In this document: positions 1-64,000 of the stretch, in pieces | How the letters are laid out: every line of letters starts with the position of its first letter | Numbering within the stretch: the first letter of the stretch is position 1 | Assembly (NCBI GenBank): GCA_961205875.1 | Contig: OY540816.1 | Span: 9,930,701-9,994,700 of the forward strand | Direction of reading: 5' to 3' | DNA from: Sialis fuliginosa | Lineage: Eukaryota; Arthropoda; Insecta; Megaloptera; Sialidae | DNA: 64,000 bases | Notes under the pieces: generated by a model | The model's database searches: none | What the model saw: the letters and a program-made list of their open reading frames with translations, nothing else | Told to the model about the DNA's origin: nothing | Translations under genes and position numbers: made by a program

Positions 1-1660
1 CATAATATAATTAACTAATTTTTGTGAATTTAGTACAATTAACTATTAACTACTCTGTAAAACTGTATTAGTGAGAATTCACTGATTTATAGTGAATATT
101 CATAATTTAAATAGTTAAAAGTATACTACTACGAATTAGTGATTATTCACTTAAGTGAACAGTCACTTTTTAGCTGTAACAGAATCTAAGGTTTTTATTT
201 TATTTATTTTTGTTGTCAAAAACTGGAATATCTAATCTAAAGAAAACACATTAATTATTTAATAAGCATAAATAAATAGAAAATCATCACGCATGATAAT
301 AATCTCTTATTAATCATTCATAATCTAACTTCATGTTAGTTATGAATATATGAATTATCACATAAAGTAATTTATGAAAGAATAAAAATTAATGAAAAAC
401 GTTTATTGCAAACACACTAAAAAGTTATATTGAATAGATTTTTCAAGCTTTGTATACATACCTGATTTATTGTTAATAACTCACTTGAAGCAGTTGATTC
501 ATATACGTTGATAAATCGAAGTAATGTAAAGTGACTAATTCAATTAATGAAATAACCACTAATTCAGTTTTAGAGAGTATACTAGCAAAGTTATTATACC
601 CAAAGATAAAAAAAATCAAGGGGTACCCCCATTTTATATGATACGATGATGATATGAAAATGTAGGTTTTAATCTTTTTTTTTTTACTAAAAAATGGTAC
701 AAAAAAGGGATCGAAACTGTAATTTCGTATATATGTCCTCTCGAGTTACCCCTCTATAAAAATGTACTGGACGGAAAATATCTGAAAAAATTATGTTAGT
801 AGGGCTTTGGTGATACTATACTAATAATATTTTAAATAAATTGAGGAAAAATCCATTAAATAGAAATCAAACACCTATTACTTAACTACCTTCATGCAAA
901 AATTACACCAAAAGTTCTTAATTTTGAAATTCACCTGAATTTCAGAATCACTTCCTAAAATCGGTCCTGCATATCATCTTTGAGATAATTTCTACCATAA
1001 CTATTTAATAGCGAAGCAGAGTTGTTTTTTGCACTACAAAACATTTATTCAAAATCAATCGCTCCCAAGGTCTCTGTCTCTGTAACACCTTAAGTACCTA
1101 CCTAATTATACGAAGTATGAAATGCATTATTTTCTATATAATTAATTGATTTGCATATCAACACACAATGCGTACCCGATCTGCACGCAATGCTTCTACT
1201 GTGTCAAGAATACTTGCATTTTTTATTTCAAGTTTATTATGGATTAAATTAATTGTATATACTATGAATAATACCTATATCAAATCACTATCAATTTATT
1301 TATTTATTATATCGAATTATTAAAAATACTTTATTTATTTATTAGGTACGAGTATATCAAATTAATAAAAATATTTCAGTTACCTTTCAAAGCTTAAAAT
1401 AATTATACTTAAGTACAAGTACTTTATACAAAAAATGTACTTAAATACATACATAAGTAGATACTTTCCGTAATTATATATACATTTTTACAATTGCAAA
1501 TAATTACACACATTTGTATTTATTTGGACCTGAAAAGTACTTTTATCATATTTTTATATTTAAGTATATTGTTAAGTATTTTTAATGTATTTAAATACTT
1601 CAAAAGTAGGTACTTAAGTGCTTTTTTATGTGAGTACAAGATACAAATACTTGTGTTTGG
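1..1660. other. AT-rich upstream flank, no gene seen
   Basis: This is very AT-rich sequence upstream of the only convincing exon. It contains many short TAAGTA, TACTT and TACCTA strings and poly-A/T tracts. No open frame with protein-like composition and no RNA gene is visible on either strand. It could be intergenic DNA or distal promoter. Confidence 0.5.
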
Positions 1661-1662
1661 TA

Positions 1663-2260
1663 CAGTGGTGCTGGAGTCATGGAGGCCAGGGGGAGAGGAG
1701 CAGTTGCCCCTCAAAAATTTTCAGTGGGGAGGCAATGACTACTTTTTTCTCCCTTCAAAATTCGGATCCTGTTTTTTAGGGTGGGTTTGAAACGATGTGC
1801 AATTATAAAAATCTGTTTTCTGTCATTTTTTTACTCTTAAAAATTCTTTAATTTTTGTAAACTGATGTTAAAGCTCACAAACAAATTGTAAAATGTAACC
1901 ATGAGTCTAGCCAGAGGCAAAGAAAAATACAAAGTGAGTACAGTGAAACCTCGTTAGTACGTTTTTTTTCTTTTTTTAAGTCCCGGCATTCTTCCACAAC
2001 ACCCCATGTTAAAATATTTCGTTAGTACGTTTTTCTCATTAGTTAGTGTTTTCCCCCAGTCTCTTTAAAAACATACTAACGAGGTTCTACTTTATTTTTA
2101 TTTCTTAACAAATAATACGCTATTAATCAAGATAAATAAAATTGAAGTCAATTTTTAATTTTCAGAACGCCAAGTAAAATTAGGTCAGCTTAATTTTTGA
2201 GGGTCGTACAGACTATATGGTCCTCCTAAACCCCCTCTTTCTTAGCCTGGGCGTATGTAA
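1663..2260. repeat. GC-richer degenerate repeat block with a nested element
   Basis: The block opens with a CAGTGGTGCTGGAG-like end near 1665 and closes near 2255 in a C-rich stretch (CCTCCTAAACCCCC, then AGCCTGGGCG). It is interrupted at 1941-2092 by a separate small element. It resembles the eroded hAT-like elements elsewhere in the window whose ends read CAGTGG. Boundaries are approximate and no target duplication was recognised. Confidence 0.35.
1941..2092. mobile_element. Small Tc1/mariner- or pogo-like MITE
   Basis: The left end reads CAGTGAAACCTCGTTAGTAC. The right end is its approximate inverse (ATACTAACGAGGTTCTAC). Both sides are flanked by TA. The body of about 150 bp has no coding capacity. 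The CAGTG start, the ACCTCGTTA motif and the TA target resemble pogo/mariner termini, which is family knowledge rather than a database match. A second internal CGTTAGTACG motif lies near 2020. Confidence 0.6.
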
Positions 2261-2939
2261 TAACATTGATTTATTTTTGTTCCGTAATTATATCCTATAC
2301 ACCCTCTATATTTTAAATACATTTTTATAAATGTTTTTCACAAAAAAATGTCATTAATTCCCGGTATTGAAACGAATTTGTTTAAGTGTAAATATAAATT
2401 TGCCTCCAGCTAATGGTATCTGCTAGGTATTAAATATAAATGACAACACACTCTTAATTAGAAATCTGCTACATAAAATAAGTGCTACCAAATGTACCTC
2501 ATAAAATACCACTGCTTTAAAAAAAATCGATCAATTTCATAACAATTTGACTCTTAGTAGATAGCGTTAGCTGGAAGCAAATATGCGTGCAAATTCTTTA
2601 TAATTCCGGGCATAAATTTAACTAATTAAAAAATAGTTAAAAAAATTAAAAAATTATATTTTTATGTCGGCAACATAGGTATATCGTATAGGTTTTATCG
2701 TATTTCATATTTCCATAAAATTATAGAATTCATAGTGCGTTTTGATTGTCCATGAAACTAATAGACCAAGTGATATTACGTTATAAATTCAACAAATTCT
2801 AAAAAAAATATTTCCTGCTGGTTTACATTCATTTAAAAATATATGACAAAAATCCATTCTTCTTACATATAAATTTATAAAATATGTGTATGTTACTAGA
2901 CTAGAAAGTGTAAAATATAGAATTAGTGAGTTAGGACTA

Positions 2940-3180
2940 GCGTTTGGCGAGTGTAGCGCACACTAGATGATGCGTCGCTGACTATACCAGGCCGGCACTA
3001 AGCAGGGAGGCGGTACGGGTGGGGGCGGATCCGTCGGGGGGGTGGGGGTAGTTGCCGCCTCCGCCTGCACCGATCCTGCACCGCAGTCGCACCCGAGCAC
3101 TGACACTGTGTGCATGCTGCTTGCTATAACAAATGTATTTTTTTGGCGCGACTTTTTCAAATAACCACGCGCGGCTGTAA
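2940..3180 (+). promoter_or_regulatory. GC/CpG-rich island, probable promoter of the downstream coding exon
   Basis: About 240 bp of GC-rich sequence stands out in AT-rich surroundings. It has G-runs (GGTGGGGGTAG), repeated CCGCCTCCGCC and many CpGs (GCGTCGCTG, GCGCGACT, CACGCGCGGC). It lies about 1 kb upstream of the ATG at 4153 on the same strand, so it most simply marks the core promoter and start of the leader. No TATA box or clear initiator could be fixed. The short frame running through it on the minus strand is compositional and is not called as a gene. Confidence 0.5.
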
Positions 3181-4152
3181 AAAAGGGTTGGTGTTTTTTT
3201 ATTCTTCTCTTTACTACTTTGTTCTGCCGATTCCGAACTTTTTTTAGTGTAAAGGATATATGGAAGCCTGTTTAATTTGGTTTCAGTTTTTTATGTTATT
3301 ATCATTGCTGTATTTTTTTCGTTACTGTAAATATTAAAGTGTTAAGTTTAATTTGTGTTTTTGTTTTGTGATCCAAGTGTTACTTTTTAAATTTTGTTCT
3401 TTATTTTTTATTGTTATAATATTTTTGCTGTATTTCGTTAAATTTTTATTTGTATTTTTGATCAAATTTTATAATTGCCCCAAAAATATATACACAATTT
3501 ATTTTAAATATATCTTATTAAATTAGATTTATAACAATAATATTTTTGTATTTTCAGTATTCTGAAGTAAATTATGACGCTGTGCAATAATTAATAAAAG
3601 AACATGTATATAACATAGAAATTATCTTGGTATATTTAGAACTTAATTGAAAGTATCATGATAATAATATTAAATATATATATATTTAAAAACAAATAAA
3701 CATTTGCAATAAACGCAATTTTAAATGCAACTAATTTAAATCTACATGTGATAATCGCATACGAAAAACCTTAAACATATCTTTAAACAAATATGCATTA
3801 GTAAAATTTATTTTAAGTTCTGCGCTGACAGTGATACGGATTGAAAAGTGTACAAAGTATACAACAATATTGTGTAATAACTAAAATGTGAATTAAATCA
3901 TCACTCGCATAAAAATCTATTAAACATTTACGAAATTTTTCCTTGTGCTAGCTGCGCAGTTGAAAAATATTCGCAAGTATTTATTTTTGTCAGCGTTAAC
4001 TGAAAATAAACTCAATGTGTAGTGTACATTAAAAAAACACTATCAAATATTTAATATACCAGCGCAGCCTTGCTAAAAAAGTACTGCGCTGGCAGTGAAC
4101 ATTTTTTTATCGCGGTGTGTAAAATAAAGCCATAGACACGGATTACTGCGCG
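3181..4152 (+). other. Probable long 5' untranslated leader
   Basis: This AT-rich stretch lies between the CpG-rich island and the coding start. It contains several ATGs followed quickly by stops (short upstream frames), which would reduce scanning to the main ATG. A good splice-acceptor-like sequence (TTTTTGTATTTTCAG, ending about 3557) raises the possibility that part of the leader is an intron, but no strong matching donor was found. A 15-base motif CTGCGCTGRCAGTGA occurs twice (3820-3834 and 4084-4098), with related CTGCGC strings near 3952 and 4145. Confidence 0.4.
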
Positions 4153-4347
4153 ATGTACCCGTGGTACCACCGCGGCGGTGGGGGCGGCGAGAGCTGCGCC
4201 GCGCAGGCCGTCGGAGGCGGTGGTGGCGGCTCCGCAGGCGCAGCTGCTGCGCTGGCGTCGCAGTTCTGCGCGCCTGCAATCAAGACAGAGACCGGAGGCT
4301 ACGCCGACTGTATGCTGGCCATTGATTATGCTACAGCTCAGAATAAG
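4153..4347 (+). CDS. First coding exon, Gly/Ala-rich N-terminus of an unidentified (possibly transcription-factor) protein
   Basis: The exon has 65 codons from ATG 4153 to AAG 4345-4347, followed directly by GTAAAG, so AAG|GTAAAG is a consensus donor in phase 0. The peptide starts MYPWYHRGGGGGES. It has two poly-Gly runs (residues 8-12 and 21-26), an Ala-rich run (about 28-35), then APAIKTETGGYADCM (41-54) and a conserved-looking end LAIDYATAQNK (55-65). IKTE (43-46) fits the SUMO consensus (hydrophobic-K-x-E), frequent in transcription factors and nuclear receptors. The exon is strikingly GC-rich against AT-rich flanks, as expected for real coding sequence. The open frame continues only 10 codons past the donor and looks intronic. 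No DNA-binding domain lies in this exon, so the gene cannot be named. A nuclear receptor or other developmental regulator isoform is a guess. Confidence 0.6.
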
Positions 4348-4566
4348 GTAAAGTGCTTTTCTTTGTTTGTGGTTTAATTACTATTACTACGTAATTTGTA
4401 TACCTATTAAACATATTATGTGATTACCTACTATGTTGCTTGGCTAATTGTCAATAATTTGTCATTATCATATACTATAAATATTATATATTTCATTCTA
4501 CGATGATTCATATACGTTACTATATATGTAATTCTATCTTAAAGGTAACATCTTCTTTATGGATAA
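4348..4566 (+). other. Start of a very long intron
   Basis: The splice donor GTAAAGTGC follows the coding exon at 4348. From here to the window end no segment combines an acceptor with coding-like composition on the + strand, so the next coding exon is probably beyond 64000 and the intron exceeds 59 kb. This is inference from absence and would fail if a small exon was missed. Confidence 0.4.
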
Positions 4567-5088
4567 TAGGGTGGAGTGAAAAAAATTTTTTTTTCGAATC
4601 TTTGAAACGCTATATACGCAAAATTTGCATTTGTATATCCTTAAATCACCTACCAAAGGAATTTGTAATTGGATATCATCCTGAGGTTCCTAAATGATTT
4701 TCTTTATTAGAAAAAAGCATACATTTTTGGATATTATATCTCGGTAACGTGGTAAGATATTTGAATGCGTTTGAAAAATGCCCTCAAAATAAGATTATTT
4801 TTATAAAAATTACAAAAAAATAAACATCATTTAAAAAATAATCATTAATTATAAAAAAAATTACAGTTACATATTATTTTAAAGACATTGGATTGCTCTT
4901 TAAGTTAAATTATTGCGCATTCAAATATCTTTCCCCGTTATCGAGATATAACACCTTAATTTCGTTAATTTAGAGCATAATATCTCGTTATTACAAATTC
5001 CTTTGGTAGGTGTTTTAAGGATATACAAATGTAAATTTTGTGCATATAGCGTTTCAAAGATTCGAAAAAAAAATTTCACTCCACCCTA
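4567..5088. mobile_element. hAT-like MITE with exact 8-bp target duplication
   Basis: This 522-bp element starts TAGGGTGGAGTG and ends CACTCCACCCTA. It is flanked on both sides by ATGGATAA (4559-4566 and 5089-5096), an exact 8-bp duplication typical of hAT insertions. The inverted termini are over 100 bp long: the left arm runs to the AATTCCTTTGGTAGG-type sequence near 4665 and is mirrored near 4997. A short open frame at 4503-4697 crosses the left end and is spurious. The preserved duplication and arms suggest a fairly young insertion. It lies only about 220 bp inside the intron. Confidence 0.85.
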
Positions 5089-5096
5089 ATGGATAA

Positions 5097-7887
5097 GGAT
5101 ATATAGTACAACTATTTTTTCAAAAATACAAATTAGTATATAAAAACATAATTCTTATAAATTATTCAAATTGCTTTTTCGGTTTGGAACAAAACCACAA
5201 GATATTGGTCAAAACGTCGACGTTGTGCAACGAATAAAAATTATTCAGTATTGTATCAACCCACAAAAATATAATTTTTGAGTTATGAATACAGTTTATT
5301 CGAAATAAAATAAAAAATAAATAAAAATAAAATAAATTCATTAAAAAAAAACCATGGCTATTAAAATTTTATTTAAATTATAAGTTAACAAAAACAGTTT
5401 CTGCAAAAAAAAAAACACTTTGCGGTTTAATTATAAACAAAAACAATATTTTAATTTTAATGGAACATGTATCCAATAATTAACTAACCAAATGTCAAAT
5501 TCCTTTTTTGAATAATAAGAAATTTACCAAATTCACAAATCTTTTTTTCTTTACGTGCATCAAAAACGTCGAGCTTCTTAAAAATTACGATATTATTATA
5601 ATTATAACATATACCTAATTGTAATTTAGTAAATTAAAAATATTATGATTTTTCATACTGGTTTCTTAATCATGTTACGAGAGTAACATTGTTTAATAAC
5701 ATAAGAACAAAATCAAATCTTAACGTTAATTTATAAAGGATTAAAATAAAAATTTGAAAATATACAATTATCTTAAAATAACTATGTACATCTTCTTTTT
5801 CTTTATTTTTGTTGTTGTGAAATCATGTATCTTTAATATTTTTGTTTGTATACTATTTTTTTACGAAGTGTACATTGTAAAACAGTATTATTTAATAATT
5901 TAATTAAATAAAATTATTATTTATACATTATTTTATTTACTAACGTCAATGATATTTCCTTTTCATCGACTATTTCATGATCAAATATTATTAAACAATG
6001 TGTTTGAAACCACAAATAGCCTTGATAGTTTTATTATGAATATTCAGTGAAGTGGAACTCTTATGATCATCGTCAGATTGTTTTAATAAGTTTGGTCATT
6101 GTCACCATGAAATAGCATTCAATATATATTGTAAAGAATAACACCAACAAAAATAATTTATAAAATATATGAAAGTAGCAAAAGAAAAGTGGTAATAAAA
6201 TAATTACGTACCTACTGCTATTTTTTTAACCACTGAAAATTTTTTACCTCGAGCCAAATACTAAATCAAATACTCGGTTCGGGCTGCATGAAAAATTTTT
6301 TTAGTTGTTCATTTTTTTACATTTTTTTTCGATCAAAAATGACCACCGCGGACCGCACAAAGAACCTGAGAGAGCAGTGGATTTCTCATCACTGTTTAGA
6401 AAAAAAAAGATAAATATTGGTACTTTTTCTCTGCATTGAATTGCATAAAATATTATAAATGAATTTAATGATTTTTATTCGAAAAAATATCTCTGTGTTA
6501 TAAATAAATTGCGGTAGCAAAGGGCAAAAAGTAATAAATTATCATTAAAATAAATTAATTACAAAACAAAAACACCTATAAACTAAATAATACCGCCGAA
6601 AAAAATGTAGTTTTAATACGTCAAAATAAATAATATTATAACTAGGAAAATTATAAAAAAAATTTATATTTATAATATATATTTATGTATAATAGAGCGT
6701 TCATTACGTAAGTTTTTGAGGGAAAGGGGGGGGGGGTTGTCAAATTGGGGGAGGGGGGATTGAAAAGTGTTACTTACTTAAGGTTTTTTTAAATTATTAT
6801 TCTGAAATACGTTAATTGATACCAGTTTTTGACGTTGTAATTGCTTTTTCGTATATTAAGTAATTTTTTTAAATGTTCAATGCTCTTTGGTGGTTTTTGA
6901 AAAAAAATGAACCAAAGACATTCACATAATACAAGATTTCATATTTAATATAATACAGTACATACTTTTACCCATAGGTAAATAAAACACGTTCATTTTA
7001 TACGATCCCTTCAGAAGTCATTTTAAAGTATAAATAATCATTCGAAACTGACGCGAATATCGTGAATATTAAACTAGATACCAAATCAACATGGAAAACA
7101 ACTTCAAAAAGCTACAGAAAAAGAAATTAAAATAAACTCTTTTAAATTTATTAATTATTTATTTTCTGTAAAGTACTTCTCTTATAAATAAAGTTATTTG
7201 GTAACTACTTTTCAAGTGATTAAATCGTATCGAGTTTAGATATTGTATATAGTTAGAGGGGGTTAAGGGTAGTAAGAAAAAAATATATTTTAGCTGCGGT
7301 AAAACGGTTTAAGGGGGTGAAATACTTCTATGAGAATGTACAAAATAATCGTATATTTCAATTAACTCTGAAACTAATGAAGATTTAAAACAATTATAGT
7401 ACAAATTTTCTTGATTTTTTATACTCTTTCGAATTTCGAAATCCCACCCACTCCATTATTTATATTATATATATATTTATATTAAAATATTGTACTATAC
7501 TAAAAGTATTTAAATTAAAAAGTGATGTACATTCTTCTGAAAAGTGTTCTACCTACTATGCACATAATAATTTTCTTTGTGGATAATAAAAATGTCTGCA
7601 TTATTGTTACCACAATATCTTGTTGTCTTCGGTATCACACAAATAGTATAGGAATTTCTCTAAAAATTTAAAAAATACACTTTTTCCGTGGAATATTAAA
7701 CTGTAATCCTACAGTTTTTTGCAATAATTAAATAATTTATTAATATTCTTGACATAAAAATAACTAACAATAAGAATATTAATCAATAACATAATATTAT
7801 CAACAAATACCTGATAAAAATATCCTAACGACGTCCATGAAAATGATATATGTATATTAATAAAATTTTCATATAGCTAATAATTGA
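5097..7887. other. AT-rich intronic sequence, no gene seen
   Basis: Long poly-A/T-rich stretch with no protein-like frame. A G-rich patch at about 6715-6765 (runs of up to ten G, then GGGGGAGGGGGG) follows the string CATTACGTAAG, and a second G-rich patch lies at 7257-7272. Similar G-rich patches with CATTACG strings occur at transposon ends, but no matching inverse end was found. Confidence 0.4.
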
Positions 7888-7932
7888 CAGGCCGATATCA
7901 TTTTGTTGTCTCTACCTGATTAGGTAAATTAT

Positions 7933-8475
7933 AGGGTTTTTGACATGCTGAAACCGAATCTGTTATCCAAATTGCTCTATCATGTCAGGTTTTTGAGATA
8001 ACCTAACCTAAAAGTGCCAAAGATATGATTTTTACAATGTTTAAGAATTTATTAGTTAATTATTAGTTCAATATTTCGTCATAAAAATAAATTTTTACTT
8101 TTTATTGTATTACGATTTTTTACGCCGAGATATGTTAGTTTGAATATATGATGTTTTTATTAATAGAATAGACACAAGTGACAATGGACTTTAATACTAT
8201 AATAATAATACATTAAATATAACAATATCTTCAAACTAGTATATTTCTATGAAACAAAATCGTGCAGTAAAAAGTAAAAATTCATTTTAATGAAGAAAGA
8301 TAGTACTATTTCTTACCGTGGCGAAAACTTTATAAAAAAATTACCTACTTTGTAATAAATTCTTAAACATTGCCAAAATCGTCATTTTTGGCACTTTTAG
8401 GTTAGGTTATCTCAAAAACCTGACATGATGGAGCCATTTGGGCAACGAATTCGGGTTCAGCACGTAAAAAACCTT
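7933..8475. mobile_element. Long-armed foldback MITE nested in a Tc1-like relic
   Basis: The left arm (GACATGCTGAAACCGAAT..., CATGTCAGGTTTTTGAG, ATAACCTAACCTAAAAGTGC) returns inverted at about 8340-8475 (GCACTTTTAGGTTAGGTTAT, then CTCAAAAACCTGACATG). The arms pair over at least 130 bp with scattered mismatches and continue more weakly inward. No coding capacity. It lies inside the TIR-bounded Tc1-like relic, so it was inserted later. Confidence 0.7.
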
Positions 8476-8654
8476 CGAAATCATACATACAACGTGACAA
8501 TTATATTATTATAAAACGCTTAAATATTAAATTTATAATAAAGTTTGAGTTATGTTTTTATTCAATTCTTAAAGTAGACATATATGTATGTATTGAAAAT
8601 TTACAATAAGTGTTTGAGAATAACTCCTCTTTTAACTTTGATAACTAGCATTAA

Positions 8655-9212
8655 TCTTCATTCAAAGTCATTGCAAGCGGCACGCACTGTTTCCATTGGC
8701 ATTTTGTCCCAAATTTTGAAAATAACATTCTTAAATTGCTGCAAATTTGTTAATTTGTAATCTGGGAGCTTGACAACATATATATGACTATAGAAAATAA
8801 TCGGAGGATTGCAATCAGGAGAACTTGGCGGCCATTCATTCTTCAACAAAAAATCAACTAAATTATCCTTACACAATGCTTGAATAATGTTTGCTGTGTG
8901 GGAGGGGGCTCCATCTTGTTGAAATCAATAATAATCATCCCCAAATAAATTTTTGGCATTTCGCATGACATTTTTCTTCAATAGTTCCTCATTGATTTTT
9001 ATGTCTTTTTCAATAAAAATTAAGGGTAATTTGCCTCTTGGGCTAATGGTGCCCCAAACCATGACCGACGTAGCATTCTAGAATCTTGGAACGTATCTTT
9101 TGTCTTCCGGGATGTCTTCAATCCTAGCAGACCAAACTCTGTCATACTGGGAGTTGTGGGATTGCTCCAGAACAAATATTGTTTCTCGATATACTTTCAT
9201 GCTCGCAATTTT
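8655..9212 (-). pseudogene. Tc1/mariner transposase, catalytic-domain fragment with stops
   Basis: Reading the minus strand gives, in order, EQSHNSQYDRVWS, EDIPEDKRYVPRF, a stop, NATSVMVWGTISPRGKLPL, DIKINEELL, FGDDYY, a stop, FQQDGAPSHTANIIQALCKD, EWPPSSPDCNP and KMPMETVRAACNDFE. These are typical DDE-domain motifs of Tc1/mariner transposases: VMVWG.IS, the FQQDGAP.HTA block with the second catalytic Asp, and WP..SPDLNP before the third acidic residue. The tryptophan expected before FQQ has become a stop, SPDLNP has become SPDCNP, and the acidic residue after NP is lost. The SDE region of the first Asp is also not intact. The copy is dead. Confidence 0.85.
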
Positions 9213-9405
9213 TACTAAGAATTAAGACTAATTTAAATTTCATATTTGTTTTACATGATATACTTGATAACATAACAGTACTTTTAATTGTTTTTTGGTA
9301 AAGAATGGGTTACTAAAATAACGTCGTCGATAAAGAGGTGTATCAGAATATAATTGTCACGGTGTATATTGAAGTAGAGACAACAGACTATTTTTTGTCG
9401 GCCTG

Positions 9406-10505
9406 TGTAAACAATAATTTAAAAATTAAATTAAACTGAAAATTATACATTCACATAATAATTGAATTTTGTATAATAAATGAGAAAACACATCATTACT
9501 ATAAACATTACGATATCTAATCAATCTACAACGCAGAGCCACTACATGCAAATAAGAGTTTTTATTTGCAAATAAATAACTATATAATATACACAAACAC
9601 AATACAATAAAATATATATGTAAATATAAGGTATTGTTTGTATGAAATTGTATGTATGTATGTACATCGCCAATAATGTCATTTCAAGTATTGCTAACTG
9701 TTTTTGTAACGCCAAATTGGTAATTCCTTTATCCTAAAAAAAATAGATAAAAATTAAGCAAAATTGTACAGAGTGTTACTCAAAAAGTAAAAAAATAGGT
9801 ATGTATTATTTTAATAATAATTATAATGTTTTATTATTTTCCCAAAAAAATGCAACTTTGTTACTTTCTCGTTAGTCTGGAGATCCCGTATTGTTTTGCT
9901 GCTATAGTTTACTGTAACGTTATCTTACTAACTAACAGTACAAATGTATTAAGCTTTTCACGGTTATTAGAAACCATGTAGATTTTTAAACTAACAATAA
10001 TATTAATATGGATTTTCAAATCATACATCTGTGAACGTTTATACTTAGAGGAACGAGGGGCACAGTAGAACAATTATTCATTTTAGATTGTAAAAATTGG
10101 GAGAGAAAATATTAATTTTTTTTGTGTAAATTATCCATCAATCCTTTATTTTTTATATGAATTTACACAATTTTTTTTTCCATAATTAATGAATTAAGCA
10201 TGATTTGAATTTGTTCGATTTGAGACACTCACAATCAGGGATAATCTTAGTGTGCAGCTTTGAAATAATGTAAATAAGTAATTTTGTACAGTGCTTAAAC
10301 ATGAACGCGGAGAGCAAAAAAAGGCAGTCAGTCATTGCAACTCCAAATTTATTTTTATTTTTTAAATTGGAAACCGACTAAACATAGCTATTTTACGTAT
10401 ACTAGTTACTTCTTGGAATTAATTTCCAAATATAACTAAATGCATCTTTATATTTTGTTAGTTAATAAACACTAGTCAACTAATGTGTGTACTTAAAAAA
10501 TTTTG
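9406..10505. other. AT-rich intronic sequence, no gene seen
   Basis: No coding-like frame or strong repeat boundary was seen. A string ACAGAGTGTTACTCAAAAAG near 9772 resembles the ACAGGGTG-type ends at 21412 and 44400, which recur in insect repeats, but no full element can be drawn. Confidence 0.35.
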
Positions 10506-10518
10506 CGAATATTTATTT

Positions 10519-10582
10519 TGACTCGCGGAACCGCGAGAGAGGTACCCGGGGTTCCGCGGAATACAGTTTGAAGACCACTGAT
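10519..10582. repeat. hAT-type terminal fragment
   Basis: The sequence GGGGTTCCGCGG, AATACAGTTTGAAGACCACTG is the inverse of CAGTGGTCTTCAAAC followed by a CCGCGGAACCCC motif. Classical hAT (Charlie-like) ends read CAGNGGTTCTCAAAC. A short internal palindrome (CTCGCGGAACCGCGAG) precedes it. The opposite end was not found, so this is a solo or eroded end. Confidence 0.5.
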
Positions 10583-11070
10583 CTAGATGTAGTACATAGC
10601 TTAAGATCAGAAAAATAAAACATTTTTTATTAGACATAAAAAATCATATTTCTTGCATAAAAATACAAATCAGCTCTTTCTTTACTAATTAATAAGTTCA
10701 TTTTTAATATTTTTTTAAATAAAATGATTTTTTCCACTGTATTATACTCCCGCTTTTCTTTACATTTCATTGTTGAAAAGGGTAGATGTGTTGTTATATT
10801 TTACCTTATTTAATTCCAAAAACGGTATACGTATGAAATACTTTTGTGAACTTGAGGAGGTAAGTTCTAAAACACGCTCGTTCCATTTTAAAAAATAATT
10901 GAGATCCAGTGAATTTTGAAAGAATGCCAAAAAATTCTTTCAAAATCCATTGCATCTCGATTATTTTTCGAAATGTAACGAACAAATTTTGCAACTCACC
11001 TCCTCATTTACATTAATATTCTTAATTTAATATCATGTATCATCAATTGCTACTTCCATCACCACTCTCT

Positions 11071-11140
11071 AAGTCAGCGTTTTCCAAAGTGAGTTCTTCG
11101 GAACTCCTGGATTCCACGAAAAAATCAAGGATTTCGCCTA
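11071..11140. repeat. hAT-type left-end fragment
   Basis: CAGCGTTTTCCAAAGTGAG followed by TTCTTCGGAACTCCTGG resembles the start of hAT elements that open CAG.G.TTTCCAAA and carry a GGAACCCC-like motif soon after. It is oriented opposite to the end at 10519-10582. No target duplication could be matched. Confidence 0.4.
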
Positions 11141-11309
11141 TTTTTTGATATTGCTTGATTCTTTTTAAAACATTAAAACCACACCGCTAAATTAAAACAT
11201 ATGCCATATACAATTTATTAACATCGCTTAAATATGTATTAATAAAAAAATGTATCAATCAATTAATGTCTTATTAAATTTCGGATGTAGACCCGTAAAA
11301 TATAAATAT

Positions 11310-11705
11310 GGGCAGGGTTCAACAATTTTTGAAAAGCATAGACGGGATTTTTTACACAAACGAACTGCATATCATAAAATTCGAATTTCAAAAAGGGGGT
11401 GCTCGTATGTCAACAGCACCCTCTTTGATTTTTTTTTAATATCTCCTAAAGGGTTAAAGCACAAACGACAGGATTTCCTGCACAAACGAACTGCAAATAA
11501 AAAAAAATGAATTTCAAAAAGTGGGTGCCAGTGACATGCACTTTTAGATCTGTTCTTGAATTTTTGATTTTTTTTTTAATATCTCCTAAAGGGTTAAAGC
11601 ACAAACGACGAGATTTCCTGCACAAACGAACTACAAATAAAAAAAATTGAATTTCAAAAAGTGGGTGCCAGTGACATGCACTTCTAGATCTGTTCTTGAA
11701 TAGGT
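11310..11705. repeat. Tandem repeat, about 140-bp unit, 2.5-3 copies
   Basis: The unit contains AATATCTCCTAAAGGG, TTAAAGCACAAACGAC, TTTCCTGCACAAACGAACT and TTTCAAAAAGTGGGTGCC. It occurs at about 11430-11570 and again at 11571-11705 with only a few differences. A diverged copy lies at about 11330-11430. The two short frames that run through it on opposite strands simply reflect the duplication. Confidence 0.8.
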
Positions 11706-13032
11706 TATTGAAAAGGTACACTTAATCGTTATACAATAAATTATAGTGCTGTTCACATATGCATACATGCATTAATAATGTAACCATAAATCACAATTTG
11801 TAAATAATTTATAAATTACTATAATTTTATGTAAATGTAATATTATTATATTCGCATTTTGAATTGCCTATAGATAATAAATAAATATTATTATTGTATT
11901 GAGCACGCAAGAACAATTATTATTAAAAATATTTTAATTGTATATATAAACGATTCAATGTAGTTAATTTATTACATATTAATACCTATGTACAAATATG
12001 TAATTAAAAGAAGAAAAAAGTTTAGTTACTATTGAATTACTTGAAACAATTATACACAAACTTATAAAGTTGAACTAATTTTTAGCATTTTAACATTTAC
12101 ACCATTATGTAAGATAATAAAGTTAAAAGTTATATAGTGTATCAAGTTTACAAAAACGTCCAAATAATATGGGGCATTCAATAAAGCCAACCTGACCACT
12201 CATCATTTCATTTTATTTCTTCGCTAAGTTGTTACATTTTTTGCTTAAAATAAGCATTTTATATTTTTTCTCGAATATTTTGCTTCCTCGATCGAGTGAA
12301 CTATTGAAAATATGGTGCTTGACATTAAGCTTTTGAATTTTTGTGATTTTTAAATCTTTCAATATTGAGCATAGGAACATGTTTATTTTTAGTTGAATAA
12401 ATTTGCTATTAAGTTTGTTTGTTTTTATTCAGCGTGTTTGCTGAGAATATAAAGTATAAAGAGAAATTAATTTATTTTTTAGTTTTTGTAAATATTTTGA
12501 TCGTATATAACAAAGATAAAATAACAGCTACTTCACTCTTCGGCTTCGGGAAAACCTTCTGACTGATTTTGGCTGAATGTTTAATTTTTGGCGAAGCCGA
12601 GCCAAATGTTCCGTCAGACAATAATTAATTATTTATTATGTTATGTCTTATGTATAATTATAAATAATGTAAAATGAAAACTGCAGTTGTAAAAGCTAAT
12701 TTGTGTAGTTGAAAAATTGCAAGTAGGAAGAAAAATATAAAAAAAATGTAGAGCAAAAAAAGCAAATTATCTTAAAATAACCCCTGGTAGTAGTAGTGAG
12801 TATTTTAAAATATTTTTCAGAAAAAATTATTTCGTTTTATCAAACCGTTTTTATAGAACGTACAATGAAGAATCTAGGTATCCTAAGTACTCTTGAAATG
12901 CATCCCCACATTATAAATTAAAGTCATTTAATTTTTTTACAACTTCAATAACATGAACATCATGTGCTTACTTAATTTAATTGTTTACGGATATCTGAGA
13001 ATCGATAAAAAATAATGTTAATTTTAATACAT
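11706..13032. other. AT-rich intronic sequence with fragments of a dispersed repeat
   Basis: Mostly plain AT-rich sequence. A short inverted pair (CTTCGGCTTCGGG near 12539 and GGCGAAGCCGAGCC near 12590) suggests a small eroded foldback. At about 12680-12790 lies a partial copy of the repeat seen complete at 16106-16308 (CTGCAGTTGTAAAAGCTAAT, TTGCAAGTAGGAAG, AAATAACCCCTG-like end). Confidence 0.45.
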
Positions 13033-13035
13033 TAA

Positions 13036-13272
13036 CCTCGGATTGCATAAAGCAAAATTAATCACGATTAGTTAATCAGTTGTTTTAAAATCATTATTAC
13101 GTTAATTCTAAAAAACAATCACAGTTATGATAAATTTTATAAGATAAAAAATGATCATATTTAGTGAATTGTTCATTTACAAATCGAAAATAAGTTTAGA
13201 ATTAACATTAATCATGGTTTGAAAACAACTGATTAACTAATCGTTGTTAATTTTGCTTTATGCAACCCAGGG
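13036..13272. mobile_element. PIF/Harbinger-like palindromic MITE, copy 1
   Basis: This 237-bp element is flanked by TAA on both sides (13033-13035 and 13273-13275). The ends are CCTCGGATTGCATAAAGC and GCTTTATGCAACCCAGGG, and the inverted arms extend over most of the element (AATTAATCACGATTAGTTAA, AATCAGTTGTTTT and inverse). A TAA/TTA 3-bp duplication is the mark of PIF/Harbinger insertions. A second copy of identical length is at 35579-35815. Confidence 0.85.
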
Positions 13273-13572
13273 TAAGTCATTAGGTACTGAAGATATTTTT
13301 TCGCCATAAGATTTATCAATCACGATTTCGTTAGTCATAAACTTCGTGAATACCAAGTGTTTTATGCTTGTTGTAAAAAATAATAATTAAAAACATAAAA
13401 CAACCAGTACGACTGAATGTCTCCAACTCAAACAACAAAAATACAAAAAGCGTATACGGTATTGGTTGTAGGCTAGTGATGGAAAACATCTCTGAAGAAA
13501 ACAGAAGATGACCATAGGTGTTCCATTAAGTCGTTGAACAGCATTCCACCATTTTACTTTTACTTACATAAA

Positions 13573-13629
13573 ATGGCGTCACACAATGACAATGAAGCAA
13601 AAAGTGTCGGAGCCAGTTCTTCGAGATAG
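13573..13629 (+). other. Short coding-like fragment of unknown origin
   Basis: The frame MASHNDNEAKSVGASSSR then stop lies in sequence richer in G and C than its surroundings, with an ATGGCGTC start context. It could be the first codons of a decayed transposase or retroposed gene, or chance. No homology is recognised and no continuation was found downstream in another frame. Confidence 0.15.
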
Positions 13630-13812
13630 GGACAAGTTCACGTTAAGCCGATTCAATTAAATCAATTGTTTTTAGCGATCACCGTGTACAGTGTGTCTGA
13701 TTGGGCGTGGCCAGATGTTTGTACACGTATCTGCAATAAATGTGTTTTGTTATATTTGTCTTGGTATTGGTCTGGTAACTCATTCAATTTATATTAATGT
13801 TGTTATTCAGTG

Positions 13813-14432
13813 CCGGATTAACCATGTAGCAGGAGTAGCAAATGCTACGGGCCCCACGTCTCTGGGGGCCCCGTGGCTTTTAGGAAAAATATCTCTTTTT
13901 GGATTTACCATCTACTGTCCAATGATTGATACGGGGTTGTCCAAATCTACAGTAATTATTAGTTTAATTGATTTGATTTAATCAAAAAATAAATTTTTAA
14001 AGCTTCGATCTTTAATTTTTTTAATCGCTTTTTCTAAATTTGCTCACATTAAACGCCCCAGGTGACACCCACCTCGTTTGTTAATAAAATCAAGCCTATT
14101 TACCTCATTTTTTTTGGTTATTTAAAGCTTCCAAGGGGTAAAATGTCTAATAAATTGAATCAATTGACTTTTTTTTGGTCATTGTCAAGTCTATAAGGGG
14201 TGATAACCGTCCAATTTATTTAAAAAAAATAGAGCCCACTGATATTTTTTCTGTCATATAAAATTCACAGGGGCTGACACTCGCCTAATGTACAAAAAAT
14301 AAATCCTATTGACTTTTTCCGGGGGATGGGGGATACTATCGATTTCGTCCTGAGAGTCCCCCCCTCCTAGCGACGCCACTGCCAATGGTCTCTTTATAAC
14401 ATTTAATACAGGCCCCGCGCTAACTTAATCCG
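13813..14432. mobile_element. hAT-like non-autonomous element with 13-bp flanking repeats
   Basis: The left end is CCGGATTAACC and the right end CTTAATCCG. Both are flanked by TTGTTATTCAGTG (13800-13812 and 14433-14445). The interior has GC-rich CTACGGGCCCCACG and GGGGGCCCCGTGG near the left end and GACGCCACTGCC near 14375, like other CAGTG-ended elements here. If the true duplication is the 8-bp TTGTTATT, the left end would be CAGTGCCGG. The frame 13691-13981 crossing the left boundary is spurious. Confidence 0.65.
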
Positions 14433-14445
14433 TTGTTATTCAGTG

Positions 14446-15010
14446 AAAAATAAATCTTTTCTTAGGTAGTGGTGCATTATAACAGTGGAGAATGAAGACA
14501 GAATAAATATTCAAGCCCCCCATTAAAGTTTTTTTTATCGAATAACGAGAATACAAAAAAATTAATGAAATTTAAAAAACAATACCATCACAATGCTTCA
14601 AGAACTTTTTTGATCTTCAAGTCATTTTGATGTCTTGTATATTGTATATTGGCTAAAAAGAAAGAAGTGCAAAAAAGTCTTCGCATAAAATTTTACATAC
14701 ATAATTTATCATCAATTATATATAAATTTTAAAAATCAAAATTAATTTTAAAATCTATTTTTTGCGTCAAAGTTTACGTCAGTTTAATATTTTTAACACG
14801 AGATTTTTTTAATATCTACTGAACATATTATTATCTCTTTAATCTTAAAATAGTCAGTATTTTTTTATATACATTTTGTTGTAAATAAACACTCCATCTG
14901 AATTCAATCTCGACACGATTTATTTATTTCAAAAAAATATTGCCTGGATTTCCTGCTAAAAATTTTAGACTAAAAGTCCACATTCTGACAATATTCTGGA
15001 AGGACCCGTG
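14446..15010. other. AT-rich intronic sequence, no gene seen
   Basis: No coding-like frame, RNA gene or clear element boundary was seen in this stretch. Confidence 0.4.
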
Positions 15011-15336
15011 CAGTGGTGGACTTAACAGTTGTCAGACCTGGCGCTAAAAAACATAAAAATTATCTTGTAAACTATATAAGCTAGAAAGTTGAAATTTTCA
15101 CTAAAAATGTAAAATCATACTCCTATAGACATAAACGTAAAAAAGAAATATTTCAAGACCATGTCATGGACTGTCAAGTTGATGATTTAAATCTATAGAA
15201 TTTGAACTAAAAAATGACACCTGTATAGGGTTCCAAACAATAATTAATTCTGCCCCCTCCCCATAATATTTTTTTTTTAATAAAAATTAATATAAGTTTA
15301 GTACCAGGGGCCCTGAGAGCCCTAAATCCGCCTCTG
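15011..15336. mobile_element. hAT-like non-autonomous element, degenerate
   Basis: The left end CAGTGGTGGACTTA is mirrored by the right end TAAATCCGCCTCTG, with GGGGCCCTGAGAGCCC just inside it. Flanks (GACCCGTG and CACCCATA) match at only 5 of 8 positions, so the duplication is eroded. CAGTGGCGGATTTA-type ends are common in hAT-derived MITEs of invertebrates. Confidence 0.6.
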
Positions 15337-16105
15337 CACCCATACTTATAGGTTTGTAACTCGCATATAGTCAAAAATTATACTTTGCGATTGATATACA
15401 AACTGGCAGTGGGAAACATACAGAAAAAGAAATATAATTGAAACTAATTAAATTAAGTTTATAAGTTTCATAACATCAGTAGATCAACTTGACAATGTGT
15501 CTATAATAGTTGTATTTTTACACCATAATTACTATTTGTTTTCCTAAAAAGGAAAAACTTCTCGTAGAAAGCTAAATCATGAGAATTTATTTCATAACAA
15601 TCATTGGCAATGAACTTGTGCAAGCATTCATTGACTTTTCTCATAAATAAATAAATACTTAAGAAAAATTAAAACTGTAGATATTATTCATATGTAATAT
15701 TAAAATTCCTGATGTTTTACCATTGTGCTTTGAGTTTCTGGAAAAATGCAATATAATAAAGTAGTGCACGTATTGTAATATGCAAATGTTATTTTCAAAA
15801 TAAATCGGATAATGTGCTATTTTGACCTAAAATTCGAATTTAGTGCCTCAAAATACATAAAAATACAATGGTCTCCAAATAAGTTCTGTATCTTTTTTGT
15901 GTGGCTATGTTATTAAAATGGTTACAGAGTTTTACAGCCCGTTCCAATTAATAATACATAAATAATAAGTAAGGAATGGAACTATTTTAAAAACTATTGA
16001 AAAATATAGCATCGGTATCAGAGTATTTAATTTCAGCATTTCAATTTTCATTTAAAGTAACACACACAGGTTTTCTGATCGAACTGAAAATTAAATACAT
16101 AATTG

Positions 16106-16308
16106 CAGGGGTTGTTTTAGTGTGTAATTTCTGCAGTTCCAAAAACTGCAGTTGTACAAGCTAATTTATGTAGTTGATAAAAATAGCAAGTAGAAAGAAA
16201 AATATAAAAAAATGTAAGTGTAGAGCAAAACAAAAAAAAAGGTCACTATGATTTGTAGGACAAAAAAAAGGGTATTTGCAGCTGAAATTTTTTCTTAAAT
16301 AACCCCTG
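16106..16308. mobile_element. MITE with CAGGGGTTATTTT-type ends
   Basis: The left end CAGGGGTTGTTTTAG and right end CTTAAATAACCCCTG are inverse of each other. The interior (CTGCAGTT, CAAGCTAATTTATGTAGTTG, AAGTAGAAAGAAAAATATAA) recurs at about 12680-12790 and, inverted and tandemly doubled, at 38769-39068. No coding capacity. Superfamily not assigned. Confidence 0.65.
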
Positions 16309-16457
16309 CACAATTGTACAACATTTATTACTAGCTATACATATATTAATTTCATTCTTCTATAGTATTATTTTCCATTTAGATATAAAAAATACTCTAC
16401 TTTTAATAACATTAAACAACATACTTTAAACTTTTAAAAATGTTCTGTAAAACCAAG

Positions 16458-16859
16458 CAGAGCCGGTCTTAGCAAGTCTGGGCGAGATTTATTTTTCCGA
16501 CATCTCTCTCCCCTTAAAAAAATGTTAAAAAATCACCGAAAATGTCAATTAAAATTGATAAATTAACAAGAATAGTTAATATCTCAGTTAAACCTTATGA
16601 AAGGTTTTCTGGGTTTCTGAATAAGGATTTGTTAGTTAGCAGCTATCAAATAATCAATTTTTCTTATTTATTATTTTTTAATTAACATTGTTTATATTTC
16701 GCTATATTTTTTGTTTAATCGGGTTTAACAAATCGACAAAAAATTTAAAGATTAAAAAAAAAATTTACTCAAAAATTACAGCCTGTTCACTGATTTGAAC
16801 CAAAAAAGTCACTTGTGCCCTGGTTCGTCCCCCCCCCCCCCCCCCTAAAGCCGGCGCTG
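16458..16859. mobile_element. hAT-like element with exact 8-bp target duplication
   Basis: The left end is CAGAGCCGGTCTTAG and the right end CTAAAGCCGGCGCTG. The 8-bp flank AAACCAAG is duplicated exactly (16450-16457 and 16860-16867). The element is 402 bp with no coding frame. Near the right end is an uninterrupted C-run of about 17 bases, which is likely to be length-variable. Confidence 0.85.
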
Positions 16860-16867
16860 AAACCAAG

Positions 16868-17560
16868 CTTCCTAATCATTTCGTGTTCCTTATTAAACAA
16901 TAATTTTTTATATTGAAATCTTAAATTCACTTATTGTTAGAAATATCAATTAGTGTCTTTTCTTCATAGAAATGTTTTAAATTAAAGGGAAATTACAGGG
17001 CTGAATATAACCGTTGGAATTTATATATTTAAAACAAATATTTATTGTTATTTACGGTTTTCTATGTTTCTAAGACATTAATTATTATTTTAATTTTTTT
17101 ATTTCGAACAGTGAAAATCCCAACAAAATCGGTTTATTAGTTTTCGTGCCAACAAACAGAATAAATATTAAATGATTGCCTATTAAGGTAAGTACAAACA
17201 AAGCCTACAGATCAATATATTTATATTGATTAATTAAATTATTTTCTGTAGAAAAATACATATAATAATATTAAAAAATATATATTATACTTTTTAACAG
17301 TGACTCATACAGTAAAAATTATATATATTATATTTATTACTCAACTAAATGTTGACAATATAAGTACCTATAATAGAATATTAATGATAATAAAATGTGC
17401 AAATGGAAAAGTAATTTGTTATAAGTAATTTTAACTTTAATTCATTAATATATTATATTCTTATTTATAAAAAACAAATAATTGCAGAAAAATAATAGAA
17501 ATACATAATTACGTAAATACTTTTTATGTTCACTTTCAAAAAAACGCGCTCGTTAAATTT
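16868..17560. other. AT-rich intronic sequence, no gene seen
   Basis: No coding-like frame or element boundary. Short AT palindromes only. Confidence 0.4.
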
Positions 17561-17765
17561 TTGTTAGTTCCAAAAAACCACAACAGATGCTGCTACCTTC
17601 CGTCGGTAAATACACTATAGACATCTCACTTTATCTTCACGATTAGTCGTACATCTAGAATGAGATAGCTAGCGCCTGACGCGAGAGCACAAGATGAAGT
17701 AGATTTTTTCACTGGCCAAATTTAGTTCGTCTACTCTCCGCTAGAGCGCTCTAGTTGGTTCTGTG
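17561..17765. other. GC-richer intronic block of unknown role
   Basis: This patch of about 200 bp has balanced composition in AT-rich surroundings (GATGCTGCTACC, CCGTCGG, GATAGCTAGCGCCTGACGCGAG, CTCCGCTAGAGCGCTCTAG). No open frame of note and no clear inverted ends were found. It could be an intronic enhancer or an old repeat. Confidence 0.3.
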
Positions 17766-18299
17766 TATTTAAAAGTTTTACCTTGGAATAAATACTATTG
17801 ATTTAGTTTTAAAATAATATTTTATGTAGTTATATATCTGTTATAATTTTCATTTAATTTGTTTTGCATTAAGCAAAACAATTATATTACCTTTGAAAGC
17901 AATCGATATTTCAAGTAATAAAATTGTCTGCATATGAAAAACAAAGACTTTTAACATTGTAATAGTATATATGTAGAATATTTAAAGTATTGTGATCTTA
18001 CATATAATCATATTCATTTTCGAAATCGAATTTTTTACATCTCTTTTTGCTCTTCCAAAGAATTTTTGCGAAGTACATTTTTTTTAAGTTTTACAATACA
18101 TTTGGATAGTATCTATTTTTTTAATAATTAAACCAGATTTTGGCTGTTTATTGAAAAATTTCAGATCTGAAGTGATCAAATCAAGGACCCTGTCAGATCC
18201 CCCTAGTTGATACGCCCAACACTGTGGGATCCCTATACATTTCTAGTATCGAACAAATTATATAGTAGATATTTTTAGATAAATATTTTGAGCATATTT

Positions 18300-18625
18300 A
18301 TTTGTACCTATGGTCGAAACTCGACCAATATTTTACCTGCCTTAACGGCAACATACACACATGATTTTTTTGTGTAAATATATGGCACAATATCTAAGCT
18401 AACCTACTTTTACAACAAAAATGTTAAAATCTATACGTTTGACAGAACTCCAAAACTATTTATTTTTGCCGCTTGGTGGCCCTAGAAGTATTAGTATGCT
18501 GCGAGGGAAAATAAACAAACAGCGAGAGGGGAAATCATGTGTCTAAGTTATCTTTATTTTACCTGCCTTAACGGCAACATATACACATAATTTTTTGTGT
18601 GCATATTTATGGCACAGTACCTTTC
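18300..18625. repeat. Dispersed repeat, two direct copies about 220 bp apart
   Basis: ACCTGCCTTAACGGCAACAT followed by ACACA and TTTTTTTGTGT occurs near 18337 and again near 18561, both continuing into a TATGGCAC string. A third copy in inverse orientation is at about 26090-26150, sharing also the flanking ACCAATATTTT and TCGA. TTAACGG/CCTTAA is nearly self-complementary. No coding capacity. Confidence 0.6.
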
Positions 18626-19797
18626 GAATGATATAAGTTTCATTCACTTCCTTTTATAATAAATACTAAAAAAAATTGCAACAATTTTCGATGTTCACGT
18701 ATATTATATATTATATATACTTATAGATAATTTAAATGTCTTAAATGTTTCTAACTCTAATTCAGTTAAAAGTAGTTATAATTTGTTATTTATCTATTTT
18801 AATTACACCATAGATAAAAATTATAATCTCTGTAGATAATATTGATCTGTTATTATATTGGACTGAAGCACTTTATTTATGTAGATATATTTATAGTTAA
18901 GTGCCTAAAATATATTATTTTTGTATACTTATCTTAAAATTCTTCTAAAATTTGATACCATTGAAATAGTTTTAGTTCAGAGATATCATTTATCAGTTGT
19001 TATTTTTTTTATTAAATGTCGAAATAAGTTTTATAGTGATAATCTTCTTAATATACGTGAAACAATTTATTTTCTTATGTTATTTCGAAATTCATATTAT
19101 ATATAATATATATTATACATATTTAGTAATAATAAATATCATAGTAACCTAAATAAGTTTATTAATACATAAGTTATTTTGTTATAAAAATAATATAGGT
19201 TTTATAAGGGAAAAATACATAAGTAATGATTTATTTTTATCTTACAATTAATTGATTTGTAAATTTTATATAAAACGTTATTAAAATGTACCAACATACC
19301 TATGTACAAATGTACACACACATATACTAAAACAAAATCAAATAACATAAATTAATTAAAACTATTAAATGATGATTGCATGTAACAAAAATTATGATTG
19401 ATTTTTACTTCCATGTTCTGAAAGAAATGGAAGTATTGTAATACCATCGAAAAATCGTGTCCGAGAAAATGACATAATTCTGATTGTACTAATTCAAAAC
19501 TTAAAGAAAAGTTAATTTCCGCATGGCGGCTGTGCGAGTGTCTGTGTGTCTGTGCGGATGTAGAATGTTCTTTCATTCACGATTACTACTGTAAAAATGC
19601 ATCGATCTGAATTATTTTTGGGGAAAATGTTTGTATCAGTGAGTACTCCAGACCTATTGATTTTGGTGCTAATCGGATAAGGGGTTTTGGAAATATTTGA
19701 AATTTTGTAACTTTTTTCGTCTAAAAAGCGAACATTGCGAGTATTATCTCACTAATTTTGATAAGACTTGGTACATTTGTAGTTCAATTGAACCTAA
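18626..19797. other. AT-rich intronic sequence, no gene seen
   Basis: No convincing frame. The section 19600-19797 (GACCTATTGATTTTGGTGC, CATTGCGAGTATTATC) continues after the element at 19798-20309 into a dispersed repeat also found at about 61430-61640. That element therefore interrupted an older repeat. Confidence 0.4.
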
Positions 19798-20309
19798 GGC
19801 GGCTATTACACTATCAAATAAATATGTCAAAGATCTTTGACAAAAGATTTTATCAAATTTCTTTGATAAAATACGAGATTTTGTTTTATTACACTACAAA
19901 AAATATTTGATAATATTTTCTCAATATTATCTAGGGATATTTTCTTCTTTTTTGGTGTCTTTTGAATATCAGTAGTGCGTGGATGTTCGTCAATTGACGC
20001 GATCGAGGTTTGAATTTACAACCCTGTATTGTTTTTATAATCAATAAGAAGATTATCATATAATACTGGATTTTGTTGATATACATATATTAATAATTAT
20101 GTAACTGTAACTGTCAGTGAAATCTTGGTAGTCGCCATTTTGTTTTTGACGTCAAAAAACTTTGATCAAATATAAGAGACTGTCATTAACTATGATCATA
20201 GAAATATTATGAATAGAAGGTAAATATTATAAAAGTTGACTTATTACACTGTCATATTTCTTTGATCAAAAAAATTTTATCATATTTCTTTGATAGTGTA
20301 ATAGCCGCC
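19798..20309. mobile_element. PIF/Harbinger-like MITE
   Basis: The 512-bp element has ends GGCGGCTATTACACTATCAA and TTGATAGTGTAATAGCCGCC, which are perfect inverses. TAA flanks both sides (19795-19797 and 20310-20312). The interior repeats the motif TTTGATAAAAT/ATTTTATCAAA and a second TTACACTGTCAT end-like string near 20244. No coding frame. The perfect ends and 3-bp TAA duplication support PIF/Harbinger-type mobilisation. Confidence 0.88.
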
Positions 20310-20324
20310 TAAGGGACATTTATT

Positions 20325-20490
20325 ATTTGTACGTGCCTGAACAGCCAATGAAGGGGTGAAAAACACCCTCAAAATTTGAATTTTAAATACTAATTAATAT
20401 ATCATTAATTCATGTTACCTTGGAAACAAATGCAACTAAATTCAGATTGTCAAATTAGTTGTTCTACGAATGTGTATTATGTTTTGGACA
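20325..20490. repeat. Dispersed repeat copy (GTGCCTGAACAGCCA type)
   Basis: GTGCCTGAACAGCCAATGAA, GGGGTGAAAAACACCCTCAA, AATTTGAATTTTAAATACTA, then CCTTGGAAACAAATGCAA. This aligns closely with 61438-61620 on the same strand. The GGGGTGAAAAACACCC core can fold. Similar strings are widespread in insect repeats, but the family is not identified here. Confidence 0.65.
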
Positions 20491-22256
20491 TTAGGAAATT
20501 AGATTATATTTATATAAAAATGGCAATAACAGCTGTAACAGTCGTAAGTATATATGTTTTTTATGTATTACGAAATTTATATTCATAGTAGTAAGTTATA
20601 TAAATAAAATATTTTTTTTTAAATTCATATTTAAAAATTATTTAAAAAGATAGAAAGAACATGGAAGTCATGTATGGTTCTCCATACCGATATTATTTGT
20701 CTTTTGGGTCAATTTGAGTGTCATGCCTTTTGGTCGAGTATTTTGGTTCTCTGCTTATAACTAAGAATAATAATAATATTAAACGTTTACAACTATACAA
20801 TATCAGAGTTAATCACATTTATCTTATGACAAAACACTTGGCACTTGTAATAAAAATTACTACATATGCAATTCTAGTTGAAATCTTTATTATCGATGTA
20901 TGTAAGCATGTATCCTGCCTAGTCTATACATATGTATATCTACATACATAGTATGCATAATATACATATATATGCATTGCAATTGAAGCGAAACTGTCAC
21001 CTATGATTATAGGCAATGTAATATTACATACAACTTATAATTTATATGCATATTATGATGTTAGTTTAGCAAATGCATTATGTACGCACAGTGGAGTCCT
21101 TCAAAAATAAATATGGCTGGGTGACCAGTCCTAAAACTTTCTGATTTGATATTTTCTTAAACCAACTTCTCAAATTTTAATTGTTAATCTGTCACTTGAT
21201 TAAATTGACTTTGTTGTTTTCGTAGAAGAGGGCAAGAACATATCTCGCTTATACATACATATTATAAGTTATTCACTGAGTTTTTTTGTGTTTTATTTAG
21301 ATTTGCAAACAGTCGTAAAATTGTTAATCATAACATGTTAGCTATATGTACGAAAAAATGTACATATTTTATTATTTATAGAAGTGTAATAACTGTTCTT
21401 ATATATATAGGGTGGTAACTCATAAAAATAAAAATTCCTATAACTTTGTTATTTAAAAATGGAACAGCATATTGAAAATTATTCAGATTTAATTGGAAGT
21501 TATATAGAAACAAAAGGGACAAAAAAAAATCGAAACATCCCAAAAATAGTCACATATTGTTTAAGGGATCTCAAAATGTAGATATCTTAAAAAATTCGAA
21601 AAGTGGGAAGTTAAAAATAAACATATGAATAAATTTTTGTTTGTTTATTTTTTCTTATGTTTATAAATTGTTAATAAATTCTGTTTAATAATAATGTTTT
21701 TTATATAAACAGAAATTAATATTCACTACTGGAAAACGGAGAAACTTGTAAATTCGAAGCACGTGTCGAGTGACATTGTTTTATTGTGGTTAAGTTGTAT
21801 ATTTTTAGTTTTATTCTAATAATCCAATTATAATATACATTTTTTTATACACATTGGAGAGTGTAACATCTACCTATATCCTGTCCATTGAGTATAAAAA
21901 AATATTTGAAAAGTATCACGTTTTTAATGACTTATTTAGAATAGCATACTACGATCGACTCGCTGTGAAAATCTAAAAATCTTATTTATTTTGGAACAAA
22001 TGTAAGTTTTTTTAAACAAAAATAGCCAATTCATGTAGGTATTATGGTAGGTTTTTCGAAAGGGTATAAAATAGAGCAGTTTTTAAAACCATCTGAATAT
22101 CTGTAAGTGTAGTAGATTTTATAAAATAATTTTTTAAAGAAATAATTTTATCAAAGTTTTATAAGTTTTTAAATGTTAAACTGCAGCCATTTTTTGTTTT
22201 TATTATTCATAAATTTTATTTTTATCTGATAGTTTAACATACATATTTAAGTAATA
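20491..22256. other. AT-rich intronic sequence, no gene seen
   Basis: No coding-like frame. ATAGGGTGGTAACTC near 21409 resembles the GGGTGG and ACAGGGTG starts of other repeats in the window. Short AT microsatellite-like stretches (TATATATG) occur near 20930-20970. Confidence 0.35.
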
Positions 22257-22258
22257 TA

Positions 22259-23271
22259 CAGTGGTGGCCCGATAATTAAGAACGGTGCTAATTTTTGCAG
22301 GCAATAAGTGTTTGTAGTCGTTTACTTATCAATAAAAGGATTAAAATTTTGTTTAGCACGTGGCCTGTTATTCCAGATAGAAGGATTAACTATCTGCATA
22401 TCATAAACACTAGCATAGCTTGTAAAATTCCAAGAAATTGTTTGTGGTAACCGATTTCGGGATTTTTAGTCCTGGCCTGCTAATTAAGAACGACATGTTT
22501 GCCCCTCAGTTCTCGACTGTCTCTCGTGCCGAGTGCAAGCTGCTTTTCATACGTGATTCAAATTTATTCGAAAGACAATTTTTTGTGTGATTTAAGTTTC
22601 AAAATGGGAAGAAATCATAGTTGCGATGAATCCACGCGTCGGATCATAGTGACGTTAGTTTTTGAGCAGAAGTGGAGCTATAAAAAAGTGGCTGACCACC
22701 TCAAATGCTCGAAAACAATGGTATTTAATGCTGTAAAGCATTTCAAAGCTCATCAGACTTGGAAGAACGTCGACAGAAAGAAGAGACATCGAAAATCTAC
22801 GCCCCGAACCGACTCTAAGATCGTGCGGCTGGCTAAAGCTAACCCAAAACTGTCGTCTTCCGGCATCCAACATGAACTTTTTGGGTCGGATCCTACAGGA
22901 CTTGCAGTAAGGACAATTAGAAAAAGATTGAACGAAGCGAATTTGTTCGGAAGAGTGGCTAGGCAGAAGCCACTAGTGTCCAAACGAAACAGGAAGGCAA
23001 GGATCAATTTTGCACGAAGACATCTAGACTGGACTGTCGTTCTTAATTAGCAGGCCAGGACTAAAAATCCCGAAATCGGTTACCACAAACAATTTCTTGG
23101 AATTTTACAAGCTATGCTAGTGTTTATGATATGCAGATAGTTAATCCTTCTATCTGGAATAACAGGCCACGTGCTAAATAAAATTTTAATCCTTTTATTG
23201 ATAAGTAAACGACTACAAACACTTATTGCCTGCAAAAATTAGCACCGTTCTTAATTATCGGGCCACCACTG
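22259..23271 (+). mobile_element. Tc1-like deletion derivative with 236-bp inverted termini
   Basis: The element is 1013 bp. It starts CAGTGGTGGCCCGATAATTA and ends with the exact inverse, flanked by TA on both sides (22257-22258 and 23272-23273). Inverted termini run 22259-22494 and 23036-23271 and are nearly identical. A repeated AATTAAGAACG motif lies at the outer and inner ends of each terminus, as in Tc1-type elements with paired transposase sites per terminus. Between them is only the N-terminal half of a transposase gene. The catalytic half has been deleted precisely up to the right terminus. Confidence 0.9.
22604..23050 (+). pseudogene. Tc1-like transposase, N-terminal DNA-binding half only
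   Basis: From the likely start MGRNHSCDESTRR (22604; an in-frame ATG at 22499 lies in a poorer context just inside the terminus) the frame shows a first helix-turn-helix (IIVTLVFEQKWSYKKVADHL, then KCSKTMVFNAVKHFK). A basic linker follows (RKKRHRKSTPRTD), then a second helix-turn-helix-like part (KIVRLAKANPKLSSSGIQ to VRTIRKRLNEANLFGRVARQ) and KARINFARRHLDW. In intact Tc1 transposases HLDW is followed by the DDE catalytic domain. Here the frame enters the right terminus after W and stops within it (TVVLN). The product, if made, could bind termini but not cut. It could act as a competitor of full-length transposase (inference). No internal stop or frameshift is present. Confidence 0.85.
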
Positions 23272-23273
23272 TA

Positions 23274-24287
23274 TATAAAAACCATATTTAAAAAATATAG
23301 GCTTTTTAACTTTTTAACTTTTGCGATTAACATGTCTAAATCTGGGTTTTTTCAAAAATCTACTAAAATGGCCGATTTAAAAAAACTGTTACACTTTGTA
23401 TCTAGGTATATTTGCTAAAATCATGGCACTTCCAAATGACTCATTCTACCTTTCTTCAAAATATTCGTATCGCCGAACCAAACCCTGTATAGTTAAATTA
23501 ATCAACAACATTAAAAATAACAGTAGGCTAAATTTTAATAAAATCAGTTACCTACTAAAAATTAAAACTCTACATAGGTACCTACGTTAATTTACATCAC
23601 ACCCCTTGCATTTAGCGCCACTGTAGATTTGCTGTAATATTACCTACAATGCATGTATGTATAACTGCGATTGCATGTATCTAATTATAAAGGTCAATGA
23701 ATTGTTATTATATAATTACTATTTACAAGTTATTGCTTACACATAAAGGATCATAGGTTCGAAGTTAATATCATATATATGTGTATGCTTTCTCTTTAGA
23801 TTTACATGTAGGTACATATACAATAATATACATATATATTTTTAATGTTCAAGATATGTACTTGCATTTGTGCATAAGAAAAACGTAGTAAAGAAACATT
23901 GGCTCTAATACTCCAATGCAAATGTTATAAAAATGATTTTTATATAATATAATATGTTTAAGTAAATAAACTAACAATAACAATAAATTCCTGAATTAAT
24001 TTTTCTTATATTTATAAAACAATGCAATCTTATATTCATTTAACGAATTTTGACATACCCAAGTATAAGCTAAGCCGGTGTCAAAGGTGATGCACCTAAA
24101 TTGGGAGTCAGGAAGGTATTTGTATCATTTGGCAGCAAAATTAGCTGACATAAAATCCTGGATCTACCACCGGCCACAGATTTTAGCTACCGGCTAAAAC
24201 ATAATAATATTCCGTGCCATAGAGGTAAAATTGTTCAATTGTGGTGTAAATTATCTATATTGTTCATACAGAAAATCAGAATCAATG
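23274..24287. other. AT-rich intronic sequence, no gene seen
   Basis: No coding-like frame. GGTTCGAAG near 23757 looks like a tRNA B-box but no acceptor stem or A-box fits around it. A short GC-neutral patch lies at 24070-24200 (GCCGGTGTCAAAGG, CTACCACCGGCCACAG). Confidence 0.35.
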
Positions 24288-24655
24288 GCCACGTTCACGA
24301 CTGACCAAAAATAGTAAACAATGAGCTTTGATTCGTTGATTCATGGAATTTCTGGTGGAATATACCAGAAATTTAAAGAATTTCATTTTTTAAGCATGTA
24401 AGGAAGTAAGAAAGAAGTAACCAGAAAGAGATAGAAACTAGTGTTCTGGCAGAAACGCTCAACATGAAGTGAACATAAAAGTTCTTTGGTTAGCCTGGTC
24501 ACTAGTATCTATCTCTTTCTAGTTAATTCTTTCTCACTTCCTTACACGCTTAAAAAATGACGTTCTTTAAATTTCTAATACATTCCTCCAGAAATTCCAA
24601 GAATCAACCAATCAAAGCTGGTTGTTCCGTTTTTTGGTCATACGTCAACGCTCCC
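24288..24655. mobile_element. Foldback MITE with arms of about 160 bp
   Basis: The left arm (CTGACCAAAAA, GAGCTTTGATTCGTTGATTC, TGGAATTTCTGG, AAATTTAAAGAA, CATGTAAGGAAGT, AAAGAGATAGAAACTAGTG) returns inverted (CACTAGTATCTATCTCTTT, ACTTCCTTACACG, TTCTTTAAATTTC, CCAGAAATTCCA, GAATCAACCAATCAAAGCTG, TTTTTTGGTCAT). Arms are about 80-85 percent matched, so the element is moderately old. No coding frame. Confidence 0.75.
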
Positions 24656-24784
24656 AATGTTTTTCATAAAATTTTGGAAGCACTAATAATATATGTATAC
24701 ATATGTATATGTATATAGGTACTATAATAAATACAAATAGATATTCTTCAGCAAAATTATGTTAAGCTACTAAGAAATGTACTA

Positions 24785-24895
24785 TACTCTATTTCATTAA
24801 AGAATGCAGTGGTTGTTGGGGTTTTGACGGTACGAATCGTGCATTTTACCGTCAAAAACCACGGCAACCACTGCATTTTTAAATGAAATAGAGTA
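24785..24895. mobile_element. Near-perfect 111-bp palindromic MITE, copy 1
   Basis: Ends TACTCTATTTCATT and AATGAAATAGAGTA are inverses. The whole element folds back (ATGCAGTGGTTG, then GACGGTACG in one arm; TTACCGTC, then CAACCACTGCAT in the other). It is flanked by TA. A second copy with the same core is at 54496-54605. Too short for coding; superfamily uncertain. Confidence 0.8.
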
Positions 24896-25580
24896 TAGGT
24901 AGTTTATCTATTATGTAAGTACAACCTGTGCACATATGTTTTACGTAATAATGGCACTGATAATTGCTTTTACTGAGACAGATTTATTTAATTTAATGTT
25001 TAAAATAAATTACTCATAATAATTATGTTGAAAAAATTAAACAGGTGTAAAGATTAATTGAATATAATTACAAAATTGTATTACGTCAATGAAAATGATC
25101 GATACTTTATTACATATGGGGAATAACAATTTATAATTAAACTTATTTAAATTCTAGAGGAAATACTTTATATATATGTATGTATTGTGGATGAGAATTA
25201 TTATACATGTAAAAATAGGATTTTTTTTATTTCAGTTTATTAACATGTTTGCATTTAAAAAAAAATTTTTATTCTGAACAGTATTATTTAGTAAAATAGC
25301 AAAATTAACGAGTTAACTAAAATTTATTATTTTGGTTATTTTAATTCTAAAATGACCAAACTATGATTTTATTACTAACATAACTATTCATAATTTCAAA
25401 TATCACTCTTAAAAACATTATCACATATTTATTAAAAATAATTAATACCTAGTCGAGTAGTTCTACCAAAGGTAATTTTAAAAATTAACAAACAAACAAA
25501 ATTGTTTGGCTCGACTGGAAAAAGGTGCATATTTATTTTATAGACCGACAATAGGGAACCTTTTTGCATCTTAGGCCTAT
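24896..25580. other. AT-rich intronic sequence, no gene seen
   Basis: No coding-like frame, RNA gene or clear element boundary was seen. Confidence 0.4.
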
Positions 25581-25588
25581 TTGCTATT

Positions 25589-25993
25589 CAGCGGTGGATT
25601 TACGTTAAATGCCGCCCAGGGCAAACAAAATTGCCGCTCTTCTACTAATTTGAAAATATAACCTATTTTGATATATAAGTTTCAGAATTATCATATGAAC
25701 TGAAAAGTGATAACTGTTTTTATAAGTAGACTTTACTGATGTATTATTAATAATAGTCCATCAATAATTAATACAATAATACATCAGTTAGAACGCTTGA
25801 ATAGAAATAAACGTACTCTTACTGAGGGTAACCAAAATCATCAGAGAATTTTTACAAGATGAGTAATTTTTTGTATTCCTTTTTTTTAGAGTGTTGTGTA
25901 TTAAACTAAAAAAGTTGGATTCTCTCAGAATCAACCGCCCTCAAAATTTTGCCACCCTGGACAGTAGCCCCTGTTGCCAGTGCCTAACGGCTG
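25589..25993. mobile_element. hAT-like element, GC-rich ends
   Basis: The left end CAGCGGTGGATTTACG is followed by GCCGCCCAGGGCAAAC. The right side carries GCCACCCTGGAC and ends near ACGGCTG. Flanks TTGCTATT (25581-25588) and ATGCTATT (25994-26001) match at 7 of 8 positions. The GCCGCCCAGGGCA motif also occurs inverted in the element at 34432-34702, so the two belong to related families. The short frame at 25891-26091 is not gene-like. Confidence 0.65.
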
Positions 25994-26001
25994 ATGCTAT
26001 T

Positions 26002-26641
26002 ATTCAGTCGTTTTTAAACATTTCATCTGTTCTTGGGTTTGTATTTTCAATCTTGAAATACAGTCACTCAAAAGCTCGTACTATGCCATAGATGTCCACA
26101 AAAAAATAATGTGTGTATGTTGCCGTTAAGGCAAGAAAAATATTGGTCGAATGTAGGCGATACTAGTTTATATTATTCTTTCAATAAAACAATTCGACAT
26201 GTATATATATTTGATTTTGCGTTCATTTTCATGTTACGTATATGTAACATAGTAATAATAATACAAAATATCTTACAGAAAGCCGCTTTGCTCTGGGAAA
26301 AATAAAGACGGTTAAGTCGCCCACTTTGGGGCCCAGGATTAGTAATCAAATTATTTGGATTGCTCGTAACTCTAATTTTACGTAACCTCGTATTTAGACT
26401 AGAAATAAGTCATCAAAATGATGACGTCAGAGAATAGTATCGCAAAAATTTGAGTTACGGCTAAACTCATTTTAAGAATATTTAGGTAAAGATGTCGAGT
26501 ACAGTTAGCAGAGATTTGAGTTACAAATAACTGTAATTCTAGTTTACTCTTTCCATTTTTCGGTTTCCTTAACTAAAAATCAGTCCTATGCTTAATCAAA
26601 TGTAGGTAGTCTGTAACAGTGAGTTGTTTCCAATGTAACCC
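26002..26641. other. Intronic sequence with a dispersed repeat fragment
   Basis: At about 26090-26150 is an inverse copy of the 18300-18625 repeat (GTGTATGTTGCCGTTAAGGC). The stretch 26370-26470 includes ATGATGACGTCAGAGAATAG, whose TGACGTCA core is an ATF/CREB-like site by consensus only. No gene seen. Confidence 0.4.
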
Positions 26642-26907
26642 AAAAAGAGGAATAATTTCTGATTGAGATTCGAACTTGTATAATTTACATCTTCTGTTTC
26701 AGTTTCTCACTTTACTAAACCATTTTAATAGTTCTAAAACTTATCAACTGGTGTAAAGAAATTGTCTAAGTAATTCCAGATTAGAACAATATTTTTACTC
26801 CAACTAATAGGCTTCAGAGCTATTAAGATAATTTAGTAAAGTGAGAACTGAAACAGAAGATGTAAATTATACAAATTCGAATCTCAGTCAAAAACCATTC
26901 CTTTTTT
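26642..26907. mobile_element. Foldback MITE, about 265 bp
   Basis: The left arm (TGAGATTCGAACTTG, TATAATTTACATCTTCTG, TTTCAGTTTCTCACTTTACT) is mirrored by the right arm (AGTAAAGTGAGAACTGAAAC, AGAAGATGTAAATTATAC, AAATTCGAATCTCAG). The arms are about 90 bp each with a loop of about 85 bp. The match is high, indicating a recent element. The GATTCGAA string is part of the arm and is not a tRNA. Confidence 0.78.
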
Positions 26908-27146
26908 AATGTTAGATTGAATATCCACTCACATCCAAGAGTAACAATACATATAATAAAAACAACACATAATATACGAGCAAAATTTCATAAGACCTAA
27001 CACCTTTCCTCCTTTATAAAATTTAAAACTTGCATCTTTCATCCAAACCATTTATTAATAATACTGGAAGTAAAGAACATTGTGCGTATGTTGCTTCCAC
27101 AAGATCAAAAGAAGAACTAATAAGCCACACCTATCTAAAATAGATA

Positions 27147-27255
27147 TGTCGGTATGCTTCATCTGAAATCACGGTTACTGAATCCGTAACCGTGATTTTA
27201 GATTAAGCATACCTATTTCTGAATTTAGTAATTGATAATTCAGAAATAGGTATGT
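27147..27255. repeat. Two overlapping strong hairpins
   Basis: Hairpin 1 (27151-27213) pairs GGTATGCTT, ATCT and AAATCACGGTTA with TAACCGTGATTT, AGAT and AAGCATACC. Hairpin 2 (27207-27251) pairs ATACCTATTTCTGAATT with AATTCAGAAATAGGTAT. They share the ATACC segment, so they are mutually exclusive folds. A related GATTACGGATTGAGTATCCG hairpin follows at 27269-27290. This looks like a nested or rearranged foldback element. Confidence 0.65.
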
Positions 27256-27739
27256 TTAATTTGAAACTACGATTACGGATTGAGTATCCGTAATTTTAGA
27301 TGTGACAACCGTGCTTATCCGTGACGTCACAGTTCTCTCTTAAGCGATATTTCTATTTGATCCCGCGTAACTAAAAATCGTAATTAGCTATTCCATCTAT
27401 TTCAAAGATATTGAAGTTATACTAGTCTATTCTTTCAATTAGTTCTGTCGATATTCAGTTACGCAAAGATAATTTTCACTTAAGGGACACTAACCAAAAT
27501 TCAAAGTTGCTTAACTATAAAAATAACGGCCAAAATTTTTCCCAGAGTGAGTACAGAAAAAAATTGAAGATACCCAAAACTGTCAAAACTAATAACAAAA
27601 TAAAATTTAAAAAACATTTAATTAAGGATTCTCACTTTCATGTGAGCCGAAACTGTAATTTTCATTGCACAAAAAAGTTTCGTAAAATGATTATAAAAAA
27701 TAAATAAAAAATATAATCGAAAGAATTAAATATTTTTCC

Positions 27740-27965
27740 TCCCCGTTTGTCGACGCGCGTGCATATTGCACTCGGTGCGTGTATGTGTTTGTGTTTGTGT
27801 GCAGGTGGTGCATGTACACCTACACGCCTTTGGCCAATGAACGACCGGGTTGATTGCACCGAGCTACGCCCCCCATCGCGATGTGCATTTTCATATCTCA
27901 TCCGTCCTGGTTGTAATTGCACCGCCATTTTTGCATACACATGGAAATTCTACATATATCTCCTA
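27740..27965 (+). promoter_or_regulatory. GC-rich island, candidate alternative promoter or conserved element
   Basis: About 220 bp of CpG-containing sequence (TTGTCGACGCGCGTGC, GCACTCGGTGCGTG, GAACGACCGGG, TACGCCCCCCATCGCGATG) stands out sharply from AT-rich flanks. Frames are open on both strands but overlap as mirror shadows and show no known domain. A short inverted pair (TTGCACTCGGTGC, GCACCGAGC) is present. No splice donor of good quality was fixed. It may be an alternative first exon, an enhancer or a decayed element. Confidence 0.3.
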
Positions 27966-28114
27966 GTTTTGATGGTGGTTACTGACCGCGTTAAAGGAAC
28001 CCCATTTCTGTGAACTCTAATATATTTTCTGTAATTATTATTTTTTAGATAATTACAATAAGATTATTTTATTGAAAAATAACAAAAGCGATTGAATCCT
28101 GATTATTATCTATA

Positions 28115-28305
28115 CAGTGTATTCCATGTTGATTAAGACATAGGAAATTTAACATGGGGACAAAAATTGAAAACAAAATACTAATGACTATTTTATTTCA
28201 AAATTCACCAACGACACATCATCAAATTTTATCAAAGGCTACTACAGTACTTCTAATTGTCCTCGTGTTAAATTCCCTATGTCTTAATCAACTTGGAATA
28301 CACTG
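28115..28305. mobile_element. Mariner-like MITE with ends of about 50 bp
   Basis: The left end CAGTGTATTCCATGTTGATT then AAGACATAGG is mirrored by CCTATGTCTTAATCAACTTG, GAATACACTG on the right. Flanks are TA on both sides. Length is about 190 bp with no gene; the open frame at 28154-28555 crosses this element and the next one and is spurious. CAGTGTATTCC-type ends with a TA target fit Tc1/mariner-derived MITEs. Confidence 0.8.
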
Positions 28306-28347
28306 TATATCTATATCATCCATATATTTAGTCGCTGCTAAGCGTAA

Positions 28348-28495
28348 AGGCCTCTATACAGGCAAATTGGGCCGATTATTCCGCGAAAAGTCGGCGCGAT
28401 TTGCCTATACACGTCTCAATCTACAGTACCCCCACTCTACCTCCCGACAAATCGGCCCTGCAGATTGGATGGTGTATAGAGGCCTTAATATATAT
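28348..28495. mobile_element. PIF/Harbinger-like MITE, 148 bp
   Basis: Ends AGGCCTCTATAC and GTATAGAGGCCT are perfect inverses, flanked on both sides by TAA (28345-28347 and 28496-28498). An inner patchy pair (TTGGGCCGAT and AATCGGCCCTG) continues the fold. GC-rich compared with surroundings. It lies only about 40 bp from the mariner-like element before it. Confidence 0.8.
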
Positions 28496-28498
28496 AAT

Positions 28499-29460
28499 AA
28501 AATAGTATTTTATTACAGTTTTATAAATATTAACTTTAATACGTATAACTTATAACTGTATTAAAAAAATCGTTTAATACTATAATATAATAATACTTAT
28601 AATCATAACATCATGGTGAATATAATTTGTATAGTTATTCTCCTGATCAAACTATTACTTTACAAACTATCGAACAGATCTGGAAGTTGGAAGGTCTTAC
28701 TTTATATAATTTGTCTAGCAATAATAAATAAACACTTAGCGATATTATAGATATTTTTGTAGTTCAAGCGAAACTAACATTTAAATATATATACACATGT
28801 CTTTGAACAGCATATATACAATAATCTACATACCTTCTGTTTTATATGAAATTATTTTTGTCATTGAGAAATCAAATATTTTCAATGAATTATTGCAACT
28901 TGTAATTAGCCAGTATTTAAGTGTTAATAATTACATATATGTATGTATATTTAACCACCAAGCTGCTATGCAATCATAATTCATATATCAGTTAACTATT
29001 TGGTAATATTGGAATATGTATGTATGTTTGTAGGTAATATGCATTTAGTTATTAAGATGATTTAAACAATTATAACAAAAAAATTAGACTGACCATCTTT
29101 AATTTTAAATAGAACCGTTGAAACTGGCATAAATCGATTATTATACGAATTATAACGTATTCAATATGTATGTACCTACATCTGTTGTCACCAGAAAAAA
29201 AGAGTATAGATATTAAAATTAGTCGCAGTCATAGATAAGTAAATACTTACTGTTGCTGTATTTAAAATCTAGTTTCGGACAAAATTTGTTTATCCAGGTA
29301 TACTACATTTTAAAATTTAATTTATATAAAACATATTTTTTATCACTACATAATAAATATTCTAATTTTGTAATTATTTTATCTATTGATATTTCAGTAG
29401 GACAAATAAAGTACAAAAGAGTAATGCAGGAAAAGGCACTGGGTAACTGATTATATAGGA
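28499..29460. other. AT-rich intronic sequence, no gene seen
   Basis: No coding-like frame or element boundary was seen. Short ATGTATGTAT microsatellite-like runs occur. Confidence 0.4.
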
Positions 29461-29765
29461 GCCCCTTGAACCATTATACCCCTATAAGGAATTACAAAGG
29501 GGCCACGATTTGCTCAGGCTTGCGACAATGCTAGCCAACACTGTGCCTAGATACAAATGATAACTTCATTCAAGACTCGGTCAAGGCTTGTCAATCAAAA
29601 CTTGTCGTACCAAGCCTGGCCTAGAGTTGGCCCAATCTTGAGTAAATAATAAATGATCCGAAATTCAATAGGTTGGCCTAGACGTGCCTATATCGAAAAA
29701 GCAACACTGGCAACCCAATATTGGGCCAAGCTTAGACCCATCGTCAAGTCTGGCATTTCCTATCA
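29461..29765. repeat. GC-neutral block with short internal repeats
   Basis: The block has repeated variants of GGCCTAGA and CCAAGCCTGG/GGGCCAAGCTT, and of AAGRCTYGTCAA (CAAGACTCGGTCAAGG, CTTGTCAATCAAAACTTGTC, ATCGTCAAGTCTGG). It looks like an old repeat with internal subrepeats. No frame and no clear termini. Confidence 0.4.
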
Positions 29766-30999
29766 TACATAGGTATATCAAAATTAAAAAAAAGTATATA
29801 CTATACATCCTATCACCGTGCTACTAATATAAGCAACGCTGGGTTATCTACACAAGTAGAATATTATCGATTTATAGCGCCCCCCCCCCCTTCCCCAATT
29901 CACCGGCCCATAATTTAAGGTTCATATTACTGTTAATCCACCACTGCTTGGCATATTTTTTTAGCTATGCTCCTTTTTAACTGACTTTTGCTAGATGCTT
30001 AATAGTTTTCAACATTAACCTCTTTAGTTTTATTACTATACGGTACATATGATTTTAGAAAAAAAAGGTTTTACAAAATTCATCGTCATGCATGTGTACT
30101 CTTATACAGAATACCGTTAGTAAAAAATATTTTTAATAATAACGAGGTACTTAAATATATTTATTTTTTCCATTAAAATTTGATTAAGAATTCAATATTA
30201 ATATTTATTTTCAAAAACTAATGAAATTAATGTGTGCAAAAAATGCAGAATTTTAATACATATTTAGTTTCTTTTTGTTTTTTTACTTATAATCTTTCTA
30301 AAAACTGGAATTTTGAATTAAAAAATTATTGAAAGGAATGAAAATTGCGTTAGGTGATCAAAACTGGAAACGTTAACGAAACTCGGGAATAATTTGAAAT
30401 TCACTATAATCAAATCTACGATCTGAAATAAATTATACTATTATTTAAAGATTACCAGAAGGTTTATATAAATTTATATTACTTTGTTGTTATGAATTTA
30501 TAAGTCAAAATTTATTAAATGTACGATAAAACACTGTTTTTAATTGAAAACAAACTGCACATTTCTAATTATAGATATATATTGTACACATACATACTAT
30601 TGCCGTAATTATATACACACGGCAAAAATAACAGAAATAATATACATGTAGGTCTAGGTAGTATAAGGTATAAGTATAACATGTCTTTTAAAACAAAGGG
30701 GCTTAATAAAGGAATGTAATGAACCTCTAGATTAAAATAATGTAAAAAATTGAATATTAATCTGATGTGAGTAAACATATTATACAACATAAAAAACGCT
30801 ATTTGAAAAAGATACATATCTATGTTGGGATTTATAAACGATTTGCTCTAGACTCTAGACTACTCTAAAGCATAAGCAAAGTAAACGGTATCTGTCAAAT
30901 TGTTATGAATTTGCTTGGGATTTTAGTTAGAGCAGTGATAATAAATTTTTTATAATATAAATGCTATGCGTTTTATATACACACACAAGGTATATAAAA
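29766..30999. other. AT-rich intronic sequence, no gene seen
   Basis: A C-run and CCGGCCCATAATTTAAGG near 29880-29920, followed by TTAATCCACCACTGC, look like the right end of another CAGTGGTGGATTAA-type hAT-like element. The left end was not found. The rest is plain AT-rich sequence. Confidence 0.4.
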
Positions 31000-31495
31000 A
31001 CAAGGCAGTCTCATTTGGTCCTTGACCAATCAGTGGCTGCACGGGAATTGACGTCACTAAGGGAATATATTCAAATGTTATAAATGTACAATAGAATATC
31101 AATTACAAAAAAAATCCTTTATTTATTCTTGTTTTCGTATTTTTGATATTTTAACAACACATACAATCAAATAAGTACAAATTCGACATTACAAAATCAT
31201 TAAAAGCTGTCCGAATCACAGAACGTATTGCCAACTTAAGAATAGTAAAAATGACGCTTCCTGAATAGACAAAATTGTCTGTTATAACTTTTTTATGATT
31301 TAGAATTGTCGAATTTGTATTTCTTTGATTTTATGTATTATTAAAATATTGAAAAATACGAAAACAAAAATAAATAAAATAATTACTTGTAATTGATATT
31401 CTATTATACATTTATAACATTTGAATATATTCCTTGGGTGACGTCAATTTCCGCGCCAACGCTGGTTGGTCAAGAAGCTCATGAGGCTACCTTGT
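31000..31495. mobile_element. Long-hairpin foldback element, 496 bp
   Basis: Ends ACAAGGCAGTCTCAT and ATGAGGCTACCTTGT are inverses. The arms continue for about 220 bp (TTGACCAATCAG, ATTGACGTCA, GAATATATTCAAATGTTATA, AATAGAATATCAATTAC, CTTGTTTTCGTATTTTTGAT, ACAAATTCGACA and their inverses), leaving a loop of roughly 70 bp. Flanks ATATAAAA and ATATAATT match 6 of 8, which is weak in AT-rich DNA. No coding frame. Transcription through it would give a long double-stranded stem. Confidence 0.8.
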
Positions 31496-33684
31496 ATATA
31501 ATTAATATGTATATGATATAAACCATATCTTTCCTTATAATATATTAATACCCCGCAGATAGCGTTAGCTTAGCTTTTGATCAAGAGCAAATTCTTTTTA
31601 ATACAGACATTAGTGTGAATAAACATAATTTCGTTGACAATTTTACAAATAATTGTAAGCAACTTTCTTATCAAAACTAAAGTAATTTTAAAGAAGTCCA
31701 TTTATAATCACAAACGACCTTTTCTGGCGTTTAAATAACGTAATACATAATATCATATATTAAACATACTTTAATATATGATAATATGTATTTTTCCAGA
31801 ATATAAATGACGATCTTATATATTATATTGTTTATTCAAGGTTTACTTTACACTTAAAGGTAAAAAGTTATGGATTCTTATTACCAACAACAAAATAAGA
31901 TAAAGATAATATATCCTAAACAAGGATAACATAGATCCTCAATTAAAGGAAACAGTACACTTTACACTGAAATTGTAAAATCACCGCCAACCAACCATGG
32001 TTATTTATTATATAACATTGCGCAAAAAAAGGGTTATGTGTCAGCCACTTTTAACATGTTTTGGTAATTTCTTTTATGACTTTTAGGAAAGGATTGTAAA
32101 TTTACCGTTTGAATTTTTTGTTGCATTGTGTTTATTGTTGCACACATTCAGAGTTACATAACTGTACATGTACGTATTTATTTAAGTTTCTAGAATTTAT
32201 CCTATATTTTATAGTTATTTGCTTTCAAAATGCATATTTTGTCTCCTCTTTTGTATATTTTTGAATCAAAAATAATAATAGTTAATACAGAAGAACAATA
32301 TTTTTAAAAACATTTACCAGTTATATTATTTGGATTAGTTGAGTTCGTAGCTAGCGGCATCACACTATAATATAAACCAAAACGTATATATATATATATT
32401 TGTTTGTATGTCTGTCCGGCGACAATCAATTTATAGCCCGTTAAACCTTTCACTGGATTTTTTTCATACTTTGCCTGTTTTTAGATTCGTCCTTCATGCA
32501 GTGTAATGGATAATTATTTTATTCAAAATATTTCTATTTTCCGTGATATGTATTTTTATGCGAGACACTACATGTAAAATTTACACGAAATTTTGCTATC
32601 TGACGTTTTATTTGAAATTTAGCAGTTTCGTCACTAGGCTTTTGTTTTTGGAATTCTTAGAATTTCGTCGCTGTGATTGGTCAAAAATTGACATTTCGTA
32701 TGAATTTTAAACACTCCACGTGGACTTGATATTTGCCTGTCATAAACAGCTGTTTTTTATTTGAAATACGTCAGGGGCGTGTACAGAAATGTGTCAAATT
32801 GGTACATTAAAATTAAATTGTTTATAAATGAAAATTTTCACCAAAATTGGTTAGTATATTGATGTAATTAGTATAATTTATATTTAATAAGAATTACGTC
32901 AGGAGCGTGGTTACAAGAATATTTTTTATTGATTTTTTCTGATATAATTGTATTAAAATGAAACGGTTATTTTAGACATTTGGTTGTTGTGAGGATTGAT
33001 GTAATTTGCCCAAAAATTTATATTTATTAACAATTAAGTCAGGTGCGCAATGTAAAAAATATTTTAAATTGTTATTTTTTAAGAGTTGCATAATAAACAT
33101 TTTTGAAAATCATTTGGTGGTTCAAAGATATATGTAATGTATCGAACAATGTATATTAAATAATAATAAAGACAGGGCTGGAGTATTAAAGGGAAACACC
33201 AGATATGTTGAAAAATTAATGATTTTTGCGATTTTTTAAATTTATTTAATAAATTCCTTTAGTATTGTCAGTGGCACCGCATTAAAAAATATTTAAAATT
33301 GCTATTTTTTAATCGTGACGAAAAAATTGATTTGATTGAAATTGAACAAAAGTTAACAGCTTGAGACATTTATAAAAATAATAAATATGTTAAAGTCAGG
33401 GTCGTGGTCTTGAAAATTTTTTTTTGCTATTTTTTCATAAAATTGCGTAAACATAAAACAAAAATCGTAATAAGATAATTTAACCTAATAAATAACATCG
33501 AAAATGCTTCAACGCATTCTTTGAATATGTTGTATGCCAAAAAATGTGGAAAATGATATTCACAATGATTTTTTGGTAATTTCTCAAAGGCATTATTAAT
33601 ATTAATGGTAAAGGTATAAATTACGAGGGTCGCAGCCGAAGGCTGAGACCCGAGTCTGAACCTTAGATTTTTTAAACTGTTAAT
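31496..33684. other. AT-rich intronic sequence with a diffuse repeated pattern
   Basis: From about 32750 to 33420 a phrase recurs loosely: TACGTCAGGGGCGTG, TTACGTCAGGAGCGTGG, TTAAGTCAGGTGCGCA, TTAAAGTCAGGGTCGTGG. Each is followed by a poly-T/A tract and an ATTTTAAATTG-like string. This suggests four or more very diverged tandem units of about 120-230 bp. TATATATATATATTTG with GTATGTCTGTCCGGCG lies near 32388-32420. No gene seen. Confidence 0.45.
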
Positions 33685-33784
33685 TAGGGCTGCACACCAA
33701 AATGAGACTAATAAAAATTCGTACGAGATGAGATTGTTTAAAATTTGGACGAGATAAGACCAAAACGATATTTATTTTATTTAT

Positions 33785-34316
33785 AAGGTACTGACACCAG
33801 TCTTGAACGCATTAAGAGCAAGATATATTGTTTTTTTGGGACTGATAGACACTTTTTTGTAACTTTCATGAACTTATGTTACTATTAAAACAAGTACCTA
33901 TTTATTAAATCAATGTAATTACCAAAGTTCACAAATATAGTTTGTTTTTTAAATTATAGCCTTTTATTTTGTTTATGTTTTTTCTCCAGTAATGGACATT
34001 TGAGAAAATTACAAAATGATAAGTACTACGACACAAAAGTTATAAAATAAAGAATCGTTAAATTTACTCGCTTCACTAATTATTTACATAAAAAAATACA
34101 TTTTTCTTGCTAGTCTGTCGAACCGCGATGTTTATTTTTACAATATTTTTAAACAAAATGTCATCAAATCATGCTGTAAGACAATTAAAATGTATATAGA
34201 TTAATATCCAGTAATGGCAGTAATCAAATATCAACAAATATTTCTAATTTAGTAGGTACATTTAATTTTAAAATGTTCACCACTGAGGTGTTGTTCAAGA
34301 CTGGTGCCAGTACCTT
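33785..34316. mobile_element. MITE with GGTACTGGCACCAGTCTTG ends, copy 1
   Basis: The left end AAGGTACTGACACCAGTCTT is mirrored by AAGACTGGTGCCAGTACCTT. Length is about 530 bp with no coding frame. A full second copy is at 37487-37998 and partial copies lie at 42868-42985 and 44176-44400. It is inserted inside a hAT-like element. The outer ends extend into TATAA in most copies, so the exact duplication is unclear. Confidence 0.8.
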
Positions 34317-34431
34317 AGTTTCGTCGAGAGTCTCAGTTTTAAACGATTATAATAATTAGTAAAAATTTACAACAAATAATTAAAATAAATATAAATTTTT
34401 GGTTTTAATTCTTCATATACACTATTACAGC

Positions 34432-34702
34432 CAGTGGCGTATTTACCATTGGGCCATGGGGGCCATGGCCTAGGGCGGTAGATTCTTTAGTTTGTTTTAG
34501 AGACAAAAAATTAGTAAAGCGACTAAAAAAAAAATTCATCAGTTTTTAATTTATATTATATTTTGTTTTATTTGTAAAAATTATCACTTTTCAGTTCATA
34601 TAGTAATTCTGACTTCTATCAAAAATAAATTATATTTTCCCTTGGTGGAGGGGCGGCAATTTCTTTTTGCCCAGGGCGGCACTTAACGTAAATACGCAAC
34701 TG
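34432..34702. mobile_element. hAT-like MITE with exact 8-bp duplication, nested
   Basis: The left end CAGTGGCGTATTTAC is mirrored by the right end GTAAATACGCAACTG. The flank ATTACAGC is duplicated exactly (34424-34431 and 34703-34710). A second GC-rich inverted pair lies inside (TAGGGCGGTAG and GGGGCGGCAA, then GCCCAGGGCGGCAC). No coding frame. It lies inside the 33685-34859 element. Confidence 0.85.
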
Positions 34703-34867
34703 ATTACAGCCAGAACAAATATTATAAAGAAAATAAATTTATTAGTTTATTTTATAAGAATACATTTCACAGGATATCGAGACGAAATGGCATCAATTTT
34801 TTCGAGACGAGATCGAGACGAGACAATCACTTTAAACTCTCGTTTCGTGTGCAGCCCTACTGTTATT

Positions 34868-35385
34868 ATTTAAAAAATCGCTGTTTTTTTTTTTTTTTTT
34901 TATTAAAAATTATACATGCGTTCTCTCAACAAAATATTATTAAAAATTATATATAAACATATTATTACATTTGCAAATATGACAGTTCTACATGAAGGCA
35001 ACATCAAGATAATAAATAAGGAAAAAGTGTATCTATATACGAGTTTATCCATTATGAGATTTCCTACATAACTTTTCGATATTCTACTCCAGCACTCGAG
35101 CAGCGCACAACGGCGTAAGAGTAAAACAAACAGTATCAACTACAACTGTCGTATGCACTACATTAATGTCAAATGATTATTATTATTATTTCAGTGCGGG
35201 TTTCCTTTCGTAATGAGAGCGTAATACGTGTTTCCGGTAAAACCGGTAGCCGCTGTTTGTATCCGCGAATATGTGAAAAGTTACGTGTATGTTCAGTGGC
35301 GGTTTGTGTAGAAGTCCAAAGAGGGAAATGACCAATTTATACGAATTAGTTTCTAATAAGTTTTATATCATTATATAATCTGATA
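34868..35385. other. Intronic sequence, no gene seen
   Basis: An 18-T run is near 34890. The short section 35200-35300 is less AT-rich (GGTAAAACCGGTAGCCGC) but no exon or element end was defined. Confidence 0.35.
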
Positions 35386-35394
35386 CTAGATAAG

Positions 35395-35860
35395 AGATAT
35401 TTTCAATATTTCATCTCCTGTCACAGATGAACGGTTGTAATTGGTGTCATTTGATTTGGTGGGAAAAAACAATATGGGGGGTGTAGAGTAAAAAATCACA
35501 GAGATATTTACGATTTTGTATAGTAAACAAAAAGCGTAAAAAGAAAAATTCAATATTTCGTTCCCTGTCACAGATTAACCTTGGGTTGCACAAAGCAAAA
35601 TTAATCACAATTAGTTAATCAGTTCCTTTAAAACCATTATTACGCCAATTCTAAAAAACAATCACGGTTATGATATATTTTATAAGGTAAACAATTATCA
35701 TATTTAGTGAATTTTTCATTTACAATTTGAGATTAAGTTTAGAATTAACATTAATCATGGTTTGAAAACAACTGATTAACTAATTGTGGTTAATTTTGCT
35801 TTATGCAACCCGAGGTAAGGGTTGTAATTGGTCTCATTCGATCAAAAATACATAAAATTC
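35395..35860. repeat. Dispersed repeat with GTCACAGATGAAGGGTTGTA motifs, interrupted by a MITE
   Basis: CCTGTCACAGATGAACGG, TTGTAATTGGTGTCATTTGA, GTGGGAAAAAACA and ATATTTACGATTTTGTAT at 35415-35525 are followed by CCCTGTCACAGAT at 35564-35575. That copy resumes as GGGTTGTAATTGGTCTCATT at 35819, after the PIF/Harbinger-like element. The uninterrupted form is in the arms of the inverted repeat at 44594-45213. Confidence 0.7.
35579..35815. mobile_element. PIF/Harbinger-like palindromic MITE, copy 2
   Basis: Same length (237 bp) and sequence type as the copy at 13036-13272. Ends are CCTTGGGTTGCACAAAGC and GCTTTATGCAACCCGAGG, flanked by TAA (35576-35578 and 35816-35818). The empty-site sequence CACAGATGAAGGG in the related repeat at 44799 confirms that removing the element and one TAA restores a continuous repeat. 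Confidence 0.9.
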
Positions 35861-36195
35861 TTATTTTGTATTATAAAAATAGTTTTAACAATTGAAATTA
35901 TTAGTGAAGTTAAATAAATAAAATAATATTTTTAATATTTTTTAAAAGAAAACAACGGGAAATTCTTTTGAAACACCCGATACTTAAAAAAACGTTATAA
36001 AATATAATTTGTTCGTATGTGACTGCATGTTGGCAAGCCCTATAGTAAAACGTTCACAGACATTGAATCACGTACGTGAATCAGGGACCCTCAAAACATG
36101 TAGCTCCGTTAAAATCTCGAGTTCGATTTTTTTTTATGATTATCTATACTAACTATATTAAACAGTATATTTCATGTATGTATAAAATACTATTA

Positions 36196-36516
36196 CCCGG
36201 GAAAAAATTTCAAATCTGATCGTGATAGATCTGCATTTTGAAACAACAAACTACAAAGATCTACAACGATCTACAAAGATCTCTGAAGATCGTTGTAACG
36301 TTGAAAATTCATGAATTTTCAACATTAAAATTTCATGAATTTTTAACGTTTCAATCTCTATCACGATCTTCAACGACTTTAGAGATCTTTGTACATTGTT
36401 GTTGATCTTTGCAGGTTTCTACAGATCAAAAACCAGTGAAAAAATATGATGTTGTCTCTAAATGCAGATCTATCAAGATCTGATTTGATCACATCAGATC
36501 TGAATTTTTTCCCGGA
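36196..36516. mobile_element. Foldback element rich in GATC/AGATCT words
   Basis: Ends CCCGGGAAAAAATTTCA and GAATTTTTTCCCGG are inverse, with ATCTGATCGTGATAGATCTGC answered by GCAGATCTATCAAGATCTG. The interior has short tandem repeats of CTACAAAGAT/CTACAACGAT and a central palindrome ATTCATGAAT. A related outer end (GAAAAAATTTCAGATCTG type) is at 45195-45243 and near 18160. Confidence 0.7.
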
Positions 36517-36960
36517 TAGTTATAAAGTATTCTATAGTTTATACAGAGCACCTTTCTTCAAAAAATTCATAGTAAAAGACACATATTCAATAAATAAAAA
36601 TCTTTTAAATGAATTAGTAAGTTGACGCCAGGGTGTTTACCTATAGCTATACACACTACACATAATAGTACGATTCTGTTGCAAAACCTAATGCAGTGCG
36701 TGCATTATCTATTTGTTAATTATGTAACTCCATGTATAGTATAAAATGCTGACTGATTATTATTGTATATGCACTAATGAACAGAAACAGATATCACATT
36801 TTTATAATGAAATGAAAACACACATTTTATATTCCTATGCACATTATTTATACTTACCAAGTATATGGTAAATTAATTAGAATTATAAAAATGTAAATTA
36901 TTAAATTTGAAGAAAATAAATCTTTTAGATACGATAATGACACTTATATTTTAGTATAAT
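36517..36960. other. AT-rich intronic sequence, no gene seen
   Basis: No coding-like frame or element boundary was seen. Confidence 0.4.
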
Positions 36961-36974
36961 AACAAGAATATATT

Positions 36975-37315
36975 TGGCTTAGACCGAGACGAGACTGGGA
37001 AGAAATCGTCTAAAAATTTGACGAGACGATATTAATTATATTTAAATGTCTTGTCGAAAGTCCCGGTTTTAAAAGATCATCAAATTTATATGGATCATGG
37101 CTTCTGGGTGTAAGCCACGTTGGTTTGGTCGTGTTATCGGCCAACGTTTCGTTATATATTGCTAAAGAAGAAGAGCCCTGAAGATGTCCACTGCAATGTG
37201 TGACGAAACGTTGGCCGATAACACGACCAAACCGACGTGGCTTACACCCAGAAGCCAAGATCCATATCAAGATCACCGCGGAAGCCTCAAGACTTGTATA
37301 TCATCAAATTTAGTA
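36975..37315. mobile_element. Penelope-like terminal fragments in inverted arrangement
   Basis: The left arm at 37100-37155 (CCACGTTGG, TTTGGTCGTGTTATCGGCCA, ACGTTTCGTTA) is the inverse of the right arm at 37202-37255 (GACGAAACGTTGG, CCGATAACACGACCAAAC, CGACGTGGC). On both sides the next sequence includes CTTCTGGG or CCCAGAAGCC. The right arm contains a hammerhead-like core (37178-37209) and ends in CCTCAAGACTTGTAT. The arrangement matches 49080-49345. It is preceded by a GAGACGAGA-rich fragment of the hAT-like family. No reverse transcriptase or endonuclease sequence is present. Confidence 0.6.
37178..37209 (+). ncRNA. Hammerhead-ribozyme-like core A
   Basis: CTGAAGA (37178-37184) and GAAAC (37205-37209) flank a stem in which GTCCAC pairs with GTG, one bulged base, and GAC around the loop TGCAAT. 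CUGANGA and GAAA are the invariant boxes of hammerhead ribozymes, which Penelope-like retroelements carry. There is one extra base between the first box and the stem, and stem I and the cleavage site could not be established, so activity is doubtful. Confidence 0.45.
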
Positions 37316-37486
37316 AAAATTTACTATTTGGTATTAATCTTATTATATAAAAAATAAATTAATTAAAGAATTTTTTTTAGAACCTTCTTATTTTTTTACG
37401 ACACAATATTTTTGAAAATAATTTTTAGAATTCATTTTTCAATTTTGTTAAAAAAATATATAATTTTATAAATTAATGTATTTTAT

Positions 37487-37998
37487 AAGGTACTGGCACC
37501 AGTTATGGCCGCTACAAGAGCAAGGTATACTGTTTTTGTGATTGATAGGCTTTATTTAATCAATTTAATTACCAAAGTCCCCAAATATAGTTTGTTTTCT
37601 TTTATATATTTTACTCCAGTAATGGATAAAATAAAACCAGTAATGAGCACGCAGTGATGGATACTTACTAATGATTACAAAATGATAAGTACTACGACAC
37701 AAAAGATATAAAAGAAAGAATCGTCAAATTTGAAACAATGTAAAGCAGTTGCTATGATAATATAATAATAAATAAATTAATTATACTAATAAAATAATTA
37801 GTTTAAATCTCCACCATTTTGATACCTATTGGCCGATTATCATCAAATCACACTGTAAGACAGTTAAATGTACTTATATAAATTAATATTCAGAAATGGT
37901 AGTAATCAAATATCAACAAATATTTCTAATTCAGTAAATTTAATTTAAAAATAGCAATTATTGGGGTCATATCCAAGACTGGTGCCAGTACTTTATAT
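37487..37998. mobile_element. MITE with GGTACTGGCACCAGT ends, copy 2
   Basis: The left end AAGGTACTGGCACCAGT is mirrored by AAGACTGGTGCCAGTACTTT. The interior follows copy 1 (AGTAATGGA, AATGATAAGTACTACGACAC, AAATATCAACAAATATTTCT). About 510 bp, no coding frame. Confidence 0.8.
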
Positions 37999-38520
37999 TT
38001 CTATATATTGAAAGTTATTATTATTAATTTTTAAAAAAGCTAAACTAGATTGAATATGTGTTTATAACGAAAGTTTATTATATGATGCTATTTGTTTTCT
38101 CTAATAATGTTCACTAATGTGCAATATTATTCAAATAGCATAAGCGTACATATATACATATGTAGTGTATTAAAATATAATGTTATAGTTGATGATGTGT
38201 GCACACTGCACATATGTATAAAATAATCTTAATGTCCCATTAAATGATTTGCCATACAGTAGAATTTTATTCATTACTTTATACATAGTTCAAGTTTATT
38301 TTCTCAGTAATAAATAGTTTAATTATTTATTTATTTAATAGTACTAATAATTTCATAAGGATCTTGTCATTTTATTTTACATAATATAAATATTTTTTAT
38401 GATTCTATGGTTATCTACAGATGTTATACTATATGAACCATCAATATACAAAAAAAATCTTATAAACAGACTTAAATAATACAGTTAAATGGGATAAAAA
38501 AATTGTTTACTGTTGCTGGA
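37999..38520. other. AT-rich intronic sequence, no gene seen
   Basis: No coding-like frame or element boundary was seen. Confidence 0.4.
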
Positions 38521-39127
38521 AGGGTTGCACACGAACAGGAAAAGAGTAAGATAAGTTTCTTCTTATGAAATTTGTAGTCATCTCTAGGTCTCGGTTTCGT
38601 GTAATTCTTTTGTAATAAACAAAGAAATTTAAAGAATTTTAATATCAAATAGTAATTTTTAAATTAATTATATCAACTAACTGTTAAAATCGAGAACTCG
38701 ACGAAACCTTCAAATAAAATTGATATCGTCTTAGACTTGTCTCGTTCAAATTGTATACGGTCTCGTTTCAGGGGTTATTTTAAGAAAATATTTAAATTGA
38801 AAATACTTTCTTTTCTTTGCTCTATACTTACAAACACTTCTTTATATTTTTCTTTTTATTTGCAATTTTTCAACTATACAAATTAGCTTTTACAACAACT
38901 GTAGTTCTTACAAATTATAGTAACTTTTTTTTTGCTCTACACTTACACTTTTTATATTTTTCTTTCTATTTGCAATTTTTCAACTACACCAATTAGCTTT
39001 TACAACGGCAATTTTTTTCATTTTTGGAACTGCAGAAAAAAGCTACAACTACACACTAAAATAACCCCAAATTTAAAATAATCACACCTCGGTCCCACTT
39101 TTCGACTCATTTCGCTGTGCAGCCCTA
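38521..39127. mobile_element. hAT-like element (GGGTTGCACACGAA copy) with nested MITE
   Basis: The left end AGGGTTGCACACGAAC and right end GCTGTGCAGCCCTA belong to the same family as 33685-34859. GTCTCGTT/CGAGACG words are present. An unrelated element at 38769-39068 is inserted near the right end. Flanks GTTGCTGG and GTTTTCTG share only 5 of 8 bases, so the duplication is eroded. Confidence 0.7.
38769..39068. mobile_element. MITE with CAGGGGTTATTTT ends, internally duplicated
   Basis: Ends CAGGGGTTATTTTAAG and AAAATAACCCC match those at 16106-16308 in inverse orientation. The interior segment TGCTCTAYACTTACA, TTTGCAATTTTTCAACTAYA, AATTAGCTTTTACAAC occurs twice in tandem about 120 bp apart. 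The internal duplication explains the 300-bp length against about 200 bp for the other copy. Confidence 0.7.
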
Positions 39128-39194
39128 GTTTTCTGAAAACTACTTGTACTTCACTAATTCAGTAATCAGTAATTAACATTCAAGACTCTTGAAA

Positions 39195-39315
39195 AAGTAA
39201 TACTGAAGATGCCCACTGCAATGTGCGTTGAAACGTTGGAATGTCAGAGTGCATTTTGTTAAGAGGTCTGAAGAATCTTCACCACAGAAACTTCAAAGCT
39301 TGTACAAATGTAATT
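39195..39315 (+). repeat. Penelope-like terminal fragment with hammerhead-like core C
   Basis: CTGAAGA (39203-39209), TGCCCACTGCAATGTGCGTT, then GAAACGTTGG (39230-39239) corresponds to core A at 37178 with several stem changes (CCCAC against GTG). It ends in CAAAGCTTGTACAAATG, related to TCAAGACTTGTAT in the other copies. A second CTGAAGA near 39272 is followed by GAAAC but without a stem. Probably inactive. Confidence 0.5.
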
Positions 39316-41687
39316 CAATTAGAATAAATAAAGCACAATTACTTTTGATTGTAATAAAGTAATTTTTTATATAAAGTTCCTAACTACATACAATTTTTGG
39401 TAAAAACAAAAGTGCTTATAGTTACATTTTTACATAGTTACACTTTTGTTTTGGTAACTCAAATAACATTGATTAAAAAAAAACAGCATTGGAACAAAGC
39501 ATATTTTAAAACTTAGATATGTTTTTTTTATAATTAAATACAAAAAATACGACCAAAAATGAATTATAAATGTTTTCTCAATAATTGAAATAATATCATT
39601 ATTACTATACTACTATTTAACCCTAAGAGTTCTGCGCTCCTGAGCAACAGGTCGGTATACCGACCATTGTAAGCACCGTGGCCCGGGATTATTATTAAAT
39701 TTTGAGATGTTATGGGAAAACAATGTTATTTTATTTTATTATATAATAGAAACATGAATATTATGAAAATATACATAAGAATTAAAAAGATTATCGACAG
39801 AATTCAGCTGATGCAAAATCATCCAAAAGTCTAGATTCAACCTTGAGCTCCTGAGTATACCAGCCAATCGGGTTTAAAGGTTTAAGATCCTAAAATACTG
39901 AGAAATTGGAAATATATGCATATTTATGAAATATAAACCATAAACATTACATATCTCCTTTGTTTTTTGCTTTAATTATTATAAAGCTACAAAACTTATA
40001 AATATTATTATAACTTTATAGTTCCATCAAATCGAATCGATTTTCCATCCTTACCCATTGACAGTAATTTCCCAGAATCCACAACCACGTAAATGTTCAA
40101 ACACGTAGATTGTTTATTGTTACGTAATTAGTGTACATATGACGACGGTTAATTTTACAACAATGTAATAATGCTGTAGCCTTAACCTTACATACTCAAT
40201 CTGTCATTAATAATGAAAGGTGCTTTATTAATACTCCAAAGTGTCAAACAGCCAAGGTGAAGTGTACCATATAAGCATAAGTATGTTCTAGCATAATCGC
40301 AACACGTTGAAAGTAACACTGATCATTAAAACATATTCAAATATAATAGTTAGCTACAATCACAGCTATTTTCTGACATGACGATATCCAGTGGCGTACC
40401 ATAGACTAATGTCCGGTATCATAAAGGAGCTAGCAAATTTGCTAGCTAGCAAGCACTCTCAAATGAGGTATCAAACTTATATGACAGTTCTCTTTAGTAA
40501 AAAAAGAAGTCGTTTTTATTTTGTTCTTTCTACGAAATATTTTTAAAACCGTTTATTAGGATCTCAGTAAAAATAGAATAAGATTGATTTTTGTAACTTT
40601 TAATAATAAAAAAATACAAAAACTGTGTTTTTCATTTATATTCCTCTAAAATAGGTAATGTAGTTACAAAAAATGCAAAAATAAATCAAATATAATAATT
40701 AAATGTATAATTAATGAGGATACTAATTGATGTTCCCCAAATCGACCTCTATGCGTAGATAAAAATATGATTAGCCTTCTAGGGTTAACCAACTATGCTA
40801 TCATTTCATATCATAATTAATCGATTTTTATTTAGAACTAAAAACAATAAATATTTTTCAAGATACTGCCTCTGATTCATAATCAGTATTAGTACGGCAG
40901 AACAGAACCCTTGAGTATAAAATGTTAGTTCCCTGAAATGTTAAGTTTGAATCTAATAGAATTTTTCTCGATTACGAATTTTTTAGAGACTTCTTCGAAA
41001 AGATATGTATCAAAATTTATGACCAAATGTCTTAGTCAAAGACAAAGATTTTCAGATCTGTACAAATTTTGTTATTTGTTGTTGTTACATATTATTCGCT
41101 AAATTACAATCCTAATTAGTTATTAATTAATTAATGTTACAATTTTGTCGAAAACGCACATGTTTGCATGCTAATTGCAAAATCTTAAATAAACATTTTT
41201 GATGTACGCCGCAATCAGTACCTAAGTACTTTATTTGATCTTTCGAGATATTTGTTTTGCAATTAATTAACCGAAACAGTGTTTATTTAACCAATAAACA
41301 ATGTCTATTTTACATCCCAACTACCTCCTTTTTCAGAACATTGATTATGAGGGGATTCAAGAAAATAATTATTTTCCATATTTCAACGAATTCTTACACA
41401 AATATACATTTCACAACTAAAACTAAATTATAAAATTAATAAAACATTTTAGTTAATAAATTGGCGAAATCAATTTTTTCGTTTTATGTACATATGTGAT
41501 TAAATCGTTGAAATATATGAAATAGAACTTTTTTGTCGGGGTCATAAAATTAGGTTCTTTGTCTTTTGCTTAGTACAGTTGCTTTTAATTTTTGGTAGCA
41601 CAACTTTTCGAAAAAAATATAATAAAATCAAATATAATAACTCAACCTAAAACCTTAGGTCTAATAATATAATCTTTGAATAATTTA
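39316..41687. other. AT-rich intronic sequence with minor features
   Basis: No gene seen. TTAACCCTAAGAG near 39618 with CGGTATACCGACC and a loosely inverse TATACCAGCCAATCGGGTTTAA near 39855-39875 could be an eroded piggyBac-type (TTAA-target) MITE. CTAGCAAATTTGCTAGCTAG at 40430-40449 is a short palindrome. CCAGTGGCGTACCATAG at 40390 is a lone hAT-like end. Confidence 0.35.
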
Positions 41688-41695
41688 GATCAGTA

Positions 41696-41865
41696 CAGTG
41701 GCGTAGTAACGGGGGGGAGGTTTCGGGGACAAAACCCCCCCTGAAGTATTATGTGTTTTAAAAAAACGTATGTTTTGAGAAAAAATCAGTTCCAAATACC
41801 TTCAAAAAAATTAACTCATTTAACCCTCCCCCCCCCCACCGAAATGTTTTCTTACTACGCCACTG
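41696..41865. mobile_element. hAT-like MITE with exact 8-bp duplication
   Basis: The left end CAGTGGCGTAGTAAC and right end CTTACTACGCCACTG are inverses, and GATCAGTA is duplicated exactly (41688-41695 and 41866-41873). 170 bp, with G-runs near the left end and C-runs near the right (ACCCTCCCCCCCCCC), which pair with each other. Confidence 0.88.
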
Positions 41866-41873
41866 GATCAGTA

Positions 41874-42760
41874 ATTACAGAACTGTGATAATTAATTATA
41901 AATGGATTCTCAAGTGTCTTAACTTCATGAACTCCTGATATTTTAAAATCTGTAGAAACAGAACTGTAAAATTTCATTTAATCAATAAATAGGTAATATA
42001 CATGTAGGAGCGCCCACATATTTTTATTTTGGAGGATCTATTATAGCAAAGTAATGTAAATCAAAATTTTAAAAATGGGTGTGACTGTGTCAGGATGCAC
42101 AGTCGAGGGAGTGACGTGAATACGTGGTAGTGGGGTTAATAAAAATTAAGATTAATGGATTGATGCATCATTAATTTTTTTGTTCCACAGAAACGTTTGA
42201 ATATTTGAAAAATGGACACAAAATGAAGAAATATATATTATAACTAGTATTATAAAATATAGTTCTTTCTTATGATTTTTACGAACATAAAAACAATTAA
42301 TTAATTAATACGAAATTTACTTTTTATTTTTTTAGTCAAATTAAAAAACTTTAATCAAAAAATTAAAAACGATACTGCGTAGAGAATATATTCTCATATA
42401 CTGTTATTTTTATTTAATTGAATTAATTAATATTTACAAGCGAAATTGTGGAAATACGAAATTTATTTTTTATTTAATTTAAAAAACTTCAATCAAAAAA
42501 TTAAAAACGTTAGATCATAGGGAATATATTCTAATATCCTGTTATTTTTTTTTTAATTCAATTTATTAATATGTTATATTAGGGTTACGCCTATTTTTAG
42601 ACAAGTTGATAAAATGAGCCACATAAAATGTTGCCGCGATCCGCACGTATAGTAGATTATTGAACATTTAAAAAAACTACAATAATATTCATATACATAC
42701 AAATAATGATAAACAGTTATTAAAGAAATATAAAAATTTCTATAAACAAAAATATATATA
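41874..42760. other. AT-rich intronic sequence with a direct duplication
   Basis: A direct duplication is visible: CGAAATTTACTTTTTATTTT with AAAAAACTTTAATCAAAAAATT at 42311-42365, and CGAAATTTATTTTTTATTT with AAAAAACTTCAATCAAAAAATT at 42459-42505. Each is followed by AAAAACG and GAATATATTCT. The unit is about 145-150 bp. No gene seen. Confidence 0.5.
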
Positions 42761-42776
42761 AGTTTCAGAAACACTT

Positions 42777-42807
42777 CTGAAGAAGACTCCGACATGAGAG
42801 TCGAAAC
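42777..42807 (+). ncRNA. Hammerhead-ribozyme-like core D
   Basis: CTGAAGA (42777-42783) and GAAAC (42803-42807) flank a perfect 5-bp stem, GACTC (42785-42789) with GAGTC (42798-42802), and an 8-base loop. It continues CGTCAAGAAATACAATACGA, with GTC and GAC able to pair as a short third stem, as in the minus-strand motif at 45897. This spacing is typical of the hammerhead-like motif in Penelope-like element termini. One extra A precedes the stem. Cleavage site not established. Confidence 0.5.
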
Positions 42808-42867
42808 GTCAAGAAATACAATACGACAACGTAGACAACAGCCCGAAAAGTTAGCTCTTAAAAGATA

Positions 42868-42985
42868 TAAGGTAGTGGCACCAGTCTTGGCAAGGACCTC
42901 AGTAATGGGAAATTTTTAATTAAATGTATTGAATTAGAAATATGTGTTGATATTTGATTACTACCATTTCTACTTTTTCTTATCT
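42868..42985. repeat. Partial copy of the GGTACTGGCACCAGT MITE
   Basis: AAGGTAGTGGCACCAGTCTT, GCAAGGACCTCAGTAATGG, TTGAATTAGAAATATGTG and ATTTGATTACTACCATTTCT match the inverse of the right part of copies at 33785-34316 and 37487-37998. The copy breaks off near 42985. Confidence 0.7.
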
Positions 42986-43231
42986 ACACTATATATCCAA
43001 AGTAACATAAAAGCAACAACAATAGGGTCTTAGACTTTGTATTTTCATGTAATTCCAGAACAAACAGATAAAAAGATAGACAAAACTTTTTAAAATATCA
43101 AATAGACTTAAAAACCCCAAAATAATTTTATTGTACACACAGTTTTTATGTATAATCCCATTTTATTATTCACAAATAACACGATTAGGTTAAAAATGAA
43201 TACCTATGTAAATTGAAATTTTAAAAATTGT

Positions 43232-43783
43232 CATAATAGACATGATGCCAGTAACAAAGTATCACTGAAATTATGATTTAAAATAATGAAATAGGTTAAA
43301 AAGATTCTAAAAAATGTATTTATTTTTATATTAAAAGCGAGATTAATATGATTTTTGTTAAAATAAAAACACAAAATACAGCAATCCGCCATCTTAGATA
43401 AAACACCAGTCAGAGTGGATGACGTCACGGCTAAGTAAACATCATTTTTATTTCATTAATATCTGCACTGTTTATAAATTATTTTGTGGATTTAAATTAT
43501 CAATTTGCTCAGTTGTGTGTTACCAAAACTTAAACCAAGAAACGTTAGCGATGGAACAAGGATTTATTATTGTTGACAAGGAGTCTTAACATAGGCGTGA
43601 CGTCAAAAATGCGCCATGACACCTGCGAGCGTTTTGGCGTCAAATTCAAAATTAGTTTTAAAAGAGTCAATTTTTGTGACTAAACCTTTATTTTCTGCAG
43701 AAATAAGTATTTTTTTGGAAATAGGAGACACGTAAAACCATTATAAAATAGTTTTTAAAAATTAGGCATCATGCCTATTATGT
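43232..43783. mobile_element. Probable MITE with CATAATAGRCATGATGCC ends
   Basis: CATAATAGACATGATGCC on the left is mirrored by GGCATCATGCCTATTATG on the right with one mismatch. The interior is about 510 bp and contains TGACGTCACGGC and GGCGTGACGTCAAAAATG with GCGAGCGTTTTGGCG. No coding frame was trusted. Duplication not determined. Confidence 0.6.
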
Positions 43784-44175
43784 ATTATACTAATACTGTT
43801 TTAAATATTCAATTAAATAATATTATATCATATAAAATCCCTTCAAAGAAGCAGTTAGCTTTCCCTTTCAGATTTAATTCATTAGTTGCAAATTCTACTT
43901 TCAATGTGAATAGAGTAACACATACACTCACACGTTGTGCAATATAATTCAGTTTGATTCAAAACTGTGTACGCACTAGGTATGTATATGTAGAGAACTT
44001 AGCCATGACCCTGCAACACATACATACAATTACTCACATAGATACATATATGTATCTATTCATACTAACATAAATATGTAGGGTTGTTCTGTCTAATGTT
44101 TAGATATTTATCAATAATCATATTTGGCCATAAACATCAAAAAAAGAAAATAGCATGCATATAATTAAATATTCA
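43784..44175. other. AT-rich intronic sequence, no gene seen
   Basis: No coding-like frame. Several ACATAC/ATGTATC microsatellite-like words near 43990-44070. Confidence 0.35.
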
Positions 44176-44400
44176 AGGCACCAGTCTTGGATTGACCCCA
44201 GTAATGGTAATTTTTTAAATTAAATGTACTGAATTAGAAATATTTGCTGATATTTGATTACCTACTACCATTTCTGAATATTAATCTATATACCTACATT
44301 TAACTGTCTTACAGCGTGATTTGATGACAATCGGCCAATAGGTGTCAAAATGGTAGACATTTAAACTAATTTTTAGTATAATTTATTTATTAATTATTAT
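44176..44400. repeat. Partial copy of the GGTACTGGCACCAGT MITE
   Basis: AAGGCACCAGTCTTGGATTG, CCCCAGTAATGGTAA, TATTTGCTGATATTTGATTA, GTCTTACAGCGTGATTTGAT and GACAATCGGCCAATAGGTG match the other copies (inverse orientation relative to 37487-37998). It stops at TATACAGGGTGGGGCAATAG, which begins a different repeat. Confidence 0.7.
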
Positions 44401-44593
44401 ACAGGGTGGGGCAATAGTGTGTGGAAGTTCGATAGCTCGTAGACCATAACAGATAAAAAAAAAATCTAATGCAGATGTAAACTGTGGGTAAATGCGCATA
44501 CATAGAAATTATTTTCAAATATACAGGGTGCTACAAAAAATTGTGGCACGCTTAAGGTATTTTTGTTAAATGGAATGCCCTGATTATTTATGC
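44401..44593. repeat. Repeat fragments with ACAGGGTG starts
   Basis: ACAGGGTGGGGCAATAGTG at 44401 and ACAGGGTGCTACAAAAAATT at 44523 resemble the common insect repeat ends ACAGGGTG(T/G). Both are short fragments without partner ends. Confidence 0.4.
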
Positions 44594-45213
44594 TGTTGAT
44601 CTTTTTGGAACAAATCAGATCTTTGTAGATAAATAAACTTTTGTCTACCTTAAATAACAAATTAATACACATATACTATATAGAAACCTTGTTTATAATT
44701 TAATCAATTTAAAAAAAATTGTACAGAAACGTATTGAATAATATTTGAGGCCCGTGTATTAAATTAATAAATAAATTCACAACTCACCCCCTGTCACAGA
44801 TGAAGGGTTGTAATTGGTCTCATTCGATCTAGCGGGAAAAATACTTCGGAATACTAGGTGAATTTTTCTCTTTTTCGCTACTTATGGTATTCATTATAGA
44901 AAATCGTAAATATCTCAACTCCTGTGTTAGATAGAGGGTTGTTTTGCCCCCCACACCCCTAGTATTTTTCCCGCTGGATCGAATGAGATTAATTACAACC
45001 CTTCATCTGTGACAGGGGGTGAGTTGTGAATTTATTTATTAATTTAATACACGGGCCTCAAATATCATTCAATACGTTTCTGTACAATTTTTTTAAATTG
45101 ATTAAATTATAAACAAGGTTTCTATATAGGTAGTATATGTGTATTTGTTATTTAAGGTAGACAAAAGTTTATTTATTTACAAAGATCTGATTTGTTCCAA
45201 AATGAAGATCAAC
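44594..45213. mobile_element. Large inverted repeat, arms of about 250 bp, loop 117 bp
   Basis: The left arm 44594-44844 (TTGATCTTTTTGGAACAAAT, TAAACTTTTGTCTACC, CCTTGTTTATAATTTAATCA, GAGGCCCGTGTATT, CACCCCCTGTCACAGATGAA, GCGGGAAAAATAC) is repeated inverted at 44962-45213 with only scattered differences. The loop holds a related but diverged GTTAGATAGAGGGTTGT piece. Past the right arm the sequence continues GAGATCACTTCAGATCTG, AAATTTTTTCCG, an end also seen at 36196-36516. The left side lacks it, so the structure is asymmetric or truncated. No coding frame. Confidence 0.85.
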
Positions 45214-45339
45214 CGAGATCACTTCAGATCTGAAATTTTTTCCGAGGATATTTATCTGTAAGAAAATTTTTCATCTCATCTGGAAACTTGAAGAAGGTTA
45301 AATATTAAAAACTTCAAATAACTGGTGACACAGTGCTCC

Positions 45340-45532
45340 CCTACAGTGTGTGTGTGTGTGCGTGCGTGTTTGGTAGGGTGTGTATGGGTGAGAAGGGTGT
45401 ATAGCGACGGCGGTAACGGCGGGCGACGCGAGGGTGGGTGGGCGGTCGGTTCGCAGCACACTGGCAGACGGGCACTAGACGTAGTCGCGCCTTAAAGAAG
45501 AGCTATCAAAACAACCTAAAGCGTGTGGCCCG
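45340..45532 (+). promoter_or_regulatory. GC-rich island ending at a splice donor: candidate alternative promoter and non-coding first exon
   Basis: This CpG-rich stretch (GCGACGGCGGTAACGGCGGG, CGACGCGAGGGTGG, GCGGTCGGTTCGCAGCAC, GACGTAGTCGCGCC) is preceded by a GT microsatellite. It ends GGCCCG|GTGAGC, a good splice donor at 45533. No ATG lies between about 45440 and 45532, as suits an untranslated exon. Composition resembles the island at 2940-3180 before the coding exon on the same strand. Alternative promoters in large introns are common in insect regulatory genes. The island could instead be an enhancer. Minus-strand frame 45276-45461 is compositional. Confidence 0.4.
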
Positions 45533-45890
45533 GTGAGCTACATAGCGCAAACTCTACTCTGTATGCTTTAACACTATTTTTTGTTTCGATATATGATCAC
45601 ATTTGGCGGCATTGATCGAAGGTTTTAAATAAAATATGTAAAAGATTAATGAACTCATATCAAAATTGTTAGGGTTTAAAAATGTTGTATTATACGTTAT
45701 AAACAATAAACGATATCATATTTTATATTTATATTATATTATTATATACTTTTTGATATTTGATAATAATATTATCCCTATCAACGACAGGTAGAGAATT
45801 TTGAGAGAAGATAGTTTTTAAATGTAGACTTTCAAGGTTGTTCAATTGTTCAATTTTTTTTTTAGTTTTATCTCGCGTCGCACTTTTGTT
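45533..45890. other. AT-rich intronic sequence, no gene seen
   Basis: No coding-like frame or element boundary was seen. Confidence 0.35.
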
Positions 45891-45896
45891 GCAATT

Positions 45897-45959
45897 GACG
45901 TTTCGACAAATATCTCATGAAGTGAAAAGATAATGGCTATTAAAATTTGTGATCTTCAG
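45897..45959 (-). ncRNA. Hammerhead-ribozyme-like core E
   Basis: On the minus strand CTGAAGA (from 45959) is followed by a long stem-loop in which ACAAAT (45945-45950) pairs with ATTTGT (45906-45911), then C and GAAACGTC (45904 down to 45897). Downstream CAATTGCAACAAAAGTGCGACG allows CGTC to pair with GACG as a third stem. The arrangement parallels core D at 42777, with a different stem sequence, which argues for conserved structure. Upstream stem and cleavage site not defined. Confidence 0.45.
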
Positions 45960-46254
45960 GTATTGATTTTTTAACACAACTTTGACTAAGAGAAGACATT
46001 GTTTTTTTTATAGAGGAGGGAAACTAATTCTATGTTGTTTTACTAAATTATTCAATACTATAAAACTTCACTAGAAATGCAAATACCCATGGATATACCC
46101 TTGCTTTTATTTCGTGGTAAAAATTAGAAAAAAAATATTCTAATTTTGCTGTACATTCGTACTAGGTATTTTTGGTGAACAAAAAGGGCTGTAAATTAGT
46201 GATATGGACGTCTCAGTGCGTACAGTATAGCCATATTTGGTCACCAAAAAGACC
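45960..46254. other. AT-rich intronic sequence, no gene seen
   Basis: No gene or clear repeat boundary was seen. Confidence 0.3.
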
Positions 46255-46257
46255 TAA

Positions 46258-46355
46258 GAGCCCGTTCACACGGCGTCGTAACGTTTTTTTCCCGTAACTG
46301 CTTTTTCCCGTGCAGTTACGGGAAAAAAACGTTACGACGCCGTGTGAACGGGCTC
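46258..46355. mobile_element. Perfect palindromic PIF/Harbinger-like MITE, 98 bp
   Basis: GAGCCCGTTCACACGGCGTC, GTAACGTTTTTTTCCCGTAA and CTGC form one arm. The other arm is the exact inverse, with a loop TTTTTCCCGT at 46302-46311; arms are about 44 bp with no mismatch. TAA flanks both ends (46255-46257 and 46356-46358), a PIF/Harbinger-type duplication. The GC-rich arms could extrude as a cruciform. A short minus-strand frame crossing it is spurious. Confidence 0.85.
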
Positions 46356-46561
46356 TAATGCGGCTGTTTAATTTTTTTTCGTGAAATGTACCATACATAC
46401 ACGGTGCTGCCTTGTAATGGTGGAGACATTTTATATATTTACTCAGATATATGAAGTAAAAATAAATAGCATTAATTCGATTATGGACTCGTAGGTAAAA
46501 CTATACTTTCTCGTATGTATGGTGCGAATCACAAATAATTTTCTTGCCAAATAACGTAAAT

Positions 46562-47189
46562 TAGAGCTGGGCGCGAGCCGCGAATTTTTCGGGTCACGGC
46601 CGTGACCCGCATGAGCGTGAGCGATTTTCAAATCTTGAATCGTGATCGGACGTGATCGTGAGTCAAATTAAAACAACCGTGTGTGAGTACATTTTTCTCG
46701 TGCGTGAATCCGTGAGTATATTTTGAAGATTTTTTTTAAAACTTATTTGATCTTTTTTTTAATATCTGAACTAATAATGCATAAATATAATGTTTTAAAA
46801 CGAATTTTGACATTAAAAAATAAATGTTATTTTTAGAAGCACTTTCACATGGTCAGTATTGCCAACTATATCAGAACACCAAAAAAAGATTAAAAAATGT
46901 ACTAGAATGCAATTTAGAAGAAAATAATATGAATATAAAATATACACAATAAATAATAATAAAAAATAATTTTCATAATTTCAAAATTTAATTTGCAACA
47001 ATTAGATTAAATCGGGTCACGAGCGTAACCCGTCGTGTGTGATCGGGAGTGAGTAAAAAAATAGAATTCGTGAGCGTGCGTGATCGTGAATACTTTTTTT
47101 GTAACCGCGAGTGAGTGGGCGTGACTAACAATTTTTCTCTCCTGAGCGTGCGTGATCGTGAATAAAAATTACTCACGCGCCCAGCTCTA
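46562..47189. mobile_element. hAT-like element with exact 8-bp duplication and subterminal repeats
   Basis: The left end is TAGAGCTGGGCGCGAG and the right end ACGCGCCCAGCTCTA. ACGTAAAT is duplicated exactly (46554-46561 and 47190-47197). Near both ends are many copies of GTGAGCGTGCGTGATCGTGA or shorter GTGATCGTGA/GCGTGA words and GGGTCACG, which resemble the short subterminal binding sites known from hAT elements. The centre is AT-rich without a transposase frame. The minus-strand frames at 46443-46631 and 46988-47200 are translations of these repeats. Confidence 0.9.
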
Positions 47190-47197
47190 ACGTAAAT

Positions 47198-48609
47198 CAC
47201 GTTATTTTTTTCCGAATTTTTGTTGTTTTAGTTTTTATACCCTTCTTTTATACATTTTTTGTAATTTCTGCTGATACGTTTTTATAGTGATTTTTTATTG
47301 GAGGAGGGGAGTATAAGGGCGCAAATTAAAGTATTCGTATATAATAAGTAAAATTATATTCCAGTATTATTTATACTTATCGTAAACTGGTTGACTAAAG
47401 CGATAGCAATAATTCTAGAATTTGTTGTGAAAACTTACAACAAATATGTATAACTCGGTATTGATTTTCCAGACGTGCAACAAAATATAGTACAGTAGCG
47501 CTACGAATACAGGCTAGTGAAAGTGAAGATTCCAAATTCAAACAGATGACGACAGAAGAAAAAACTAAATATAAGATATATATGATATATGCTATACAAA
47601 ACTTTTTTATAACAGTTAGAGTAAAACAGTGATTCTTTAACTTTGTATTTAATGAAGAACTATTTTTTTATTCATTAAAAAACATTTTAAGAAAAATATA
47701 TTTAATTAAAAAAAAAACTAATCTAAAATAATGGTTTTTAAAATAGTCTTTCCCAAAAAATCAGTTTTTAATATTTGGCTACATTACAACACACAAATTA
47801 AATGAAATCTACAATATATGATTATGATATTACAATAAAAAACATACATTTCCATTAATCACTATTCAACAGTAAATTATTTAATCATAAATTAATTAAT
47901 TAAAATTTTGTTCATGTAGTGTACATACTCATATTTCATATAAAAATATTTTTGAAATAATATAGATTAAAGGTGAAAATTCTATTCATTATGTATTTTA
48001 TTATACATTATATACATTTTTACAAAAATATTTATGTTCTAGCGCACATAAATTCCAATAAAAAGAAAGAAATTATGCAGTACATAAAGCTGTAAATTTT
48101 CAGTGCTTGAAAAAGTGTGTCTTTTTGTACTTTTCTTAAAGCTTAAATCTTAAAGAAATATATTCTTTCAAATAGGTGTATTATTATTAAATAAAATATA
48201 CAATGTAACACATAATTTATTTTATGTTAACTTAAATGTCTGTCATAAAATTTGTAATAATTATTAATAATTATAATTAATATTAATTTTAAACTTGTTA
48301 AAGCGCGTAGGTAGTTTTAAATATTCATTATATTTAATGACGTATGTGTGTAATCATAACTCTAGTATAAAATATTTGTAATTTTTAAAAATAAATTACG
48401 TGGAATTATTTATAAATAAAAATTATTTTCTAATATACATTATTTATTATATGTAAAATATATGTATATACAAGTATGAAATTAATGATTGCTCTATTGA
48501 TATTTTAAATATTTACATCTAAAAATATTTAAAAGACAAATATAAATATTGCCAATTAAATAAATTACAGCAATACTTCTTGCAAGAATCTAATACAGAG
48601 AAATTTCAC
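47198..48609. other. AT-rich intronic sequence, no gene seen
   Basis: No coding-like frame or element boundary. Very AT-rich from about 47640 to 48560. Confidence 0.4.
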
Positions 48610-48614
48610 GACAA

Positions 48615-49045
48615 ACCCATTGGCGGATCCAGGATTTTTATCTGCAGCACATTTGCTCAGTATCAGACTAAAGAAGTTTGCGACCCATGCGGAATTTTAG
48701 CCCCCAAAAATGTCCTTAGTCCGCTACTGTATTTACTAAGCTCGGGGGCCTCGGGGCAAGAGGTGGCTGAGGGCCCCCCAAAATATGCAAAATAAAAAAA
48801 TAAAAATTATAATTATAATTTTAAATTGAATGACCTTTTTTTTTGATCATATAGTTAATATACTGTAGTTAATCTACTCCTTATTACTAAAAAAAAAAAG
48901 ATCATTCAATTGAAAACTAAGCAATAACTGAAAACCTTTTTTTTTTACTCTTAATTTACCCAATTTTTCCTATTTACGTACTTCCTCCAATTTTTACGCT
49001 GTGGGGGGCCTCGGGGCACTGCCCCGGTGGTAGTTACGGCCCTGT
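48615..49045. repeat. Composite of two GC-rich hAT-like fragments
   Basis: The first piece runs from CATTGGCGGATCCAGGATTT to CCTTAGTCCGCTACTG (about 48618-48729). The second has inverted GC-rich parts, CGGGGGCCTCGGGGC with GAGGGCCCCCC near 48750, and GTGGGGGGCCTCGGGGCACT near 49005. It ends GTAGTTACGGCCCTG at about 49044. The short frame 48580-48795 lies over the junction and is not gene-like. Target duplications not recognised. Confidence 0.5.
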
Positions 49046-49079
49046 CCACCTGATCAAATTTTTTTATGAAAGTCTACCA

Positions 49080-49345
49080 AGCAAATGGGTCTGACTTCTG
49101 GATGTAAACCGCGTCGATTTGGTCGTGTTATCGGCCAACGTTTCGTTACGCATTGCAGTGAACATCTTCATGCAGGGCTCTTCTAAAAAGAAAAAGAAAC
49201 TTTTAGAAAAGTCCTGAAGATATCCACTGCAATGTGTGACAAAATGTTGGCCGATAACACGACCAAATCGACGCGACTTATACCCAGAAGCCAAGATAAA
49301 TATCTAGATCACCGCCGAAGCCTCAAGACTTGTGTACCTAGCGAA
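49080..49345. mobile_element. Penelope-like terminal fragments in inverted arrangement, copy 2
   Basis: The left arm (GATTTGGTCGTGTTATCGGC, CAACGTTTCGTTACGCATTG, CAGTGAACATCTTCATGCAG) is the inverse of the right arm (CTGAAGATATCCACTGCAAT, GTGTGACAAAATGTTGG, CCGATAACACGACCAAATCG). It is followed by CCCAGAAGCCAAGAT and CCTCAAGACTTGTGT. It matches 36975-37315 in order and orientation. Right core: CTGAAGA at 49214, but GAAA has become CAAAA. Left core: GAAACG intact, but CTGAAGA is interrupted (CTGCATGAAGA). Both cores should be inactive. Confidence 0.6.
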
Positions 49346-50200
49346 TGTTATGTCATTTTTACTACATTATACATCAATTCAAATATTTTGAGTTAAAAGT
49401 TAAGTTTCAGTTTTTTTAAGTCCTATAATTTTCCAGCTCACTATTTTTATATTTTGGAGAGCCCTTCTCGCTAAGAAACCCAAGAATTTTTTTTCATGAT
49501 GCCCAAAAAAAGTTCGATATCTCGTCGCATCGGGCTACAGACTGAAGCCCTTCACCTTTCCATCTTATGTTCTGTATAATAAAGTAAGTATAGTAAGCAA
49601 TATCTCTATAGTAGTTAAAATTCAAACTCGAGGTTTCAATGGAGTTACACATTTTAATGGTCCTTGAATCGAATACAATCATTATCTCAATTATATCTGT
49701 GTTCGTTTGTCAGTTTGTGAACGTTCTGTAACCAAAACGGCAAAACTTACAAACATGTTTTAAACTATAAAACTTATATATTAGATGTGCATTCACCACC
49801 TATTTTTGAAGATATCAGCAAAGAAGGGGTACTTGTTAGTTTTTTTATTTTATTATTTTTATTTTATAAACGGTTAAAAATATAATTTCTAAAATGTGTT
49901 TCAATTTTTCGGTATAACAAACCGTTTTCAAAATATCTGTATAAATATCTAGTATCATAATGTTTTTAAAATCGTATGGTTCATTATTTTTTATATATTT
50001 CTCGTTTATTATGTAACTATTTTAACGTGAGAACAATGATGCATAAAATATTTTTATTGAGCGCTTCTTTTTTTACTTCTATCATAATGATAATATAACT
50101 AATTTGGTTTAATTGGTATATAATATTCTACAAAATATAAAATTATTTTTTTAATTAATATATTTGTGTATATATGTATGTATATATAGTTTATATATTG
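49346..50200. other. AT-rich intronic sequence, no gene seen
   Basis: No coding-like frame. GTTCGTTTGTCAGTTTGTGAACG at 49701-49723 is a small inverted pair. Confidence 0.35.
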
Positions 50201-50204
50201 GTAG

Positions 50205-50470
50205 CAAGCGTCGCGACGGCGCGTACACATACCCACCGGCGTCCCCACACAAATACAGACACAGACGCAAATGCCCACACAAGCATTCTCTATAGCACAG
50301 ACAAACACACATACACACACAGACATGCTACTCGCGCCGGTCTTGAACACAACAGACCAGCTGTCTGCCGTGCGCGGTACAACAGTCTAACAACAGTACA
50401 GTGCTGCACACAACAATTAAAATATCCGTACAGCGTGGTTACAACTGGAACAAACTAAACAACAATTAAA
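50205..50470 (+). promoter_or_regulatory. GC-richer island, candidate alternative promoter or leader exon
   Basis: GCGTCGCGACGGCGCGTACA, CACCGGCGTCCCCACAC, a CA-rich stretch, then CTACTCGCGCCGGTC and GCCGTGCGCGGTAC give a CpG-rich patch. It is followed by CAACAGTCTAACAACAGTAC and AC-rich sequence with few ATGs, which looks like the start of an untranslated leader. Frames are open on both strands but are low-complexity repeats (His/Thr-rich one way, Val/Cys-rich the other). A candidate donor ATCAG|GTATGC lies at 50999, which would make a long exon. An enhancer is an alternative. Confidence 0.3.
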
Positions 50471-51147
50471 TATCAAAATACGTGCAGTGTGCGTGTTGAT
50501 ACCGATACCCAACCATAGATGTCATTGTTACCGGTTTTCATAATTCAAATTTTAATTGTTGTCAAATGTTGTGTAATATGAATAATTTGAATTAATTAAA
50601 ATTGTGATATAACTATCTGCACTGAATATTACCAGTCCATTTTCTATTGTCACAAATTATTTTTGATGCACATAGTTTTTTATAAAAACAAAATTATAAT
50701 AGTTATAATAAAATACCTATAAAGAACTGATGCAATCCAAACTTTGCGTATGTCAAAATAAATAACATTGACGCGTTTCAAATAGGACTGAAAATCACGT
50801 GTGTGGAACATATGTGATATGTACAAACATAACCTAACTTTAAAGCACATCTGACAGGTTGTTTAGCGACTACACCGTGGGCTTTAAAGAATTATCTGTG
50901 ATATCAAGTGATATTCCAAAAATATTTAGTGAATTTATTATTATAAAACACTTGCTGTGTCAATTTTAAGAAGTTTTGACAACATTTTCAATTATCAGGT
51001 ATGCTTTTATAAAATTAGATGTAATATAAACGTTTTAAAAAAATTTATATCTTCATATTCATCCTTATCAAAGGTTCATTCGTTGTTTATTTCTCATTTT
51101 TATTATATTCTATTTATTAAATTTGTTTACAAAATATCAGTCATAAT

Positions 51148-51313
51148 CAATGGTGCACCCACGGGGAGGGGGTTAGATTCCTCCCCCCCCCCCTTCGAAT
51201 TTGTCAATATACTTTATTTAATTTAACAATTGTGATCAATAAAAAATAAAATTACATTTAATTACAAAAAAAATTAACCACCCACCCCGTTTTTTTTTCT
51301 GGACGCGCCACTG
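51148..51313. mobile_element. hAT-like MITE, C/G-run ends
   Basis: The left end CAATGGTGCACCCACGGGGA followed by GGGGG is mirrored by the right end ACCCACCCCG and GGACGCGCCACTG. Flanks GTCATAAT and GACATTAT match 6 of 8. A run of 11-12 C lies near the left end. 166 bp, no gene; the open frame at 50957-51226 crosses its boundary and is spurious. Confidence 0.65.
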
Positions 51314-52330
51314 GACATTATCATTTAAAAAAATATATTTGTATGTTCTGTGTTCTATTAGTAAGAATGATGGTTGCTTTGATATCCTTCCTCTTGTTAG
51401 GGTCATAAAGTAAACCTCCAGAAAAAAAATCTAAAGTACCCCCCCCCAACCACCCTACTCAAAAATTTTATAGTCCCCCCCTCCTACAATTTTGATAATT
51501 CAAAATTTTTCTCCTTTTAAGTTCACATTTTGTTGATTATCGAAACAATTATTTCTTCGGAGATTTATTGTAGCTTATGGCACCAAGTCACCTGAATCCT
51601 ACCCTGCTCCCATATAATGAGATGGAAACAATGGTGGGGGGATAATTAGATGCATACACACCCCAGAAAGTTCTAATAATATATTTGTATGTATTATACT
51701 TATTAAATATTAAAAATTACATATTATACATACAAATATTTATAAATTAAAATAATTTTCTGAGAATGCCACTGGATGGACAAGTTAACTGTAACCATTA
51801 AATACATAATAAATATAGGTACCTATCTATCTACTAGTATTGAATGTTCGAATTGACTGATTATTTTAAAACAAATTAACACATAAAATATTCACAAAAG
51901 ATGCAATTTCATATTATGTAGAAAATACAGATTTAAAAAAATTAAGTGCAACTTTTAAAGTTCAAATGCGCCAAAATTTTTCCTAGATTGATATCTTTTA
52001 GAGGCCCACTGAAAATTATTTGAAACCAGTATAAGTTTAATTATATGTATATTATATACATATGTATTATATAATCATGTCTTTCTCTTTGGAGTGAGCA
52101 AACTAATCAATGCCCTCCTCTTCTTCGGCGCCCATGCTCATCTAGTTTATTTTAAATTATATAATTAATTTATTCTTTGTTACTAGCAAATATGTATTTT
52201 ACATTAATAATTAAATTTTGTTTTATAATTTTGCACATTGACGATTTGAAAGAATTACTTACAACTTTTTCATAATGTATCTATTTTTTTATAGTTACAT
52301 ATATTGCAAGGTTAATAAATACACAGGTTG
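51314..52330. other. Intronic sequence with eroded hAT-like ends
   Basis: C-rich patches at 51428-51485 (ACCCCCCCCCAACC, CCCCCCCTCC) and AATGCCACTGGATGG near 51765 look like remains of CAGTGG-ended elements. No gene seen. Confidence 0.35.
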
Positions 52331-52510
52331 CCTCAGTAGCTTTAAACCAATCAGCATGGGCACCCCAGATGACGTGTTTTCCCCTTCTCGCGCCGAATTA
52401 CAAGGCTACATTTGTTATGATTGGACACATCATCCTCCTCTCTACTTTTGGGCACCCCAGATGACGTATTTCTTCCTCTCGTGCCGAGCTACTGAAGTTA
52501 ACTTGTACTT
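52330..52510. repeat. Direct duplication within a small GC-neutral element
   Basis: GGGCACCCCAGATGACGTRT followed by CTCTCGYGCCGA occurs at about 52358-52398 and 52449-52489, about 91 bp apart. Outside them GCCTCAGTAGCTTTAAAC and GAGCTACTGAAGTTAAC are loosely inverse, suggesting a small inverted-repeat element carrying an internal duplication. The short frames through it on both strands are not gene-like. Confidence 0.5.
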
Positions 52511-53561
52511 TACATACCTTGGTTGTATTGGAATCAATGATTTTAAATAATTGTGAAACTTGTAGATATTTATGAATATTATTTCGATGGTGTTTTGGCA
52601 ACACTTTTTTAATGTTTTGTATGGTTTTGTATATCCTCTGTTTATTTAAAACTATGTATGGGTATTTTATTTTTCAGAAAAATGTGTAGGCTTACGATTT
52701 TTATTTTGCCCCCAAAACAACTTTAAAGTGTAATATATGTAGAAGATAAATCATTAATACAATTTTTGTAGTACGACCTTTTGCCAAAACACCACTACAG
52801 GCAGTTTTATTACAGATAGACTGAAGGGGTCTTATTTAATAACAATATTGATTTTATTTATTTTTTTTAGTATAAAAAATAAATATAATGTAAATATACA
52901 CAACTTTGAAAAAAAAATTGTAATTTCTACGGGTTTATAATATTCACCCCTCCTTTATAATATACAGCGATTCTGCAGTCTCTACAGAATCAAACTAGTC
53001 CTGCTCTGTTCTGCTGTCGTTTTAAATCACTATCTACATTTATTACCTGTATATTTAAATCGTAATAGTCAAAGATTATTTTCAGGTATGATTAAAATGT
53101 TACGCAATAACAAGGAAAACTATTTTTTCGCAATGACCGAATCATATTAAGGACAGGTAATGCATTATGTATAGATAAATTGACATTATTCGTAATTTAA
53201 AATATAAATATTATATGTATTCCTTCATTAGTGACATGTTATGAAACTGGGGGGAGGGAGGGGGTTTTAACCAGAACAGATAATCGGTGCCCTTATTAAA
53301 AATAATTCTTGTCTAATTAAAACAATTAAGAAATTATAAAATAATTGTTATCATTTCGCCGTCTAAAAATTTCGATCTTTATAATTGACTAGAAGTAAAA
53401 AAATGTACTCACATACATTTTTTTACTTTATTTTTTTATATACCAAGGCCCCTGCGTCAGATCGGGGCCCCAGGCAAATTCCCTTTTTGCCCATAGGATA
53501 AGATACGTGTCCTTCACGATTCTACTTCTGTTTGAAGTTTGCACTATTAAATAATATGTAC
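52511..53561. other. AT-rich intronic sequence, no gene seen
   Basis: TCAGATCGGGGCCCCAGGCA near 53458 is a GC-rich repeat fragment, and GGGGGGAGGGAGGGGG lies near 53250. No coding-like frame. Confidence 0.35.
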
Positions 53562-53971
53562 TAGGGCTGCAGGCCGAAACGACCCTTTTCTCGGTTTCGA
53601 AACGGGATTGATACCGAGATAGGATTGGTTTAAATTCGGATAAAACTAGATTGATACATTACCACATGAATTTTTACGAGACAGCTGAAATTTTTACGAA
53701 ACAAAAACGAAAAAATATCAACTTTATTTAGAAGTCTCGTCGTGAGTTGCGGTTTTAAAAAAAATATCATTAAATATATAAATTTAGTATTGAATATTAA
53801 TCTATAAATCAATGATAAAAGTAAAATACTTAAAAGATTCGTTATATTTCTTATATCGGTTACGTATATAAGACGAGACTGGCTTAATTTTTTACAAACG
53901 AGATCGAGACAAAACTTCAGTTACAAAAACCGAGACGATATACGAGTCATCTCGTCTCGTGTGGAGCCCTA
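53562..53971. mobile_element. hAT-like element (TAGGGCTGCA family), copy 3
   Basis: The left end TAGGGCTGCAGGCCGAAACG is mirrored by the right end TCTCGTGTGGAGCCCTA. GAGATCGAGAC and GACGAGACT words lie inside as in the other copies. Flanks ATATGTAC and ATTTTCAC share 5 of 8 bases. 410 bp with no coding frame. Confidence 0.72.
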
Positions 53972-54495
53972 ATTTTCACTATTGAAGTTGTGCGCACTAC
54001 GCATTTAAAAATCAATAAAAATAAAAATTGTTAAAATTATTTTGAATTTCTCTCAATTCAAAAAAGAAAAGAATCACAAATATAACTACTACACACTATA
54101 AAAATGAAACTAACAATATAAGAAAGTAATGTATTACTACTCTAAGGGGACATGTTATCCCCACCCCTCTTTTTAAATATGTCGTAGGATACGTTCTTTC
54201 CAAAATTAATTTTTTTCTTATGTGTCCCTGATACATGTTTGTAGAATTTTAATATTTTATTATTATATTTTTCTGTTCTCTGCATTAAACGAGAGAAGAT
54301 ACGGGTAGTGTAATCACACGTATATGAAATACTACGTGATGTGGCGTGAATCACGACCGTGAAGCATAGTGTACGGTTGTGAAGTGAAGGAGCGTGAATA
54401 ACTTTACTATTTATAGTGTTCTTACGACCGTGGTACACAAGCTATGTATTGTCGCCATTAGTTTTTATTTATTTTAAATAGATATTTAGGAGCTA
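53972..54495. other. Intronic sequence, no gene trusted
   Basis: The part 54300-54440 is less AT-rich with repeated words (ATCACGACCGTGAAGC, ACGGTTGTGAAGTGAAGG, CGTGAATAAC, CTTACGACCGTGG), possibly an eroded element like 46562-47189. The 98-codon minus-strand frame here has no recognisable domain. Confidence 0.35.
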
Positions 54496-54605
54496 TACTC
54501 TGTTTCATTTAAGTTTGCAGTGGTTACCGGGGTTTTTGACGGTACGATGCACGGTTCGTACCGTCAAAAACCCCAGCAACTAATGCAAACTTAAATGAAA
54601 CAGTA
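54496..54605. mobile_element. Near-perfect palindromic MITE, copy 2
   Basis: TACTCTGTTTCATTTAAG, TTTGCAGTGGTTACCGGGG and TTTTTGACGGTACG on one arm are answered by CGTACCGTCAAAAACCCC, TAATGCAAACTTAAATGAAA and CAGTA on the other. It is homologous to 24785-24895. A 2-base deletion lies near the right end. Confidence 0.8.
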
Positions 54606-56485
54606 CAGTTAGGATTTCTAACCAAAAAAAAAAAAATTAGGAGCCTCTTGTTAAGTTTTTCAAAAAGAAATATATCTGTTGTTGGGTATTCTCCTCTTCT
54701 GAGTTGGGAACCCTTCTTTAGGTCAGGGCATTAGACACTTGCTTAATAAGCATACTGTATAGCGCATCACTGTATATCTGTAATTTAATGTTAATAAATT
54801 TTGAGCTCTGTAAAAAATTAAATGGATTTTCGTATACATATAAGTACAAGTACTTTGTACTTATTTTGAAGGTACACTAAACATAAATCAGTCAGGTTGT
54901 TGTTGTAAAAACTGCATTAGACTATATTCTTATTAAAATTTTATTATTTTCATAATACCTTACCATTATTCACTGTCTAACCTTGACTTAAAATATATTT
55001 TGTTTAATTATGAGGAAGTATTTAACTTACATAATATATAAATATATATCAGTAGCGTACGATTTTAATTTTAATTTCATTATAAAAATAATGGATTTAT
55101 AATGTAATATGTTTATTCATTATCTTGTATTGAATTAATGAACTGTTTCTGCGCAATAAATATGCGTAAAATATATTTATACTGATACGTTAAGAAAAAA
55201 CCTAAGATGCGAACCTCATATTATATACTTCATACGATAAGCGCTAGATGGCATGAAGTGAGACGCACTTTAATATGCGACTAAATGCACTGTATTATAT
55301 CATATATTAAACAGACCGTGTTTAATATATGATTATATCATATAAAGTTCATATAAAGTACGTCATCAACAACTGCGAAAAGCATGTGAAAATGCATATA
55401 TTTAAAAATTAATTTTAATTAAAATGGAAGAATAGTATATGTATAAAATAGTCTGATAAAACAAGCGAGACATTCTAAATTAATGAAGAAATATGATTTA
55501 TTTTTTATGTATTATGAGCTTCAGAATTCGTAAAGGTCAGAATCGCTTACAACAAATTCGAAATATTAAGACAAACATAATCGGTTATCTTTTTTTTAGG
55601 GCGGAGCTTATATAGTTACATCATTTAAAATAAAAACACAAATATACGTCCATTTCATTAATTCATTTTATATTAAGTTTAACATGTTTAAATACTAAAA
55701 TTCGGAATATCAAATATTTATTACCACAAAATTTACTTATACAATTTTCAAAATATCTGTCTTTGTTTGGTACATGGAGAAATGATTTAAATAAAATATT
55801 ATAATAATCAAATGGGAGGAGCCTACTAAGTTTGTGATAAGCGAATTTGAATGAAAACTGGACGACCACTACTGCATTTCACTGTAAGCATTTAAGAGCC
55901 GGGACAGTTAAGAATATTTGAACATAATTATTCTTTATGTAATATGTACGTAAATGGAACTTTTTTCTTAAATAATAATAATAGCTACTTCATTAATCCA
56001 TTAACTTGATACCAAAATTAATAATTGCTTACATAAGGAAAGTTTAACGCCCTTTTCATCCCCTTAAGTGTCGGAAAATCCCGTGTTGGTGAGTGCTTAT
56101 TATATAAAAGAAGCACACTCCTCAAATTTCATGTCCAGAAATTTTGACTTGGCGTTGATGAGTCAGTCATACAGACAGTAGTGTAACTACAAATGTAGGG
56201 TCTCTTAAGATGGGCCCTCTAAAAAAACTTAGCAACTCGAGTGATAAAGTGACCAAAAAAACCTGTCGCGGGGCTTCTATATATCTTTTTGTCAGTCAAG
56301 CCACATTGCATTCAGGACTCCTCTCTTTTAATATGTATAGAAAATTTACTATTTCTTAAATTAATCTTTAAAATCAAAAATTAAATTAAAATACATAAAA
56401 TTAATTATATTTCAAAATGTTATTTTTGCGAATAAATGAAAGAAAAATTACTAAAAATATCTCTATTTCTAACGCGTGTTAGGCC
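54606..56485. other. AT-rich intronic sequence, no gene seen
   Basis: No coding-like frame or clear element boundary. ATCATATATTAAACAGACC with CGTGTTTAATATATGAT at 55299-55336 is a short inverted pair. Confidence 0.35.
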
Positions 56486-56581
56486 GGTTCATATTTTTAC
56501 GAGACGAGATCGAGACAAGATGACTTCAATTTTCAGTCAGTTGTACAATTGAAAACCTTACCATCTCGTGTGCAGCCCTAC
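56486..56581. repeat. Right-end fragment of the TAGGGCTGCACAC hAT-like family
   Basis: TTTTTACGAGACGAGATCGA, then GACAAGATGACTTCAATTTT, and the end CATCTCGTGTGCAGCCCTA match the right ends at 34859 and 53971. The left part is missing. Confidence 0.65.
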
Positions 56582-56857
56582 TAACTGAATATATTGTACT
56601 AACTTCCATTGTGCAATAACTAATCATACAGTGCATATTTACCTTGGTGACCACCAGTTGAGAGGATGAGGTCATTTATCATCAGAAGATATACAGTTAG
56701 ACTATCTGTTAGATTATTTCGATAATGTATGTATAAATAAATACAATCGGCAAATTCAATTTAAACAATATTGATAATACCGATTTACAATTCTAATGTT
56801 TTACATTTAAATAGAGTATCTTTGTTGAATGATACTCATTGCTCATACTCATGTTAT

Positions 56858-57335
56858 AAATGTATTGAGTAAAAACTTTCATGGACTGTTTAATAGGATT
56901 TTTTTTCATTAAGATATTAAAATTCTTACAATGGAATCTTTGAAAATAATAATTTTTTATTAGGGTTCCGAGGAAACCCTAAAATGTATTGAGTTAAAAC
57001 TTTCATGGACTGTTTAATAGGATTTTTTTCATTAAGATATTAAAATTTTTACAATGGAATCTTTGAAAATAAGAGTTTTTTTATTAGGGTTCCGAAGAAA
57101 CCCTAAAATGTATTCAGTATAAACTTTCATGGACTGTTTTTTTTTTCATTAAGATATTAAAATTCTTACAATAGAATCTTTGAAAATAAAAGTTTTTTAT
57201 TAGGGTTCCGAAGAAACCCTAAAATGTATTGAGTAAAAACTTTCATGAACTGTTTTTTTTCCATTAAGATATTAAAATTCTTACAATAGAATCTTTGAAA
57301 ATAAGAGTTTTTTTACTAGGGTTCCGAAGAAACCA
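56858..57335. repeat. Tandem array, about 118-bp unit, four copies
   Basis: Units begin AAATGTATTGAGTAAAAACT near 56858, 56981, 57105 and 57221. Each contains CATGGACTGTTT, TTTTCATTAAGATATTAAAA, TTACAATRGAATCTTTGAAA and ends TAGGGTTCCGAAGAAACCCT. Unit lengths are about 123, 124, 116 and 114 bp, differing in poly-T length and a lost TAATAGG. The last unit runs into ACCATATTAATCTCACTTTG, TCATCCGTCCGTC, a string common in insect dispersed repeats, so the array grew from the end of such a repeat. Confidence 0.9.
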
Positions 57336-58060
57336 TATTAATCTCACTTTGTCATCCGTCCGTCTTTTTCAGTCAAAGCAAAATATCTCGTAATAACTAG
57401 AAACTTAAAATTTTTACTGAACATGTAAAATGATGCCCTCTAGTAAAAGATGTACTTTTTTCAAATTAAAAAATGGCGCAAGCAGGGGCTAAAAGTCGTA
57501 TTTTATTTCTCCACCCTCCCCTCTCTAACTCTGTAACTACTGGCTCAAAAAATCTGAAAAAAATTAATATCGAGGTTTTGGTGGGACTACCAACAACAAA
57601 TACTAAAGTCAGCAATATCATTTTAAATTTTGGAATAATAGGAGAGGTGTCATAGAATTTTATATTTTTATTTTCATATCTAGGCATGTGGGGTGTCAAA
57701 ATGTAGATCTCAATTAGTAGAATTTTACCCTATTTTTTTTCTAACTTAAAAATGGCGCCTTTAGGAGGATACAAGCAGTTATTTATTTTGCCCCCCCCCC
57801 CTCTAATTCAATAACTACTGGCTAAAAAAATCTGTAAAAAAATTTGTAACGAGGTTTTGGTGAGATTACCAACGATAAATACTATATCAGTCAACAATAT
57901 CATTTTAAATTTTGGAGAAATAGAAAGGGGCGTTGTAGAATTTTTATTTTCATATGTGGGGTGTAAAAATGTAAATCTCAATTAATAGAATATGACCCTA
58001 TTTTTATATTATTTTTTAACTAAAAAATTCACCTGTGGCTCCAAACATGGCATACACCCG
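57336..58060. repeat. Continuation of the dispersed repeat, internally duplicated
   Basis: A phrase occurs twice about 300 bp apart: AAAAATGGCGC, a short C-rich string, CTCTAACTCTGTAACTACTG/CTCTAATTCAATAACTACTG, GAGGTTTTGGTGGGACTACC/GAGGTTTTGGTGAGATTACC, CAATATCATTTTAAATTTTG, then GTGGGGTGTCAAAATGTAGA/GTGGGGTGTAAAAATGTAAA (about 57473-57700 and 57752-57985). This is a diverged direct duplication. Short frames on both strands (57466-57699) are not gene-like. Confidence 0.7.
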
Positions 58061-59170
58061 TGTACATATGTCTGAATTATTATTTCTAAAGATCCTCAAA
58101 GAGTTATATTAAAATAGTGTATAGTAAAACTCTGGCTGAACTAATAACACAACGTGTGTGTCTTATAAACAAAAGCCATGAATAATTTTTAAACAAGATA
58201 ATAATAAATATTTAACCTTTATATTCCTTTCAAATTTACCATTCAGCACCCAAAACCAGTCTTGAAATTTTATTAACAAAATTATACAGTTTCATAACTT
58301 TTTAACTGATCATTTTTATAGTTTTATAATATTTAATTTAATTGATATTGATGTATATTAAAAATGTATTTTTAATTTCTATATTTTCACTATCATGTTT
58401 ACGATTTTCGAAATCCGAAATTTTAGATTCTATTCTAAAATATCATTAAAATAAAACACGTGGTATGCATTTTTGTATTTGAATACTGTTAAATATATTG
58501 TAGTGGAACCAAATAGAGGTAACCAAGGACGTACTTACCGATGCATTGCAAATGTCAAATACATCTATAAAAACTGTTCTTTCTCCATTAATTTATATTA
58601 ATACATATTATAAAGTTAATTATTTTAAAATTTGTTACACTAAATGTTTGTACGTTAATTTGTCACATCAATTTGTAACAAAATAACAAACCAATATGTA
58701 TTATTAATACCTGTTAATAATAATTTGGTACCAAGTTACCTTCTTGGCATTTTTGACGGGTTTATCCACTACATGTAAATAAAAGTGGAATAATAAGGTG
58801 ACAAGAATTATTATTCATCTAGTTATAATATTGACTTTCGGAAATTCCAACCAGAAGTTGTTTAGAGTTGAATTACATAATAATTATATATTTAATCCCA
58901 AATATTCTGTCCATTTGGATAACTGATAGTGACAATCAAGGACAACTACCTGTCACTGTGGCGAATGCAAAATTAAACACATAATGATTTCCATCCTTAC
59001 AATTTAATAGATCGGCGATTTGGTTTTACATTTTAAGCATTCGATTTAAATTATTAATATTTTAATTGTGTTAGGTTCTAACAACATGATAACTTATATT
59101 TTGGTCATTTATTCTGATTTAGTTTTGTATATTTCTTCGTTTGGTATATATGTATATTGTATTAGAGTGT
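58061..59170. other. AT-rich intronic sequence, no gene seen
   Basis: No coding-like frame or clear element boundary was seen. Confidence 0.4.
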
Positions 59171-59174
59171 GTCA

Positions 59175-60055
59175 AAAAAAGAAAAAAAATTTTCTTCGCT
59201 CTCATTACGAAATTAAGTTAGTTTATGATCTAAAATAAATCCTTGCCAAAGAATTAACTTGTAGTTCAATTTTAAGAGGTACCACAAAGGAGGGTTTCGT
59301 TTCCCATTTAAATAACATTGAAAAAATATTCTTTAGTACCTACTAAAGTTGGTATTACTGATTCATGATAATGGTTAAAGAAAATTAAGGACGTCATTTT
59401 GTAGAGAACAAAATTATTTTCTAATAATGCCAATTGTCGGCAGGGTCATTCTTTTTCCGATAGCTCAATAGTAGGGTTATATTTTGCTATTTAATTGATA
59501 TTTATAGAATATTAGCATTAAAATGATGATTTTTGTGAAAAAATAAACTCAAACTCATTGCATTTACACTTATACCTCTCCAGACTATTTTTATAAATAA
59601 TTAAATTAACCATAAAATTAACATTTAACTTATTTTTATAAAAACAATAGTTTAGTTGTGAGAGCCATTTAGATGTTCATTTTAACAAATAAATCACTTA
59701 AATGTATGTAACTTCTGATACGTTGTAGAGAATTTTATCTTCTACAAAATGATGTCCTTAAAAAATTTTCAACAGTTACCATGAGTCAGTTATAACAACT
59801 TTAGTACTAAAGAATCATATCCCCATGTTATTTAAATAGGAAACGGGACCCCCTTTTGCGACACCTCTTAAAATTGAACTAACACGGTAAGCAGCTCCGG
59901 GCTTCAAGTGCTAAAGAGCTCTGTGCAACTTATGAAAACACTGGAAAGTTTAATTTCTGAGTTGACTTTTTTCAAGAAAGGAGTTTCAAAAGTTGGTTGA
60001 AAAGCAAAAAAGTTATTCCGTTACACCAGAGAATTTGTTTTTCAATGTGGAAGTG
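59175..60055 (+). pseudogene. Possible pogo/Tigger-type DNA-binding fragment, split by a MITE
   Basis: The left part reads KLVYDLK, a stop, then ILAKEL just before the inverted-repeat element at 59261-59881. After it, from 59883, comes GKQLRASSAKELCATYENTG, then KFNF, a stop and VDFFQERSF. S-AKELC-x-x-Y-x-x-GK-x-x-x-x-DF resembles the CENP-B/Tigger/jerky helix-turn-helix (SAKxLCxxYGxGKSTxxDF), which is family knowledge. The stops show it is dead. It is short, so a chance match cannot be excluded. Confidence 0.3.
59261..59881. mobile_element. Inverted-repeat MITE, arms of about 160 bp
   Basis: The left arm (TAGTTCAATTTTAAGAGGT, GGGTTTCGTTTCC, ATTTAAATAACAT, TTCTTTAGTACCTACTAAAG, AAGGACGTCATTTTGTAGAG) is mirrored by the right arm (TACAAAATGATGTCCTTAAA, CTTTAGTACTAAAGAATCAT, ATGTTATTTAAATAGGAAAC, ACACCTCTTAAAATTGAACT). 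The spacer of about 300 bp is AT-rich. No coding frame. Confidence 0.75.
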
Positions 60056-61430
60056 AAAAAAAAAGGTTCCAAACTTCCTTAGTCCGCCACTGCAACAGAG
60101 GTTAATTTTATACATTCAAACAGCTCTTTTGAGTAATCACATTTTTGCAATTATCATGTTATGACCAAACACCATAAATATAACGTTATTCAATGTTAAT
60201 ATTACAGGACGTTGTAAATATATATATTTTTTTTTACGTTTTATGAGATTATATGTATTATATTATAACTATAGATACTAGATTATAGTTACACAACTGT
60301 TTATTATATTATGTCTGTCTGTTAACTTCAGAAAATGTAATATAATAACATTTTATGTCAAGATATTTCAATAATTTATGTTTAATAAGGTAATTATTCC
60401 TTTATAGATTAATATGTACTATACTAAAAAGTTTAATTTTAATTATAACATAAAAATGTTCGCGATTCATTGAAATTTGTACAAAAGTACCTTTTCTGTG
60501 TATTCGATATTTTAAAAATTAATGTATGTTAATCCTTCTTTGCGTTGGGAATTTAAAAATGATGTAACTATTTTTTATATAAAATTTTTAACTCATATAA
60601 AAATGTGTCTCTTATTATTATTCTTTCAAAATTAAAGGACTATAATACATAAATTACTAATCAAAAGTTAATTTTATAAATTACAAACTGCATAATTATA
60701 ATTCTATTTTACGAAAAAAATTCATACCATCTGTTTTCAAAATTAATTTCACGAATAGTATTCAACCTGCTAATTAAGATGTTCTATTTTATTCAGATAT
60801 TAAAAATTATAGCCTCACTGTAAATTGAATACATACAAATATACCTATATACATACGTAGTTATTTTTACATCCTAATAAAAAAATAATTATTAAAGCAT
60901 ATGTTTTGATCCCTAACTTTAGGAGGTCTGTTAATAAGTGCGCCAAATATGGATTTAAATTTAATTAATCAGAATATAATAATTATATTTTTCAGATTTT
61001 ACACGTGTTACAGTTAGTAATTTTTTTTACAATCAAATCTTTAAGTTAATGAACTATTGTTCATTTACTGCAAGAACGTCATAACTCAAAAATTGTTATT
61101 AAATTCCCAACTGGAAATTATTGTAATCGGTCCGAAAATCAAAATAAAAAATTTCAACATAATTGTATGTTTTAAGGTCACTATAGTATATTTACACTAT
61201 TTTCAAAAAGATATCTGTGTGTGTGTGTATGTACGTACGTATGTGCGTGTCATTTTTTACGTTCACGAAATCTCGTAAATAAAAAATGCTATTGACTTGA
61301 GGATTTTTTTAAATTCAACCCCTAAGAGGGTAAAAAGGGGTGTAAAGTTTTTTTTTGGTCGGATTTACTTGAAACTTAGCATAAATATTCTACAATACAA
61401 ATAATGAAAAATGTATTTCAGTATTTTTTT
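60056..61430. other. AT-rich intronic sequence, no gene seen
   Basis: CTTCCTTAGTCCGCCACTGC at 60074-60093 is a lone hAT-like right end. A GTGTGTGTGTATGTACGTAC microsatellite lies at 61216-61250. No coding-like frame; the frame 61057-61278 is low-complexity. Confidence 0.4.
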
Positions 61431-61432
61431 TG

Positions 61433-61625
61433 TTATACGTGCCTAAACAGCCATAGAAGGGGTGAAAGGCGAAAACCACCCTCAAAATTTGAATTTTAAA
61501 TACTAATAAATAAGTCTACAATTCATGTTGCCTTGGAAACAAATGCAATTAAATTTAAATTGTCAGATTAGGTATTATATAAACAAATGCAATTTAATTC
61601 AAATTGTCAAATTAGTTATTCTAAA
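61433..61625. repeat. Dispersed repeat copy (GTGCCTAAACAGCCA type)
   Basis: ACGTGCCTAAACAGCCATAG, AAGGGGTGAAAGGCG, AACCACCCTCAAAATTTG, CCTTGGAAACAAATGCAATT match 20325-20490 on the same strand. A section AAACAAATGCAATT.AATT.AAATTGTCA is repeated twice at the end. Confidence 0.65.
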
Positions 61626-61642
61626 AAGGTGTGTTATATTAT

Positions 61643-62458
61643 TAGTCCAGGCTGTGGAGGTTAAAACAGGATTTGTTACAAATGTGGTGTAGAATAATAC
61701 CCTAAGTTTGCTCCGATTTTGGTAGTCCGCGACAGGAGTTAACCATGGTTCAATTGCAAAATTCTTCAGATTTTCCGATTTTTGCTAAATAACAGTCTAA
61801 ATAAGTATTATACAAAAAAAAGTTTTAAATAAAAGTTATTCGCTACAAAATTCCCTACAACCTCCATTTTGAAAAAAATTAATTTGTTTACCCACTACGC
61901 TGAAAACACACTTTTTTTAAGCTGTAATAACTAATAAAGTTTAACGTTTTTAAAGTTGATACCTCTGGAAAATAAACTTTCTGTAGTACAGAACATTCGC
62001 CTGTTTTATTGAATTGTTAATAATGGAATCATGCTTGTCTTTAATTAACAAAAAAAGTTTTTGTAAAACCTTTATTTTTGTACAACTGTTTATATGTGTT
62101 CTCAAAGACTTATAATATAATTGATTCCCACCATAAAAAAGTAAAAATTTTCAATTCTTTGGCAAATGGTAACACTAAATTCTTATTGTTGAGTTTTTTT
62201 AAATTTTAAACCAATTAAATTGTTTCATAGAACCAGAAATATTAAAAAAAAAATAGCCAAGAACCTGCTCTGAATTATTTATCTATTGGTGAAAACCGCA
62301 TTAAAATCGGTCCCATGGTAAACTCCTGTCGCGGACAACCAAAATCGGAGCAAAAGGGTATTTTTTTACACCACTTTTGTAACATATCCTGTAAGTATTA
62401 AAACTGTATGCAAAAATGTTTATTTCAGGTACTTTTTAGCCTAGCCAGCCTGGACTAA
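61643..62458. mobile_element. Long inverted-repeat element with TTAGTCCAGGCTG ends
   Basis: The left end TTAGTCCAGGCTG is mirrored by CAGCCTGGACTAA. An inner, better-matched pair follows: AGGATTTGTTACAAATGTGG, GTTTGCTCCGATTTTGG, CGCGACAGGAGTT and CCATGG on the left; CCATGG, AACTCCTGTCGCGGAC, CCAAAATCGGAGCAAAAGG and TGTAACATATCCT on the right. The spacer is AT-rich without a coding frame. About 815 bp. Duplication not determined. Confidence 0.75.
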
Positions 62459-62790
62459 AATGAGCGTTATTATTTTCATATTAAATAATATACAGTAATA
62501 CATTAACTTGATATTTTCAGTTTAAATAATATTTCGGATATGTACCTAATGCAAATATTTATATTGTGAAAATGTTTTTCAACTGATTTTGACATTTTGT
62601 TGAAATATGTAGTGTTGGTGTTGAATTGAATATGGCGGGTGGGTAGGGATACGACGTGTCTCTAATTCTATCAATCGAATATGACGAGGGCAACCTTAAA
62701 AATCTCAGTTTATATTTTATCATGACACTTATATGATAAATTCAAGTAAAACAGTATCGATGTTAACATTTATATGTATTTCGTGAGTAT

Positions 62791-63543
62791 AATACCGGGA
62801 TATATCCCACCATTTTTCTCCGGTATCAAGATACCGGTAATGGTGCAAATAATACCGGTATTTCGCTTTTTATAATTAGTATAAAAGGGTGTTAATTTTT
62901 TACACTAAAAATCGTATTATTAATTTTGATATTTCCCGATATGTGATAGATTTTCTTTGGGAAACTTTTTAATTTTAATAAAAATACTAATTTTGTATAA
63001 GACTGGCAGTGACGAAAGCTGGGCTAATACGGAGAATATGGGTGTACCGACGTCACAACTGTGATAAACACGTGTGTAGTTATTCAGAATAGAATTGATG
63101 CTTTAATAATACACACTTTAACTGTCCTTGGTTAGGAGACTCTATTGGGGCGAAACGGGGTTAATATTGTATAAAAACGGGGATTCAATCTTCGCCGGAA
63201 CGAACTGTTTTTATTAAATAATTGTGAAATAAAAATTCCTACGTGTTACAATAGATACAGCAAATTCTACTCTATTATAACACATCAACACGTGATTTTT
63301 GATAGTAATGACGCCATATTCTGACTGATATCATATAAACATCTGTTTAGGAAGATATAGCCAAAATTTTATTAAATTCATTCTCATGTCAATTATGATT
63401 TCTTGGAACTTGTTTTAATAAAACATAATAATATGAATATTTAGTAAATAAAGAAGTAGGTACTTACTTAATTTGAATTTTACTAAAAAAAGTTAAGGAA
63501 AAAAATACCGTAATACAGGTAGTAGGATTTTTGTCCGGTATTG
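62791..63543. mobile_element. Probable element with AATACCGG ends
   Basis: AATACCGGGATATATCCCAC, CTCCGGTATCAAGATACCGG and AATACCGGTATTTCG on the left are loosely inverse to AATACCGTAATACAGG and GTCCGGTATTG on the right. An inner weak pair (ACACGTGTGTAG, and AACACGTGATT with GACG/CGTC words) lies between 63035 and 63315. No coding frame. Boundaries approximate. Confidence 0.45.
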
Positions 63544-64000
63544 TATTCATTATTTATATTTTATGTTTTTCTCTTACATCAATAGTGGCACCTAAAATGT
63601 ATACATAAATATATTTATACTTTTCAAAAACCCTCTCATTGCAACAGATATATACATTTCCTCATCAAGTAATTAGACAGAAAATACAGACATATGTTAT
63701 GTCCATGTGCCAACTTGGCTTATTTAAGTTTATTAATTATTATTGATAGCTGAGCGCGGGAACATGCCGCGATGGTTTGACGAATGCTAACTTGCCGTTT
63801 GGAATTCAACAGTCTCTCAACATACACACACACACACAAACACACACTTGGACATACGTAATACATACATGATTAATGCGTTGCTATTTGATGAAGTAAA
63901 AAAACCAAGGACATGACATGTTAGTTGTCTATCATTTACTGATGCAGCCCCGGGCACTGCCTATAAACACCGCGAACTTTTGTAGTGGGTAACAAATCTG
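63544..64000. other. End of window: intronic sequence with a small GC-richer patch
   Basis: TGAGCGCGGGAACATGCCGC with GATGGTTTGACG at 63750-63785 and CAGCCCCGGGCACTGCC at 63945-63962 are locally GC-richer. A CA microsatellite lies at 63822-63846. The CCCCGGGCACTG string may be the edge of another hAT-like element or of a further island continuing past the window. Confidence 0.35.

What the first reader, a model, noticed from the sequence alone, without database searches (positions are those of the whole stretch)
37178..49250. Hammerhead-like cores with compensating stems at several loci
Five sites share CTGAAGA, a variable stem, then GAAACG or its mutated form: 37178, 39203, 42777, 45959 down to 45897 on minus, and 49214. 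Stems differ but mostly pair: GACTC/GAGTC at 42785, ACAAAT/ATTTGT at 45945/45906, GTCCAC/GTG-U-GAC at 37186. Keeping pairing while the bases change suggests a selected RNA structure. CUGANGA and GAAA are the hammerhead boxes, and Penelope-like retroelements are known to carry hammerheads in their terminal repeats. All copies have one extra base before the stem, so they may be a variant or decayed form.
Basis: partly seen in the sequence, partly recalled or inferred. Interest (0 to 1): 0.75.

Follow-up and report, generated by a model that had tools for sequence, protein, structure and literature searches.

The report
Hammerhead ribozyme scars of Penelope retroelements
The sites look like leftover ends of Penelope-like retrotransposons, a known kind of jumping gene whose RNA carries a small self-cutting ribozyme motif; the find is genuine but belongs to a known class.

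Summary
CTGAWGA-(8-30 nt)-CGAAACGTC has 800 exact matches in the window's 392-Mb genome and the CGAAACGTT form 1,975; reversed-pattern controls gave 1 and 0. Over 13 families, stem II pairs only if one extra base (A or T) follows CTGANGA: 48 of 52 positions, 0 of 5,000 shuffles as good. Eight aligned families show compensatory change in stems I and II. The motif is linked to Penelope-like elements (PLEs): 29 of 30 fetched RT-bearing loci carry it on the coding strand, against 5 of 600 randomised copies.

The five sites are not five independent cases: 37178, 39203 and 49214 are one family, 42777 a second, 45959 a diverged third. They are best read as 5'-truncated PLE insertions. Sites 37178 and 49214 are head-to-head inverted pseudo-LTRs with one 'tail' end and a 13-bp target duplication (11 of 13 identical at 49214). 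Only 37178 and 42777 keep core, stem II and a short stem I. Hammerheads, tails and head-to-head pseudo-LTRs in PLEs are published. New members of a known kind; cleavage untested.

The parts
37076..37088 (.). Left target-site duplication ATCATCAAATTTA
   Evidence: the same 13-mer at 37076 and 37300, nowhere else in the window
37085..37162 (-). Inverted pseudo-LTR partner (short end, no tail; lacks the CTGAAGA part)
   Evidence: (I5), 63, 95: 92% identical to 37193-37270
37173..37218 (+). Hammerhead motif, minimal fold, intact core: stem I GCC/GGC, CTGAAGA, extra T, stem II GTC-CAC/GTG-T-GAC, GAA-ACGU, H17 = U; predicted cut after 37212
   Evidence: E 8.7e-7; pairing (row famA)
37184..37299 (+). 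Start of a reading frame, MSTAMCDETLADNTTKPTWLTPRSQDPYQDHRGSLKT..., ATG overlapping A9 of the core
   Evidence: the PLE link of this frame is inferred
37239..37256 (+). Predicted AC-rich stem-loop GGCTT-ACACCCAG-AAGCC just upstream of the short end
   Evidence: minimum-energy fold; comparison with PAc
37300..37312 (.). Right target-site duplication ATCATCAAATTTA (just after the long, tailed end)
39203..39239 (+). Decayed family-A copy; most of stem II base and stem I lost
   Evidence: 89% over 37 nt; E 0.5
42772..42856 (+). Family-B pseudo-LTR fragment with intact motif: stem I CTT/AAG, extra A, stem II GACTC/GAGTC, GAA-ACGU, H17 = C; predicted cut after 42810
   Evidence: E 3.4e-10; 93% identical to L061
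45858..45964 (-). Decayed relative of family C (L062): loop insert, C-C mismatch next to the core, no stem I
   Evidence: E 0.05 for 45893-45964; 79% over 62 nt
49075..49087 (.). Left target-site duplication TACCAAGCAAATG (11 of 13 identical to the right copy)
49085..49180 (-). Inverted family-A partner with a damaged motif
   Evidence: 49131-49180, E 0.037; 89% over 87 nt
49209..49333 (+). Family-A copy, GAAAC box changed to AAAAT, first stem II pair broken
   Evidence: E 0.11; 90% over 124 nt
49335..49347 (.). Right target-site duplication TACCTAGCGAATG
5180..5224 (+).
   Evidence: E 0.053; 84% over 32 nt

Best explanation
The sites are 5'-truncated copies of the pseudo-LTR (5' UTR plus start of the reading frame) of several families of Penelope-like retrotransposons, and they carry the type I hammerhead ribozyme motif that PLEs encode. 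Proposed cycle: tandem PLE units are transcribed as read-through RNA; the hammerhead folds, alone or as a dimer, and cuts just downstream of GAAA, near or inside the start of the ORF; the GIY-YIG/RT protein cuts target DNA on both strands and starts reverse transcription inside the RNA, some 60-100 nt 3' of the hammerhead. A new copy therefore ends shortly downstream of the hammerhead, so that even very truncated insertions keep the motif; priming from both sides of the break would give head-to-head inverted pseudo-LTRs between a target duplication. Shown here: the motif, its covariation, its linkage to PLE ORFs in the families whose ORF was seen, recurrent 3' ends with variable 5' ends, head-to-head polarity, target duplications. 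Inferred: ribozyme cleavage, dimer action, two-sided priming, and that families A, B and C (whose full-length parents I did not find) are PLEs.
For: 800 and 1,975 genomic matches against 1 and 0 for reversed patterns. Stem II 48 of 52 pairs in one register only; minimal-fold stem I 23 of 24; eight-family alignment 94.6% paired, covariation score 0.811 against 0.163 shuffled. RT and GIY-YIG beside the motif in L030; motif on the RT strand in 29 of 30 loci against 5 of 600 Markov copies; ATGGTCAT start context 122 nt after the same CGAAACGTC motif in L063 and L065. Two recurrent 3' ends about 35 nt apart; shared border repeats of 9 nt or more in 12 of 18 inverted pairs against 6 of 306 mismatched ones; -/+ polarity 16 to 0 for neighbours under 1 kb. 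The architecture agrees with PMC11167929 and PMC3846280.
Against: No Rfam hammerhead match. The fold with a longer stem III passed an automatic scan in 6 of 10 PLE representatives only, and in these AT-rich sequences its stem III (623 of 20,000 shuffles as good) and stem I (960 of 20,000) are not significant alone. The minimum-energy fold of family A pairs ACGUUGG/CCGACGU, a hairpin that leaves no cleavable H17 and competes with the minimal fold, and the minimum-energy fold of the 42777 unit does not show the hammerhead. RT arrays are not strictly head-to-head (25 -/+ but 5 +/-), and 6 of 18 inverted pairs lack an exact duplication of 9 nt (one of these, at 49 kb, has an imperfect one). In the Anolis study catalytic mutants did not affect insertion in vitro.
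Confidence: 0.92

Rival explanations
1. The CGAAACGT box is conserved because it is protein-coding (start of the PLE reading frame), and the RNA structure is incidental.
For: In 37178, 42777, L061 and L062 the box is in frame as GAA-ACG (Glu-Thr) of a short open frame.
Against: In L064 and L066 the box lies in another frame; in L040, L054, L056, L060, L063 and L065 the ATGGTCAT start lies 122-154 nt downstream, so that the motif is 5' UTR; stems covary.
Confidence: 0.02
2. The fragments are animal retrozymes: short non-autonomous tandem repeats bounded by hammerheads that move as small circular RNAs.
For: Short, very numerous non-autonomous copies; a head-to-tail pair 333 bp apart in L065.
Against: Family-A loci show single or head-to-head copies with 3' ends past the motif and target duplications, not head-to-tail units of one length; L065 is followed by a PLE-like start context at one of its two motifs.
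Confidence: 0.04
3. The inverted repeats are ordinary MITEs or other palindromic DNA transposons, and the hammerhead likeness is coincidence.
For: Inverted arms of 75-79 nt at 37085-37270 and 49092-49293 and target duplications.
Against: Arms are of unequal length, break at different inner points and end asymmetrically; unrelated families share the same core with different stems; the core is linked to PLE ORFs.
Confidence: 0.015
4. Chance: CTGAAGA and GAAAC are short and common.
For: CTGAAGA alone is expected 3.7 times in the window, and other places (for example 13487 and 61749) are probably chance.
Against: 800 to 1 and 1,975 to 0 against reversed patterns in the genome; E 3.4e-10 and 8.7e-7 in the window with a model made from other families.
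Confidence: 0.005

Closest known systems
Minimal type I hammerhead ribozymes of Penelope-like elements (Cervera & de la Pena 2014; Lunse, Weinberg & Breaker 2017: not held, known here only through passages of PMC7761336, PMC6466107, PMC6155905)
   Same: Core boxes, type I order, placement in the pseudo-LTR, reduced stem III, tandem copies, palindromic stem III loop in tandem families.
   Different: Always one extra A or T after CTGANGA in the 13 families compared; several tandem families can form a 5-7 bp stem III, whereas the reviews describe PLE motifs as lacking helix III. Whether the primary papers already show this I could not check.
PAc, the Poseidon PLE of Anolis carolinensis (PMC11167929; main-text section read)
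   Same: Start codon in the hammerhead, cut 26 bp after it (29 nt predicted at 37178), two internal RT start sites defining a 30-40 bp tail, AC-rich stem-loop, cutting and extension of both strands.
   Different: Other stem sequences; in several families here the ORF starts 122-154 nt downstream of the motif.
Penelope families of Adineta vaga (PMC3846280; passages)
   Same: Inverted head-to-head pLTR, 31-bp tail on one of the inverted pLTRs, 8-10 bp target duplications.
   Different: Here most family-A copies examined are solo inverted pLTRs without coding sequence; the word hammerhead is absent from that paper according to the search listing.
Chrysanthemum chlorotic mottle viroid hammerhead (De la Pena & Flores 2001; seen only as a reference; the viroid's name is recalled)
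   Same: An extra nucleotide in the conserved core of a natural hammerhead.
   Different: A viroid, not a retrotransposon; exact position of its extra base is recalled, not checked.

Membership tests
Hammerhead ribozyme (type I) | CUGANGA and GAAA boxes in type I order | tested here: met
   in the window fully intact at 37178 and 42777; 49214 has lost GAAA
Hammerhead ribozyme (type I) | Stem II with covariation | tested here: met
   (48 of 52, one register)
Hammerhead ribozyme (type I) | Stem I beside a UH cleavage site | tested here: met
   minimal fold 23 of 24 pairs, helix 1 at 95.8%; three decayed window copies do not meet it, and in the longer-stem-III families it is not significant alone (14 of 15)
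Hammerhead ribozyme (type I) | Stem III | tested here: inconclusive
   only A15.1-U16.1 with a 2-nt loop in the GAAACGTY families; 5-7 bp found by scan in 6 of 10 PLE representatives, 25 of 25 pairs in five families but 623 of 20,000 shuffles as good
Hammerhead ribozyme (type I) | Match to a curated Rfam model | tested here: not met
   no positive control with a known PLE hammerhead was run, so that the models' reach for this type is unknown
Hammerhead ribozyme (type I) | Self-cleavage | not testable with these tools
   needs a bench assay
Penelope-like element | RT plus GIY-YIG endonuclease in linked elements | tested here: met
   L030: RVT_1 4.5e-11, GIY-YIG 1.9e-6; L040: RVT_1 4.3e-10, no Pfam GIY-YIG hit but 45% identity to the L030 region over 117 aa; none in the window
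Penelope-like element | Tandem units making pseudo-LTRs | tested here: met
   places 3.56 kb apart; motif at both ends of units in L040, L044, L047, L049-L051, L054-L057, L060 among others
Penelope-like element | Inverted head-to-head pLTR, one tail, target duplication | tested here: met
   for family A
Penelope-like element | Families A, B and C themselves have a PLE ORF | not tested
   the genome search with the family-A frame did not complete; inferred from structure
Animal retrozyme | Head-to-tail repeats of about 300 bp bounded by canonical type I hammerheads (PMC7229834, passages) | tested here: not met
   20 family-A loci plus two in the window show single or head-to-head copies; one head-to-tail pair 333 bp apart in another family (L065) was not followed

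The most novel reading that the evidence does not exclude
In this genome the PLE hammerhead is a regulated two-state RNA. A constant extra base puts the start codon (A9-U-G) or a loop II start into the ribozyme core, and alternative stem III folds (a minimal 2-nt loop, a 5-7 bp hairpin with an AGCGCT palindrome, or the competing 7-bp hairpin of family A that removes H17) would make translation, cleavage and RT initiation mutually exclusive, with dimerisation across tandem units or binding of the PLE protein as the switch.
Probability: 0.12. Interest if true: 0.6.

Novelty: new member of a known kind. Interest (0 to 1): 0.34.

Why it matters
It offers a large natural data set (about 2,770 exact motif matches, several stem versions, long tandem PLE arrays) for an open question: what the hammerhead does for Penelope-like elements. 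It suggests why isolated hammerhead motifs are scattered through non-coding DNA: they sit a short way upstream of the internal RT start, so that truncated insertions keep them. It also shows that an Rfam search found none of them here.

Tried and rejected
Rejected: chance; coding conservation alone; MITE. The weak miRNA-family hits at 49144-49241 reflect the inverted repeat itself and lie far below gathering scores.

The extended fold of family A (stem III ACGUUGG/CCGACGU with stem I GAGCC/GGCUU) was set aside because it leaves no H17.

Dropped rows. One search uses 13 family representatives: near-identical subfamilies (L035, L038, L039, L053, L056), an insertion variant of the L064 family and the decayed window copies 39203, 45959 and 49214 were left out; further stem versions seen later were not added. 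One search uses one copy per family, chosen by me; for L064 the minus-strand copy was taken because the plus-strand copy has a deletion 3' of the core and pairs worse in stem I. In one search the three-base stem I strands were typed in, with the cleavage position set by hand, for L040 against the automatic scan. One search uses 18 inverted pairs (from 16 of the 20 fetched family-A loci plus two in the window); loci without a clear partner (L012, L021, L024, L025) and a second single copy in L009 were left out; the two halves lie 1.3 kb apart in L016 and about 240 nt apart in L013. One search uses the first 100 of 800 listed places (all on C1) and the 128 scored RT places. The genome totals count overlapping readings of one core twice in places (for example C1:2691459 and 2691469).
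Full report
WHAT IS THERE. CTGAAGA is at all five stated positions. The two-box motif occurs exactly at 37178 and 42777, where 0.03 are expected. The five sites are not independent: 37178, 39203 and 49214 are alike over 37 nt or more (D1 and D4), 42777 is 93% identical over 85 nt to a second family (L061), and 45959 on the minus strand is a diverged relative (79% over 62 nt) of a third (L062). A model built from six other families, with neither the family of 37178 nor that of 42777 in it, finds those two strongly and the rest weakly; it adds an inverted partner at 49131-49180 and a remnant at 5180-5224.

IS IT MORE THAN CHANCE. In the whole genome CTGAWGAN{8,30}CGAAACGTC has 417 forward and 383 reverse matches, against 1 and 0 for the pattern read backwards. 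The CGAAACGTT form has 1,000 and 975 against 0 and 0. The 100 matches listed by each call fall into several stem II versions, among them GACTC/GAGTC, GACC/GGTC, GTCTT/AAGAC, GGcCGA/TCGaCC, GACT/GGTC, GGaCAGTG/CACTGcCC and GTCCAC/GTGtGAC.

RNA STRUCTURE. With one representative of each of 13 families, stem II pairs in 48 of 52 positions if exactly one base is skipped after CTGANGA, and in 23, 19 and 13 of 52 if 0, 2 or 3 are skipped; re-pairing strands between families gave at most 42 in the one-base register. The skipped base is A in 9 and T in 4 families, and the first pair is G-C in 12 and G-U in one, as in the canonical hammerhead (recalled). In eight families the minimal fold GAA-A(CG)U-H followed by stem I pairs in 23 of 24 positions, with 1 of 20,000 shuffles as high. 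The alignment of these eight gives 94.6% paired cells against 63.3% shuffled, a covariation score of 0.811 against 0.163, and at most 40% paired when slid by 1 to 3 columns; the measure 'pairs with a change on both sides' did not stand out (4 against a mean of 3.2, 186 of 500 shuffles as high). The families are probably related, so shuffles overstate significance. Tandem PLE families can also form a longer stem III: an automatic scan found it in 6 of 10 representatives (L033, L035, L036, L038, L054, L060), and 7 of the 10 have the palindrome AGCGCT in its loop region. On its own that stem III is not significant in such AT-rich sequence (25 of 25 pairs, but 623 of 20,000 shuffles as good), nor is stem I of those families (14 of 15, 960 of 20,000). 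Rfam recognises none of these.

LINK TO PENELOPE-LIKE ELEMENTS. A GIY-YIG search of the genome gave two places. One (L029) looks like a SLX1-type nuclease (my reading). The other (L030) has an RT with RVT_1 at E 4.5e-11, a GIY-YIG domain at E 1.9e-6 and, downstream on the same strand, CTGAAGAAGTCTGTAGTATGACGAAACGTA. Its RT finds 128 scored places, many in tandem arrays of about 3.56 kb period with open frames near 900 codons. The C-terminus of one such ORF (L040) is 45% identical to the L030 GIY-YIG region over 117 residues. Of the 30 RT loci fetched, 29 carry the motif on the RT strand, against 5 of 600 Markov copies; the exception, L032, appears to end before that region. The 30 loci fall into about eight families, so that they are not 30 independent cases. 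Where a start context ATGGTCAT follows within 300 nt it lies 122-154 nt after the motif (L040, L054, L056, L060, L063, L065); for one motif each of L054, L056 and L065 and for L031 none was found there. Two negatives: a Pfam scan of the whole 915-aa L040 ORF gave no family at E 0.01, while its C-terminal 502 aa gave RVT_1 at 4.3e-10; and that ORF has no tblastn match in the window.

ANATOMY OF THE WINDOW COPIES. Family-A units have variable 5' ends but two recurrent 3' ends about 35 nt apart. In 16 of 20 fetched loci and both window places a minus copy lies left of a plus copy, head to head. In these 18 pairs, 12 share an exact repeat of at least 9 nt at the outer borders, against 6 of 306 mismatched combinations. 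By my reading of the ends printed, 17 of 18 have one short and one long end (L013 has two long ones). The pair at 37076-37312 has a perfect 13-bp duplication; the pair at 49075-49347 has one with 11 of 13 identical. Head-to-head polarity also holds for other families: 16 -/+, one -/- and no +/- among neighbours under 1 kb in the first 100 places; it is looser for the large RT arrays (25 -/+, 5 +/-, 27 -/-, 22 +/+ under 10 kb). This agrees with published PLE structure: inverted pLTR, a 31-bp tail on one of the inverted pLTRs and 8-10 bp duplications in Adineta (PMC3846280, passages), and two internal RT start sites that define the tail, with both strands cut and extended, in Anolis (PMC11167929, main-text section).

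HOW IT PROBABLY WORKS. By analogy with Anolis PAc, reverse transcription starts internally, in or just after an AC-rich stem-loop; in family A a stem-loop GGCTT/AAGCC is predicted at 37239-37256, and the two recurrent ends lie about 60 and 95 nt after GAAA. Each insertion therefore contains the hammerhead however short it is. In family A the ATG overlaps A9 of the core and the predicted cut is 29 nt into the frame, close to the 26 reported for PAc. What cleavage does in the life cycle is unknown; trimming read-through tandem RNA to unit length, or removing the start codon from RNA destined for insertion, are my guesses. In the Anolis study catalytic mutants inserted normally in vitro and cleavage needed the protein. 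Minimum-energy folding does not favour the hammerhead: family A shows stem II but a competing 7-bp hairpin, and the 42777 unit folds otherwise.

STATE OF THE COPIES (read). 37178 and 42777 keep the core, stem II and a 3-bp stem I. 39203 has lost most of the base of stem II and stem I. 45959 has a mismatch next to the core, a loop insert and no stem I. 49214 has lost the GAAAC box. None can be called active from sequence.

NOVELTY. Hammerheads in PLE pseudo-LTRs, their reduced stem III, dimer action and palindromic loops are described in papers of which I saw passages (PMC7761336, PMC6466107, PMC6155905); the two primary papers are not held. [quoted passage not shown] I therefore file this as new members of a known kind. 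The constant extra base and the longer stem III of some tandem families may be a variant; my paper searches were not aimed at settling that.

Noticed in passing
G000:C10:1-40913 and G000:C3:36752257-36779039 (L067, L068): Large PLE arrays reach the ends of two chromosome-size contigs (RT places from 2150 on C10 and up to 36771949 of 36779039 on C3). The end pieces fetched look like PLE coding sequence, with one TTAGG in L067 and one CCTAA in L068, so PLEs may be subtelomeric here, or assembly stopped in the arrays.
   Followed up: partly
family-A inverted pairs, 18 examined (L009-L028 in part, and the window): 17 of 18 head-to-head insertions have one short and one tailed end, with the tail on either side (my reading): a one-tail-per-insertion rule that could reflect an asymmetric enzyme dimer.
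   Followed up: partly
tandem PLE loci L040, L054, L056, L060, L063, L065, downstream of the motif: TGACC lies 80-102 nt after the motif and the start context ATGGTCAT follows 122-154 nt after it; TGACC and GGTCA could pair around the start codon, perhaps the counterpart of the AC-rich stem-loop of PAc.
   Followed up: no
L065 (G000:C1:29792900-29793600): Two identical hammerhead cores head-to-tail 333 bp apart, the only retrozyme-like spacing seen.
   Followed up: no
window 22484-23050 +: 188-codon stop-to-stop frame that looks like the N-terminal part of a mariner/Tc1-type transposase (my reading, no family search).
   Followed up: no
window 44600-45205 and 46257-46356: Nested inverted repeats (arms 118-137 nt, 91-96% complementary) and a perfect 45-nt inverted repeat with a 10-nt spacer, unrelated to the motif as far as seen.
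   Followed up: no
window 56899-57334, 57514-58005, 11424-11701: Tandem repeats with periods 116/240, 268 and 140 nt.
   Followed up: no
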